Positions 1 to 52,642 of a DNA stretch of 52,642 nt are shown here, in pieces (within the stretch, counting starts at the first letter, position 1; the number at the start of each line of letters is the position of its first letter). The stretch is from assembly GCF_000198775.1 (NCBI RefSeq), contig NC_014718.1, positions 140,038 through 192,679 on the forward strand, read 5' to 3'. The position numbers and the translations under genes were made by a program. The DNA comes from Mycetohabitans rhizoxinica HKI 454. Its GTDB lineage: Bacteria > Pseudomonadota > Gammaproteobacteria > Burkholderiales > Burkholderiaceae. Under the pieces are notes generated by a model. The model saw nothing but the letters and a program-made list of their open reading frames with translations. It did not search any database and had not been told where the DNA came from.

Positions 1-2435
1 CGCCTTGGCCGTTGCGTCAGATAGTCGATAAAAATACGACCGACCCGGTTCCTCGGGCCGGATACCGCCGAGAATCGGTCCGGCAGCTGTCGCGCCATAT
101 GCTGGACAAGCGCTTGTGTGAACCCTTTCACGTCTGCCCATCCCTGCGACGGCGTCAACGGCACCACCAGGTGAATCCCCTTGCCGCCGCTGGTTTTCAG
201 GAATGATTTCAGGCCGAGTTCGTCCAGCACGGCCAGTGTGAGTTGTGTTGCCTCGATCATTCGTTTCCACGGTAGCGCCGGGTCCGGATCGAGGTCTAAT
301 ACAAAACGGTCGGGCTGGTCGAGCCGCTCGGTGGTCGCGTTCCATGTATGCAACTCGATGGCGCCCATCTGTGCTGCCCCGACGAGCGCTTGCGCGCTGT
401 CGATCGTCATCACAGGCTGGCCCGCGCAGGCCTTGTCCAACATGTGGATATGGGGAATCGGCAGCTTGCCGGCGTCCTTCTGAAAGAACAACTCGCCCGT
501 GATGCCGTCCGGCGCGCGCACCAGCGCCACGGGGCGCGATTTTAGATGCGGCAGTATTCGCGACGCGATCGATGTGTAGTATTCCGCGAGTTCGCGCTTG
601 GTCGTCGCGCTGGCCGAATCGATGATGCGCTGCGGATGCGTAATCCGGACGCCGCGGACCGTCTCCGTCTCGGCGCGTGCGTCGGGTGGCGCATCGGCCG
701 GTGGACCGGCCCGCGCGCGGCCACGACGTGCGGGCGCTGCCGCAATGGCGTCAGCCGGCACTGCGTGTTCTGGTCCGATGTTGCTGGCTGGTTTATCGGT
801 GCGCAATCCGCGAAAGACGGCATGACGGATGATGCCCTCGCGCGTCATCTCTGCGTAGGCCACCTCGGCAAGCAATTCAGGTCGGGTCCAGTGCACGCCC
901 GTTGCCTCGCGTCTACTCGGCGGGTTGTCCAACGCGGCATGTCTCGTGCGCAGCGGGTCTAGCCGCCCGAGCACAGATTGCAACGTCGCTTCACTGAATC
1001 CGGCGCCGACTTTGCCCGCGTATCGCAGTGCGCCGGTATCGGGATCGTGTAGGCCGAGCAGCAATGCGCCGAATGCCTGCCGGCTGCCTCTCGGCTCGGT
1101 GTAGCCGACCACGACGAACTCCTGCCGGTGCTTGCATTTAAGTTTGATCCAGTCGGTGGTGCGGCGCGACGCGTACAGGCTGCCAGCTTGCTTGCCGATC
1201 ACGCCCTCGAGTTGGATCTCACATGCGCTGTCGAGCATCGACTCCGGTGACTCATCGAAATCACGCGACAGCCGCAGCACGTCGCCTTCATGGTGCTCGA
1301 GCAGCGCAGTCAGCGTGGCACGGCGCGGCTCTAGCGGCACGTTGCGCAGGTCCATGCCATTCAAGTAAGGCACGTCGAACAAGTAATAGACAATCCCGTT
1401 GCTGCGCCGCGCATCGAACGCGTTTTGCAATGACTGGAAGTTGGGCAGTCCTGCTTTGTCGAGGACCACCACTTCGCCGTCCAGCCATGCCGAGTCGAGT
1501 CCCAGGCGGCTCAGCGCTTCTGCCTGGCGCGGCATCTTCGAGGTCCAGTCGTTGCCGTTGCGGGTGAACAGTTTGACCTCATCGCCGTCGATCCGCGCCA
1601 GGATTCGATAGCCATCAAACTTAATTTCATACCGCCAGTGGCCGGCCGGAGCGGCGTCCACCAGCGTCGCGAGCGCCGGTTTGAGCGATTCGGGCAGCGG
1701 CGCGGCGCGTGCACCGTCCAGCGCGGGCCAGTGGGACCTACGCCGGTTCTGTGTCGTGACGGGCTTGCGCAGCGGGGCTTGCGCCGACGCGTCGTTTGCC
1801 GTTTCAGGTTGCCGCTTGCGCGCCGCCTGACGCGTCGCGAGTTGTCGGGCCGATGTCGTGGGCCGCAGGGTGCGGTCACTGAGCACGCTGTCCGGTAGCG
1901 CTTGTACGATATCGTACTCGGATTCGGAGCGCGCATCGTTGTCGTCCGATTTGATCAGCAGCCATTGCTCTTGCTTGCCTTTCAGCCGGGTGCGCACGAG
2001 ATGCCAGCGGCCGGCGAGCTTTTCGCCGTCAAGGCGAAAGGTCAGCCGGCCTTTTCGGTAGGCCTCGGCGGGATCGCCGTCTGGCACCCAGACGCCGCGG
2101 TCCCATACGATCACGTCGCCCGCGCCATAGTGGCCTTCTGGAATATGACCTTCGAACGCCGCATAGTCGAGTGGGTGATCCTCCACATGGATCGCGATGC
2201 GCTTGACATGCGGGTCCAGACTAGGCCCCTTTGGGACCGCCCAGCTTTTCAACGTGCCATCCAACTCGAGGCGGAAGTCGTAGTGCAACTGCGTTGCGTC
2301 GTGCTTCTGCACGCAAAACTGCAATGCATGATTGGCCCGTCCCCGCCGTGCTGGGGACTTGCCTGTTTGCATCGGCGGCTCTGGGGTGGTGTCGAAGTCG
2401 CGCTTACGCGTGTATTCATCCAGTGCCTTGCGCAT
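1..2435 (-). CDS. ligD: ATP-dependent DNA ligase LigD (partial, C-terminus off window)
   Basis: This is the multifunctional end-joining ligase that acts with Ku in bacterial non-homologous end joining. The frame is open from the ATG at 2435 to the window edge, about 811 codons, with no stop. The order is phosphoesterase, ligase, polymerase, as in Pseudomonas and Burkholderia. Residues ~25-190 are the 3'-phosphoesterase (HDATQLHYDFRLE, then HIPEGHYGAGDV). Residues ~230-550 are the adenylating ligase, with the KxDG lysine at about residue 272 (EIKFDGYRI). From ~590 comes the primase-polymerase domain, with the metal motif LDLDPDP near residue 712. A purine-rich GGAGA lies just upstream of the ATG. 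It sits immediately after the degenerate xthA, whose original stop TAG abuts the ligD start. No ku gene is visible here. The identification is firm; only the extreme C-terminus is missing. Confidence 0.95.
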   Translation of the reverse strand, partial: MRKALDEYTRKRDFDTTPEPPMQTGKSPARRGRANHALQFCVQKHDATQLHYDFRLELDGTLKSWAVPKGPSLDPHVKRIAIHVEDHPLDYAAFEGHIPEGHYGAGDVIVWDRGVWVPDGDPAEAYRKGRLTFRLDGEKLAGRWHLVRTRLKGKQEQWLLIKSDDNDARSESEYDIVQALPDSVLSDRTLRPTTSARQLATRQAARKRQPETANDASAQAPLRKPVTTQNRRRSHWPALDGARAAPLPESLKPALATLVDAAPAGHWRYEIKFDGYRILARIDGDEVKLFTRNGNDWTSKMPRQAEALSRLGLDSAWLDGEVVVLDKAGLPNFQSLQNAFDARRSNGIVYYLFDVPYLNGMDLRNVPLEPRRATLTALLEHHEGDVLRLSRDFDESPESMLDSACEIQLEGVIGKQAGSLYASRRTTDWIKLKCKHRQEFVVVGYTEPRGSRQAFGALLLGLHDPDTGALRYAGKVGAGFSEATLQSVLGRLDPLRTRHAALDNPPSRREATGVHWTRPELLAEVAYAEMTREGIIRHAVFRGLRTDKPASNIGPEHAVPADAIAAAPARRGRARAGPPADAPPDARAETETVRGVRITHPQRIIDSASATTKRELAEYYTSIASRILPHLKSRPVALVRAPDGITGELFFQKDAGKLPIPHIHMLDKACAGQPVMTIDSAQALVGAAQMGAIELHTWNATTERLDQPDRFVLDLDPDPALPWKRMIEATQLTLAVLDELGLKSFLKTSGGKGIHLVVPLTPSQGWADVKGFTQALVQHMARQLPDRFSAVSGPRNRVGRIFIDYLTQRPR

Positions 2436-2436
2436 C

Positions 2437-3278
2437 CTAGTCTCCGTTCGTGCGTTGGGCCTGTGTGTTGCGCTTGGGGTGTGCCGGCCCGCCGTCCGCG
2501 TCCCTATCCCATCGCAGTTCAATCCAGGCCGGTGCATGGTCGCTCGCTTGTGACTGGCCGCGCCCCATATGTCTACCTCCGCGGCGGTCAACGCCGGCGC
2601 AAGCGCGCGGTTGAGTAGCAGATGTTCGATTCGCAGCCCGGAGTGGGTCTGCCAGTGTTGCCGGAAGTCATCCCAGAACGTGTAGTTCCGCTTATCAGGA
2701 TGCAACACGCGCCGCGCGTCGGTCCAGCCTTGCGCGAGCAGTTGCGCATATCGTTGCCGGCTCTGCGGCTGTAGCAACGCATCCTTCAGCCACGAGCGGG
2801 GGTTGTAAATATCCTCGTCAGTCAGCACCACGTTATAGTTACCTGCTAGCACGACGGGCCGGCTGTCGTTGACCATCGTCGCCGCGTGCTCGATCAGCTT
2901 GTCAAACCAGGCGAGCTTGTAATCGAACTTCGGGCCGGGCTGCGGATTGTCGTTCGGCAAGTATAACGACGCGATTAGCAAGCCAGCGACGCTGACTTCC
3001 AGGTACCGGTTATGCGTGTCGGTCTCGAAGCCGGGCAGCGCCCGTCGCACAGCACGTGGCTGCTCGCCACGCGCCAGAATCGTGACCCCGCTCCACGCTG
3101 CCTGGCCGCGCCAGAGCGCGCCGTAGCCGGCCCGCTCCAGGTCGCTTGCCGGAAAGCGCTCGTCGGGTGTCTTCAGTTCCTGCAGGCAGACCACGTCAGG
3201 CCCCTCGTGCTCGAGCCATTCCAGCAGTTGGCCGAGTCGCGCCCGCAGGCCGTTAATGTTAAAGATAGCGATTTCCAA
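2437..3278 (-). pseudogene. xthA: Exodeoxyribonuclease III, degenerate and frameshifted
   Basis: The translation is clearly an ExoIII/AP endonuclease: it starts LEIAIFNINGLRAR, then CLQELKTPDERF, YNPRSWLKDALL and RIEHLLLN. Several defects are visible. No ATG precedes the first conserved residues, and only a TTG at 3278 is in place. The catalytic GDxN motif reads GNYN, so the metal/AP-site aspartate (E. coli D151) is Asn. The RID motif reads RIE (D229 to E). A probable one-base deletion near 2564-2569, in a run of G, moves the final SDHAPAWIEL, which carries the catalytic histidine, into another frame. In the original frame the gene would end at TAG 2437-2439, next to ligD. In the shifted frame there is no stop and the reading frame continues into ligD. 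A sequencing error could explain the shift but not the substitutions, so I read it as a decaying gene. Confidence 0.85.
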
Positions 3279-3464
3279 TGGCCGGATGCTTCGATGGTGC
3301 ACTTGCTCGCTGGGACAGCAAGCTTCATGCCGACGCTTCGCTGCCGGGCGCCGCGGCGGCGCGTCACAGCGCGCGGTGGCAAGCCCTGATAGGGGGAAAG
3401 ACTTCGGCTCCCCCGGGGAGCGCCGTGCCGCTGGGACTCAGTCAGGCCCTTCGTTAACTGTCAT

Positions 3465-3902
3465 TTGCTCCAGTGGCGGCGAGGCTGGCATCCGACCTAC
3501 TGCGACGGCAGGCTGTCCGCGCGCCATGCGCTTAGCGTGCCGCTTGTTGCACAACAGGCGGTCCACAATCTCGATGCCGATGCCGATGCCGATGCCGATG
3601 CCGATGCCGATGCCGATGCCGATGCCAATGCCAATGCCAATGCCAATGCCAATGCCAATGCCAATGCCAATGCCAATGCCAATGCCAATGCCAATGCCAA
3701 TGCCAATGCCAATGCCAATGCCAATGCCAATGCGGATTGCGGGCGCCTGATCGAGCGGTGCTATCGCAGTGGAGTGGCAACTTACCTCGAACGGCTCGAT
3801 GCACAGCGCAGCGGCTACGAATCCGTGCAGGAGCTGATGCGGCTGAAGCAAGGATGGCTGACCAACGTAGTAACGCTGTATTGGGCATTGGATGGCGGTT
3901 AG
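3465..3902 (+). pseudogene. RND-type outer-membrane efflux protein C-terminal remnant carrying a repeat
   Basis: An open frame of 145 codons has two unlike halves. The last ~55 residues (from ~3735) match the C-terminus of OprM/NodT-family outer-membrane lipoproteins of tripartite efflux pumps: YRSGVATYLERLDAQRSG, then LTNVVTLYWALDGG. The middle is a pure dipeptide tract, nine DA followed by seventeen NA, encoded by the hexanucleotide repeat. The first ~35 residues are not recognisable. A full OprM has about 480 residues with two beta/alpha repeats, so this can only be a 3' fragment, and no pump partners adjoin it. Whether the fragment is expressed cannot be seen from the sequence. Confidence 0.65.
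3573..3734 (+). repeat. Hexanucleotide microsatellite (GATGCC)9-(AATGCC)17
   Basis: Nine perfect tandem GATGCC units (3573-3626) pass directly into seventeen perfect AATGCC units (3627-3728) and one degenerate unit. The two blocks differ by a single G/A position, which suggests that one unit mutated and the variant then expanded. Because the unit is 6 bp, gain or loss of units keeps the frame, and all six frames stay open across it as dipeptide repeats (for example DA/NA and MP on one strand, GI and HW/HR on the other). It is probably a length-variable locus between isolates. Confidence 0.98.
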
Positions 3903-4049
3903 ACGATATTCATTGTCGATCGCGTAGCCGCCGGCCATTGAGAATATCCAATATAAATGGCGGAATCGTGGTTATGGCGTCTCATAGCATAGAAGAGCGC
4001 CGTTGCGACTGCCGTTGCCGCTCGGTGTTTCAAGTCTGCGGAGGAAGCG

Positions 4050-4445
4050 ATGACGATCTTTGGTGATATTGTGAGCAAGCTGCTGCGTAGCGCGAGGCCG
4101 GACGCGTGCATCGTTTCGCCGGAACCCGCGCCGGATCCAGCAGCGGCTACGGTATCGACCGACGCGCCGTTTCCGGCGCCAACACCGCTGAGTGGCGTTG
4201 ATGTCGCCGCCGTGCTGGATGCCCGGGTGCGCAAAAGTGGGCGTGCGCTGGATTGGCGTCGATCGTTGACCGACCTGTTGGCCGCGTTGGATGTCGACGA
4301 CGGCCTTGCGCAGCGCAGCCGGCTTGCCGGCGAATTGGGCTGCAATGGCCCGATTGACGACCCGGCGACAATCGAGCGGCTGCATGACAAGTTGATGCAT
4401 GCGCTGGCCGCCAATGGCGGGAAAGTTCCTCCACCGTTCCATTGA
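4050..4445 (+). CDS. DUF3597 domain-containing protein
   Basis: A 131-residue protein matching the DUF3597 family: the N-terminus MTIFGDIVSKLL, an Ala/Pro-rich linker (residues ~18-45), then a conserved block with VDVAAVLDARV, LDWRRSLTDLLAALD, LAGELG and the closing LAANGGKVP. Family members are small cytosolic proteins of about 130 residues and unknown function, so the length is normal. The ATG follows a GGAGG-like stretch (cggaggaagcg). It is monocistronic, with 134 bp before the next gene. There is no sign of damage. Confidence 0.85.
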   Translation: MTIFGDIVSKLLRSARPDACIVSPEPAPDPAAATVSTDAPFPAPTPLSGVDVAAVLDARVRKSGRALDWRRSLTDLLAALDVDDGLAQRSRLAGELGCNGPIDDPATIERLHDKLMHALAANGGKVPPPFH

Positions 4446-4579
4446 GCGGCGCGGTGTTGCCGATCCCGAAATCGATTGACAACGCTAATGACACAATCTA
4501 ACTGGACGTTGCCGATAAAATATCGGCTTCGCGCTGGCGGCTAGGGCGTCGCGCTTTCCTCCTTGTCACGATTTTCTGT

Positions 4580-5041
4580 ATGTATAAGAAAGGCGCTGTT
4601 GTCGAGATTCAATTCACCGCCCACCGGCTCAACGACCATGCAGGGGAGCCTTACTGGATCGACCTGGGCCCGGACGAGGCGGTGACGCTGTATCGGCAAT
4701 TGCACGCCAGGTTTGCTAATGCAACGCCGCAAGCTCAACCGCTTATCGTATCGCTGGACGCACCGGCAGCCGGACACGACCCAGCGCGTGACACACCACG
4801 TCAGGCTGACCTCGCTGCAGGGCTTGATACCGCCGCCGCGGTCCAGCCGGCTTCGGTGGAGCCTGATGTGGTCGCGTTCCGGCAATGGGTTTGCGTGATC
4901 TGCGGCTGGGTCTATGACGAGGCGTACGGCGCGCCGGACGACGGAATCCCGCCAGGGACCCGCTGGGAGGATGTGCCTGCCGATTGGCGGTGCCCGCTTT
5001 GCGATGTTGGCAAGGCGGACTTCGCGATGATCGAGTTCTGA
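4580..5041 (+). CDS. Rubredoxin-domain protein with N-terminal extension
   Basis: A 153-residue protein whose last ~55 residues are a rubredoxin. The iron ligands are CVIC (C105, C108) and CPLC (C138, C141), with the typical core GWVYDEAYG and PGTRWEDVPADWRCP. Rubredoxins carry a single Fe(Cys)4 centre and pass electrons to hydroxylases, oxidases or peroxide-detoxifying enzymes. The first ~95 residues are an unrelated extension (EIQFTAHRLNDHAGEPYWIDL) that I do not recognise. Simple rubredoxins have about 55 residues, so this is a fused form. No obvious redox partner adjoins it. The ribosome binding site is weak, and a downstream start cannot be excluded. Confidence 0.8.
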   Translation: MYKKGAVVEIQFTAHRLNDHAGEPYWIDLGPDEAVTLYRQLHARFANATPQAQPLIVSLDAPAAGHDPARDTPRQADLAAGLDTAAAVQPASVEPDVVAFRQWVCVICGWVYDEAYGAPDDGIPPGTRWEDVPADWRCPLCDVGKADFAMIEF

Positions 5042-5194
5042 CCGGTATCAATCAGTGTCATGATTCACCGGCATGCGTCGGGGAGGTCCGGCAGGCTTGC
5101 ATGGCATACTTTGCACAGCGCGGCTGAAGCCGATCGTGGCCGATCGGCGCGGTCGCATCCCTTGTTGGTTTCTTGTCACGAGGAGCAATTCGTC

Positions 5195-5608
5195 ATGATC
5201 TGTGCCTTTGCGAAGTCGCTGTGCCGTACTACGACGCTATTGTCAGCGCTGTTTGCGGGCTGTGTCACCGCGCATGCCGCCGACGTGAGCTTTGTTGAGC
5301 CGAAGGATGGTGCACAGGTTAGCAATCCTATCCATCTGAAGTTCGCAGTGGACGGGATGAAGGTGGCGCCGGCCGGCGACATGACCCCAGGAACGGGCCA
5401 CCATCACTTGCTGGTCGACGGTCAAGCGCTGCCCAGCGGTGAGGTTGTACCAGTCAATGATCATTCGATTCACTACGGCAAGGGCCAGACGGAAACGGAC
5501 GTCACGCTGACGCCCGGCGACCATACGCTGACGATGCAGTTCGCCGACGGCGCGCATCGCTCGTATGGGCCCGAAATGAGCCAGACGATCAAGGTTCACG
5601 TCAAGTAG
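5195..5608 (+). CDS. DUF4399 family periplasmic protein
   Basis: A 137-residue secreted protein. The ATG at 5195 follows AGGAG at 5181-5185 and begins a Sec signal peptide (MICAFAKSLCRTTTLLSALF) with probable cleavage after AHA, near residue 28. The mature part holds the DUF4399 pattern: VSFVEPKDGAQVSNPIHLKFAVDGM, shown here only by its ends (VSFVEPKDG, HLKFAVDGM), then the His-rich GTGHHHLLVDG, IHYGKGQTE and TPGDHTLTMQFADGAH. The HHH cluster could bind metal, but the function is unknown. An in-frame ATG at 5060 would put about 45 extra residues in front of the signal peptide and is unlikely. It is the last GC-rich core-type gene before the NRPS island. Confidence 0.85.
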   Translation: MICAFAKSLCRTTTLLSALFAGCVTAHAADVSFVEPKDGAQVSNPIHLKFAVDGMKVAPAGDMTPGTGHHHLLVDGQALPSGEVVPVNDHSIHYGKGQTETDVTLTPGDHTLTMQFADGAHRSYGPEMSQTIKVHVK

Positions 5609-5968
5609 CCCACTGCCGCCCATTCGTCACCCGCTCGATCATGTGGCACGGCACAATGTTCGCGTCCTTTCATTGACATCGGGTGCGCGATTCCAATACG
5701 GTTGCATCATGCCGGATTTTTCTACCTTTGAATGGTCCAGTTTTTTGGGTCAGCCTCACGACGACTGCCGGGCGCCATATCGAAATGCAGGTACTCGAAG
5801 CATCTACCGTTTCGTTTGGCACGGGAATAAGCAAGTCCAAGGAGGCCGAGCGGATAATTCTATTGTTGCACGTTGCTTGCGTCCTTTTTAGTGCAATTTT
5901 GGCGGTTTTGAAAAAGAAATAATGTTTGGTTAGTTCACGATTTAAGCCTATAGTGGTTTATATTATGA
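5609..5968. other. AT-rich intergenic region at the left edge of the NRPS island
   Basis: No convincing gene is present. The two overlapping open frames at 5643-5922 show no recognisable motif. Composition falls towards AT-rich from about 5700 and stays low into the carbamoyltransferase, so this marks the left boundary of the acquired island. An 8-bp TGGTCCAG at 5733-5740 recurs inverted at 22458-22465, just after the NRPS stop. The stretch just before 5969 (tagtggtttatattatg) is AT-rich enough to hold a -10 element, but no clear -35 element is visible. Confidence 0.5.
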
Positions 5969-7675
5969 ATGAGCCACGCTAATATGAAAATCCTTGGTAT
6001 CAATTCCGCCTATCATGAATCCTCCGCGTCGATTGTCATCGACGGCAAGATCGTAGCGGCAGTCGAAGAAGAGCGATTCACCCGAATCAAGCATGCGAAA
6101 GAAGCTTGTGTAAGTGGCCCGGCTGAGCTACCGAAAAACAGCATACAGTTTTGCCTTTCCCATGCAGGATTAAAAGCCACGGATTTGGATGGCATCGCCT
6201 ACTCGTTTGATCCCGCCCTCAGAAAGCGTGAATTCAAACTCGATTCGCTCAGCCTACCGGGTGATTGGGGAAGTGCGCAGGGAGAGGGCATTTTTCTTGC
6301 CAAGCTCCAGCAAGTTCCCGGTGCAATCGATGCGCTACTAGACCATCAGTTTGGCAGCAAATTAGCCTTTGTTCCGCATCATATCGCTCATGCCGCTTCG
6401 ACTTTCTATCCGTCTGGATTCGATCAGGCTGCGATCCTTGTCGTCGATGGGATCGGCGAATCAGGCTGTACTTTGCTGGCGCGTGGGGACGGCAATAAAA
6501 TAACGACACTGGATCAGGTGCCCTATCCGCACTCGCTTGGGTTCCTGTGGGAAAAGCTGAGCAAATATTTGGGCTTTTCTGAATATGATGCTTGCAAGCT
6601 GATGGGGCTGGCCGCTTATGGTGATCCCGCTGTCTTCAGAGAGACATTCAAGCAACTTCTGAATTCAGAAGCAGGCCGATATACGATCGATCCGGACGTG
6701 GCCCATTTCCGTCTGCCGGACTTCGAGCGGATCGAGGCATTGTTTGGTCCGGCACGAGCCGATAAAGAACCGATCCTCGATCATCACCGCCATGTTGCCG
6801 CCGCCCTTCAAGAAGCCACAGATCACGCGCTGATGGGATTGGTGCGCGAGCTGCGTGAGCGCGCTGCCTCCGATAAATTGTGCTATGCAGGCGGTGTCGC
6901 GCTAAATTGCGTCAGCAATTCCGTCATCAAGGAAAGCGGCTTGTTCTCTCAAATGTATGTCCCCACCGCGCCCCATGACGCAGGCACGGCGGTTGGCGCG
7001 GCGCTGCATCTTTATTATTCGCTTTCCGGCCAACGTCCATCGCAGGCCGATGACAACCCGTACCTGGGCCCGGCGTTTTCCGATGCGGCGATCGATGCCG
7101 CATTCCGTGACGCCGGTCTGTCGCCCCGACACAGCGCCGATCCCGCGCGCGATGCGGCCACGCTGATCGCCGACGGCAAGATCGTAGCTTGGTTTCAAGA
7201 CCGCATGGAATTTGGTCCCCGCGCGCTGGGTAACCGTTCACTACTGGCCGATCCCCGCAGCGCGTCGATGCGCGAGGTGCTCAATGTGAAGGTCAAGCAT
7301 CGCGAAGAATTTCGCCCTCTTGCACCCAGCGTACTGGCTGAAGAAGCGGCCAACTGGTTTGAGCTGGGCCAAGCATCGATGAGCCACCAATCGATGCTGT
7401 TCGCCTGCCCGGCCAAACAAGATCGTCAAGCATCGATCCCAGCGGTCCTGCATAAGGATCATTCCGCCCGTGTGCAGATGGTCAGTCAAGAGCGCAACCC
7501 TAAATTCCACGCGCTGATCCAGCATTTCTTTGAAATGACCGGTGTACCCGTGGTGCTCAACACCTCATTCAACGATAGCGAACCCATCGTCTGCACGCCA
7601 TCGGATGCGATCAAGACGTTCCAGGGAACGGCCATTGATGCTTTGTTTATTGGCAATCGGTTTGTCGTCAGATAA
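5969..7675 (+). CDS. NodU/CmcH/TobZ-family carbamoyltransferase
   Basis: A 568-residue enzyme of the family that moves a carbamoyl group from carbamoyl phosphate, through carbamoyl-AMP, to a hydroxyl (occasionally an amine) of a natural product. The N-terminal Kae1-like/ASKHA domain begins ILGINSAYHESSASIVIDG and contains the metal-site HHIAHA (H137, H138, H141) and VVDGIGESG. GGVALNCVSN follows near residue 310. The C-terminal YrdC-like domain (~385-568) holds AWFQDRMEFGPRALGNRS and the terminal VPVVLNTSFND. The length is usual for the family. The start may instead be the second Met (5984, MKILGIN), which matches relatives better. It is the first gene of a three-gene co-directional set with the methyltransferase (64-bp gap) and the NRPS, so its substrate is probably the NRPS peptide, for instance the serine hydroxyl. 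That substrate is inference. Confidence 0.88.
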   Translation: MSHANMKILGINSAYHESSASIVIDGKIVAAVEEERFTRIKHAKEACVSGPAELPKNSIQFCLSHAGLKATDLDGIAYSFDPALRKREFKLDSLSLPGDWGSAQGEGIFLAKLQQVPGAIDALLDHQFGSKLAFVPHHIAHAASTFYPSGFDQAAILVVDGIGESGCTLLARGDGNKITTLDQVPYPHSLGFLWEKLSKYLGFSEYDACKLMGLAAYGDPAVFRETFKQLLNSEAGRYTIDPDVAHFRLPDFERIEALFGPARADKEPILDHHRHVAAALQEATDHALMGLVRELRERAASDKLCYAGGVALNCVSNSVIKESGLFSQMYVPTAPHDAGTAVGAALHLYYSLSGQRPSQADDNPYLGPAFSDAAIDAAFRDAGLSPRHSADPARDAATLIADGKIVAWFQDRMEFGPRALGNRSLLADPRSASMREVLNVKVKHREEFRPLAPSVLAEEAANWFELGQASMSHQSMLFACPAKQDRQASIPAVLHKDHSARVQMVSQERNPKFHALIQHFFEMTGVPVVLNTSFNDSEPIVCTPSDAIKTFQGTAIDALFIGNRFVVR

Positions 7676-7739
7676 ACTAGGGTTCGATCGCCAGACCAAC
7701 AACAGCCAGACTAACAACAGGATGGTACGGGACATCGCG

Positions 7740-8702
7740 ATGCACCACACAAACGAAGAAAAATGTATTTTTTTCATCACGAAAAACCATGGCCAGACGG
7801 CAAGCCATCATCAAATAGCTGACTGCTTGCCGATAGCCCAGTGGAATTCAATGCATCATGGCTTGAATGGTCAACATGACGAGAAAAATAATTTATTGTC
7901 GTCGCCCTATCCCATCAAGGTCGTGACGGATGCCTTTCACTATCCTCATGCTGATCAGGTTCTTCCTATACAGCCGGAACAGTTATTTTTCATGGACTAC
8001 ACGTCCGCAGAAGATTTGGAACAGGCTAGCGTCCTAGACATCGGTGTTGGCTCGGGCGTATTGAGCATTTTTTGCCTACTCAATGGTGCCACTTCTTGTG
8101 TTGGATTGGATGTCAACCCAAGAGCGAAAATATTGGCCGGACACAACGCCATCCTCAACCATATCGATAAGAATTTCGATATTCGGGATGGCAGCACTTC
8201 GGATATTTTTGCATCTGTCAAGGATAAGCAATTCGATTTTATTTGTTCTAACCCGCCGTTCGAGCCTACGCCACCCGGAATCGATTACTACGTCAATTCT
8301 GCAGCCGGCATTTACGGGATGGATTTTGCTGAAAAGATATTGTCCAATATCGACCAGCACTTAACAGATGATGGCATGCTCCAGGTGGTCACGATGGCGC
8401 CGGGAGATGCGAAGAGGCCATTCAAACTATATGAAATTCTCGAGAATCATTTGCCAGGCCAAGCGGTGGAGATTATTCTAGACCGGCAGCCCATTTCCTA
8501 TGATGATTTTGTCGGCAGATTCAACACTATTTTTGGATACGGCGAAGGTGTCGTTTCCCAAATGAAAAAGACTGCTCGCGATGACGGCGTCACGCATCTC
8601 CATATGCTGATAATGAAATATAAAAAAGGACGACACGGCAGCATCACGGAAAAGGTGGCCGGTAGAATTTATGAAAATTGGACAACCCCACTTGGGTTAT
8701 AG
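7740..8702 (+). CDS. SAM-dependent methyltransferase, class I, NPPF type
   Basis: The Rossmann-fold SAM motif VLDIGVGSGVLSIF is at residues ~98-111, the acidic residue after strand 2 is in GLDVNPRA, and NPPF is at 171-174. NPPF/NPPY marks methyltransferases that act on planar or amide nitrogens (HemK, MTS and adenine-N6 types). I chose the ATG at 7740, giving 320 residues. An ATG at 7722 is equally possible, while the longer frame from 7542 overlaps the carbamoyltransferase by 130 bp and is unlikely. The gene is clearly richer in AT than the surrounding chromosome. It lies between the carbamoyltransferase and the NRPS, and since the NRPS has no embedded methyltransferase, it may act in trans on the peptide. 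A protein or RNA target is the alternative. Confidence 0.78.
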   Translation: MHHTNEEKCIFFITKNHGQTASHHQIADCLPIAQWNSMHHGLNGQHDEKNNLLSSPYPIKVVTDAFHYPHADQVLPIQPEQLFFMDYTSAEDLEQASVLDIGVGSGVLSIFCLLNGATSCVGLDVNPRAKILAGHNAILNHIDKNFDIRDGSTSDIFASVKDKQFDFICSNPPFEPTPPGIDYYVNSAAGIYGMDFAEKILSNIDQHLTDDGMLQVVTMAPGDAKRPFKLYEILENHLPGQAVEIILDRQPISYDDFVGRFNTIFGYGEGVVSQMKKTARDDGVTHLHMLIMKYKKGRHGSITEKVAGRIYENWTTPLGL

Positions 8703-8762
8703 CACCCAATGTTGCACTCATCCTAGTGGCATGCTAGGGGGTGTACATATCTTTAATAAAGG

Positions 8763-8778
8763 CATAATTAAAATTATG
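8763..8778. promoter_or_regulatory. Inverted repeat upstream of the NRPS gene
   Basis: CATAATT-AA-AATTATG is a perfect 7-bp inverted repeat in the 217-bp AT-rich gap between the methyltransferase and the NRPS. Its position, about 140 bp before the NRPS start, suits an operator. No regulator gene is present in the island. A weaker hairpin (CCTAG/CTAGG, ~8723-8740) lies just after the methyltransferase stop and could slow transcription between the genes. Confidence 0.35.
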
Positions 8779-8919
8779 TCTCGCTACATCATGCTGGCAG
8801 TATTCTAATCTGCTAATTCTTTTCAATGCCTCATCTTTTAAGCAGTATGCCATAGTCGCTTAGCCTACTCGGTAAGTGGCAAGTAAAGATAAAACTTTTA
8901 TCTAAATTGGAGGCCGTTG

Positions 8920-11900
8920 ATGCCTGCTTGCGTTGCCCCACTCACCCATCCGTTATCCACCGCGCAAACAGAAATTTGGCTTGCCCAAGAACTCCATCCT
9001 AACAGCCCCGTCTACAACATTGCTCAGTACACGACCATTGACGGTGCTGTTGACCCGGTTCTATTTGAAGTGGCGCTGCGGCAGGTGATCAACGAAGCGG
9101 ATAGCCTGCGGCTGCAATTTGTCGAAACCGATCAGGGCCTTCAGCAGACGGTTGGCTCAGTCGATGGGTTTCTGCCGTTCATTGATGTGAGCCGAGAAGC
9201 AGATCCCCAAGCAGCCGCCCACGCATGGATGCGTACCGATTACGAGCGGCCAGTGAATGTTCTACGAGATCCGCTATTCTGTTATGCGTTGTTGAAAGTC
9301 GGGCCCGAGCATTTTTTTTGGTATCAGCGCTACCATCATATTATGATGGATGGGTTTAGCCTATATCTCATTGCGCAGCGTGTCGCGCAGCTCTATAGCG
9401 CGCTATGCAAACATGCCGAGCCGCCGCCGTGTCCTTTTGGATCGGTCTTTCAGCTGTTAGAAAGCGACGTGCAGTACCGCACTTCCGCACAATGGGTACA
9501 GGATGAATCGTATTGGCTCAAACGTTGCATGGACTGGCCCGAACCCGCTACATTGGCGAGCCGGTCCGCGCCTGCGGTTGCAGTTGCTCATCGGTTCCGG
9601 CAAACCATCTACCTTGATTCTAAATCAATAGGTATTGAGACGGCGGATAGTAGAAATTTAGCCCAGTTCGGCGTTGCTACGCTGGCTGCTTACCTGTGCC
9701 GTTGGACCAGTGTGCAAGACATCGTATTCGGTTTACCAGTTAAAGCCCGGTTTGGGGCAAACCGACAGATTCCTGGTATGCAGTCCAATGTACTCCCTTT
9801 GCGGCTTACGGTACAGCCGGATATGAGTTTGTCATTGTTGATGCAGCAAGCCGCTCAAGCAATACAAAGCGCTCTTGAACATCAACGCTACCCCAGTGAA
9901 AGAGTGCGGCGCCAGCTTGGGTTGGTGAACCACCAACAACTGTTTAATACGGCGGTCAATGTAATGCCGTTTGACTATGATTTGTCTTTTGATGGTAACG
10001 CATCGACAAACCATAATTTGCTCAACGGTCCGGTGGATGATCTAATGATTGTCATTACCCAACCTGACGCCAATACGCTACAAATTGACTTTGACTTTAA
10101 CCCCGCTCGCTATACTGAAGATGAGTGCATTGCTCACCAACGCCGTTTTATTCAGTTTTTAAGAACGCTGGCCGCCAATTCCACGCAGCCGCTGCGCAGT
10201 ATCGATATTCTCACTGTCGATGAGCGCCAATTAATGCTTGAAACGTGGAATGCCACACAGCAGGATTATCCGGCGCACCAATGCATTCACCAGGTGTTCG
10301 AAGCGCAGGTTGAGCGCACGCCCGACGCCAGGGCGCTAGTGGCTGAAGGGCAGACACTGAGTTATGCGCAACTGAATGCACGAGCCAATCGCCTCGCGCA
10401 CCAGTTGATCGAATTGGGCGTCAAGCCAGAGGCGCGCGTGGCGATTTGTGTCGAGCGTTCACCCGCTATGATCATTGGGCTGCTGGCGATTTTGAAGGCT
10501 GGTGGCGCGTATGTGCCGCTCGATCCCGCGTATCCGAGCGAGCGCCTCGTGCATATTCTTGCAGACGCAGCACCGGCCATTGTGATCGCGGATGCAACAG
10601 GCCGGGCCGTGCTGGGAGACGCGACGCTCGCATCCCGCACCGTGCTGGACCCGAACACACTGTCGGAGCTGGCCGACACCAATCCATGGGTACCAGAGAT
10701 CACCGCTCGGCATCTTGCGTATGTGATCTATACGTCCGGCTCCACTGGCATGCCCAAGGGCGTGATGGTCGAGCATGCTCAAGCGGTCAATTTATTGTTC
10801 TGGGCTCTTCAAGCCTTTACCCCATCGGAGACACAGCATACGCTGTTTTCAACTTCAATCAATTTTGATCTTTCCGTCTACGAATGCTTCGTGCCGCTCG
10901 CGCAAGGTTCAACCGTGCGCTTGGTCGATAATGCATTGGCTTTGACAAACCATTCCGAGCCCATTTCACTGATCAATACGGTACCTTCTGCAATGCGGTC
11001 CTTGTTGGATCATCGAGCAGATTTGTCGTCGGCAACTACCATCAATTTGGCAGGTGAGCCGCTAAAAGCACAACTGATTCAGCAAATTTTTGAGCAGACA
11101 CCAGTCCAGCGTCTATGCAATCTTTATGGGCCTTCAGAGTGTACTACTTATTCAACCTGGCTCTCAATCCATCGCGAAGAACCGTGGATTGAAAGCATCG
11201 GCCGACCGATTGCGAACACTCGCATTTACCTGCTCGATGCGCAGGGCCAGCCGGTGCCGCTCGGTGCGGTCGGGGAGCTGTATATTGGTGGTGCGGGGGT
11301 TGCGCGCGGCTATTGGAACCGGCCGCAGTTGACCGCCGAGCGTTTTGTGCCGGATCCGTTCTCGATGGTACCGGATGCGCGCATGTATAAAACCGGTGAT
11401 TTGGCGCGTTACTTGCCCGATGGCAATTTGCAATACTTGGGGCGCAATGATGAGCAAATCAAGCTGCGCGGTTTTCGCATTGAGCCTGGCGAAATCGAGG
11501 CGTGCTTGACTCAGCACCCGCAAGTGCACGACGCAGTCGTGCTCGCGCGCGAAGGCTCGGATAAGCGGCTTGTCGCGTATGTGGAGGCTGCGCCCGATGA
11601 GCAGCTGGCCAGCACGCTGCGCTCACATGTGGCAGCGGCGCTGCCCGAGTACATGGTGCCCAGTGTGTTCGTGCGGCTCGATGCGTGGCCACTGACGCCC
11701 AATGGCAAGCTGGACCGGCGCGCGCTGCCGGCGCCCGATGATGAAGCATTAGTGCGTCAGGTGTATGAAGCACCGCAAGGTGAGCTTGAGACGACGCTGG
11801 CGGCGTTCTGGGCGGAGTTGCTTGGTGTTGAGCAGGTGGGCCGGCACGACAACTTCTTTGCGCTCGGTGGCCATTCGCTGCTCGCGATGCAGTTAATTGA

Positions 11901-14900
11901 GCGCCTGCGACGCCGGGGATTTGGGGTGTCCGTGCGCACGCTATTTGACACACCAGTGCTCAGTGCGTTGGCGCAGACGCTAGGCCAGCATTGTGGAGTG
12001 GTCGTGCCGCCCAACATGATCACGTCCGACACGGCCGCGCTCACACCATCGATGCTGCCGCTGATCGACCTGTCTCAGTCCGATCTTGACCACATCGTTG
12101 AGCAAGTACCTGGTGGTGTCGCCAATCTCCAGGACATCTATGCGCTCTCGCCGTTGCAGGACGGTATCTTATTCCACCATTTGCTGGCCAGTGACGGTGA
12201 TCCGTATCTGCTAATCACACAACTAGCCTTTGACTCTCGAGAGCGGCTAGACCAGTATCTGGACGCACTACAGCAGGTCATCAACCGCCACGACATTCTG
12301 CGCACCGCGTTTGTCTGGGAAGGGCTGTCCACGCCCGCGCAAGTGGTTTGGCGCCATGCGCCGCTGTCGGTGACCGAGCTTGCGCTAGATGCGAAGGAGG
12401 GGCCCGTTGCCGAGCAGTTGGCGCGGCGCTTCGATCCTCGGCACACTCGCCTGGACTTAACGCAAGCGCCGCTGCTGCGCTTGGCGATTGCGCAGGATAC
12501 CGATGGCCGCTGGCTGTTGGTCCAGTTGCTGCACCACTTGATTGGCGATCACTCGACGCTGGAGGCGATGCACACGGAGATACGAGCGTTTATCGAAGGA
12601 AAAGGTGAGACGCTGCCGGCGCCGCAGCCGTTCCGCAATCTGATTGCGCAAGCGCGTCTGGGCGTGGGTCAAACCGAGCATGAGCGCTTCTTTACCGAGC
12701 AGCTCGGCGACATCGAGGAACCGACGTTGCCATTTGGTCTGTCGCAGGTGCATCGCGACGGCGCGCAGGTCGCCGAAGCGCAGCGGATGTTGCCGCAGGC
12801 ATTGAACGATCGGCTGCGTGCGCATGCTAGACGGCTGGGTGTGAGTCTGGCGAGCCTGTGTCACCTGGCGTGGGCACAGGTGCTCGCACGCGCCAGTGGC
12901 CAACGACGTGTGGTGTTTGGTACGGTGCTGTTTGGCCGGATGCAAGCGGGTGAGGGCGCCGATAGTGCGATGGGGCTGTTTATTAATACGCTGCCGCTGC
13001 GTGTGGACTTGGAGGGCACTGTGGAGTCAGCCGTGCGCGCCACGCATGCGCGGCTGGCGTCGCTGCTTGAACATGAGCATGCGTCGCTGGCATTGGCACA
13101 GCGCTGCAGTGGGGTGCCGGCGGGCACGCCGCTGTTTAGCGCACTGCTCAATTACCGGCACAATGCGCCTAGCTCAAGCGAGCGCAGCATACTGCCCGGT
13201 GTCGAGTTGCTCAGTGTCCAAGAACGTGACAACTATCCGATCGGACTGTCGGTAGAAGACTATGGTCAAGTGTTGGGGTTGACTGCACAAATCGTTGAGC
13301 CAATGGATCCTGACCGGGTGTGCGGGTATATGCAGCAGGCGCTACTTAGCCTGGCTGAGGCGCTCGAGACAGCGCCTGAGTGGCCGGTTGAACAGTCAGA
13401 GATACTGCCCGCAAACGAACGGACCTTACTGCTTAAGACGTGGAACGCGACGCAGCGGGACTATCCAGCACACCAATGCCTTCACCAGCTGTTCGAGGCG
13501 CAGGTAGTCCGCACGCCCGAGGCGACAGCATTGGTCTATGAGGGCCAGACGCTGAGCTACGCGGAGTTGAATGCGCGGGCGAATCGCTTGGCGCATCAGC
13601 TCATCGTGTTGGGTGTCCAACTGGATGCGCGGGTGGTGTTGTACGCGCAGCGCAGTCCGGAAATGGTAGTGGGCATGCTTGCCACGCTCAAGGCCGGCGG
13701 CGCGTACGTGCCGCTCGATCCCACCTATCCGCGAGAGCGCTTGGCCTATATGGTGACGGACAGTGCGCCGATAGTCCTGCTTAGTGTGGGTACACCGCCT
13801 ACCGCAGTGACGCAACGCCTAAGGGCCGGGGTTCCGGTACTGGACCTGCAGGCTGATGCAGCACAGTGGGCACATCAAAGCACACACAATCCTGGATTGG
13901 CACTGACTGCACAGAGCCTGGCCTACGTGATTTATACGTCAGGTTCCACTGACCAGCCCAAAGGAGTGATGGTTCCGCACCAGGGTGGGGTAAATCTCGT
14001 CACCGCTATAGCTCGAGAGCTTGGACTCACCGCACAAGACAGGATGCTGCAATTTGCGCCATTGTCTTTTGATACATCAGTCGAGGAACTGTTTACGCCG
14101 TTGACTCAAGGTGCGACAGTCGTGCTGCGCACGGATGCCTGGTTGGCTGAAGCCGAACAGTTCTGGGCGCTTTGTGATACCCATCATGTAAGCGTGGTGG
14201 ATTTGCCGGTGCAGTTTTGGACACAGCTGGTACAAGAAGCGGCTCCCGTAGCAAGCAGTGTGCGCGTGATCCTTATTGGGGGAGACGCGTTGAGCGCGAC
14301 GGCGCGTGATGCCTGGTTTGCAAATAATGGCCACCGGCCGCGCCTGTTGAACGTTTATGGTCCGACAGAGACGACGGTGACCTCCACGGTGCATGAGGTC
14401 ACCGACGACGAAAATAGCTGGCGCACGATCGGCCGGCCGCTTGACAACACTCGGCTCTATATTCTGGATGCCTACGGTCAGCCGGTGCCGATGGGTGCGA
14501 TCGGCGAGTTGTATATCGGTGGCGCGGGGGTGGCGCGTGGCTATCTAAACCGTCCCGAATTGACCGCTGAGCGCTTCGTACGCGATCCGTTCGTAGCTGA
14601 GCCGGATGCGCGGATGTACAAAACGGGGGATTTGGCGCGCTACCTGCCCAATGGGAACTTGGAATTCCTGGGCCGCAATGACCATCAAGTCAAGATCCGG
14701 GGCTTTCGCATCGAGCCGGGCGAGATCGAGGCGTGCTTGGGCCAACACCCACAGGTGCGCGAGGCGGTCGTGCTGGCGGTGGGCGAAGGCAGCGCCAAGC
14801 GCTTGGTGGCGTATGTGGTGGCCGAGCCCGATGATGCGTTAGCCGGTACATTGCGCACCCATGTGGCGGAAGCGTTGCCTGAATACATGGTGCCCAGTGC

Positions 14901-17900
14901 GTTCGTGCGGCTTGATGCATTGCCACTGACGCCAAACGGCAAGCTCGACCGGCGTTCTCTGCCGGCGCCTGATGTGCAGGCGTTTGCGCGCCAGGCGTAT
15001 GAGGCACCGCAAGGCGAACTTGAGACTACGCTGGCTCAGATTTGGTCTGAATTGCTCGGTGTGGAGCAGGTAGGCCGACACGACAGCTTTTTCGCCCTGG
15101 GCGGGCATTCGCTGCTGGCGGTGCGCTTGATGAACCGAGTTGCCGCGCTCGGTATCGCATTGCCGCTGGCGACCTTGTTTGCTGCTCCGACGCTGGCCGG
15201 GTTGGCTGCCGCGCTCGATGCGCAGCACACATCAAATGGTGCGGCGCTGCCGGCGATCACGCCCGTGTCGCGTGACGGTACGTTGCCGCTGTCGTTCGCG
15301 CAGCAACGGCTGTGGTTCCTCGCGCAGCTCGATGGCGCGAGCGACTCATATCATATTCCACTAGCGCTGCGCCTGCGCGGCACCTTAAACCGCGTGGCGT
15401 GGCAGCACGCGCTGGATGCACTGTGGACACGCCATGAAGCGCTGCGCTCGGTGTTCGTCAGTGTCGAGGGTCAGCCGCAGGTACAGCTGTTGCCCGCCGA
15501 AACAGGTATGCCGATGAGCTGGCATAACCTGCGCGGCGCGCCCGACGCCGACGTGCAGCTGGCACAACTTAGCGCTGAGGCAGCCCGCACGCCGTTCGAT
15601 CTGGAGCGCGGGCCGCTGATTCGCGCATGCGGCATTCAATTGGCTGAAGACGAGTACGTGGTGTTGCTCACACATCACCATATCGTCTCGGATGGCTGGT
15701 CAATCGGGGTGCTGGTGCGCGAGTTGAATACCCTATACACTGCTGCGTGTGCTGGTCAAGCCGATCCGCTGCCACCACCTGCAATCCAGTATCCAGATTA
15801 TGCAGCCTGGCAGCGGCAGTGGCTCACAGGCGAACAACTCCAGCGCCAGAGTCACTATTGGCGCACAACGCTGGCCGATGCACCGGTGCTGCTCGAGTTA
15901 CCGACTGATCGGCCCCGTCCGCCGCAACAATCATTTGCCGGCGCGCAGGTGCCCATTCACATTGATGCAAAAACGACGCGCGCGCTCAAACGCCTCAGCC
16001 ACGCGCACGGCACAACGCTGTTCATGACGGTACTTGCCGCGTGGGGCGCGGTGCTCTCGCGCCTGTCCGGTCAAGAGGATCTGATTATCGGCGTTCCGAG
16101 CGCCAATCGCAATCACCGCGAGATCGAGCCGCTGGTCGGCTTTTTTGTCAACACGCTGGCATTGCGCCTCGATTTATCTGGTGAGCCGGACACTGCGCAA
16201 CTGCTTGAGCGGGTGCGGCGCACGACGCTGGAAGCGCATGCGCACCAGGATCTGCCGTTCGAGCAGGTTGTCGAAATCGTACAGCCGCCGCGCCGGCTCG
16301 ACTATACGCCGCTGTTTCAAGTGATGTTTGCATGGCAAAACAATGAAATAGCAAACTGGCGGCTGCCGAATTTAGCGGTCACGCCGGTCGAACTTAATTA
16401 CGATACGGTCAAGTTTGATCTTGAACTAGGTCTGTATGAGTCGGGCGAGGAGATCATCGGAGAATTAGGCTATGCAAGCGCATTGTTTGACCAATCCACA
16501 ATTTCGCGGCACGTTGGTTATTTCAAGGCGATGTTGCAAGCGATGGTCGCCCATCCACGGCAACCGGTGGCAACGTTTGAACTGCTTGCTGACGATGAAC
16601 GTAAACTGCTGCTTTACACGTGGAATGCGACGCAGCGCGATTATCCATCGCAATTATGCGTTCATCAACTGTTCGAGATGCAAGCCAAGCGTACGCCAGA
16701 GGCAATCGCGCTCATGTACGAGCAACAAACGCTCAGTTATGCTGAGCTGAACGCACAAGCTAACCGCCTCGCACATCAGCTGCGAGAGTTGGGTGTGCGC
16801 GCCAACAGTCGCGTAGCACTGTATGCATACCGCTGTCCGGAAATGGTAGTTGGCATTCTTGCTACGCTTAAGGCGGGAGGAGTTTATGTGCCGCTCGATC
16901 CCACCTATCCGCCAGAACGGTTAGCTTCTATGATGGCGGACAGTAAACCAGTCGTTTTGCTCAGCGTCGGCACCCCGCAAGCTGCAGTGACGCAATGCGT
17001 GGAAAATGGCGTACCAATACTAGATATACAAGCGGGTACAGCGCAGTGGGAACACCGAAGTGCATACGGTTTTGAGTCGCATAAACTAGCACTGAAAGCA
17101 CAGCATTTAGCTTATATAGTTTACACCTCGGGCTCCACGGGCCAACCTAAAGGGGTATTGATTAAACATCACAGCTTGGTCAATCTTGTGACGGCCATGG
17201 CTCGCAGACTTGACTTGGCTGCGCAAGACCGAGTTTTGCAATGTTCTTCGCTGTCCTTTGATGCGGCGATTGGGGAAATCTTTGTCACCTTAACTCAGGG
17301 TGCGACGCTAGTGCTACGCACCGATGCCTGGTTAGCCGGGGCCCAGCAATTCTGGGCGCTTTGCAAAGCCAACCGTGTAAGTGTGACGGATTTACCCACT
17401 CAATTTTGGACACAATTAACGCAGGAAAAAGTCGCTGTTCCAGATTGTGTCCGCGTGGTCATGATTAGTGGAGATGCGTTAAGTGCGGCGGCACGCGATG
17501 CATGGTTTGCCGGCGGTGGCCATCGGCCAAGGTTGTTTAATGTTTACGGTCCGACCGAAACAACGATAACTGCTACTGTGCATGAAATCACCCGAGACGA
17601 TGACAACTGGCGCAGCATTGGCCGACCGATTGACAATACGCAACTTTATATTTTAGACACGTACCGGCACCCCGTCCCGATGGGTGTGGCCGGGGAGCTA
17701 TACATTGGCGGAGTGGGTGTCGCGTGCGGCTATCTGAACCGTCCGGGCTTGAGCGCCGAGCGCTTTATACCTAATCCATTCTCGGTGATGCCCAGCGCGC
17801 GGATGTATAAAAGTGGGGATCTGGTGCGTTATTTGCCCAATGGCAATCTCGAATTCTTGGGTCGCAACGACCACCAAGTTAAGGTTCGCGGCTTTCGGGT

Positions 17901-20900
17901 TGAGCTTGGCGAGATCGAGGCGCACTTGACTCAGCACCCACAGGTGCGTGAGGCGGCGGTGTTGGCGCGGGGTGAAAGCAATGAAAAGCGGCTGATTGCA
18001 TATGTGGTCGCTGAGCCCGATGAGCAGCTAGCGAGCACGCTGCGCACGCACATCGCAGCCCGCCTGCCCGACCACATGGTACCAGCCGCATTTGTGCGGC
18101 TCGATGCGCTCCCCCTGACGCCCAATGGCAAACTCGATCGGCACGCTCTGCCCGCGCCGGACGATGCAGCGTGGGTCCGTCAAGTATACGAGGCACCGCA
18201 AGGCGAACTTGAAACCACGCTTGCAGCCATTTGGAGCGAACTGCTCGGCGTTAAGCAGGTGGGTCGGCACGACAGCTTCTTCGCGCTCGGTGGACATTCG
18301 CTGCTCGCGGTGCAGTTGATTGAGCGCCTGCGCCGCCGCGGCTTGGGGATGTCCGTGCGTGCGTTGTTTGACACACCGGTGCTCAGTATGCTGGCCCAGT
18401 TGCTGGGTCAGCATCGCGAAGTGGCTGTGCCGCCCAATCGCATCATGCCTGAGACGAGCGCGCTGACACCGGACTTGCTGCCGCTGATCGAGCTGACGCA
18501 GGCCGAGATCGATCGCATTGTTGAGCAGGTGCCGGGTGGCGTCGCCAATATCCAGGACATCTATGCGCTGTCACCCCTGCAGGATGGCATCCTGTTCCAT
18601 CATCTGCTGGCCAGCGAGGGTGATCCGTATCTGCTGACCACACAACTGGTTTTCGACACGCGAGCGCGGCTCGATCAGTATCTCAATGCTATTCAGCAGG
18701 TCGTCAACCGCCACGACATTCTGCGCACCGCGTTTGTCTGGGAAGGGCTGTCCATGCCCGCGCAAGTGGTTTGGCGCCATGCGCCGCTGTCGGTGACCGA
18801 GCTTGCGCTAGATGCGAAGGAGGGGCCCGTTGCCGAGCAGTTGGCGCGGCGCTTCGATCCTCGGCACACTCGCCTGGACCTGACGCAAGCGCCGCTGCTG
18901 CGCTTGGCGATTGCGCAGGATACCGATGGTCGCTGGCTGTTGGTCCAGTTGCTGCACCACTTGATTGGTGATCACTCGACTGCTGAGGTCATGCAGGCGG
19001 AGGTGCGCGCGCTCATCGAAGGGCGAGGTGAGACGCTGCCCGCGGCACAGCCGTTCCGCAATCTGATCGCGCAGGCGCGACTGGGCGTGAGTCCAGCAGC
19101 ACACGCGCGCTTCTTTACCGAGCAGCTCGGCGACATCGAGGAACCGACGCTGCCGTTTGGTCTGTCGCAGGTGCATCACGACAGTGCGCAGGTCGCCGAA
19201 GCGCAGCGGATGTTGCCGCAGGCATTGAACGATCGGCTGCGTGCGCACGCTAGGCGGCTGGGTGTGAGTCTGGCGAGCCTGTGTCACCTGGCGTGGGCAC
19301 AGGTGCTCGCACGCGCCAGTAGCCAACGACGTGTGGTGTTTGGTACGGTGCTGTTTGGCCGGATGCAAGCGGGTGAGGGCGCCGATAGTGCGATGGGGCT
19401 GTTTATTAATACGCTGCCGCTGCGTGTGGACTTGGAGGGCACTGTGGAGTCAGCCGTGCGCGCCACGCATGCGCGGCTGGCGTCGCTGCTTGAGCATGAG
19501 CATGCGTCGCTGGCACTGGCACAGCGCTGCAGTGGGGTGCCGGCGGGCACGCCGCTGTTTAGCGCACTGCTCAATTACCGGCACAATGCGCCTAGTTCAA
19601 GCGAGCGCAGCATACTGCCCGGTGTCGAGCTATTGACGGCGGAGGAGCGCACTAATTACCCGTTGACACTGTCGGTGGAGGACTTTGGCCAAGCGTTGGG
19701 GCTCACCGCGCAAGCGGTGGCATCGTTGGACCCAGATCGGATATGTGGGTATATGCAGCAGGCGCTGCATAGCTTGGCTGAGGCGCTCGAGACGGCGCCT
19801 GAGGGGCCGATTGAACAATTGGAGGTATTGCCCAATGAGGAGCGGGAACTGCTGCTGCAGACATGGAACGCGACGCAGCAGGACTATCCAGCACACCAAT
19901 GCATCCACCAATTGTTCGAGGCGCAAGTCGAGCGCACGCCAGAAGCGACAGCATTGGTCTATGAGGACCAGGCGCTAAGTTACGCTGAACTGAATGCACG
20001 AGCGAATCGCTTGGCGCATCAGCTCATTGAACTGGGTGTCCAACCGGACGCGCGAGTGGCAATCTGTGTGCAGCGCAGCCCGGCAATGGTGGTGGGGCTG
20101 CTGGCGATTTTGAAAGCGGGCGGGGCGTATGTGCCGCTGGATGTGGCGTACCCGGGCAAGCGACTCGCGCATATTCTACAGGATGCGGCACCGGAGATTG
20201 TGCTGGCCGATGCGGCGGGCCGGGTGGCACTGGGTGAAGCGGCCTTGACCAATCGCACGGTGCTGCTGGACCCGAACACGTTGCCGCAGCGGGCGAGAAC
20301 GAATCCGCTGATACCGGCGCTAACGTGCCGTCATCTTGCGTATGTAATCTATACGTCCGGTTCGACCGGTACGCCTAAGGGCGTGATGAATGAACACCAG
20401 GCGTTGGTCAACCGCTTGCTTTGGATGCAACAAGCCTATGGCTTAACGGTTGCTGACCGCGTGCTTCAAAAAACACCCTTTGGTTTTGATGTGTCTGTTT
20501 GGGAGTTTTTCTGGACGTTGCTCAATGGTGCAACTTTGGTTGTGGCGGCTCCCGAGGTCCATAAAGATCCTACTGCCTTGATGGAGCTGATTATCCGGCA
20601 GCGCATTACCACCGTTCATTTCGTGCCGTCCATGCTTGGCACATTCCTGCACAATGAAGGAGTTGAGCAGTGTACATCCGTAAAACGGCTAATTTGTAGT
20701 GGTGAAGCGTTGCCAGGAACAAGTGTGCGGCTTTGCCAAAGGCGGTTGCCGGGGGCGCAGTTATATAACCTGTATGGTCCGACGGAAGCTGCAATTGACG
20801 TAACAGCCTGGAATTGTCCATCGGATTATGCGGAAGACACCGTGCCAATTGGCCGCCCGATTGCGAATACGCAAATCTATCTATTTGATGCCTACGGCCA

Positions 20901-22455
20901 GCTGGTGCCATTAGGCGCGGTCGGGGAGCTATATATTGGGGGGGCGGGCGTGGCGCGCGGCTACCTGAACCGCCCGGAGCTCACGGCTGAGCGTTTTGTG
21001 CGCAATCCGTTCTCGGCTGAAACCAACGCTCAAATGTACAAGACAGGAGACCTTGCCCGCTACCGGTCCGACGGCAATCTGGAATTCCTGGGCCGTAACG
21101 ACGATCAGGTCAAGATTCGCGGCTTTCGCATCGAGTTGGGTGAGATCGAGGCGTGCTTGGCGAAGCACTCGCAGGTGCGCGAGGCGGTGGTGCTCACGAC
21201 AGGTGAAGGCAGCGTCAAGCGCCTGGTGGCCTATGTGGTGGCCCAGGCCGATGAGCAACTGGTCAATACGTTGCGTGTGCATGTGGCGGAAGCGTTGCCT
21301 GAATACATGGTGCCCAGTGCGTTTGTGCGGCTTGATGCATTGCCACTGACGCCAAACGGCAAGCTTGATAGACGTGCCCTACCGGCCCCCAATGCCGACG
21401 CGTTCGCGCATCAAGCGTACGAGGCGCCGCAGGGTGAGCTCGAGACCACGCTCGCGGCGATCTGGGCCGAGCTGCTGGGCGTGGAGAAGATCAGCCGGCA
21501 CGACAATTTCTTTGCGCTTGGCGGCCATTCACTGCTGGCGGTGCGAATGGCTAGCTGCAGTCGCACAGCACTGAACGTTTCTATCCCGATACGGATGCTG
21601 TTCGAAACTCCCACCGTCGCTGCATTGGCACAGCGCTTATTGACGCACCGTAGCATGCAAGACGATTCCTTTGCTGTATTGCTACCGATTCAGACCAATG
21701 GTAGCCGTCCCCCGCTTTTCTGTGTCCACCCTTTTAGTGGACTCAGCTGGCATTACCGGGGCCTGGCAAGCCATTTAGATGCCGAGCAGCCCGTTTATGG
21801 TTTACAAGCCCGGGGTTTTGATGGCGAGACGTTGGCACCCACGCTCGACGCAATGGCCGCGGATTATATCCAGCAAATTCGACGCATTCAGCCTCATGGG
21901 CCTTACTATCTGCTTGGATGGTCTTTGGGCGGTAACATCGCCTATAACATGGCCACACAACTTGAAGAGCTAGGCGAACAAATTGCGCTACTGGCACTGT
22001 TGGACAGTGCACCAAAGCATGTGCAACGAGACGATGAACCGGAGATGGATTTGAAGGAGGCTTATATTAAGCTACTGGCTCATGATGATGGACAAATTAA
22101 GTCAAATGTCGGTCACGATTTATGGGAAAAAAGCCGGACAGTTGTTCAAAATAATTATAAGCTTTTGAAGAGTTTTTCCCCCCGCATGTATGCGGGTAAC
22201 ATGCTGTTTTTCCGGGCAACGGTCGTGCAGGATGCATCGACTGATCTCATTCCGTCTGACGCATGGCGGCCGTACGTGTTAGGGGAGATTGAAATACAAA
22301 ACATTCCATGCAAACATCATGACATGGATAAGCCTTTGCCAACTACGATAATTGGCCAGATTTTACAACGCAAGCTCAATATATTACATAAGTGTGATAA
22401 AAAAACCTGCAGTTGTTGTGCGAAAATTAAAAATGAGCCACTTCGCGCAAAGTAA
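8920..22455 (+). CDS. Four-module non-ribosomal peptide synthetase with terminal thioesterase
   Basis: A 4,511-residue synthetase; the ATG at 8920 follows GGAGG. Domain order: C1 (HHIMMDG, 139-145; EntF-like YHH..DGFS), A1 (~450-940), PCP1 (S986); C2 (~1040-1490; HHLLASDGD 1086-1094, second HH at 1205), A2 (~1515-2010), PCP2 (S2064); C3, ordinary LCL type (HHIVSDG 2253-2259), A3 (~2575-3080), PCP3 (S3127); C4 (HHLLASEGD 3227-3235), A4 (~3656-4160), PCP4 (S4204); thioesterase (GWSLGG, S4335; likely D4362, H4466/7). C2 and C4 carry the extended HH[IL]xxxxGD motif of dual condensation/epimerisation domains, so residues 1 and 3 should be D. My hand-read A-domain codes are DLYNNALTYK (Ala-like), DTEDLGVVTK (acidic, so probably a basic residue), DAGDMSVITK (unassigned, amine-type D278) and DVWHISLIDK (Ser). 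All active-site residues are intact. The intact HH motif in C1, the first domain, suggests an acyl or aminoacyl starter. The last ~15 residues are Cys-rich and odd. Confidence 0.95.
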   Translation: MPACVAPLTHPLSTAQTEIWLAQELHPNSPVYNIAQYTTIDGAVDPVLFEVALRQVINEADSLRLQFVETDQGLQQTVGSVDGFLPFIDVSREADPQAAAHAWMRTDYERPVNVLRDPLFCYALLKVGPEHFFWYQRYHHIMMDGFSLYLIAQRVAQLYSALCKHAEPPPCPFGSVFQLLESDVQYRTSAQWVQDESYWLKRCMDWPEPATLASRSAPAVAVAHRFRQTIYLDSKSIGIETADSRNLAQFGVATLAAYLCRWTSVQDIVFGLPVKARFGANRQIPGMQSNVLPLRLTVQPDMSLSLLMQQAAQAIQSALEHQRYPSERVRRQLGLVNHQQLFNTAVNVMPFDYDLSFDGNASTNHNLLNGPVDDLMIVITQPDANTLQIDFDFNPARYTEDECIAHQRRFIQFLRTLAANSTQPLRSIDILTVDERQLMLETWNATQQDYPAHQCIHQVFEAQVERTPDARALVAEGQTLSYAQLNARANRLAHQLIELGVKPEARVAICVERSPAMIIGLLAILKAGGAYVPLDPAYPSERLVHILADAAPAIVIADATGRAVLGDATLASRTVLDPNTLSELADTNPWVPEITARHLAYVIYTSGSTGMPKGVMVEHAQAVNLLFWALQAFTPSETQHTLFSTSINFDLSVYECFVPLAQGSTVRLVDNALALTNHSEPISLINTVPSAMRSLLDHRADLSSATTINLAGEPLKAQLIQQIFEQTPVQRLCNLYGPSECTTYSTWLSIHREEPWIESIGRPIANTRIYLLDAQGQPVPLGAVGELYIGGAGVARGYWNRPQLTAERFVPDPFSMVPDARMYKTGDLARYLPDGNLQYLGRNDEQIKLRGFRIEPGEIEACLTQHPQVHDAVVLAREGSDKRLVAYVEAAPDEQLASTLRSHVAAALPEYMVPSVFVRLDAWPLTPNGKLDRRALPAPDDEALVRQVYEAPQGELETTLAAFWAELLGVEQVGRHDNFFALGGHSLLAMQLIERLRRRGFGVSVRTLFDTPVLSALAQTLGQHCGVVVPPNMITSDTAALTPSMLPLIDLSQSDLDHIVEQVPGGVANLQDIYALSPLQDGILFHHLLASDGDPYLLITQLAFDSRERLDQYLDALQQVINRHDILRTAFVWEGLSTPAQVVWRHAPLSVTELALDAKEGPVAEQLARRFDPRHTRLDLTQAPLLRLAIAQDTDGRWLLVQLLHHLIGDHSTLEAMHTEIRAFIEGKGETLPAPQPFRNLIAQARLGVGQTEHERFFTEQLGDIEEPTLPFGLSQVHRDGAQVAEAQRMLPQALNDRLRAHARRLGVSLASLCHLAWAQVLARASGQRRVVFGTVLFGRMQAGEGADSAMGLFINTLPLRVDLEGTVESAVRATHARLASLLEHEHASLALAQRCSGVPAGTPLFSALLNYRHNAPSSSERSILPGVELLSVQERDNYPIGLSVEDYGQVLGLTAQIVEPMDPDRVCGYMQQALLSLAEALETAPEWPVEQSEILPANERTLLLKTWNATQRDYPAHQCLHQLFEAQVVRTPEATALVYEGQTLSYAELNARANRLAHQLIVLGVQLDARVVLYAQRSPEMVVGMLATLKAGGAYVPLDPTYPRERLAYMVTDSAPIVLLSVGTPPTAVTQRLRAGVPVLDLQADAAQWAHQSTHNPGLALTAQSLAYVIYTSGSTDQPKGVMVPHQGGVNLVTAIARELGLTAQDRMLQFAPLSFDTSVEELFTPLTQGATVVLRTDAWLAEAEQFWALCDTHHVSVVDLPVQFWTQLVQEAAPVASSVRVILIGGDALSATARDAWFANNGHRPRLLNVYGPTETTVTSTVHEVTDDENSWRTIGRPLDNTRLYILDAYGQPVPMGAIGELYIGGAGVARGYLNRPELTAERFVRDPFVAEPDARMYKTGDLARYLPNGNLEFLGRNDHQVKIRGFRIEPGEIEACLGQHPQVREAVVLAVGEGSAKRLVAYVVAEPDDALAGTLRTHVAEALPEYMVPSAFVRLDALPLTPNGKLDRRSLPAPDVQAFARQAYEAPQGELETTLAQIWSELLGVEQVGRHDSFFALGGHSLLAVRLMNRVAALGIALPLATLFAAPTLAGLAAALDAQHTSNGAALPAITPVSRDGTLPLSFAQQRLWFLAQLDGASDSYHIPLALRLRGTLNRVAWQHALDALWTRHEALRSVFVSVEGQPQVQLLPAETGMPMSWHNLRGAPDADVQLAQLSAEAARTPFDLERGPLIRACGIQLAEDEYVVLLTHHHIVSDGWSIGVLVRELNTLYTAACAGQADPLPPPAIQYPDYAAWQRQWLTGEQLQRQSHYWRTTLADAPVLLELPTDRPRPPQQSFAGAQVPIHIDAKTTRALKRLSHAHGTTLFMTVLAAWGAVLSRLSGQEDLIIGVPSANRNHREIEPLVGFFVNTLALRLDLSGEPDTAQLLERVRRTTLEAHAHQDLPFEQVVEIVQPPRRLDYTPLFQVMFAWQNNEIANWRLPNLAVTPVELNYDTVKFDLELGLYESGEEIIGELGYASALFDQSTISRHVGYFKAMLQAMVAHPRQPVATFELLADDERKLLLYTWNATQRDYPSQLCVHQLFEMQAKRTPEAIALMYEQQTLSYAELNAQANRLAHQLRELGVRANSRVALYAYRCPEMVVGILATLKAGGVYVPLDPTYPPERLASMMADSKPVVLLSVGTPQAAVTQCVENGVPILDIQAGTAQWEHRSAYGFESHKLALKAQHLAYIVYTSGSTGQPKGVLIKHHSLVNLVTAMARRLDLAAQDRVLQCSSLSFDAAIGEIFVTLTQGATLVLRTDAWLAGAQQFWALCKANRVSVTDLPTQFWTQLTQEKVAVPDCVRVVMISGDALSAAARDAWFAGGGHRPRLFNVYGPTETTITATVHEITRDDDNWRSIGRPIDNTQLYILDTYRHPVPMGVAGELYIGGVGVACGYLNRPGLSAERFIPNPFSVMPSARMYKSGDLVRYLPNGNLEFLGRNDHQVKVRGFRVELGEIEAHLTQHPQVREAAVLARGESNEKRLIAYVVAEPDEQLASTLRTHIAARLPDHMVPAAFVRLDALPLTPNGKLDRHALPAPDDAAWVRQVYEAPQGELETTLAAIWSELLGVKQVGRHDSFFALGGHSLLAVQLIERLRRRGLGMSVRALFDTPVLSMLAQLLGQHREVAVPPNRIMPETSALTPDLLPLIELTQAEIDRIVEQVPGGVANIQDIYALSPLQDGILFHHLLASEGDPYLLTTQLVFDTRARLDQYLNAIQQVVNRHDILRTAFVWEGLSMPAQVVWRHAPLSVTELALDAKEGPVAEQLARRFDPRHTRLDLTQAPLLRLAIAQDTDGRWLLVQLLHHLIGDHSTAEVMQAEVRALIEGRGETLPAAQPFRNLIAQARLGVSPAAHARFFTEQLGDIEEPTLPFGLSQVHHDSAQVAEAQRMLPQALNDRLRAHARRLGVSLASLCHLAWAQVLARASSQRRVVFGTVLFGRMQAGEGADSAMGLFINTLPLRVDLEGTVESAVRATHARLASLLEHEHASLALAQRCSGVPAGTPLFSALLNYRHNAPSSSERSILPGVELLTAEERTNYPLTLSVEDFGQALGLTAQAVASLDPDRICGYMQQALHSLAEALETAPEGPIEQLEVLPNEERELLLQTWNATQQDYPAHQCIHQLFEAQVERTPEATALVYEDQALSYAELNARANRLAHQLIELGVQPDARVAICVQRSPAMVVGLLAILKAGGAYVPLDVAYPGKRLAHILQDAAPEIVLADAAGRVALGEAALTNRTVLLDPNTLPQRARTNPLIPALTCRHLAYVIYTSGSTGTPKGVMNEHQALVNRLLWMQQAYGLTVADRVLQKTPFGFDVSVWEFFWTLLNGATLVVAAPEVHKDPTALMELIIRQRITTVHFVPSMLGTFLHNEGVEQCTSVKRLICSGEALPGTSVRLCQRRLPGAQLYNLYGPTEAAIDVTAWNCPSDYAEDTVPIGRPIANTQIYLFDAYGQLVPLGAVGELYIGGAGVARGYLNRPELTAERFVRNPFSAETNAQMYKTGDLARYRSDGNLEFLGRNDDQVKIRGFRIELGEIEACLAKHSQVREAVVLTTGEGSVKRLVAYVVAQADEQLVNTLRVHVAEALPEYMVPSAFVRLDALPLTPNGKLDRRALPAPNADAFAHQAYEAPQGELETTLAAIWAELLGVEKISRHDNFFALGGHSLLAVRMASCSRTALNVSIPIRMLFETPTVAALAQRLLTHRSMQDDSFAVLLPIQTNGSRPPLFCVHPFSGLSWHYRGLASHLDAEQPVYGLQARGFDGETLAPTLDAMAADYIQQIRRIQPHGPYYLLGWSLGGNIAYNMATQLEELGEQIALLALLDSAPKHVQRDDEPEMDLKEAYIKLLAHDDGQIKSNVGHDLWEKSRTVVQNNYKLLKSFSPRMYAGNMLFFRATVVQDASTDLIPSDAWRPYVLGEIEIQNIPCKHHDMDKPLPTTIIGQILQRKLNILHKCDKKTCSCCAKIKNEPLRAK
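12282..13206 (+). repeat. Intragenic NRPS repeat, copy in C2
   Basis: About 925 bp of the dual C domain of module 2 are nearly identical to 18705-19629 in module 4, at a constant offset of 6,423 bp (2,141 codons). One short block (~12560-12665) differs clearly, and both flanks drop sharply in similarity, as expected from gene conversion or recent domain duplication rather than slow divergence. Confidence 0.9.
18705..19629 (+). repeat. Intragenic NRPS repeat, copy in C4
   Basis: The second copy of the C-domain repeat described at 12282-13206. Identity includes synonymous positions, begins at the NRHDILRTAFVWEGLS region and stops abruptly after the ILPGVE segment. It may mislead short-read assembly, and it gives a substrate for module deletion by homologous recombination. 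Confidence 0.9.
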
Positions 22456-22479
22456 ATCTGGACCACCTTTCAGTACAGT

Positions 22480-22725
22480 CAGCCTTTTTCGCGAGAGGGC
22501 TGGCGACGCTCCAGAAGGAACAGGGCGCCAGCCGTGCTGCGTGTACTGCGTCGTAGTCGTGGCCGATATCTGCCGCGAATCGCCGCATTTCCGGCACGCC
22601 GCTGGCCTGCACTTGACGCATCCAGCTTGCCAGCGCTTGTGTGAACGACGCTTTACCCTATCGGCGAACTCAAGCGACAATCGTCGGAGCGCTGCGATGT
22701 GCTCGAATCCTTGAAAACATGGAGA
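22480..22725 (-). pseudogene. Transposase C-terminal remnant, probably ISL3 family
   Basis: Leftward translation gives IAALRRLSLEFADRVK, then in another frame FTQALASWMRQVQASG and VPEMRRFAADIGHDYDAV. This pattern (a residue-spaced W, ASG-PE-RRFA, then AV-AA) fits the C-terminal region of ISL3-type transposases. The expected P-W-S-x-G-x-x-E-G catalytic end is degenerate (PCSFWSVAS). At least one frameshift and a missing N-terminus show that it is dead. It lies directly after the NRPS stop and marks the right edge of the island. The family assignment rests on motif memory only. Confidence 0.55.
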
Positions 22726-22791
22726 CGATAAACAAATCGAATCGATCTTTCGCTCAAGTCCGGGGGCGCACCGTCCACAGGGGGAGCCGCT

Positions 22792-24078
22792 TCACGCCGC
22801 GGCGGGTACAGGCTCCTCCGTCAGCGATTGCTGGGGTTCCTCGCCCGGCAGCGCAGGCAATGTCATGACAAAGCGCGCGCCGCCAAGTTCACCGTGCTCG
22901 AGCCATACACTGCCGCCGTGCAGCAGCGCGACGCGTCGCACGATCGCCAGTCCTAAGCCGAAGCCGCCGGTTTGCCGGTCGCGGCTGGAGTGCGGCCGGT
23001 AGAACGGCTCGAATATCCGTTGCCGATCTTCGACGGGGATGCCTGGGCCGTCGTCCTCGACAGCAAGCTGCAGCGCGCCATGCGCGTCAGTCGTCGCGCT
23101 CAGCGTGATGGTGTTGGCTGCATAGCGCAGGCTGTTGCGGACCAGGTTTAATAACGCGCGGGCGACCAGCTTCGGATCGCATACGTGCCACTGTGGCGCG
23201 CCCTGCGTCGATACCGACAGTGTTAGCCCTCGGTTGCCGACGTCATGTGCGACGCTGTCGGCGACGCTATCGAGCAGCTCGCCGACTGCCACGCGCATCG
23301 GCGTTTTGTGCGACGCCCGCTGCTCAAAACGGCATAGTGTCAGCAATTCGGTAACCAGATCGTCGAGTTCCCGCACGTCAGCGTGTAGCGCGTCGTAGCG
23401 TTCGCGCTGGCGCTCAGGCGAGTCCGGCGATGCAAGCAGTGCCAGCCCAAACTCGAGTCTGGCTAGCGGCGTCTTCAGCTCGTGCGAAATACCGTACATC
23501 ATGTCACGTTGCTGCAGGATCGAGGCTTCGATCTGCTCGGCCATCTCGTTGAATTGCCGCGACAGCTCATAGATGCTCGACTTGCTGGATATCGGGGCCC
23601 GCGTGGACAGCTTGCCTGCGCCGAATGCACGGGCGGCGGCCTCGAGTGCGCGCAGATCGCGCCAGTGGTAATGAACCCATGCCCCGACGGCCAACAGCGT
23701 GGCGAGCACGATGAACCCGTATGCGTAGATCTGGATGTCCAGATAGGTCGGCTCCTGCGGATTGGCGTGCACGATCTTGCTGGCACGCAGCTCGCTCAAC
23801 TGCCGCGCGTCGAGCAACTGCTCGACGTCCTGCCATGTCATGAGGCTGAAGCCCTCAGCGTCATGCTTGCTCAACGCGCGTAGCGCCGCGGCGCGCTGAT
23901 TGCCGGCGTGCCGCTCGAGATAGTCGGTCAGTACAAACGCGTAGGTGCTCAGCGAATGGCGCGCCTGCTCGCTGGCGCGCTCGGAAAAAATGCGAACGGA
24001 CGACACGTCGACCAATACGATGGCGGCGCCTGCGACGACGATGACGGCCAAGTACAGACGGATCAGCGAACGAAGCAT
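22792..24078 (-). CDS. Two-component sensor histidine kinase (RstB-like)
   Basis: A 428-residue inner-membrane kinase. TM1 is at ~5-27, a periplasmic loop of about 90 residues follows, and TM2 is at ~118-137. HAMP (~138-190) leads into HisKA with the phospho-accepting H199 (GISHELKTPLARL). The HATPase has the N box (NLVRNSLRYAAN), the G1 box (VEDDGPGIP) and the G2 box (GGFGLGLAIV). All catalytic motifs look intact. The start follows the stop of the upstream response regulator without a gap (TAAATG), so the two form an operon. That regulator is broken, which would leave this kinase without its cognate partner. The neighbouring mipA-type remnant on the other side suggests an envelope-stress or porin circuit of the RstAB/MipA kind that has decayed. 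Confidence 0.9.
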   Translation of the reverse strand: MLRSLIRLYLAVIVVAGAAIVLVDVSSVRIFSERASEQARHSLSTYAFVLTDYLERHAGNQRAAALRALSKHDAEGFSLMTWQDVEQLLDARQLSELRASKIVHANPQEPTYLDIQIYAYGFIVLATLLAVGAWVHYHWRDLRALEAAARAFGAGKLSTRAPISSKSSIYELSRQFNEMAEQIEASILQQRDMMYGISHELKTPLARLEFGLALLASPDSPERQRERYDALHADVRELDDLVTELLTLCRFEQRASHKTPMRVAVGELLDSVADSVAHDVGNRGLTLSVSTQGAPQWHVCDPKLVARALLNLVRNSLRYAANTITLSATTDAHGALQLAVEDDGPGIPVEDRQRIFEPFYRPHSSRDRQTGGFGLGLAIVRRVALLHGGSVWLEHGELGGARFVMTLPALPGEEPQQSLTEEPVPAAA

Positions 24079-24722
24079 TTACTCCTCCCACGCGGACGGG
24101 CTGAACAGGTCGCCGCGTCTCCAGATGGTCTTGACCTTGCGCGGCTCCGAAGAAGTTTCGAAGCGTCGCCTGACTCGCGAGATGCTGGAATTGACGGAAT
24201 GGTCCAGTCCGTCGAATTCGATGCCGCGCAGCGCTTTTAGCATTTCGCCGCGCCATGTGATCTTGCGATTGGGCGGCGAGGCCACGATCTCGCCGGATCT
24301 TAGCGCGTCGCCGACCGGTGGAGCGCCAACCGCCGTCGGCGCTGGCTGCATGCGGCGCAGCAACGTTCGCGCCCGCGCGATTAGCAGCCGCGGCCCGAGG
24401 AGCTTGATCCTGTAGTCGTTCGCACCGGTCTCTAGACCGGCGATCTGATCGTGGGCGTCCACGCGTGCGGTCAGGATCAGCACGGCACGTTGGACAGCTT
24501 GCGGATGCGGCGGCACACTGCCATATCGTTCAAGTTCGGCGGCATCGGCTCCAAGATCATCAGCGCGAGACGGTGCTTGCGCAGCGCATCCAGCGCGACG
24601 TCACCGCGCCGGTCTCCATGGACCGAGAGCTTGTAGTTGTCGAGGTACTCGCGCACCCACTGCGCGAGCCGGTCGTCATCCTCGACCAGCAGGACCTTGT
24701 GTTTGAGTGGTACGTCTTCCAT
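24079..24722 (-). pseudogene. OmpR-family response regulator, broken
   Basis: The receiver part begins MEDVPLKHKVLLVEDDDRLA and is normal up to MILEPMPPNLNDMAVCRRIR. Here the phospho-accepting Asp of the usual LDLMLP is Glu (LEPMPP). The frame then stops at 24477. The remainder continues in another frame from ~24516 as LILTARVDAHDQIAGLETG and NDYRIK. The DNA-binding domain is shortened: between ITWRGE and LKALRGIEFDGLDHSV about 30 residues of the winged helix are missing, although the recognition end (ISRVRRRFE) remains. A frameshift, an internal deletion and loss of the phosphorylation site together make it a pseudogene. It is directly upstream of the intact histidine kinase. Confidence 0.85.
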
Positions 24723-24914
24723 GGTCTTTCTTGCGTCACACTGGCCGATTCTATCCGGCCTGGCGGTGCCATGGATAGTGCGCAGACAGCCCAAGACAAC
24801 CTGTCAAACTTGGACACCAATCTGCACCACTTCAAAACAAATGTAAAGTCGGTGCGCTCCTAGACTATCGTTTCCACCACAACCTTTTTTCGACCCGCGT
24901 TTCGACCCGCGTAC

Positions 24915-25200
24915 AAACGTCTGCTCTCCCTAGCGTTACCGCTGGCCACGCTGCCCGTCGCGCCACCGGCTCATGCTGAGAACACCGATACGATCGTGGA
25001 CGGCAGCGGTGTAGCACCGCGCTACCTGGGCAGTCGCCGTTATCGGCCGGAGTTCGACTTGGGCTTTTGCGCGCAGTTTGGCAATGGCTTTTTATCAGCG
25101 TAATAGACGGCGCCGGCTACCACAAGCCATTCGACAACGACATGTTCGCGCAGATCGCACTAAACTATGACGACGGGCGCGCTGAGCGCCACCGCACCGA
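24915..25200 (+). pseudogene. MipA/OmpV-family outer-membrane protein, truncated and frameshifted
   Basis: The frame gives a signal-peptide-like start (KRLLSLALPLATLPV...AHAEN), then GVAPRYLGSRRYRPEFDLGF and AQFGNGF, the N-terminal pattern of MipA/OmpV (MltA-interacting) beta-barrels. At a T-run near 25090 the frame shifts and hits TAA TAG. The homology continues in the shifted frame as ISVIDGAGYHKPFDND and IALNYDDGRAE, then is lost. Only about the first third of a ~260-residue protein remains, with no clear start codon. The gene points away from the two-component pair, as mipA homologues often do. Confidence 0.7.
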
Positions 25201-25224
25201 TCGTGTTAGTTCGACTCACTGAAA

Positions 25225-25407
25225 AGAATGGGCAACCTCCCGAGTGCAGTGATCGTGCCAGTTTGGTGCACGGGTGTTCGAGCCTCAATAAAGCACGGCA
25301 GGATCGCTAGCGCATGGCCTTGCAGCGCCGCGTAATATTGCGCGATTTGTCGAACAGCACGGCGCCCAGCGCGGCTTCGAGGAAGTAGCGCAGGTCGTCC
25401 CAATTCA
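25225..25407 (-). pseudogene. LysR-family regulator remnant with internal deletions
   Basis: Leftward translation gives NWDDLRYFLEAALGAVLFDKS, which reads as the first residues of a LysR-type regulator (NWDDLRYFL) joined directly to the end of its HTH (EAALGAVLF), with about 30 residues deleted. In the next frame QYYAALQGHALAILPCFI matches the effector-domain segment much later in the family. So the gene has shrunk to under 200 bp by two deletions and a frameshift, and the ATG is lost. Confidence 0.5.
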
Positions 25408-25581
25408 GCGGTCTTGGGGCCCCGTTGTGTTCTTTGGCATGCCAGGCGTGTTCCTGCTCTGCGTATCGCGGCAATGGGCGTTACTATCACTATACTTGGG
25501 TTCGTCGCGGGCCGGCTGCGACGCGGGCCACGCCTTTTTCAGCGGGCGAGTGAGCCGTACGGGCCTAGCGTTCGCCAGCCG

Positions 25582-26778
25582 TCACGCGCGCAGCACGCTT
25601 GCGAGGGCGTTGGCGACCACGCCGACGTTCTGCTCGTTCAGGCCCGCGACGCACATCCGCCCGGAGCGAACCAGATACACGCCGTGCTCGGCGCGCAGCC
25701 GGTCCACCTGCGCGGCGCTCAGTCCGGTATAGGTGAACATGCCGCGCTGTCGGATATAGCGCGACAAGGCTTCGTCGGCGATATGGCCTTGCAACCGCTG
25801 GTGGATCGCGCGGCGCATCGCGGCAATGCGCTTGCACATCGAGGCGAGTTCGGACTGCCAAGACGCGCGTAGCGCCGGCGTGCAGAGCACCTTGTGCACC
25901 ACCTTGGCGCCATAGGTCGGCGGATTGCTATAGTTAGCTCGTATCGCGCCGGTCAATTGCCCGAGTACGCGTGTTGCCTCGTCGGCGGATCGGCACACGA
26001 CGCTTAGGCCACCGCAGCGCTCGCCATACAGCGAAAAGTTCTTCGAAAACGAGTTCGCGACTAGGCACGATATGCCGCGCGCGGCCAGTTCTCGCACCGC
26101 GAAGGCATCATCGTCCAGATCCGTGCCAAAACCCTGGTACGCCATGTCGACGAACGGCAGCAGCTCGTTTTGCTCGATTAGCGAGATGACCTCACGCCAT
26201 TGGTCGTGGTCCAGGTCGACGCCGGTCGGGTTATGGCAACACGCATGCAGTAGCACGATGTGGCGCTTCGGAATAGCGCGCAACGCATCGAGCATCGCAT
26301 CAAAGCGCAAGCCGCCGGTGGCGCCATCGTAGTACGGATAGGTGTTCACCGTGAAGCCGGCGCGTTCAAACACCACGCGGTGGTTTTCCCAACTGGGGTC
26401 GCTGATCCACACCTGCACATCGGGGAAGGTGCGTCGCAGAAAGTCTGCGCCGACTTTCAACGCACCCGAGCCGCCCAGTGTCTGCAGCGTCGCGATGCGC
26501 CGCCCGGCGCGCGCGCTGCATGTGTCGCCGAACACCAGTTGTTGTACTGCGTCGCGATACGCGGGCAGTCCCGACATCGGCAGGTAGGGACGGGGTCCGA
26601 TCGCGCCGGCCAGCGCCTGCTCCGCATCGCGCACGGCAGCCATCACCGGCAGCTTGCCGTGCGCGTCGAAGTAGATGCCAATGCTCAAATTCACCTTGTC
26701 GGACCGAGGGTCAACCTGGAAATCCTCGTTGAGCGACAGGATCGGATCACCGGGAAACGCTTCGACGTGCTCGAACAT
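25582..26778 (-). CDS. tyrB: Aromatic/aspartate amino-acid aminotransferase (class I PLP)
   Basis: A 398-residue class I aminotransferase that interconverts aromatic amino acids (and Asp) with their 2-oxo acids. It begins MFEHVEAFPGDPILSLNEDF, typical of the AspC/TyrB group. Visible motifs are PYLPMSGLPAYRDAV, HACCHNPTG (N183-G186), D211 in PFVDMAYQGF, and the PLP lysine K246 in ANSFSKNFSLYGER. The length is normal. It lies 24 bp downstream of the permease and was probably co-transcribed with it, which suggests uptake and transamination of aromatic amino acids. A truncated Lrp-type gene starts divergently upstream. No defects are visible. Confidence 0.9.
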   Translation of the reverse strand: MFEHVEAFPGDPILSLNEDFQVDPRSDKVNLSIGIYFDAHGKLPVMAAVRDAEQALAGAIGPRPYLPMSGLPAYRDAVQQLVFGDTCSARAGRRIATLQTLGGSGALKVGADFLRRTFPDVQVWISDPSWENHRVVFERAGFTVNTYPYYDGATGGLRFDAMLDALRAIPKRHIVLLHACCHNPTGVDLDHDQWREVISLIEQNELLPFVDMAYQGFGTDLDDDAFAVRELAARGISCLVANSFSKNFSLYGERCGGLSVVCRSADEATRVLGQLTGAIRANYSNPPTYGAKVVHKVLCTPALRASWQSELASMCKRIAAMRRAIHQRLQGHIADEALSRYIRQRGMFTYTGLSAAQVDRLRAEHGVYLVRSGRMCVAGLNEQNVGVVANALASVLRA

Positions 26779-26802
26779 GAACTATCCTGAAAAGATAAGA
26801 TG

Positions 26803-28191
26803 TTACCGCTTGGAGGTCCCGCCGGATATCGTCAACGGCGCACTGGGTTGGCGAAAGCGATAGCTTACCGCCAACACTGCCAGCCAGACAGGAATTAAGT
26901 AGACCGACAGGCGCAACGGCGGCGTGCGGTACATCACGATCAAGATCGCGGCGAGGAACACCAGGCACAGGTAGTTCGTGAACGGATGGCCGACGCTGGC
27001 GAAGCGGCTCGTCTGGCCGGTCCTGCGCTTATGCTGCCGGAAGCGCAGGTGGATGATGCTGATCATGGCCCAGTTGATCAGCAGCGCCGATACCACGAGC
27101 CCCATCAACAGTTCAAGCGCCTGGGCTGGTATCACATAATTAATGACCACGCACACGCCGGTGATTGTCGCCGATACAGCGAGGGCGGCGACCGGCACGC
27201 CGCGCCGGTTCACCGCGCCGAGTGCGCGCGGCGCATTGCGTTGCTGCGCGAGCGCGTACAGCATTCGACTGTTGCTGTAGACCCCGCTGTTATAAACTGA
27301 CAGCGCGGCGGTCAGTACCACGACGTTGAGCACGGTGGCCACCACGTTGCTGTTCATCGCGTGGAAGATCATCACGAACGGGCTGCTGCCGCTAGTGATA
27401 TTCTGCCATGGATAGAGCGACAGCAGCACGGCGAGTGCGCCGACATAGAAAATCAGGATTCGGTAGACGACCTGGTTGGTGGCGCGCGGGATACTGTTGT
27501 GCGGATCGTCGGCCTCGGCGGCCGTGATGCCGACCAATTCCAGGCCGCCAAACGAGAACATGATCACTGCCATCGACATCGCCAGGCCAGTGGCGCCGTT
27601 CGGGAAAAAGCCACCGTGCTGCCACAGGTTGGCAATGCTCGCTTGCGGGCCCGCCGAGCCGGACAACAGCAGGTAGGCGCCGAATACGATCATGCCGGCG
27701 ATCGCGGCCACTTTGACGATCGAGAACCAGAATTCCATCTCGCCGTAGGATTTCACGCTGCCCAAGTTGATCGCGTTGATTAGCACGAAAAACGCCAGCG
27801 CCGAGGCCCACGTCGGCACGCCGGGCCACCAATATTGGATATAGATGCCGACCGCCGACAACTCGGCCATGCCCACGAGAATGTACAGTACCCAGTAGTT
27901 CCAACCAGACAGGAAGCCGGCGAAGCGGCCACAGTACTTGTCGGCGAAGTAGCTGAACGAGCCGGCGACCGGCTCGTCGACCACCATCTCACCGAGTTGC
28001 CGCATGATCAAAAAAGCAATGCCGCCGGCCAACGCGTAGCCGAGTAATACTGACGGTCCCGCCATTTGGATCGTCTGCGCGATGCCCAGGAACAAACCGG
28101 TGCCGATGGCGCCGCCCAACGCAATCAACTGGATATGCCTGTTTTTCAATCCGCGCTTGAGTGCGGTCTCTGTATTGTTTGCTACTACCAT
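26803..28191 (-). CDS. Amino-acid permease, AAT family (AroP/PheP-like)
   Basis: A 462-residue inner-membrane APC-superfamily transporter with about 12 hydrophobic segments. It begins with a cytosolic LKRGLKNRHIQLIALGG, followed by the substrate-binding GAIGTGLFLG of TM1 that is diagnostic of the AAT family. Other conserved parts are AGSFSYFADKYCG and FSFGGLELVGITAAEADDP. It couples amino-acid uptake to protons. The aminotransferase just downstream makes aromatic amino acids the most plausible substrates, although ProY/GABA-type permeases are close relatives. The 157-bp gap to the Lrp remnant would hold the promoter. Confidence 0.88.
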   Translation of the reverse strand: MVVANNTETALKRGLKNRHIQLIALGGAIGTGLFLGIAQTIQMAGPSVLLGYALAGGIAFLIMRQLGEMVVDEPVAGSFSYFADKYCGRFAGFLSGWNYWVLYILVGMAELSAVGIYIQYWWPGVPTWASALAFFVLINAINLGSVKSYGEMEFWFSIVKVAAIAGMIVFGAYLLLSGSAGPQASIANLWQHGGFFPNGATGLAMSMAVIMFSFGGLELVGITAAEADDPHNSIPRATNQVVYRILIFYVGALAVLLSLYPWQNITSGSSPFVMIFHAMNSNVVATVLNVVVLTAALSVYNSGVYSNSRMLYALAQQRNAPRALGAVNRRGVPVAALAVSATITGVCVVINYVIPAQALELLMGLVVSALLINWAMISIIHLRFRQHKRRTGQTSRFASVGHPFTNYLCLVFLAAILIVMYRTPPLRLSVYLIPVWLAVLAVSYRFRQPSAPLTISGGTSKR

Positions 28192-28348
28192 GTGACCCTC
28201 TATTCTTGTGGAATTCGGTGTGGTGCCGTGTCAATGGGGAAGTCGGCCGGCCATGCGGCCCTTGAGTACACGCTGAGTTTATCGATTGCGTCGGGAAAAA
28301 GTATTGTGCAACCCGCTGAGGTAAACCCTTGCTATAAAGTTCCGTGTT

Positions 28349-28722
28349 TTGCGAAAACCGGGAATCAAAGTGCAGATACTCGAGTTCGATTGTACGGTCC
28401 GCCAGTTATTGAGCGTACTACAGGAACAGGCGCGTGCATCACACTTGGAGTGGGCTAAGACGATCCGGCTATCGCTGGCGCAGACGCTGTGTTGCCGTCG
28501 GCGCCTGGAGGAGCACGGTGTGATCAAGCAGTACGAGGCCCGCCGCGCTGCACCAAAAATAGGCATTGACGTCGTCGCGTCCATCCATGTGACGATGGAG
28601 CGCGGGCCTATCCGCCACAGGGCACCGTTTCGCGAACGGATTGTCGAACTTACGTAGATACAGGAGTGCTTCTCGGTAACAGGGGACATCGACTACATGT
28701 TAAAGGTCGTGGCGCGGATGAA
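28349..28722 (+). pseudogene. Lrp/AsnC-family regulator with in-frame stop, 3'-truncated
   Basis: The frame reads FDCTVRQLLSVLQEQARAS, then LSLAQTLCCRRRLEEHGVI and VASIHVTMERG, matching the winged-helix HTH and the start of the RAM domain of Lrp-type regulators. A TAG at 28654-28656 interrupts it. The same frame then continues with IQECFSVTGDIDYMLKVVA, the next conserved RAM segment, before running into the 3' end of the convergent hydrolase gene, where the rest is missing. The intact relative would control the adjacent permease-aminotransferase pair. Divergent placement supports that, but the gene is now dead. Confidence 0.75.
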
Positions 28723-29574
28723 GTCCGCAATCACCCGATTGAGTTCGACCGGTGCGTCTCGGTGCGGCAAATGGCCGCAGGTGGGCAGCTTGGCCACCCG
28801 CGCGTGACGCACGTTGTGCTGGATTATATCGATCTGTGCCATCGTGCCGTACTTGTCGTCGTAGCCTTGAATCGCCAGCAGGTGGCATTGGATGCGCGGT
28901 AGCATGCCGGTGATGTCCCAGTCACGGAACGCCGGGTCCAGCCAGATGTCATTCCAGCCGTAGAATGCGGAATCGACATCGTCGTGGTAGCGTGCAAGTT
29001 TGTTGCGCAGGCTCGCGCGTTCGTAGTCAATCTTCATTTGCGCGATGCTGTCCACCGATAGCTGCTCGACCCTCACGTGCGGTGCGATGACGACCGCACC
29101 GGCCAGCGCGCGAGGAAACGCGCTGGCGTACAGCAACGCGATCGAGCCGCCGTCACTATGCCCAATGAGCCACATCCGCGCGCGCTCGCTCGCGTCGATG
29201 CCCAGCGCATCGAGCAGCGACGGCAGCACGTCGTGGGCCTGCTCGTGCATGAACCGCACGGGCCACTTAACGCCCGGCTCGCGCGGCGTGGAGCGCCCGT
29301 AGCCGGGCCGCGAATAGAGGAGTGCGCGCCAGCCGAGCGCGTCGCACAGCGTTTGTGGCCAGTCCCTCCACATCGCCACGCTGCCCAGTCCCTCATGCAA
29401 AAATACCGCGATCGGCGCGTCGTGACGCGTGCGGTTCAGCCAACGATACTCAATTTGCAGCGTGCCGCGCGTCGCACCGGCGGGCAGCGTCGTCAGCCCG
29501 CCATCTGTGGTGACTGGGCCCGGTGTGCCGGCCTTGGCGGTGTGTGCCCTGGCGGAGCTTGCGCAATGATGCAT
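28693..29574 (-). CDS. Alpha/beta hydrolase of the box locus
   Basis: A 293-residue hydrolase from the ATG at 29574 (GAGG just upstream), starting 8 bp after the ligase stop. It shows HEGLGSVAMWRDWP (HG oxyanion region), the nucleophile elbow GHSDGGS, a late acidic residue (GYDDKYGT) and the catalytic His in CGHLPHRDAP. Such hydrolases are common in box gene clusters and are thought to act on a ring-cleavage or lactone/thioester intermediate. The exact substrate is unknown. A longer frame to 29733 overlaps the ligase and is unlikely. Translation is probably coupled to the ligase. Confidence 0.85.
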   Translation of the reverse strand: MHHCASSARAHTAKAGTPGPVTTDGGLTTLPAGATRGTLQIEYRWLNRTRHDAPIAVFLHEGLGSVAMWRDWPQTLCDALGWRALLYSRPGYGRSTPREPGVKWPVRFMHEQAHDVLPSLLDALGIDASERARMWLIGHSDGGSIALLYASAFPRALAGAVVIAPHVRVEQLSVDSIAQMKIDYERASLRNKLARYHDDVDSAFYGWNDIWLDPAFRDWDITGMLPRIQCHLLAIQGYDDKYGTMAQIDIIQHNVRHARVAKLPTCGHLPHRDAPVELNRVIADFIRATTFNM

Positions 29575-29581
29575 GAAGGCC

Positions 29582-31186
<1,605 letters not shown>

Positions 31187-31300
31187 TTTTCCTCCGACAA
31201 TGACGCGAAAGGGGGCCATGACACGCCAGCGCGCAAGCACGCGCACGGCAGGTATGCGTGTGGTGGACCGCCGCGCATGCCGTGCAGCCTGGTATGTTGA

Positions 31301-31759
31301 TCAGGCGGGGGAGAATTCGATTGCGCCGTAGGGTAGCAGATACATCACCAGCGCGCGGCCGTTCGAGACCGTTGGCCGATGCGCGCTGCCGGGATCGTAG
31401 ACGCACCAGCCGGCAGCGTGGCCGTCAAACGTTGCGTTCGGCGTGAGCGGCATGATCAAGTCGATCTCGCCGTGCGGATGGACGTGATGTGGGCCGGCCA
31501 CGTCGGCCATGTCGACGGAGAAGCCGCCAATGCTGGCGTCGGGTTTGAAAATCCGGCCATAACGGATGCCCGCGTGTTCGCGGTTGCACATCCAACCCTG
31601 TGAGACACCGGCCCGACAGGCTTGCGCCAACTCGCGGTATTCGGTGCTCTCTGGCGACCAGCGGGTATTGAGCCAGTCGGCCAGCGCGCCGTCAAGTTCA
31701 CGTCCGACCAACGGTTCCGTTACACGCGCGATCATGCGGTGAAAGTCTTGTGGCGACAT
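31301..31759 (-). CDS. DUF4863 family protein (PnbB-like) of the box locus
   Basis: A 152-residue protein from the ATG at 31759. The cupin-like metal motif HHVHPHGEIDLIMPL and the features GWMCNREHAGIRYGR, DGHAAGWCVYDPGS and YLLPYGAIEF fit DUF4863, a family that includes the 4-hydroxylaminobenzoate lyase PnbB and is regularly found beside box genes. Its box function is not established. A longer frame to 32254 overlaps boxR antisense and is not real. It is first in the leftward transcript, divergent from boxR across a 181-bp control region. Confidence 0.75.
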   Translation of the reverse strand: MSPQDFHRMIARVTEPLVGRELDGALADWLNTRWSPESTEYRELAQACRAGVSQGWMCNREHAGIRYGRIFKPDASIGGFSVDMADVAGPHHVHPHGEIDLIMPLTPNATFDGHAAGWCVYDPGSAHRPTVSNGRALVMYLLPYGAIEFSPA

Positions 31760-31887
31760 GTGGGCCTCCGGGTTAGCGTTGCGGGCGTCGGTCAGCGGCG
31801 TCGGTATGCCGCCGTGATGCGATGCCGGTGGCTGGCCACGGTTATCATTCAGTACGATGGGGATGAAATTAGTCGTTGAGCATGCTG

Positions 31888-31915
31888 TTGTCAAGCAATA
31901 TAGTGCATATATAGT
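31888..31915 (+). promoter_or_regulatory. Predicted sigma70 promoter of boxR
   Basis: TTGTCA (31888-31893) and TATAGT (31910-31915) are separated by 16 bp and lie about 25 bp before the boxR ATG, so the start site would be near 31922 with a short leader. The -10 box overlaps the second copy of a direct repeat, which would allow repression by steric block. Confidence 0.6.
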
Positions 31916-31916
31916 G
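31898..31916. promoter_or_regulatory. Candidate BoxR operator in the divergent control region
   Basis: ATATAGTG occurs twice with an 11-bp period (31898-31905 and 31909-31916), one helical turn apart. ATAGTGCAT (31900-31908) within it recurs as its exact reverse complement ATGCACTAT at 32972-32980, before boxC. Sharing between the two box promoters suggests the regulator's site. Confidence 0.5.
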
Positions 31917-31940
31917 ACAGGGTGACAAAAGTGGCTGAAT

Positions 31941-32903
31941 ATGAAGCACAGTGATACATCGCGGCGGCTTGCCAACTCGCCCATGGAGTACGGTCCCGAG
32001 TCGCCCGCCAACGACGGCTCGCTCGCCGGACGTGATCCGCGCGATCCGTTCCTGACCGCCATGGGCGAGCGCGTGCGACTGCTGCGGGCGCGACGCGGGA
32101 TGACGCGCAAGAGCCTGGCGGCTGAAACCGGCCTGTCGGAGCGGCATCTAGCGAATTTAGAGTCCGGCGTCGGTAACGCTTCAGTGCTGGTACTGCGCCA
32201 GATCGCGCTGGCTTTGAATTGCCCGCTCGCGGAAGTGATCGGCGACGAGACCACGTCGTCGGCCGAATGGCTGTTGATTCGCCAGTTGCTTCACGGGCGC
32301 GATCCGGCGTCACTACAACGCGCACGCATGGCGCTCGCTGACCTATTCGAGCAGACGCAGCGCGACCCCGACCGGAACCACAGGATCGCGCTGATCGGCT
32401 TGCGGGGCGCCGGCAAGTCCACGCTTGGCCGGATGCTGGCGCAAGAGCGCAAGGTGCCGTTTGTCGAACTCAACCGGGTGATCGAGCAGCTAGCCGGGTG
32501 CTCCCCGTCCGAAATTCACTCGCTATATGGCGCTAACGCGTACCGGCGCTACGAGCATCGCGCGCTGGAGGCGGTGATTGCCGAACACCCGCGCGCGGTG
32601 ATCGCGACAACGGGCGGCCTCGTGTCGGAGCCGGCCACGTTCAACATGCTGCTCGCCCATTGCTTTACGGTATGGCTGCAAGCCAACCCGGACGAACATA
32701 TGCGTCGCGTCATCGCCCAAGGTGATCTGCGTCCAATGTCCGGCAGCAGCGAGGCCATGGAAGATTTAAAGCGGATCCTGGCGGGGCGCGGCGAGTTGTA
32801 CGGCCGGGCCGACCTGAGTTTCGATACCAGCGATAAGACGTTGGCCGATGCTTATTTGCAGTTGCGCGATCGGCTGGCCGTGCGGCTGGTGGCGGATAAT
32901 TAA
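31941..32903 (+). CDS. boxR: BoxR/BzdR-type regulator: HTH plus shikimate-kinase-like domain
   Basis: A 320-residue transcription factor with the diagnostic fusion of BoxR/BzdR. After a ~35-residue leader, an XRE-type HTH spans ~38-100 (RVRLLRARRGMTRKSLAAET, LSERHLANLESG). A linker follows, then a shikimate-kinase-like effector domain from ~147 with Walker A GLRGAGKST (153-161). In characterised members this domain binds benzoyl-CoA and releases repression of the benzoate genes; applying that here is inference. It sits between the leftward ligase operon and boxC-boxB-boxA and is well placed to control both. Confidence 0.93.
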   Translation: MKHSDTSRRLANSPMEYGPESPANDGSLAGRDPRDPFLTAMGERVRLLRARRGMTRKSLAAETGLSERHLANLESGVGNASVLVLRQIALALNCPLAEVIGDETTSSAEWLLIRQLLHGRDPASLQRARMALADLFEQTQRDPDRNHRIALIGLRGAGKSTLGRMLAQERKVPFVELNRVIEQLAGCSPSEIHSLYGANAYRRYEHRALEAVIAEHPRAVIATTGGLVSEPATFNMLLAHCFTVWLQANPDEHMRRVIAQGDLRPMSGSSEAMEDLKRILAGRGELYGRADLSFDTSDKTLADAYLQLRDRLAVRLVADN

Positions 32904-32971
32904 TTTGTGTGTCTGAATATTAGCCAAAATATGAAATAAAGTTCATTAATTGCCTTTGCGATGGCGTCGTC

Positions 32972-32980
32972 ATGCACTAT
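32972..32980. promoter_or_regulatory. Second candidate BoxR site upstream of boxC
   Basis: ATGCACTAT is the exact inverse of the site at 31900-31908. It lies in the 120-bp AT-rich gap between boxR and boxC, 43 bp before the boxC ATG, next to TTTTTCAAATAAAC, which could hold promoter elements. Confidence 0.45.
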
Positions 32981-33023
32981 TTTTCAAATAAACAATCGTG
33001 TACTGCCTTGTTCGGAGACGCCT

Positions 33024-34694
33024 ATGGCCACGCTGGAACCCGTTGCTGCCCCCGTCGACTTTCGTACTGATCCGTCGCGCTACAAGCACTGGAAACTGCG
33101 CTTCGACGGTTCGGTGGCGACGTTGGCACTCGATGTGGACGAGGGGGGAGGCATTCGCAGCGGCTATAAGCTCAAGCTCAATTCCTATGATCTGGGCGTG
33201 GACATCGAACTGCACGATGCATTGCAGCGTATCCGCTTTGAGCATCCCGAGGTACGCGCCGTTGTGGTCACGAGCAGCAAAGAGCGGGTGTTTAGCGCCG
33301 GCGCGAACATTTTCATGCTTGGCATGTCATCGCATGCGTGGAAGGTCAACTTCTGCAAGTTCACGAATGAAACCCGCAACAGCATCGAAGATGCATCGCG
33401 CCATTCGGGGCTGAAGTTTTTGGCTGCCGTGAATGGCGCGTGCGCCGGTGGGGGCTACGAGCTTGCGATGGCTTGCGACGAGATCTGGCTTATCGATGAC
33501 CGGACATCGTCTGTCGCGTTGCCGGAGGTGCCGTTGCTTGGCGTGCTGCCCGGCACCGGCGGCCTCACGCGGCTCACCGATAAACGCAAGGTCAGACACG
33601 ACCGGGCCGATTTGTTCTGCACCGTGGTGGAGGGTATTCGAGGCGAGCGCGCGAAACAATGGCGGCTGGTCGACGAGGTGGTCAAGCCCAGCCAGTTTGC
33701 GCAGGCGGTCCAGGCGCGCGCGCTCGAACTAGCGGCACAAAGCGATCGTCCCGGCGACGCGCGGGGCGTCGCATTGACCCCGATCGAGCGCAGCACCCAC
33801 GACGACGGCATCGTGTACCAGACGCTCGAGGTCAGGCTAGATCGGTCCGTGCGCACCGCGACGTTGACCGCGAAGGCGCCATGTGGGCCGCAGCCCGCGG
33901 ACCTCGATGCGATCGTTGCGACCGGGGCCAACTGGTGGCCGCTGCGGTTCGGCCGCGAATTGGATGATGCGATCCTGTCGCTGCGCACGAACGAAGGCGA
34001 GATCGGCACGTGGGTTCTTAGGACATCGGGCGATGCGCAGGCCGTGCTTGACGTCGATGCTGCGCTTATGAGCCATCGTGATCATTGGTTCGTGCGCGAG
34101 ACGATTGGCTTGCTGCGTCGTGCGCTGGCGCGCATCGACGTGTCGTCGCGATCATTGTTCGCGCTGATTGAATCTGGGTCATGCTTTGCCGGCACACTCG
34201 CTGAACTCGCGTTCGCGGCGGACCGTTCATACATGCAGGCGCTGCCGGGCAGTCTGTCGCAGCAGCCAGCAATCGTGCTGTCCGAGGCCAATTTCGGCCT
34301 ATACCCGATGGTCACGCAGCAGTCGCGGCTGGCGCGGCGCTTCTACGGTGACGACGCGCTGCTCGAGGCGCTGCGCGACAAGATCGGCATACCGGTCGAT
34401 CCGCTGCAGGCGGAACGACTGGGTTTAGTCACCGCCGCACCCGACGACCTAGACTGGTCCGATGAGATCCGCATCGCGCTCGAGGAGCGCGCCGCGATGT
34501 CGCCGGATGCGTTGACTGGTCTGGAAGCCAACCTGCGCTTCAACGGTCCGGAAACAATGGAGTCGCGGATCTTCGGACGCCTCAGTGCATGGCAGAACTG
34601 GATTTTCAATCGCCCGAATGCGGCCGGCGACAAAGGCGCGTTGAAGGTTTATGGCGAGGGCGTCAAGCCTCAATTCGATGTCGCTCGCGTTTAA
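33024..34694 (+). CDS. boxC: BoxC, 2,3-epoxybenzoyl-CoA dihydrolase (ring cleavage)
   Basis: A 556-residue crotonase-superfamily enzyme that hydrolytically opens the ring of 2,3-epoxybenzoyl-CoA to 3,4-dehydroadipyl-CoA semialdehyde and formate. The ATG at 33024 follows GGAG. The N-terminal crotonase domain has VFSAGANIFMLGMSSHAWKV and the oxyanion-forming NGACAGGGYELAMACDE, then LPEVPLLGVLPGTGGLTRL. The long C-terminal half (with SGSCFAGTLAELAFAADRSY, then LSEANFGLYPM) repeats the fold, as usual for BoxC at about 555 residues. BoxB follows after 50 bp. No damage is seen. Confidence 0.95.
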   Translation: MATLEPVAAPVDFRTDPSRYKHWKLRFDGSVATLALDVDEGGGIRSGYKLKLNSYDLGVDIELHDALQRIRFEHPEVRAVVVTSSKERVFSAGANIFMLGMSSHAWKVNFCKFTNETRNSIEDASRHSGLKFLAAVNGACAGGGYELAMACDEIWLIDDRTSSVALPEVPLLGVLPGTGGLTRLTDKRKVRHDRADLFCTVVEGIRGERAKQWRLVDEVVKPSQFAQAVQARALELAAQSDRPGDARGVALTPIERSTHDDGIVYQTLEVRLDRSVRTATLTAKAPCGPQPADLDAIVATGANWWPLRFGRELDDAILSLRTNEGEIGTWVLRTSGDAQAVLDVDAALMSHRDHWFVRETIGLLRRALARIDVSSRSLFALIESGSCFAGTLAELAFAADRSYMQALPGSLSQQPAIVLSEANFGLYPMVTQQSRLARRFYGDDALLEALRDKIGIPVDPLQAERLGLVTAAPDDLDWSDEIRIALEERAAMSPDALTGLEANLRFNGPETMESRIFGRLSAWQNWIFNRPNAAGDKGALKVYGEGVKPQFDVARV

Positions 34695-34744
34695 GGCGAG
34701 TTGCTGGCGCACGCATGCAACGTTTTTCGATCAAGGAATCGATC

Positions 34745-36172
34745 ATGTCTTCGATCAATTACAGCGACAAGATTCCCAATAACGTCCACCTGGCCGATGA
34801 CCGCATGCTGCAGCGCGCGCTCGAGCAGTGGCAACCGAATTTCTTGTCGTGGTGGAATGATATGGGACCATCTGGCAGCCAGCTCGACGACGTCTACCTG
34901 CGCACCGCGGTGAGCGTCGAGCCCGGCGGCTGGGCACATTTCGACTATGTCAGGATGCCAGATTACCGGTGGGGCATTTTTCTGGCGCCCGGCGAGCCCG
35001 ATCGTAAGATTCAATTCGGCGAGTACCGCGGCGAGGCAGTGTGGCAGGACGTGCCTGGCGAGCATCGCGCGAAACTGCGGCGCATCATCGTTACGCAGGG
35101 CGATACCGAGCCCGCGTCAGTCGAGCAGCAGCGGCACCTCGGGCTGACCGCGCCGTCGCTGTACGATTTGCGCAACCTGTTTCAGGTCAACGTCGAGGAA
35201 GGCCGTCACCTGTGGGCGATGGTGTACCTGCTGCACCGCTATTTCGGCCGCGACGGCCGCGAGGAAGCGCAGGCGCTGCTGGAGCGCCGCTCCGGCGACG
35301 AAAACCATCCCCGCATTCTGGGCGCGTTCAACGAACGCACACCGGACTGGCTAGCGTTTTTCATGTTTACGTACTTCACCGATCGCGACGGTAAGTTTCA
35401 ACTGTCGGCGCTGGCCGAATCGGGCTTCGATCCGCTGGCTCGCACTACCCGCTTTATGCTGACGGAGGAGGCGCACCATATGTTCGTCGGTGAGTCTGGC
35501 GTGTCGCGAGTAATTCAGCGCACCGCTCAGGTCATGAACGCGTTGTGCACAGACGATGTGAGTGCGCTGCGGGCGGCGGGCGTGATCGACTTGCCGACGA
35601 TCCAGCGCTACCTGAATTTCCATTACTCAGTGACCATCGACTTGTTCGGCGCAGACCAGTCATCCAATGCCGCGACGTTCTACTCATTGGGCCTGAAGGG
35701 GCGTTTTGGGGAGAGCAAGCGGGACGACGATCATCGGCTCGATACACAGCGCTACTGGCTGCTCGACGTGCGCGACGGTCAACTGGTCGAGCGCGAAGTG
35801 CCGATGCTTAACGCGATGAACGAAGTGCTACGTGACGACTATATCAAGGACTCGATAGCCGGCGTTAACCGTTGGAATAAGGCGTTGGAGAAGGCGGGCA
35901 TTGAATCTAGACTAAGCGTGCCGCACAAGGCATTCAACCGCAGGATCGGCTCGTTTGCCGGCGTGCGCGTGTCGCCGCACGGTCGGGTGATCGACGAAGC
36001 CGAATGGGCGGCCAACCAGGCAAGTTGGCTGCCGACGCCGGAAGATCGCGCGTTCGTGGCCTCGCTAATGGGCCGCGTAGTCGAGCCGGGTCGGTTCGCA
36101 AACTGGATCGCGCCGCCGGCGATGGGCATTAACCGGCAGCCCATCGACTTCCAATATGTCAGGTTCAATTGA
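34745..36172 (+). CDS. boxB: BoxB, benzoyl-CoA 2,3-epoxidase (di-iron oxygenase subunit)
   Basis: A 475-residue ferritin-like di-iron enzyme that epoxidises benzoyl-CoA with O2 and electrons from BoxA. The ATG at 34745 follows AAGGA; the longer frame from 34589 overlaps boxC and is rejected. Conserved features: YSDKIPNNVHLADDRMLQRA, the iron-site Glu/His in VEEGRHLWAMVYLLHRYFG (~150), and EExxH in LTEEAHHMFVGE (~238-249). The C-terminus ends in NRQPIDFQYVRFN, also typical. BoxA starts 22 bp downstream, so boxC-boxB-boxA form one transcript. Confidence 0.96.
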   Translation: MSSINYSDKIPNNVHLADDRMLQRALEQWQPNFLSWWNDMGPSGSQLDDVYLRTAVSVEPGGWAHFDYVRMPDYRWGIFLAPGEPDRKIQFGEYRGEAVWQDVPGEHRAKLRRIIVTQGDTEPASVEQQRHLGLTAPSLYDLRNLFQVNVEEGRHLWAMVYLLHRYFGRDGREEAQALLERRSGDENHPRILGAFNERTPDWLAFFMFTYFTDRDGKFQLSALAESGFDPLARTTRFMLTEEAHHMFVGESGVSRVIQRTAQVMNALCTDDVSALRAAGVIDLPTIQRYLNFHYSVTIDLFGADQSSNAATFYSLGLKGRFGESKRDDDHRLDTQRYWLLDVRDGQLVEREVPMLNAMNEVLRDDYIKDSIAGVNRWNKALEKAGIESRLSVPHKAFNRRIGSFAGVRVSPHGRVIDEAEWAANQASWLPTPEDRAFVASLMGRVVEPGRFANWIAPPAMGINRQPIDFQYVRFN

Positions 36173-36194
36173 CCGCTGACATGCGCCGGCGCCA

Positions 36195-37415
36195 ATGGCT
36201 ATGCTGAATCAACACTTGATCGATCCGCAGGTCTGCATCCGTTGCAACACGTGCGAGGAGACGTGCCCGAATGATGCGATCACGCACGATGCGAACAACT
36301 ACGTCGTGAACGCGCAGGTTTGCAATGGCTGCATGGCGTGCGTGCCGCCGTGTCCGACCGGCGCGATCGACAATTGGCACCAAGTGCTCGAGGCCGATGC
36401 GTACAGTATCGACGCCCAGCTTGCCTGGGAAGAACTCCCGCCCCGACAGTCGCCCGCCCAGCAGGGTGCCGGCGTGGGCGTCGCGAGCGCCCTGCACCGG
36501 CCGGAGCACTTGGCGGTCAGCAGCAGCGACGTACTGCGGGGCGCCAGCGTGGCGCCGGGGTCGGCGGCTAGACCGCATGTGAATTTGTATACGTGCGATG
36601 CGCCCGCTACGGCAATCGTGGCGGACAATTATCGCTTGACGGACGAGTCTGCCGACAGTGCCATCCATCACATCGTGCTGGACTTTGGCGCGACGCTCTT
36701 CCCCGTACTCGAAGGCCAATCGATCGGTGTCGTGCCGCCGGGCGCCGCGCCCAACGGCAGGCCGCACCACGCGCGCCAATATTCGCTGGCCAACCCGCGT
36801 GACGGAGAGCGGCGCGGTTACAACAATGTATCGCTCACGGTCAAGCGTGTGACTTGCGACCACGAGGGCAACCCTGCCCTCGGCGTGTGTTCGAATTACT
36901 TGTGCGACCTGCGCAAAGGTGACCGGGTTGCGGTGATCGGTCCGTTCGGCAGTACGTTCCTGATGCCAAACCATCCCGGTTCACACCTGTTGATGATCTG
37001 CACCGGCACGGGTGCCGCGCCGATGCGCGCGATGACCGAATATCGCCGCCGACATCGGGGCGATGGCGCGAGCGGCCGGTTGATGCTGTTCTTTGGCGCG
37101 CGCACGCCGCAGGAGTTGCCGTATTTTGGGCCACTGACGACCCTACCGAAAGACTTTATCGATGCCGAGCTCGCGTTCTCACGCATGCCCGGGCGGCCAA
37201 AGCGGTACGTGCAGGATGCGCTGCGCGAACGAGCGGCCGACGTGGGGCCATGGCTGGCGGACCGCAATACCCATGTCTATGTGTGCGGGCTGAAGGGAAT
37301 GGAAGAAGGGGTACTGCTCGCACTCAGGGATATTGCGCAGTGTTATGGATTGGATTGGCAACGGGTGTGGGCTGACCTCAGACGTGAAGGGCGCCTCCAT
37401 TTGGAGACCTACTGA
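36195..37415 (+). CDS. boxA: BoxA, benzoyl-CoA epoxidase reductase subunit
   Basis: A 406-residue iron-sulfur flavoprotein that passes NADPH electrons to BoxB. The N-terminus holds two [4Fe-4S] motifs ([12 protein letters not shown] and [12 protein letters not shown]). After a variable linker (~80-130) a ferredoxin-NADP reductase module follows, with the FAD-binding [12 protein letters not shown] region, the NADPH-binding [12 protein letters not shown], and the terminal [13 protein letters not shown] and RLHLETY. Length and layout are usual. It is the last intact gene of the box operon; what follows are remnants. Confidence 0.95.
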
Positions 37416-37417
37416 TC

Positions 37418-37492
37418 GGCGGCGGATCGCGCTACGTTAGCGCCAAGTTCATCCCCGGCAAGGCGTTCAAGGACGCGGTGAGCGCCGCGTGA
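37418..37492 (+). pseudogene. Possible 3' remnant of an HU-type DNA-binding protein
   Basis: Immediately after the boxA stop, an open frame reads VSAKFIPGKAFKDAVSAA before TGA. This resembles the C-terminus of HU-family histone-like proteins (F-x-x-GKAFKDAV). Only about 24 codons are present and no start exists, so it is at best a fragment left by a rearrangement. The similarity is short and the call is weak. Confidence 0.3.
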
Positions 37493-37531
37493 CGCCGTGC
37501 CGCGCGCAGGCATGTTGCCCTGCGCTCGATG

Positions 37532-37678
37532 TCAAAACAGCTGCCTGCCCAGGCTGGACAGGCTGATCCATTTGACCGTGCTTATCAGCGTCCGCCCCGT
37601 TTCATCGATCGATTCGATCATCGCGCGCTGTCCGCGGGCTTCGGCGACGACGCGCACGATCCGTTGTCGATAGCGCAT
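37532..37678 (-). CDS. Small hypothetical protein, 48 residues
   Basis: The frame MRYRQRIVRVVAEARGQRAM followed by IESIDETGRTLISTVKWISL has balanced composition and a beta-strand-like pattern, and it looks coding, but I cannot assign it to a named family. It lies alone between the end of the box operon and the livG/livF remnant. A longer frame reaches 37759 with an Arg/Lys-rich start; I prefer the internal Met. It could also be part of the rearranged debris in this stretch. Confidence 0.35.
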   Translation of the reverse strand: MRYRQRIVRVVAEARGQRAMIESIDETGRTLISTVKWISLSSLGRQLF

Positions 37679-37827
37679 CAGCGCGCCGATGGGGGGACAT
37701 TCGATGTTCTTTCGTCTTTTGACGGGCTTGGGCATACGGGCGAGGACGCGAGTAGGCAAACGCGGCCGGGATTATCGCACGAAGGCGGGCGGACGTTGTC
37801 GCCCGCAGCGGCGGCAGCCTCGATCCG

Positions 37828-38212
37828 CACCGCGGGCTGGTGCGCACATGCCAGAACATCCGACTGTTCAAGTCGTTGGCCGTGATCGAGAACCTGCTAG
37901 CCGCGCAGCACCGGTTGACTCAAAGCGGGCTATTGCGCGGGTTGCTGGCCACGCCGGTATATCGGCGCGTGGAACGCGATGCACTAAAGCGTGCGGCGCG
38001 CTGGCTCGAGCGCATGGTATTAGATCTTCGATATCATTCGCGCGATTCGCGACGAGGGCGTGACGGTGTTTCTGGTCGAGCAGAACGCGAACAACGCACT
38101 GCAGGTGGCCGATCGCGGCTCCGTAGTGGAAACCGGCCGCGTGGTGCTGGCCGATACCGACGCGAATTTGCTGGTTAACGAACGCGTTAAAAGCGCGTAC
38201 CTGGGCGGCTGA
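37828..38212 (+). pseudogene. livG-livF deletion fusion (branched-chain-type ABC transporter ATPases)
   Basis: The first part, HRGLVRTCQNIRLFKSLAVI to LERMVL, is the middle of LivG, the HAAT-family ABC ATPase, after its Walker A region. At about 38018 it joins the final segment of LivF in another frame: IFDIIRAIRDEGVTVFLVEQ, then VETGRVVLADTDANLL and YLGG. A single deletion that removed the 3' half of livG and most of livF explains this, leaving no Walker A or signature motif. Such ABC systems commonly adjoin box genes and import aromatic acids, so the benzoate-uptake transporter of this locus has probably been lost. Confidence 0.8.
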
Positions 38213-38235
38213 CCGGGGGCACGCCCGCGGCCACA

Positions 38236-38261
38236 CCCGACGGCACGGCTGCGCCGTCGGG
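38236..38261. terminator. GC-rich hairpin between converging genes
   Basis: CCCGACGGC and GCCGTCGGG form a perfect 9-bp stem with an 8-nt loop. It lies between the rightward liv remnant and the leftward Rnk-like gene (stop at 38279). No T-run flanks it on either strand, so it may only assist termination. Confidence 0.4.
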
Positions 38262-38278
38262 CCGGCGCGGCCACGGTG

Positions 38279-38680
38279 TCAAAGCCGATAGTCGCCAGCC
38301 GCCTCGGGCTGGAATACGATCTGCTCGACCTTGAGCGTTTGCGGTGCCCCGCTGGGGGGCGTCACGCGCAACTCGTCGCCCGGCGTTGCGCCGAGCAGCG
38401 CGAGGCCGACCGGCGAGAACACGTTCAACCGTCCCTGTGAGAAGTCGGCGTTCGGTGGGTAGACGACGGTCCACGTCATGCGTTCGCCGGACGATGGATT
38501 CGACAGCGTCACAGTCGAATTCATCGTAACGACGCTCGGGTCGATGTCGGTGGCTTCAACCACGGCCGCGCGCTCGAGCAGGGCATCAAGCATCGTCTGG
38601 TAGCCGGATTGCGGGCTCGCTTGTGCCGCATGGCGCTCGAGTCGGCTGACGTCGGTTTCTGTCAGATAGCAGGTCTTCAT
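38279..38680 (-). CDS. GreA/GreB-type elongation factor, Rnk-like
   Basis: A 133-residue protein matching Rnk (regulator of nucleoside diphosphate kinase), which binds RNA polymerase near the secondary channel like GreA but has a short N-terminal coiled coil. Visible: YLTETDVSRLERHAAQ at the N-terminus, AAVVEATDIDPSVVTMNSTV leading the FKBP-like C-terminal fold, MTWTVVYPPNAD and VFSPVGLALLGATPGDEL. The start at 38680 follows GGAGA. A longer frame to 38866 is rejected because this start has a good ribosome binding site and fits the family length. It appears intact. Confidence 0.85.
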   Translation of the reverse strand: MKTCYLTETDVSRLERHAAQASPQSGYQTMLDALLERAAVVEATDIDPSVVTMNSTVTLSNPSSGERMTWTVVYPPNADFSQGRLNVFSPVGLALLGATPGDELRVTPPSGAPQTLKVEQIVFQPEAAGDYRL

Positions 38681-39110
38681 CTTGTTTCTCCAACGCAACG
38701 AAAAGTCAAATGGTTGGGTGCGCCCGGTACCCGCCCAGGCAGCGGCTGAAACAAGGGGCCGCTTAGTGCGAGTGCCGGGCCAATGAAAGCGGTGCCGCGG
38801 CGATGTATCGGAGCAGGTTGATACCAGGTCGGTCCGTTCGGATCGCGCGCGCCGCTGCCGCCGCACGCATGGCGTGGCGACGTCGCAACGGCACTGGGAA
38901 CAGGAACACGCGCATGGCGGGTCTCAACCGGAGAACGGGGAATGAAGAAAACAACACGATGCTATCACAGCGTGCCGTATCAGGTAGCCCGGATGCGCTA
39001 TTGTTACGCGTGCGCGTCGCCATGTGGGCGACATTGCGCGCATGATAGTTGGCGCCCCGCGTCCGGCTCCGTATTGCGCTTGCGTACGGACTAGCGAGGA
39101 CGACTCGCAT
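38681..39110. other. Gene-free stretch
   Basis: No gene is recognisable between the Rnk-like gene and the IS3 remnant. Short open frames occur on both strands without family motifs. The promoter of the leftward Rnk-like gene should lie at the left end. Confidence 0.4.
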
Positions 39111-39320
39111 GGGCATGGGGTTGAAGTGTCGGACATTGAACGCAGCGGCAGTTTGTCGATGTGGCAACTCTTCTTCACGCATCCGCTTCAGCACCGAAAG
39201 CTTGAATTCGACGCTGTAGAACGCTCGCTTCTTTTTGGCAACACCTGCCTCAGCGTGTGCGGGATAACCAGCAATCCATTGGCGCAGCGATGAAACATCG
39301 ACCTCGTGCCGCTGAACCAC
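39111..39320 (-). pseudogene. IS3-family transposase OrfA remnant
   Basis: The translation MVQRHEVDVSSLRQWIAGYP, then AKKKRAFYSVEFKLSVLKRM and REEELPHRQTAAAFNVR, is the HTH (helix-turn-helix 1) part of an IS3-group OrfA. After about 70 residues the homology ends, no OrfB exists, and no terminal inverted repeats are evident. The fragment abuts the 3' end of the Fic gene (5 bp). Confidence 0.7.
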
Positions 39321-39325
39321 AGTCT

Positions 39326-40090
39326 TCAGCGGTGATCCTCGCGCAGACCGAGCACGTCAAGGTATGTGCCGAGAGCACGCTGAACCGACGCAGCGACCAA
39401 CTGTGTAATGCCGCTGTAATCGCCTGTCACGCACGCCTCATCCAATGAGTCGTAGTAAGCGAGGCGATCTTCTTTACGGATAACGGCAGGTGGATAACCA
39501 AACTTCATCAACTCAAAGTTGAGCAGCAGTCGGCCCGTTCTGCCGTTACTGTCCACAAACGGGTGGATTTTTACAAACCGTGTATGCAGCTCGGCTGCAC
39601 GCGTGACAGGATGCACCGTCTGAGCTTGCGCGTGCCAATCAATGAGCGCAGCCATTTCGGCCGGCAGATGCAGGAAGTCCGGCGGCGTTGTACTAGCGCC
39701 CGCGATCACCACGTTCTCATGGTGATATTGGCCGGCTTCTTTGTCATCAATCCCTTTCAGCACTAGGCTGTGAAGGTTGCGAATCTGCCATTCGGACAGC
39801 GTCTCGTTCTTCGCGACGATCTCTTCGACGTAGAGAATAGCGTCGCGATGGTTCGTGGCCTCGAAGTGCTCGCGCAGCGACTTGCCTCCCACCGTAATGC
39901 CTTCCAGTACCACCTTCGTCTCACGCAATGTTAGCGTGTTGCCTTCGATTGCGTTCGAGTGGTACGTCCATTCCAGCATCAGCTTTTCGCGCAGTGATGC
40001 GACCGTATGCGGCGGCAGTGGACGCGCTGCATCAAGCTTCGCCTTGTCGGCGTCAACCGCTTCCAGCATAGGCTGTAAAGACGAATCCAT
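39326..40090 (-). CDS. Fic-domain protein (class II, self-inhibited AMP-transferase)
   Basis: A 254-residue Fic protein that would transfer AMP from ATP to a hydroxyl on a target protein. The Fic motif is HPFVDSNGRTGR (H176-R187), with the catalytic His and both phosphate-binding Arg present; the usual first Gly after D180 is Ser. The inhibitory helix motif SNAIEGN (45-51, with E49) lies N-terminal in the same chain, which makes it class II. This explains the absence of a separate antitoxin gene. The flap region and the helical domain look complete. Neighbours are IS and antitoxin remnants, suggesting a mobile or plastic spot. Confidence 0.88.
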   Translation of the reverse strand: MDSSLQPMLEAVDADKAKLDAARPLPPHTVASLREKLMLEWTYHSNAIEGNTLTLRETKVVLEGITVGGKSLREHFEATNHRDAILYVEEIVAKNETLSEWQIRNLHSLVLKGIDDKEAGQYHHENVVIAGASTTPPDFLHLPAEMAALIDWHAQAQTVHPVTRAAELHTRFVKIHPFVDSNGRTGRLLLNFELMKFGYPPAVIRKEDRLAYYDSLDEACVTGDYSGITQLVAASVQRALGTYLDVLGLREDHR

Positions 40091-40247
40091 CCCTTTCTCT
40101 CATCACGATTTTAACCTACCACGCCTACACGCAAAATCTTGCCAGACGGCGCGTCGGAAAAATCTGCATATATGAACCGTTCATCTCGATAAGTGGTATT
40201 GACTTGCTGGGCGAGATACAAAGTATCTTACATGATAGGAGGTCGTA

Positions 40248-40550
40248 ATGGCTGCAACGACAATGGTTCATATCCGTATTGACGAGGCCCTCAAAGCGCA
40301 GGCTGCGCAAACGTTGGCCTCGATGGGTCTCACTGTTTCCGATGCCATTCGAGTTTTCCTGACGCGCGTCGTGGCAGACAAGGTGCTGCCCTTTGCCACC
40401 GAAGCGCCTAATGCGGCCAGCTGTGCCGCCCTGGTCCGGCGCGGGCACCTCGCTTGCGATGACCGCGAAGCCGCGCCGCTGTTCCTCGGCGCGCCGTTTC
40501 CACGGCCGCGTTCAACGCAAGAATGTTGGTCTGAAACGCGATGCCTTTGA
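40248..40550 (+). pseudogene. RelB/DinJ-type antitoxin, C-terminus replaced
   Basis: The N-terminal ~58 residues are a DinJ/RelB ribbon-helix-helix antitoxin: TMVHIRIDEALKAQAAQTLA, LTVSDAIRVFLTRVV, then PFATEAPNA. The strong ribosome binding site taggaggt precedes the ATG. From about residue 60 (~40425) the frame enters DNA that, on the other strand, encodes a chemotaxis-receptor fragment, so the toxin-wrapping C-terminus is lost and the last ~40 codons are antisense filler. No RelE/YafQ toxin follows. The DNA-binding half could still fold and repress. Confidence 0.75.
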
Positions 40551-40800
40551 GGATGCCGGTGATTTTGGCAACGTGGGCCGAGCGGGCGCTGGTATCGGTC
40601 ATCGTCTCCACCACTTAGCTGACCACGGCGCTGGCTTCGTGCGCCACTTCCGATGCGTTAGCAGCCTGCGGGCTGGCCTGTTGCACGTTCTGCGCGTTCC
40701 GTTTCACGGGCGTGGTCAGCGCTTCCATGCTGGGGACGGTCTCTTGCAGCGAAGCAGCCTGCTGCTCAGCGCGCGGCAGTCGCTGGTGACAACTGTGGGC
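40420..40800 (-). pseudogene. Methyl-accepting chemotaxis protein fragment
   Basis: Leftward translation gives EQQAASLQETVPSMEALTTP, QASPQAANASEVAHEA, a TAA stop near 40617, then [20 protein letters not shown] and [20 protein letters not shown]. Another frameshift leads to [12 protein letters not shown]. This is the methylation helix and signalling tip region of an MCP, about a quarter of a full receptor, with a stop, a frameshift and both ends missing. Confidence 0.85.
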
Positions 40801-40922
40801 TGCCCACAAGCGGATCCGCGCTATTGCAGTGATGATTGCCCCGTACAACGACGACGCTTATCGGGTCCCCGACGGATTTATCGTTGCAACAACGGTGCTG
40901 CCGTGCAACAGATCAAAATGCG

Positions 40923-40962
40923 GCCATGCCCGGCGATGCAGATCGTTGGGCATGGCTTTTTT
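40923..40962 (+). terminator. Rho-independent terminator upstream of tRNA-Leu
   Basis: GCCATGCCC (40923-40931) and GGGCATGGC (40948-40956) form a perfect 9-bp stem followed directly by TTTTTT (40957-40962). It reads rightward and would stop transcripts entering the tRNA gene. The gene it originally served is not recognisable. A -10-like TAGAAT (40980-40985) for the tRNA follows. Confidence 0.75.
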
Positions 40963-40999
40963 CTTGCGCGTCTAGATGGTAGAATGCGCTCCGCCCTTT

Positions 41000-41347
41000 C
41001 CCGGGGTGATGAAATTGGTAAACATAGCGGACTTAACAATTTGAGTGCACGGCCGGAAACGGCCGATGTAGAACCCTTCAAATTCGGCGAACCCCCTGGC
41101 GCATGAGCCGAGGCAACGCCGAGCCAAGCCGGTCGGGCCTGCTGGGCCTGGCAGGAAGGTGTAGAGACTAGACGGAGGGCGCCTAATGCGCGATACCGCA
41201 GTAACACGAGCGGCACCGCGCGATGGCGAAGGCATAGTCCAGCGCACGAACGCCGGTCATCGCGATGATCGGCGGCGCCGAAAGGCGTGGTGTGAAGAAA
41301 ATCCGCCGCTTCACGGCTTGCCGGTTCGAGTCCGGTCCCCGGGACCA
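41000..41347 (+). tRNA. tRNA-Leu(UAA), interrupted by a group I intron
   Basis: The exons are 41000-41034 and 41298-41347. Joined, they form a complete class II tRNA: acceptor CCCGGGG (41000-41006) pairs perfectly with CCCCGGG (41337-41343), discriminator A and encoded CCA follow, and the D-arm is ATG/CAT. The anticodon stem GCGGA/TCCGC encloses the loop CTT|AAAA, and the variable arm is long, as leucine requires. The T-arm contains TTCGAGT. The loop gives anticodon UAA, and the intron sits right after U34, the site used by cyanobacterial and plastid tRNA-Leu(UAA) introns. It decodes UUA (and UUG by wobble). Confidence 0.92.
41035..41297 (+). ncRNA. Self-splicing group I intron (IC3-like) in tRNA-Leu
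   Basis: A 263-nt ribozyme without an ORF. The internal guide GAGU pairs with the last exon bases ACUU, giving the required U-G wobble at the 5' splice site. P2 is a perfect CGGCCG-GAAA-CGGCCG hairpin. The core contains TCAAATTCGGCGAA (J3/4-P4) and GCAACGCCGAGCCAAGC (P5/P4). P7 strands are GACTA (41166-41170) and TAGTC (~41235), within AGACTAGACGG and AAGGCATAGTCCAG. A GAAA-capped hairpin (GCC-GAAA-GGC) lies near the 3' end, and the final nucleotide is the conserved G. The core closely resembles the Azoarcus tRNA-Ile intron. Confidence 0.9.
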
Positions 41348-41976
41348 CAGATTATTCCGCGCCTATGCGCCTCATTGATGCTGCCGCGCGGATGACGATC
41401 GTGTCCCGCCGGGGCTGTATCGTCGCGCGCGGTACGCGCCAGCGCGCGCAATTGTGCGAGCGCAGTATGCATCTCTTCCAGCGCAGGATCGGCTTCGGAC
41501 GTCGCCGCCGCAGCCCCGGTCGTGGACACGAAATTTGAGCGCAGTGGCGCATCGTCGATGCTCAGGTCGGCAATTAGCGCGACGGCGGCGATCGCGGTAC
41601 CGATACCGGCCATCCAGTGCGAACGTGACACGTCTCGTGCGGCCCTACGCGCGTGTGGCACCCTGCGTGCGTTGCGTAGAAACAGGCGCATCCACTTGCT
41701 CCACCGCCACCGCGATGTTCGTCGATGACGGCCGTGGGACTGCGGCGCAATACGGCGCACGCTGGCATGCAGTGCAAGATCGTATTGGGCGCGGCGTAAC
41801 GGGTTGGTCAACGCGGCGTATGCGTCGTTAATCCGCTGGAATTGCGCTTGCGCATAGTGCTCCCGCCCGCGATTGCGGTCCGGATGCCACTTCATCGCTG
41901 CACGCCGCCACGCCGCCTTCAACTCGGTTGGCGTTGCGTGAGGCGTGACCCCCAGGATGTCATATAACGTTTTCAT
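41311..41976 (-). CDS. DnaJ-domain protein with a membrane segment
   Basis: A 221-residue protein from the ATG at 41976 (an upstream ATG at 41997 is possible). The J domain spans residues 1-65: MKTLYDILGVTPHATPTELK, the HPD tripeptide in MKWHPDRNRG, then RINDAYAALTNPLRRAQYD. It would recruit and stimulate an Hsp70. A basic linker follows, then a hydrophobic segment (WMAGIGTAIAAVALIADLS) that may anchor it in the membrane, and a tail. The frame closes only at 41311, inside the convergent tRNA-Leu gene, so the last ~12 residues (GPGDRTRTGKP) are antisense to the tRNA T-arm. The original stop may have been lost or the overlap may be native. Confidence 0.82.
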   Translation of the reverse strand: MKTLYDILGVTPHATPTELKAAWRRAAMKWHPDRNRGREHYAQAQFQRINDAYAALTNPLRRAQYDLALHASVRRIAPQSHGRHRRTSRWRWSKWMRLFLRNARRVPHARRAARDVSRSHWMAGIGTAIAAVALIADLSIDDAPLRSNFVSTTGAAAATSEADPALEEMHTALAQLRALARTARDDTAPAGHDRHPRGSINEAHRRGIICGPGDRTRTGKP

Positions 41977-41997
41977 CGCGGCGTTCTTTATCGGCAC

Positions 41998-42785
41998 GCC
42001 ACGCCCGTCGCGTACCGAGGGTTTTACGGATGCGGGGCACGAGTGTTTGTACGCAAACGCACGCTGACAGGCTGGCTGCTTCGCGCGAGTTGCCTTCGCT
42101 TCGCACGGTTTCTCCTTACCCGCCGTGAACGGCTGCCTAATTTGGACGGCCTAAACGATCTATCGGACACGTCAGGGGAAAGAAATGTTTCGAGTGGTAA
42201 CCCGGGATGGATGGACAAGCATAGCAAAAACGAAGCAGACCATTGCAGGTGTCGCGAAATGGAGTCTTTGCGGCACGAATGCGCCAATGCCATACCGGAT
42301 TTTCGTGGGACTGCGGAGATACAAAGATTTACAAACCGTCGGCGTCTGTAACGCTTCGACGCCATAATGACGCCGTGCTCGCTTACTATGGGTTTTGTCT
42401 CGGCGGTGCTTGAAAGACCGGCACCTTTTTACAGAACTTCGCAGAGGCCAGGATCGGTGACTGACAGGTCTCAGCGATCGGACGCGCGAGCGCCGTGTAC
42501 CGCTCGGGCCAGCCAATAGGCAATGTGAGGCGGTGATGTCCGAGCGTGGGGCGTTGCGTGCCGCAGGCCGTGCGTCAACCTGGCTTGTCCCCCGTCCAAA
42601 AGGGCATTGACATGACGCAACGCTTTTCGCCACGGGCTGGATTTTCGTACGCAGTCCATGATGATGGCATGGCCGTCACTCAGGTATGGCCGTGTGCGGG
42701 ATCAGGGCGATTGTATGCATCAACGATGCACAGGTTCGCCGGGACAGGGCGCCACGCGCTATCCTATCGATAAGGGGCAGAGTGA
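41998..42785. other. Intergenic region of about 790 bp
   Basis: Several open frames of 60-150 codons occur on both strands (for example leftward 42172-42633), but none shows a recognisable motif or a good ribosome binding site, and their composition looks like chance. The stretch separates the DnaJ gene from the divergent VpsR-like gene and must contain both promoters. Confidence 0.45.
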
Positions 42786-44543
42786 ATGAACAGCGGACAC
42801 AGGCGGCAACTCGTCTACGTGACGCGGTCAGCGGACCGTGCGCTACAACGGTTGCTGACCCGGCATGGATGGAGCGTCGCGACGTGCGATACGGCGCGTC
42901 AGGCAGAGCGCCTGGTGAACACTACTGGCGCACGCGTGGGCATCTTTGATGTTAGCAGCGGCTTTGATGAGGCAATCGCGCAGTTCGAACCAGTGCTGCT
43001 TCGCCCGGACATGATGTGGGTGGCCACGCCCACGGCCGCGCAATTGGCGGCGGCGCATGTGCGTCGATGTGTGCGCAGCCATTGTTTTGACTTCGTGGCG
43101 ATGCCGGGCCCCGCGCAATTAGTGGTAGATGTGGTCGCACGCGCGTACCAGATGGCAGAGCTTGACGCGGGGGGCGACGCACCGCGTGCACAAGGCGAGA
43201 TGATCGGCGCCTGCGAGGCGATGCAGCAATTATTCCGCGTAATTGGCAAGGTTGCCAATACTGACGCGCCAGTGCTAATTTTCGGCGAGTCTGGCACGGG
43301 CAAGGAGCTCACGGCCAAGTCGATCCACGACCAGTCGATTCGCGCAACGGGGCCGTTCGTTGCCATCAACTGTGGTGCGATTCCGCCTCATCTGCTGCAA
43401 TCCGAACTGTTCGGCTACGAGCGGGGAGCGTTTACCGGCGCGAATCAGCGCAAGATCGGCTACGTCGAAGCGGCCAATGGCGGTACGCTTTTTCTGGACG
43501 AGATTGGCGATCTTCCGCTTGAGAGCCAAGCGGGCCTGCTGCGCTTTCTGCAGGAGCGCACCATACAACGCCTGGGCGGACACGATGCGATTTCGGTGGA
43601 TGTACGAATCATCTCTGCCACGCACGTCGACTTGGAGGCGGCGGTGAGCGCGGGGCGCTTCCGTTCAGACCTCTATCATCGATTGTGCGTACTCAGGCTC
43701 GAGGAGCCGCCGCTGCGCGGCCGCGGTCGTGACATCGAGTTGCTTGCGCAGCGCATGTTCGAGCGCTATCGTGGCGACAGCCCGCGGCACATCCGCGGCT
43801 TCTCTGCGGCGGCGCTCAACGCGATGTATCGTTATTCGTGGCCGGGCAACGTGCGCGAGTTGATCAATCGAGTGCGCCGCGCGATCGTGATGGCCGAGGG
43901 GCGAGTGATCACCCCCGAGGACCTGGAGCTAGAGGATGTCCTTGAGCAACAGGCACCGACGCTGGCGCTCGCTCGCGAGAACGCCGAGCGCCGCGCGATC
44001 GAAGGGGCGCTCGCGCGACATCGGAACCGGCTTGCCGGTGCCGCGCAGGAACTCGGCGTGTCCCGCGCCACGCTGTACCGGCTGATGCTCTCGCACGGTA
44101 TGCGCACGCGCCAGGGCCAGGATGATACCCGGCCGAAGCCGTCGCGCGCCGTGTCGTTGACGCGCGCAACCGGCCGTGGGCTGGCCGCTGACGCTCGGGC
44201 CAGACTGGCTCGCGCCGCGCCGGACGACGCGCCGCACTCGGCACATCCGCCGGCGCGAACATCGGGCGATACTGCCTGCGCAGACGACGCGGTGGTGTGC
44301 GATTTTGATCCCCACCGGTCGTGTTCATCGACGACAGCGCGGGCTGACGCCACATCGCTGCATGCGCATCGGCGCAATCCATGGCTTCCCGGCAGCCCAC
44401 ATGCCGGCGCCGATACGCTGCCCGACCCAGACGAACGTAGCTGGCACTGCGTTTTCGACCTTGCCGGCAGCGGTCGCCGCACGATGCTTGACGAGACATT
44501 GAACGACATCGTCAAGGATCTTCGGCTCTTGCAGCGCAATTGA
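42786..44543 (+). CDS. VpsR-like sigma54-interacting transcriptional regulator
   Basis: A 585-residue enhancer-binding protein. Residues ~8-125 form a receiver-like domain (VGIFDVSSGFD has an Asp at the phosphorylation position) of the kind found in VpsR-type regulators of exopolysaccharide. The AAA+ domain has Walker A GESGTGKE (167-174), the sigma54-contacting GAFTGA (214-219), Walker B GGTLFLDEIGDLP and the arginine-finger region RFRSDLYHRL. A Fis-type HTH (AAQELGVSRATLYRLMLSHG) ends near residue 446. An unusual ~140-residue Arg/Ala/Pro-rich extension follows, ending in a more ordered segment (MLDETLNDIVKDLRLLQ). The location before the polysaccharide genes supports a role in their activation. 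Confidence 0.88.
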   Translation: MNSGHRRQLVYVTRSADRALQRLLTRHGWSVATCDTARQAERLVNTTGARVGIFDVSSGFDEAIAQFEPVLLRPDMMWVATPTAAQLAAAHVRRCVRSHCFDFVAMPGPAQLVVDVVARAYQMAELDAGGDAPRAQGEMIGACEAMQQLFRVIGKVANTDAPVLIFGESGTGKELTAKSIHDQSIRATGPFVAINCGAIPPHLLQSELFGYERGAFTGANQRKIGYVEAANGGTLFLDEIGDLPLESQAGLLRFLQERTIQRLGGHDAISVDVRIISATHVDLEAAVSAGRFRSDLYHRLCVLRLEEPPLRGRGRDIELLAQRMFERYRGDSPRHIRGFSAAALNAMYRYSWPGNVRELINRVRRAIVMAEGRVITPEDLELEDVLEQQAPTLALARENAERRAIEGALARHRNRLAGAAQELGVSRATLYRLMLSHGMRTRQGQDDTRPKPSRAVSLTRATGRGLAADARARLARAAPDDAPHSAHPPARTSGDTACADDAVVCDFDPHRSCSSTTARADATSLHAHRRNPWLPGSPHAGADTLPDPDERSWHCVFDLAGSGRRTMLDETLNDIVKDLRLLQRN

Positions 44544-44636
44544 CGCGCTGTGGCTGCTGATACGCGTCGGGCGTGCGCCCCCCCGGTCCCCAGGCCGGCG
44601 GCGCTGCGACTTTGTTCGCAAGCGTACTGAATGCAA

Positions 44637-44688
44637 TGCCTCTCAACGGATTAAATCGGTTCGATTATTAACGAATCTTTAAGAGGCA
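44637..44688. promoter_or_regulatory. Nested inverted repeats before the carrier-protein gene
   Basis: TGCCTCT (44637-44643) pairs with AGAGGCA (44682-44688). Inside, GGTTCG (44658-44663) pairs with CGAATC (44672-44677) with one G-U pair, around an AT-rich loop. The structure sits between the sigma54 regulator and the ACP gene. It could attenuate read-through or bind a dimeric regulator. No T-run follows directly. Confidence 0.4.
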
Positions 44689-44736
44689 GGCTCTGCCGCC
44701 GCCGAGTAGTGGCGCTGGGCCGTACCTGGGGACACC

Positions 44737-44988
44737 ATGAATAGCAAGCTGCGAGAAATCCTTGCCCAATGGGCCGACCTGGACGTGCCCATCGCGTCGC
44801 TGCCCGACGATGCCAGCCTGTACGATGCCGGTATGTCATCATTGGCCACCGTCAAGATCCTGATGGCGATTGAGAACGCCTTTAATGTCGAAATTCCGGA
44901 CGAGTGGCTCACGCGCGAGTTGTTTACGAGCGTTGCTTCGTTGAGCCAGGCCATCAAGCAGCTCCAGTCCGACGAGGCAGCCGCATGA
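44737..44988 (+). CDS. Acyl (phosphopantetheine) carrier protein
   Basis: An 83-residue carrier protein. The 4'-phosphopantetheine site is the Ser in YDAGMSSLATVKILMAIEN (the usual DSL motif reads GMSSL), followed by FNVEIPDEWLTRELF, which is helix III and its loop. It differs from fatty-acid AcpP and resembles stand-alone carriers paired with dedicated ligases or dehydrogenases. Its stop overlaps the start of the acyl-CoA dehydrogenase (ATGATGG), so translation is coupled. The pair probably modifies or supplies an acyl or aminoacyl group for the neighbouring polysaccharide or another small molecule. Confidence 0.88.
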   Translation: MNSKLREILAQWADLDVPIASLPDDASLYDAGMSSLATVKILMAIENAFNVEIPDEWLTRELFTSVASLSQAIKQLQSDEAAA

Positions 44989-46229
44989 TGGTGGCGCCCG
45001 GGCGGCAGAAAGCGGTAGCGATCGCGCGGGGCCCAACGCGGGCGATGCCGGCCAAGGTCGGCGGCGTGGCCCGCACGAGCTCACGGCGATGGTCCGGGCC
45101 GGCCGAACACGCCCACCTGCAGCCGCTGCTGTACATCGTGTCTGAACATGCCACCGATGTGGATCGCGACGCGCGCTTTCCCACCGAGGCGCTGGGCGCG
45201 TTGCGTGAAGCAGGCTTGATGTCATCGCTGGTGCCGGCGTCACTGGGCGGAGCCGCAACATCGCTCAAGACCGTTGCGGGTATTTGCGAGGCGCTGGCGC
45301 GCGCTTGTGCATCCAGCGCGATGATGTTCGCGATGCACCAGGCGAGCGTCGCATGGCTCGTGCTGCATCACGAAGCGCATGAGGCCAGTCGCGCATTGCT
45401 GCAGCGATTGTGCGCCGAGCAAATGCTGTTCGGCATTGCCGGTATGGCCGACGCGACCCCGGTCGCGGGCACCGCCAGTGGGCCCAGGCCCGCATTGCTG
45501 CAGCACCATGCGGAGCAATTCACACTGGTGATCGACGGCACGACGATCCCGTATGGCGCTTACGCGGACGCTCTATTGCTGCCGGCGGGCGAAAATGGAT
45601 TTATCGCCGTGTCCAAGGAACAGTACAAGCTGGAGCGGCGCGAAAGCTGGGATGCGCTTGGCATGCGAGGATTGTGCAGCGACGAATTCCGTGTGGTCGT
45701 CACGGGCGAGTCGAGCCAAATCCTGCATACGGCGCGCCATGGCGCAGGCAACCTTCATGCGATTGTCCAATTGCTGCACAGCGCCGTATGGGTTGGCATC
45801 GCCACCAGCGCATTGGAACGAGCGCAGGCTTACTCGAGGGGGCGGGGCGAGTCGGCGCACGTGCTGATGCCCGGTGCCGCGCGCCTTGCCGAAGCGAATG
45901 CGCTGTTGCAGATGATGCGCGCGCATCTGGGCAGCGCACTGAAGCAGGCCAGCAGCGGTCCTGGCGGCTTGCCGCCGCGCGATGGCGCCTTCGTCGATGA
46001 AATGCAGGTGTTGAGGACCGGGGTATCGAGAAGCGCGCTGGCGCTGGTCAATCACGCGATGATGGTCTGCGGCATAGACGGTTATCGCAACGATACGGAT
46101 GTCAGTGTCGCGCGGCATCTGCGCGATTTGTACGCTGCGCCGCTTGGGTTGGGATCCCCCTGCCATGCAGCAATGCCTCCTACCCCCGCCTCCGACGTTA
46201 CGCCGTCGAGCGATATCCTCCCCGAATAA
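44985..46229 (+). CDS. Acyl-CoA (or acyl-ACP) dehydrogenase family flavoprotein
   Basis: A 414-residue protein from the ATG at 44985, overlapping the carrier-protein stop. Features of the family: the N-terminal helical part ALGALREAGLMSSLVPASLG, then CEALARACASSAMMFAMHQA, the beta-domain (YKLERRESWDALGMRGLCSD, where the WDALGMRG segment contacts flavin), and the helical C-terminal domain ending in VSVARHLRDLYAAPL, a region near the usual active site. The usual catalytic Glu is not evident. The leader of ~45 residues is basic and poorly conserved. Coupling to the ACP suggests that it oxidises a carrier-bound acyl chain, but the substrate is unknown. Confidence 0.82.
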   Translation: MMVAPGRQKAVAIARGPTRAMPAKVGGVARTSSRRWSGPAEHAHLQPLLYIVSEHATDVDRDARFPTEALGALREAGLMSSLVPASLGGAATSLKTVAGICEALARACASSAMMFAMHQASVAWLVLHHEAHEASRALLQRLCAEQMLFGIAGMADATPVAGTASGPRPALLQHHAEQFTLVIDGTTIPYGAYADALLLPAGENGFIAVSKEQYKLERRESWDALGMRGLCSDEFRVVVTGESSQILHTARHGAGNLHAIVQLLHSAVWVGIATSALERAQAYSRGRGESAHVLMPGAARLAEANALLQMMRAHLGSALKQASSGPGGLPPRDGAFVDEMQVLRTGVSRSALALVNHAMMVCGIDGYRNDTDVSVARHLRDLYAAPLGLGSPCHAAMPPTPASDVTPSSDILPE

Positions 46230-46971
46230 TCTCTTTTGTGTTGTGCGCGCACCGCCGCGCGCACGGTTCACGCGTTTCAAACTGTAAATTCGATGTCGAT
46301 GGTGTTACATCGACGCAATGGATGCCGATCGAAAGGGTGGCGTCTAGGCCATTATCGGTAACTATTACGCAAATCCGCGGGTTGCAGTTTCTGTATTTTG
46401 TTAAATTAATAAAAATTAATATTAATCAATAATTTAAGGGCGAAGTGTGGGGTGCCGAACATAGACTGGCACCGGCTTGGCAATTCAAATTTGAAACAGT
46501 TTTGCGCGTTTAATCACACCGCTTTTCGGGCGTCGATCCGGTGCCTCGGCGGGGTGTTTGGTTATGCCGAACGAGTCTTAACCCGCGCGCAGAAAAGCGA
46601 TAAGCGGTAAAGCGCACGTTCTGAACCGGGCCACACTCATGGCGCAATGCAACATCGGGTGTGTCTCGCGGCAGCTAGTCTGTTCATAAATGCGACGCTT
46701 TTGGGCGGCGCGGCGGTGTCGCGGCTGTGCGCGTTACGCGCAGACCTTTATTAATCAAGGACTTCTGATCTAGTGGCACACAACTCGCTGAATCAAGGCT
46801 ATGTCCCCTCCAGAGGGCGACACGGCAACGTGACAGAAAACGTTCAACAGGCCGCGGATCCGAAGTCAAGGTAAAGATTGCAGCGGTTGCAATTGTTCTT
46901 GGATTGTGATCAGCGAAATTCGACGGACACCACGCTGCGTTTGCGCAGCATAGCCAAACCGGAACACCAAT
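46230..46971. other. Intergenic control region of about 740 bp
   Basis: No gene is recognisable. It contains a strongly AT-rich block (46400-46435), a candidate sigma54 promoter (46467-46482) and a 12-bp palindrome TTCAAATTTGAA (46484-46495). Its length and position before the Crp/Fnr gene and the polysaccharide genes mark it as the main control region of the locus. Confidence 0.5.
46467..46482 (+). promoter_or_regulatory. Candidate sigma54 (-24/-12) promoter
   Basis: TGGCAC-N4-TTGGCA keeps the invariant GG and GC with the required 10-bp spacing and differs from the consensus at one position of the -12 element. It reads toward the Crp/Fnr gene, with a leader of about 490 nt, and a sigma54 activator is encoded 2 kb upstream. 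A perfect palindrome TTCAAATTTGAA follows at 46484-46495. Confidence 0.5.
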
Positions 46972-47781
46972 ATGCTCTACCCCAGAGATGATCTGCATGC
47001 GAACCACTTGCTCGGCGCCTTGAGCGAGGAGGACTGGCGATCACTCGAGCCACACCTCGAGCTGGTTCGCGTCAAGAGCCCGCAACTGCTTTGCGATGCC
47101 GACGAGCCGATCCGTCACATGTATTTCCCAACGACTGCGGTGATGTCGATGTTGTATCTGATGGAGGACGGCGCGACGGTCGAGGTCGCGGCGATCGGCA
47201 ACGAGGGTGTGGTCGGGGTGCCCGTGCTCACCGGCGGCGGTACGATGCCCAGCCGTGTCGAGGTGCGCAGCAGCGGTTTTGCATACCGCGTGCCCGCCAG
47301 CGTATTCCGAAAGGAGTTCGAAAAGTCGATGGGTATTCATCGACTGATGCTGTTGTACATTCAGGCGCTGATGACGCAAATCGCTCAAAGTGCGCTATGC
47401 AACAGACACCATTCGGTGAATGAGCAACTCTGTCGCTGGCTCCTGCTTGCGCATGACCGTTTGGCTACGGACGAGTTGGCGGTCACCCAGCAGATGATTG
47501 CGAACATGCTGGGGGTACGTCGCGAGGGGGTGACCGAGGCGGCCGGCAAACTGCAGGAAGCAGGTTTGATCAGGCAACGCCGAGGGCATATCACCGTGCT
47601 TGACCGGCATGGCCTCGAGGCGCGTGCCTGTGAGTGTTACAGCATGATCCGTCGAGAATTTGATCGGCTGTTGCCGCGTGCCGCCGATGTCGTGGCGCTG
47701 GAGCGCTCGCGCACGATCGCGCCGGCCGAGGGACGTGCACTGCGCACGCTCGGCTACGTCCGTGTGCTGCAACCCGCCTAA
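46972..47781 (+). CDS. Crp/Fnr-family transcriptional regulator
   Basis: A 269-residue regulator with an N-terminal cyclic-nucleotide-binding-like domain (~10-135; HMYFPTTAVMSMLYLMEDG, VEVAAIGNEGVVGVP) and a C-terminal winged helix (~150-225; VTQQMIANMLGVRREGVTEA, then GLIRQRRGHITVLD). It lacks the N-terminal Cys cluster of FNR and, as far as can be read, the canonical cAMP-binding Arg/Ser pair, so the ligand is unknown. The tail (~30 residues) extends past the usual HTH end. It precedes the polysaccharide genes by 23 bp and probably belongs to their transcript or controls them. Confidence 0.87.
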   Translation: MLYPRDDLHANHLLGALSEEDWRSLEPHLELVRVKSPQLLCDADEPIRHMYFPTTAVMSMLYLMEDGATVEVAAIGNEGVVGVPVLTGGGTMPSRVEVRSSGFAYRVPASVFRKEFEKSMGIHRLMLLYIQALMTQIAQSALCNRHHSVNEQLCRWLLLAHDRLATDELAVTQQMIANMLGVRREGVTEAAGKLQEAGLIRQRRGHITVLDRHGLEARACECYSMIRREFDRLLPRAADVVALERSRTIAPAEGRALRTLGYVRVLQPA

Positions 47782-47804
47782 GCGTTCGCGCGGAGAAATT
47801 CACA

Positions 47805-49182
47805 ATGCTAGGAATCGTTGCAAGGCTATCGGACGTCTTGCTCGTTGCAGCGGGCGCATGGCTGGCGCATGCGTTGCGCTACAACGGCTCATTCGACCTG
47901 ACTGACGCGGAGCGCTCGCTGGTGGCGCTGTCGTGTGCATTGACGCTGCTGGTCTTCCCGCCACTGGGTATCTACCGCTCGTGGCGAGGGCAGACACTGC
48001 ACCGATTGTTGTCACGCGTCACACTTGCTTGGTTCGCGGTGGTCGTGCTCGGCTTGTGCTTCATCTTCACGCTGCATCGCAGCAACGACATCTCGCGCCT
48101 GTGGCTGGGCACGGCGGTGTTGACCTGCGGCGCGTTGCTGCTCGCGGGCAAGTTGTTTATCCATGCGGTATTGCGCAAGGTCCGGCAAAGCGGAAAGAAC
48201 CACACACTCGGTGATCATCGTCGGTACCGAAAGCTATAGCCGCGCCGTTCTCGACCAGATGCATGCGGCGTCGGAAGCAGGTTTTCGGCCAGTGTATGTG
48301 TTCGACGATAGCGGCACGGTGCCTTCGGCTTGCATTGGCGGCGTGCCGGTACTGACGGACTTCGCGCAACTTGCTCGCATCGTGCGTGCCGGCGGGATCG
48401 ATGAAATGTGGCTTGCGTTGCCGTTGTCGCATGAACGTGTGATCCAGCGCATCGTGCGTGAGTTTCGCCACGATTTCGTCAACCTGAGGTTCTTGCCGGA
48501 CGTGCGAAGCATGACGCTGTTCAGTCAGTCGGTCACTGAGGTGTTGGGCATGCCGGCGATCAACCTGGCGGCCAGTCCGGTTTCCGACCCGCAACTGTGG
48601 CCCAAGCGGGTGTTTGACCGGTTGTTCGCCTTAGCCGTGCTGGTGCCTTTGTCGCCGCTGTTCATTGTGCTGGGCATCGCGGTGAAGCTCTCGTCTCCCG
48701 GCCCGGTGCTGTTCAAACAAAAGCGCAAGGGCGTTGATGGACAGGAGTTCGAGATCTTCAAATTCCGCACTATGCGCGTGCACCAGGAGCAGCATGGTGT
48801 GGTGCGCCAGGCTTCGCGTCATGACACGCGCATCACCAAAGTCGGCGCGTTCCTGCGCCGCACGTCGCTGGACGAGCTGCCGCAATTTTTGAACGTGCTG
48901 CTGGGGCAAATGTCGGTGGTTGGCCCGCGGCCGCACGCGATCGAGCACGACGACCTGTACAAGGACTTGATCGACGGCTACATGTATCGCTACCGCATCC
49001 GTCCGGGGATCACCGGGTGGGCTCAAGTCAATGGTTACCGCGGTGAGACGCGCAAAGTGGAAAAGATGGAGGCGAGAGTCAAATTTGATTTGTTCTACAT
49101 ACAAAACTGGACTTTCTGGTTCGACATCAAGATTATCTTGATTACGCTGGTGAAGGGTTTTGTCGGCCGTAACGCATTTTGA
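47805..49182 (+). pseudogene. Undecaprenyl-phosphate sugar phosphotransferase (WcaJ/BceB-like), frameshifted
   Basis: This membrane enzyme loads the first sugar-1-phosphate (usually glucose) onto undecaprenyl phosphate. The 5' frame (47805-48239) encodes four membrane segments (RLSDVLLVAAGAWLAHALRY onward). In the 3' frame (to 49182) it continues as SVIIVGTESYSRAVLDQM, a Rossmann-like middle, another membrane hairpin and the catalytic domain with KRKGVDGQEFEIFKFRTM, RRTSLDELPQFLNVL, GPRPHAIEHD and GITGWAQVNGYRGET. The frames join at a CACACAC run near 48201-48208; loss of one CA, or gain of one base, explains the break. Everything else looks intact, so it may be recent, reversible by slippage, or a sequencing error. 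The intact enzyme would have about 458 residues. Confidence 0.85.
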
Positions 49183-49328
49183 GCCGTACCGATCGATGTG
49201 CCGCACGTCGGCCCGGTGGCCCGACGCATTGCTGCTGGATAAAGTGGAAAGAAAATCTGCGCCCAAGGCCATACGCCGCGCATGTCGCGCGTTTGCTCCA
49301 GCCAGCCGCGCAAAAAGGAGAAACGAAG

Positions 49329-50609
49329 ATGTTGAAGTGCCCCATGTGGATGACTGTCGCCATGACGGTGGCATTGTCCGGCTGTGCGTTGGCTCCGGGA
49401 CCGACATTGGACTCGAGCCGCATGCATGACGATCTAAGCAAACCGACTGATACGACGACCTACGACGTGAACCTGATCACTCCGGAACTCGTCTTCAAGC
49501 TGAAAGAATCGGATGCGGCCGATGCGCGCGCGCGCGAGGCGAGCCTGCACGCGATGCCGGCCAATGAGGTGAGCGACTACCGGGTCGGGGTGAACGACGT
49601 GCTGGGCATCACCGTATGGGGGCATCTGGAGCTGACGCAAGGCGGCAATGCGGCGACGGCTCCGCTGCCGGACACGGGCACGCTGCAGGGCATGGGCAGC
49701 CTGGGGGCCGGCCAGCAGCAGCCGCAAAGCGCATTCAGCACCAATGGTCCGGGTGAGCTTGACGCGCAGGGCCAGCGGGTCGCCGCCGATGGCACGATCT
49801 TCTTTCCGTCGCTGGGCCGCGTGCGGGTCCTGGGACAGAGCACGGTGCAGATCTCGCGACTGTTGTATAACCGGTTGAAGGGCCGTCTGAAGGATCCGCA
49901 GATTGACGTGCGCGTGATCCAGTATCGCAGCCAGCAAGTACAGGTGACTGGCGGTGTGAAAAATCCGGGGCAGTTGTCGTTGACCGGCTCGCCGATGCGG
50001 GTGATCGATGCAATCAACCGTGCCGGCGGTGGCAATCCGGACGCGGATTTGCAGCGGGTGCTGGTGTCGCGTGGCGGCAAAGTGATCACGATCGATGCAA
50101 CGCGAATCCTAAACCGGGGCGACATGCGGCAGAACATCGTGTTGCAGAACGGCGACATCGTGAACGTGCCGGACCGGACGCAGAACCGCGTGTTTGTGAT
50201 GGGCGAGGTACCCAAGCCGCAGACGGTGTTCATGAACCAAGGCCAGTTGACACTGGCTGACGCGCTGACCGCAGCCGGCAGTATTGATCCGGCCGGGGCG
50301 AACCCACGGCAGATCATCGTGATCCGCCATCCCAATCCACCGCTCACGCAAATTTCCAATGGGCAGGATGGCTTGGAGGAGGGCTTCAAGAAGGCTAGCT
50401 ACGCGCCGGCCGACAACAAGCCGGAGATCTTCCGACTGGACATGACGCAGGTTGACGCCATGATGCTGGCCACCGAATTCGACATGAAGCCACTGGACGT
50501 CGTCTACGTCGGCACCGCACCGGCTGCTCGCTTCAACCGCCTGCTTGCACAAATCCTGCCTTCGGCCGAATCGTTCTACCTGGTCTGGTCGGTGGCGCAT
50601 AACCGCTAA
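49329..50609 (+). CDS. wza: Polysaccharide export outer-membrane lipoprotein, Wza type
   Basis: A 426-residue exporter that forms the outer-membrane channel for capsule or exopolysaccharide. The ATG at 49329 follows AAGGAG and starts a lipoprotein signal peptide ending in the lipobox LSGC (Cys near 19). The export domain has YRVGVNDVLGITVWGH and FFPSLGRVRVLGQS; SLBB repeats follow (QVTGGVKNPGQLSLTGSPM, then VFVMGEVPKPQTVFMNQGQL). The end resembles the amphipathic C-terminal helix region. Length fits the family. A Ser/Gln/Gly-rich insert (~115-140; GAGQQQPQSAFSTNGPG) sits inside the export domain. Wzc follows after 69 bp. Confidence 0.93.
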   Translation: MLKCPMWMTVAMTVALSGCALAPGPTLDSSRMHDDLSKPTDTTTYDVNLITPELVFKLKESDAADARAREASLHAMPANEVSDYRVGVNDVLGITVWGHLELTQGGNAATAPLPDTGTLQGMGSLGAGQQQPQSAFSTNGPGELDAQGQRVAADGTIFFPSLGRVRVLGQSTVQISRLLYNRLKGRLKDPQIDVRVIQYRSQQVQVTGGVKNPGQLSLTGSPMRVIDAINRAGGGNPDADLQRVLVSRGGKVITIDATRILNRGDMRQNIVLQNGDIVNVPDRTQNRVFVMGEVPKPQTVFMNQGQLTLADALTAAGSIDPAGANPRQIIVIRHPNPPLTQISNGQDGLEEGFKKASYAPADNKPEIFRLDMTQVDAMMLATEFDMKPLDVVYVGTAPAARFNRLLAQILPSAESFYLVWSVAHNR

Positions 50610-50678
50610 CCATTGATCGACGCAGACATCTGGGCATGATTCGAATCTATGGCAACGAGCGATAACTGAGGATTTCAA

Positions 50679-52642
50679 ATGGAAGCGCGACACATCGACA
50701 TGGGCTATTTGCCGTCGTCGGGCGCAAGCGAGGGGCTCGTACCGCGAGACCTGGTTCGCGTGATCACTGACAACCTGTGGGCCGTGGTCGGCATCGCGGC
50801 GGTGATCACGGCGCTGGCGAGCGCGTACGCGTTCCTCGCCACGCCGCTGTATTCGGCAGACACCCTGGTGCAGGTCGAGGTGCCCAAGCAAAATGAGTTG
50901 GCAGACCTGGTCACCAAGCAGCCAAGCCAGAACAACAGTTCGCCGAATGAACCGCCGACACAAACCGAAATGGCAATTGTCACCAGCCGCGCGGTCCTCG
51001 CACCGGTGATCGCTCAATACAAGCTGGACGTGCTCGTGACGCCGCATCGGTTTCCGGTGCTGGGCAAGATCGCCGACGCGTTGGCCACGCGTGGCGAGCC
51101 GTCGCGGGCGTGGTTTGGCCTGTCTAAGTACGCATGGGGCGGCGAACTGGTGGACATCGCGCAGCTGAACGTACCGCGCGAGTTGCAGGACAAGAAGCTT
51201 GAGCTTAAGGTGCTCGGCGCGCGGCGTTATCAGTTGCTGGACGAGCAGGGCAATTTGCTGGTGGAGGGTGTCGAGGGGCAACTGGCGCAAGCCGGCCCGG
51301 TATCGATGCTGGTCGAGCGGCTGGCGGCGCGCGACGGCGAGACGTTTATAGTCGAGCGTTTGAACGAGGTGACGGCGGTACGGCGCTTCATCAATCAGCT
51401 CAAGGTCGTGCAGGTCGGCAAGGAAACCGGCATCGTGCAGATCAGCTACGAGAACGATGATCCTGCATTGGCTACGGCGGTGGCCAATGCAGTGACGCAG
51501 AACTACATCGGCTCGCGTGTCACGCAGACGCAGGAAGAGGCGAGCAAGATGCTGGCGTTCATCAACAATGAACTGCCGCGGCTGCGCGACGACCTGAAGC
51601 AGGCTGAGGCGCAACTGCAGTCGCATCGGGTTGCATCTGGCTCGATGCAGGCGACTACCGAGAGTCAGAGCTATCTGCAAGGCAGCATTGAATTCGACCG
51701 CCAGATCGCCGCACTGAACCTGCAGCGTACTCAACTGCTGGATCGGTTTACGCCGCAAAGTCCTGAAGTCAAGACAGTCGATGCGCAGCTGGCGCAGTTG
51801 CGTGCGGCCAAGGGCAAGTTCGAGTCGCGTTTCGACTCGCTGCCAAGCGCTGACCGGCAATCTGCCGATCTGGCGCGTGATGCAAAGGTGGCTGAGGAAA
51901 TTTACGTAGCGATGGTCAATAAGGCACACGAGCTGTCCGTGTCGCGCGCCGGCACGGTAGGCAACGTGCATGTGATCGACACCGCGGTGCAACCTTCCAC
52001 GCCGGTCAAGCCGCGACGCGCGTTGATCATTTCGGCCGCGATCGTGCTCGGCCTGATGCTCGGCGTGCTATATGTGATATCACGTCGCTATCTGTCGCAA
52101 TCGGTCAGCGAGCCCGAGCAGCTCGAGAGCAAGCTGCGCTTGCCGGTGTTCGGCGCGGTATTGTTCAGCGACGAGCAGGTGCGGCTGGCGCGCACGCCGC
52201 CGCTGCCCGTGTTGCCCGGGGCACGCGAGCCGTCGCTGCATGGCGACGCGCGCGGCGCGATGGCGCTGGTCGCGTCGCCCGATGCGGTAGCGGACGGGTA
52301 TCAGCCGCGTCCGCACGCCGGCAGGCTGCTGGCGGCCACGCGCCCACACGATGTCGCGACCGAAGCGCTGCGCGGCATTCGCACGATGCTCAACTCGAAA
52401 CTGCTCAGTGCTACGAATCGGATCGTGATGGTGACCGGCGCGACGCCTGGCACCGGCAAGAGCTTTATTTCCGCCAATCTCGCTTTGCTGTACGCGCAAG
52501 CGGGCAAGCGCGTATTGCTGGTCGATGCGGATCTGCGCCGTGGCCGGCTGGGCATGCATTTCGGACTAGTGGCAGATACGGTGGGGTTGGCCGAGCTACT
52601 CGGCGACGGATTGGCGCCGGAACAGGCGATCCATCCAACCAG
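50679..52642 (+). CDS. wzc: Wzc-type polysaccharide co-polymerase/tyrosine autokinase (partial)
   Basis: 654 codons are visible before the window ends. This inner-membrane protein sets chain length and works with Wza in export. TM1 is at ~33-55, followed by the Wzz domain. A long coiled-coil periplasmic part (~235-400, with FINNELPRLRDDLKQAEAQL) and FTPQSPEVKTVDAQLAQLRA lead to the Pro-rich PSTPVKPRRALIISAA and TM2 (~445-465). The cytoplasmic kinase starts with EALRGIRTMLNSKLL and has Walker A GATPGTGKSF and Walker A' LLVDADLRRG. The Tyr-rich tail lies beyond the window. The ATG at 50679 follows a GAGGA element, and the frame is intact. Confidence 0.94.
   Translation, partial: MEARHIDMGYLPSSGASEGLVPRDLVRVITDNLWAVVGIAAVITALASAYAFLATPLYSADTLVQVEVPKQNELADLVTKQPSQNNSSPNEPPTQTEMAIVTSRAVLAPVIAQYKLDVLVTPHRFPVLGKIADALATRGEPSRAWFGLSKYAWGGELVDIAQLNVPRELQDKKLELKVLGARRYQLLDEQGNLLVEGVEGQLAQAGPVSMLVERLAARDGETFIVERLNEVTAVRRFINQLKVVQVGKETGIVQISYENDDPALATAVANAVTQNYIGSRVTQTQEEASKMLAFINNELPRLRDDLKQAEAQLQSHRVASGSMQATTESQSYLQGSIEFDRQIAALNLQRTQLLDRFTPQSPEVKTVDAQLAQLRAAKGKFESRFDSLPSADRQSADLARDAKVAEEIYVAMVNKAHELSVSRAGTVGNVHVIDTAVQPSTPVKPRRALIISAAIVLGLMLGVLYVISRRYLSQSVSEPEQLESKLRLPVFGAVLFSDEQVRLARTPPLPVLPGAREPSLHGDARGAMALVASPDAVADGYQPRPHAGRLLAATRPHDVATEALRGIRTMLNSKLLSATNRIVMVTGATPGTGKSFISANLALLYAQAGKRVLLVDADLRRGRLGMHFGLVADTVGLAELLGDGLAPEQAIHPT

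Follow-up and report, generated by a model that had tools for sequence, protein, structure and literature searches.

A carbamoyltransferase–methyltransferase cassette shared between nonribosomal peptide synthetase loci of Mycetohabitans rhizoxinica HKI 454, with a possible N-methylcarbamoyl lipopeptide product

The closest described relatives of the locus analyzed here are of two kinds. The synthetases RzmA (rhizomide/heptarhizin) and HolA (holrhizin), like the one in our window, are single-protein nonribosomal peptide synthetases (NRPSs) begun by a starter condensation (Cs) domain. Among tailoring enzymes, the known class III carbamoyltransferases are O-carbamoyltransferases (TobZ is so named in our alignment match), and we know of none that N-carbamoylates; of the methyltransferases, AerE modifies side chains of Asn, and PrmC methylates a Gln amide. 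Our NRPS is one of many in a published, NRPS-rich genome (3.75 Mb in three contigs, with 69 condensation-domain matches in a profile search, 67 of them above the cut-off). According to the available text of the 2011 genome paper, the genome has 14 NRPS clusters in addition to that for rhizoxin, at that time without products; the accessible part of a 2025 review names rhizoxin, necroxime, rhizonin, heptarhizin/rhizomide, habitasporin, endopyrrole, holrhizin, and lasso peptides as products of the species; and that of a 2025 comparative paper gives 373 biosynthetic gene clusters in 28 strains. In the available portions of the work on the two Cs domains, Arg at RzmA position 148 goes with acetyl and the Ala of HolA with octanoyl, and along a mutant series at this position (R, M, L, V, A, G), the acyl chain lengthens.

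The window, by which we mean the whole 52,642-nucleotide stretch analyzed, is contig C1:140038-192679, and the locus is megaplasmid-borne. The open reading frame listing confirmed three adjoining plus-strand genes:

5969–7675, plus strand: carbamoyltransferase (CT) open reading frame; best start in-frame ATG 5984, giving 1,692 nt and 563 amino acids
7740–8702, plus strand: methyltransferase (MT), 963 nt, 320 amino acids, NPPF motif, AerE/HemK-like fold
8920–22455, plus strand: four-module NRPS, 4,511 amino acids from ATG 8920; alternative TTG 8917; GGAGG upstream

The identities first proposed for these genes held, with Pfam domains in all three, and the starts of CT and MT were corrected. The equivalent of CT start 5984 is used by all three annotated relatives (B12, B47, and B49). 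The MT frame opening at 7542 extends too far upstream; ATG 7740 corresponds to the start in close homologues and in the genes annotated for B12 and B49. Within the three-gene island, we saw no regulator, exporter, MbtH, or phosphopantetheinyl transferase gene, as the original prediction had stated. The whole genome has a single MbtH match (contig C2:1977071-1977181) and two PF01648 (phosphopantetheinyl transferase) matches (C1:679650 and C2:758339); one such transferase, megaplasmid-borne, is named in the available text of the 2011 genome paper. A promoter scan found 7 where 3.7 ± 1.9 were expected, which is not clearly beyond noise. Neighbors in the window include LigD, a DUF4399 protein, and minus-strand histidine kinase, aminotransferase, and permease genes. 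LigD (window 3-3302) has an N-terminal Exo_endo_phos domain; ligD is one long gene in B12, and exodeoxyribonuclease III and ligD are annotated separately in B47 and B49.

Pfam places four each of AMP-binding, Condensation, and PP-binding domains and one thioesterase (TE) on the NRPS, in the order Cs-A-T-C-A-T-C-A-T-C-A-T-TE. The final K of each specificity code below was assumed, not read:

8944–10239, plus strand: C1, starter condensation (Cs) domain, Leu at RzmA position 148, HHIMMDG
10729–11394, plus strand: A1 specificity region, DLYNNALTYK, Ala
12130–13434, plus strand: C2, dual C/E domain, HHLLASDGD, residue 1 to D
13933–14625, plus strand: A2 specificity region, DTEDLGVVTK, basic-like (Lys/Orn?), low confidence
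15271–16614, plus strand: C3, ordinary (LCL-like) condensation domain, HHIVSDG, without the dual motif
17122–17811, plus strand: A3 specificity region, DAGDMSVITK, acidic pocket, residue uncertain
18553–19857, plus strand: C4, dual C/E domain, HHLLASEGD, residue 3 to D
20350–21045, plus strand: A4 specificity region, DVWHISLIDK, Ser
21709–22332, plus strand: thioesterase, PF00975, GWSLGG

LGGHSL is present in each of the four T domains and GWSLGG in the TE, which, with the retained CT motifs, bears out the earlier statement that the active sites are intact. We take HH[I/L]xxxxGD, the N-terminal extra-His motif, to define dual C/E domains, and the C2 and C4 calls have this basis; because both domains carry HHLLAS[DE]GD, residues 1 and 3 should be D. 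A D-Ala in first place, as originally predicted, agrees with the Ala code of A1 and the dual motif of C2, and a final Ser with the A4 code, which we take to be a Ser code. Residue 2 had been called basic, and the A2 code with its Asp278 concurs at low confidence. Residue 3 had been given as a D-configured Xaa; C4 supports the D form, and the unnamed side chain left that call incomplete, as A3 also has an acidic-pocket code. A2 (Glu239, Asp278) and A3 (Gly239, Asp278) look basic, with low confidence, and the predicted chain is acyl-D-Ala-(basic-like)-D-(basic-like)-Ser-TE. Three modules at the rhizomide synthetase locus have the A1 code or one that differs from it by a single residue. The mass computed for cyclic Ac-Leu-Thr-Tyr-Ala-Ala-Ala-Val from the rzmA-locus codes is 732.392 (732.391 in the available published text), and that for linear C8-Val-Phe-Glu-Leu/Ile-Ala-Leu/Ile from the holA-locus codes is 817.506 (817.503 likewise); DLYNNAL[TI]YK therefore fits Ala, and DPRSLSQMAK fits Glu.

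The original prediction had left the starter with a question mark, which the C1 domain resolves to an acyl-CoA-type Cs domain. Its best solved matches are 7c1k, 7c1h, and 7c1p (E 2e-181 to 6e-180), whose sequence begins like the synthetase at contig C1:23940 (RzmA). The identity of C1 is 62% with RzmA-Cs and 60% with HolA-Cs; these two share 73% with each other, matching the published value, with Arg and Ala, respectively, as gate residue. C1 is N-terminal and carries HHxxxDG as HHIMMDG. At the acyl-length gate it has Leu, which lies between the acetyl-selecting Arg and the octanoyl-selecting Ala, and a short-to-medium acyl-CoA is therefore the predicted starter, making this a predicted lipopeptide line. 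The locus differs from RzmA and HolA in having four A domains rather than their seven and six, in its gate residue, and in its tailoring genes, as our scan gave no CT or MT match near the RzmA or HolA loci. Because the rzmA and holA loci are recognizable elsewhere in the genome, the window is neither the rhizomide nor the holrhizin locus. Habitasporin, endopyrrole, and symbiosin, considered here by their chemistry, involve pyrrole-forming enzymes, or pipecolate and beta-phenylalanine, and none of these was seen at the locus. In the literature searched, no product matched, so that the initial failure to recognize a known metabolite stands.

CT carries Carbam_trans_N and Carbam_trans_C (PF02543 and PF16861; 182 and 227 bits) and can be aligned over residues 11-568 with decarbamoylnovobiocin carbamoyltransferase 9s2t (E 9.7e-99). 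The motifs PHHIAHA, APHDAG, EFGPRALGNRS, and LNTSFN correspond to blocks conserved in that alignment; when CT is set against 9s2t and GdmN, the HxxxH + D metal motif and GPRALGxRS are seen to be kept, presumably in the roles that these elements have in class III carbamoyltransferases. By these features, CT is a class III carbamoyltransferase of the TobZ/GdmN/NovN type, with both Pfam domains and the conserved motifs in common with those enzymes (and with Alb15, judged by title). The earlier label "TobZ/NodU-type" was right in its first half; as a NodU nodulation protein, CT reaches 161.3 bits against a cut-off of 1000 (NCBIfam NF041651). In length, CT resembles TobZ rather than the longer GdmN; according to the accessible part of the literature, enzymes of this short kind usually use polar acceptors. 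It differs from the described enzymes in having a partner MT and in its nearest named relatives outside the genus, which are Mycoavidus and ascomycete sequences. The carbamoyl mention in the available text of the 2011 genome paper is unrelated to the locus.

MT gives MTS/PrmA-type methyltransferase matches in Pfam and has a Rossmann SAM fold with an NPP[YF] motif; NPPF is invariant across 51 aligned sequences, and the motif together with the HemK/PrmC-type fold upholds its designation as an NPPF methyltransferase. Fold comparison ranks AerE (the aeronamide N-methyltransferase) nearest, followed by a gentamicin N-methyltransferase, N6AMT1, and PrmC/HemK. MT is only 18% identical to AerE/HemK/PrmC and, unlike them, is linked or fused to a CT. 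Among the 20 NCBIfam families that it matches, no equivalog reaches its cut-off, and it is rejected as PrmC, PrmB, or TrmN (46.3 of 199.1, 44.6 of 229.7, and 26.2 of 350 bits). Farther down the fold-match list, at rank 42, stands the carbamoyl N-methyltransferase Asc-Orf2 (9l4q), presumably from the pathway of ansacarbamitocin, a maytansinoid. At 12% identity, MT resembles it in fold and in the proposed reaction, methylation of a carbamoyl nitrogen; the solved enzyme shows that this chemistry exists. Our literature searches found no work naming Asc-Orf2 or a "carbamoyl N-methyltransferase" and no match for a carbamoyltransferase with an NRPS and N-methylcarbamoyl.

The CT and MT genes form a unit that the window shares with a chromosomal NRPS locus: from 5963 to 8696 (plus strand; 2,735 bp), the two are 97.3% identical (blastn and sliding identity), with limits just before CT and at the end of MT and only 32-43% identity in the blocks outside. 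Identity to the window's enzymes is 98% for the chromosomal CT and 97% for the chromosomal MT, and the order at the chromosomal locus is CT-MT-ABC exporter-NRPS, with mbtH before CT. The chromosomal ABC protein scores above the cyclic-peptide-exporter cut-off (TIGR01194, 316.9 of 286.2); those of corresponding loci in other genomes were judged by position and sequence start. The three-gene island has neither exporter nor mbtH, and its NRPS has four A domains against five, with other codes; the chromosomal five read DVSDIGAICK, DAEDLGLINK, DAWTIAAVCK, and twice DARSLSQMTK, none a recognizable Ser/Thr code. The three genes of the "compact island" do adjoin, but its implied self-containment was overstated, because CT and MT are shared with a locus having an exporter and a disrupted MbtH. 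The MbtH frame before the chromosomal CT has a 49-amino acid open stretch (L025 5072-5182); the same position in G002, G006, G007, and G058 has open stretches of 70-82 amino acids.

Strain comparisons bear on the history of this unit. Over a spacer block of 150 columns from 7621, B47 and B49 are 96 and 100% identical to the HKI 454 chromosome, whereas the HKI 454 megaplasmid is 84% identical to the chromosome, 83-84% to B47/B49, and 100% to B12. CT synonymous divergence between strains is 0.065-0.091 in five of six pairs (0.023 for HKI 454 versus B12), and that of the NRPS, at 0.018-0.028, lies below those five. Both patterns fit gene conversion between the two loci, which the comparison of megaplasmids with the HKI 454 chromosome thus suggests. 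A further relative lies on the megaplasmid contig:

Contig C1:110-122k (L027 6010-18633): decayed relative locus with CT, MT, and split NRPS

Its CT lacks residues up to about 230, its MT is 86% identical, and its NRPS is a split, three-module one with a Thr code last. Between window positions 6662 and 9495 it shows 84% identity, so that the match runs on into the NRPS, whereas the cassette match stops at MT; the remnant and the locus in the window therefore appear to be old paralogues, with CT-MT of the latter probably overwritten from the chromosome, or the reverse.

The pairing also recurs beyond HKI 454. At an E-value of at most 1e-40, MT occurs at eight places in 5 of 299 sampled family genomes, and CT adjoins it at all eight. 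A Mycoavidus-like genome (G058) retains the order CT-MT-ABC-NRPS with different A codes. CT also stands beside MT at both outside loci, in Chitinophaga solisilvae (MT-CT-P450-NRPS; L023 9836-20785) and a Saprospiraceae MAG (NRPS, one further gene, CT, MT; L024), and both have a Ser code. Among the best 120 of 166 MT homologues, four are joined to a Carbam_trans_C domain. A Janthinobacterium homologue (P0020) is among the matches listed; at the same threshold, scans found MT with P0020 as query in 1 of 399 sampled order genomes, its own, and in 1 of 294 sampled genomes of the Chitinophaga locus's family, the source genome. All three genome sets are samples of larger groups. Speaking against a constant pairing, CT copies without an intact MT also lie behind NRPS ends:

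G006:C20 (L032 2351-4042): CT copy, no MT found beside it
G007 (L034 6616-6783): CT fragment only
G058B (G058:C1:1778028-1780496; L046/L047): CT copy, partial MT beside it

How might these parts act together? The Cs start, four modules, dual C/E motifs in C2 and C4, TE, and shared two-gene cassette are shown by sequence, and the CT and MT chemistry is inferred. The Cs domain would start the chain with a short-to-medium acyl-CoA, four modules would build acyl-D-Ala-(Lys/Orn-like)-D-(basic-like)-Ser, and the TE would hydrolyze or cyclize it. CT would make carbamoyl-AMP and move the carbamoyl group onto a polar nucleophile of the peptide, for which the Ser hydroxyl and the side chain of the basic-like residue at position 2 are candidates; MT would then methylate the carbamoyl nitrogen, giving an N-methylcarbamoyl (+57.02 Da) peptide. 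We favor this whole reading over the alternatives, but tentatively, at somewhat less than even probability.

Several alternatives divide the two steps or move them elsewhere. First, CT could O-carbamoylate the terminal Ser hydroxyl while MT acts on an unrelated target, such as a peptide amide, the basic side chain, or a C-terminal amide. The A4 code, the O-specificity of the known class III enzymes, Alb15 acting on albicidin (a PKS-NRPS product; from the title only), and the Ser codes of the Chitinophaga and Saprospiraceae loci and Thr code of the remnant all speak for it. But none of the five modules of the chromosomal synthetase, served by the same cassette, has a recognizable Ser/Thr code, which weakens Ser as the sole target and with it the original proposal of the Ser hydroxyl as carbamoylation site, and the CT-MT fusions and adjacency suggest consecutive steps. 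We consider this division of labor unlikely. Second, CT could N-carbamoylate the Lys/Orn-like side-chain amine at position 2 to give (homo)citrulline, whose ureido nitrogen MT would methylate. At that position, all three synthetases with a CT-MT pair in this genome seem to carry a basic-like residue, each having an acidic-278 A domain in module 2, and the scaffolds that share the cassette are otherwise largely unlike. Against this stand the lack of any N-carbamoylating class III precedent known to us, a residue identity based on codes (p 0.044 only), and a module position not conserved in Mycoavidus and Chitinophaga, and we regard this route as rather unlikely. Third, CT and MT could modify a free amino acid before its selection by one of the A domains; both genes lie before the NRPS, and several A codes (DVSDIGAICK, DAGDMSVITK) match no nameable code. 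However, the CT-MT synthetases read do not share any A code, and DAGDMSVVTK also occurs at C1:78k and C1:462k, where no CT was found, making this improbable.

Finally, the locus might be decaying and non-functional like the one at C1:110-122k, as truncated or MT-deficient CT copies elsewhere in the genus, the missing exporter, and the disrupted frame of the genome's only MbtH match could suggest, but this is very unlikely given CT and NRPS frames open in all four M. rhizoxinica strains compared (HKI 454, B12, B47, and B49), dN/dS of 0.04-0.15, and kept catalytic motifs. CT has dN/dS values of 0.04-0.10 and the NRPS of 0.11-0.15; those of MT, 0.06-0.27, come from few changes and from HKI 454, B12, and B49 only (B47, whose MT differs at its N terminus, was left out). 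The megaplasmids of B12, B49, and B47 match a 3,601-base query from the window at 97.7-99.3%. On these grounds, we judge that the cluster is an intact orphan lipopeptide locus of a known kind, under purifying selection.

Returning to carbamoylation followed by N-methylation, what is new and useful here is the tailoring cassette of two genes, which are paired, fused, and exchanged between scaffolds. The exchange suggests a tailoring pair tolerant of different peptides, and the cassette gives a cheap, concrete prediction for symbiosis products, a methyl on the carbamoyl nitrogen and a +57.02 Da mass tag. In its widest form, the proposal is of a portable carbamoylate-then-N-methylate cassette, swapped by gene conversion among otherwise dissimilar NRPS loci of endofungal bacteria to make N-methylcarbamoyl (lipo)peptides, with an MT that resembles the known carbamoyl N-methyltransferase only distantly and a CT whose nearest kin are carbamoyltransferases of filamentous fungi; so extended, it is possible yet doubtful.

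The fungal kinship emerged from the best 120 of 5,084 CT matches, drawn from 8,000 scored candidates. In this set, the best named relatives outside Mycetohabitans and Mycoavidus are ascomycete proteins at 61-64% identity (P0131-P0156), and named bacterial relatives lie lower, at 55-58%; P0129, P0141, P0149, and P0150, at 62-64%, are as close as the ascomycete proteins. A quick 67-row tree paired the endofungal and fungal sequences (91 SH-aLRT), with long rows meeting each other, and was rebuilt with 45 hand-chosen rows, leaving out L020, L023, L024, P0164, P0190, and others and keeping P0153. There, the endofungal (7 rows, 1 of them unnamed) and fungal (14 rows, 3 of them unnamed and assigned by position in the 67-row tree) clades are sisters with support of 96/92, and the four close sequences fall outside both. 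Among rows sampled by best match, CT thus appears to belong to a clade sister to ascomycete carbamoyltransferases, which raises a testable question of gene transfer between endofungal bacteria and fungi. In the accessible literature on fungal carbamoyltransferases and horizontal gene transfer, nothing connects the gvg/FVG pathway to the locus. The genome also encodes a second CT, at contig C2:240811-242517 (L035), near which the MT scan of family genomes gave no match; it is 42% identical and has counterparts in G002, G006, and G007.
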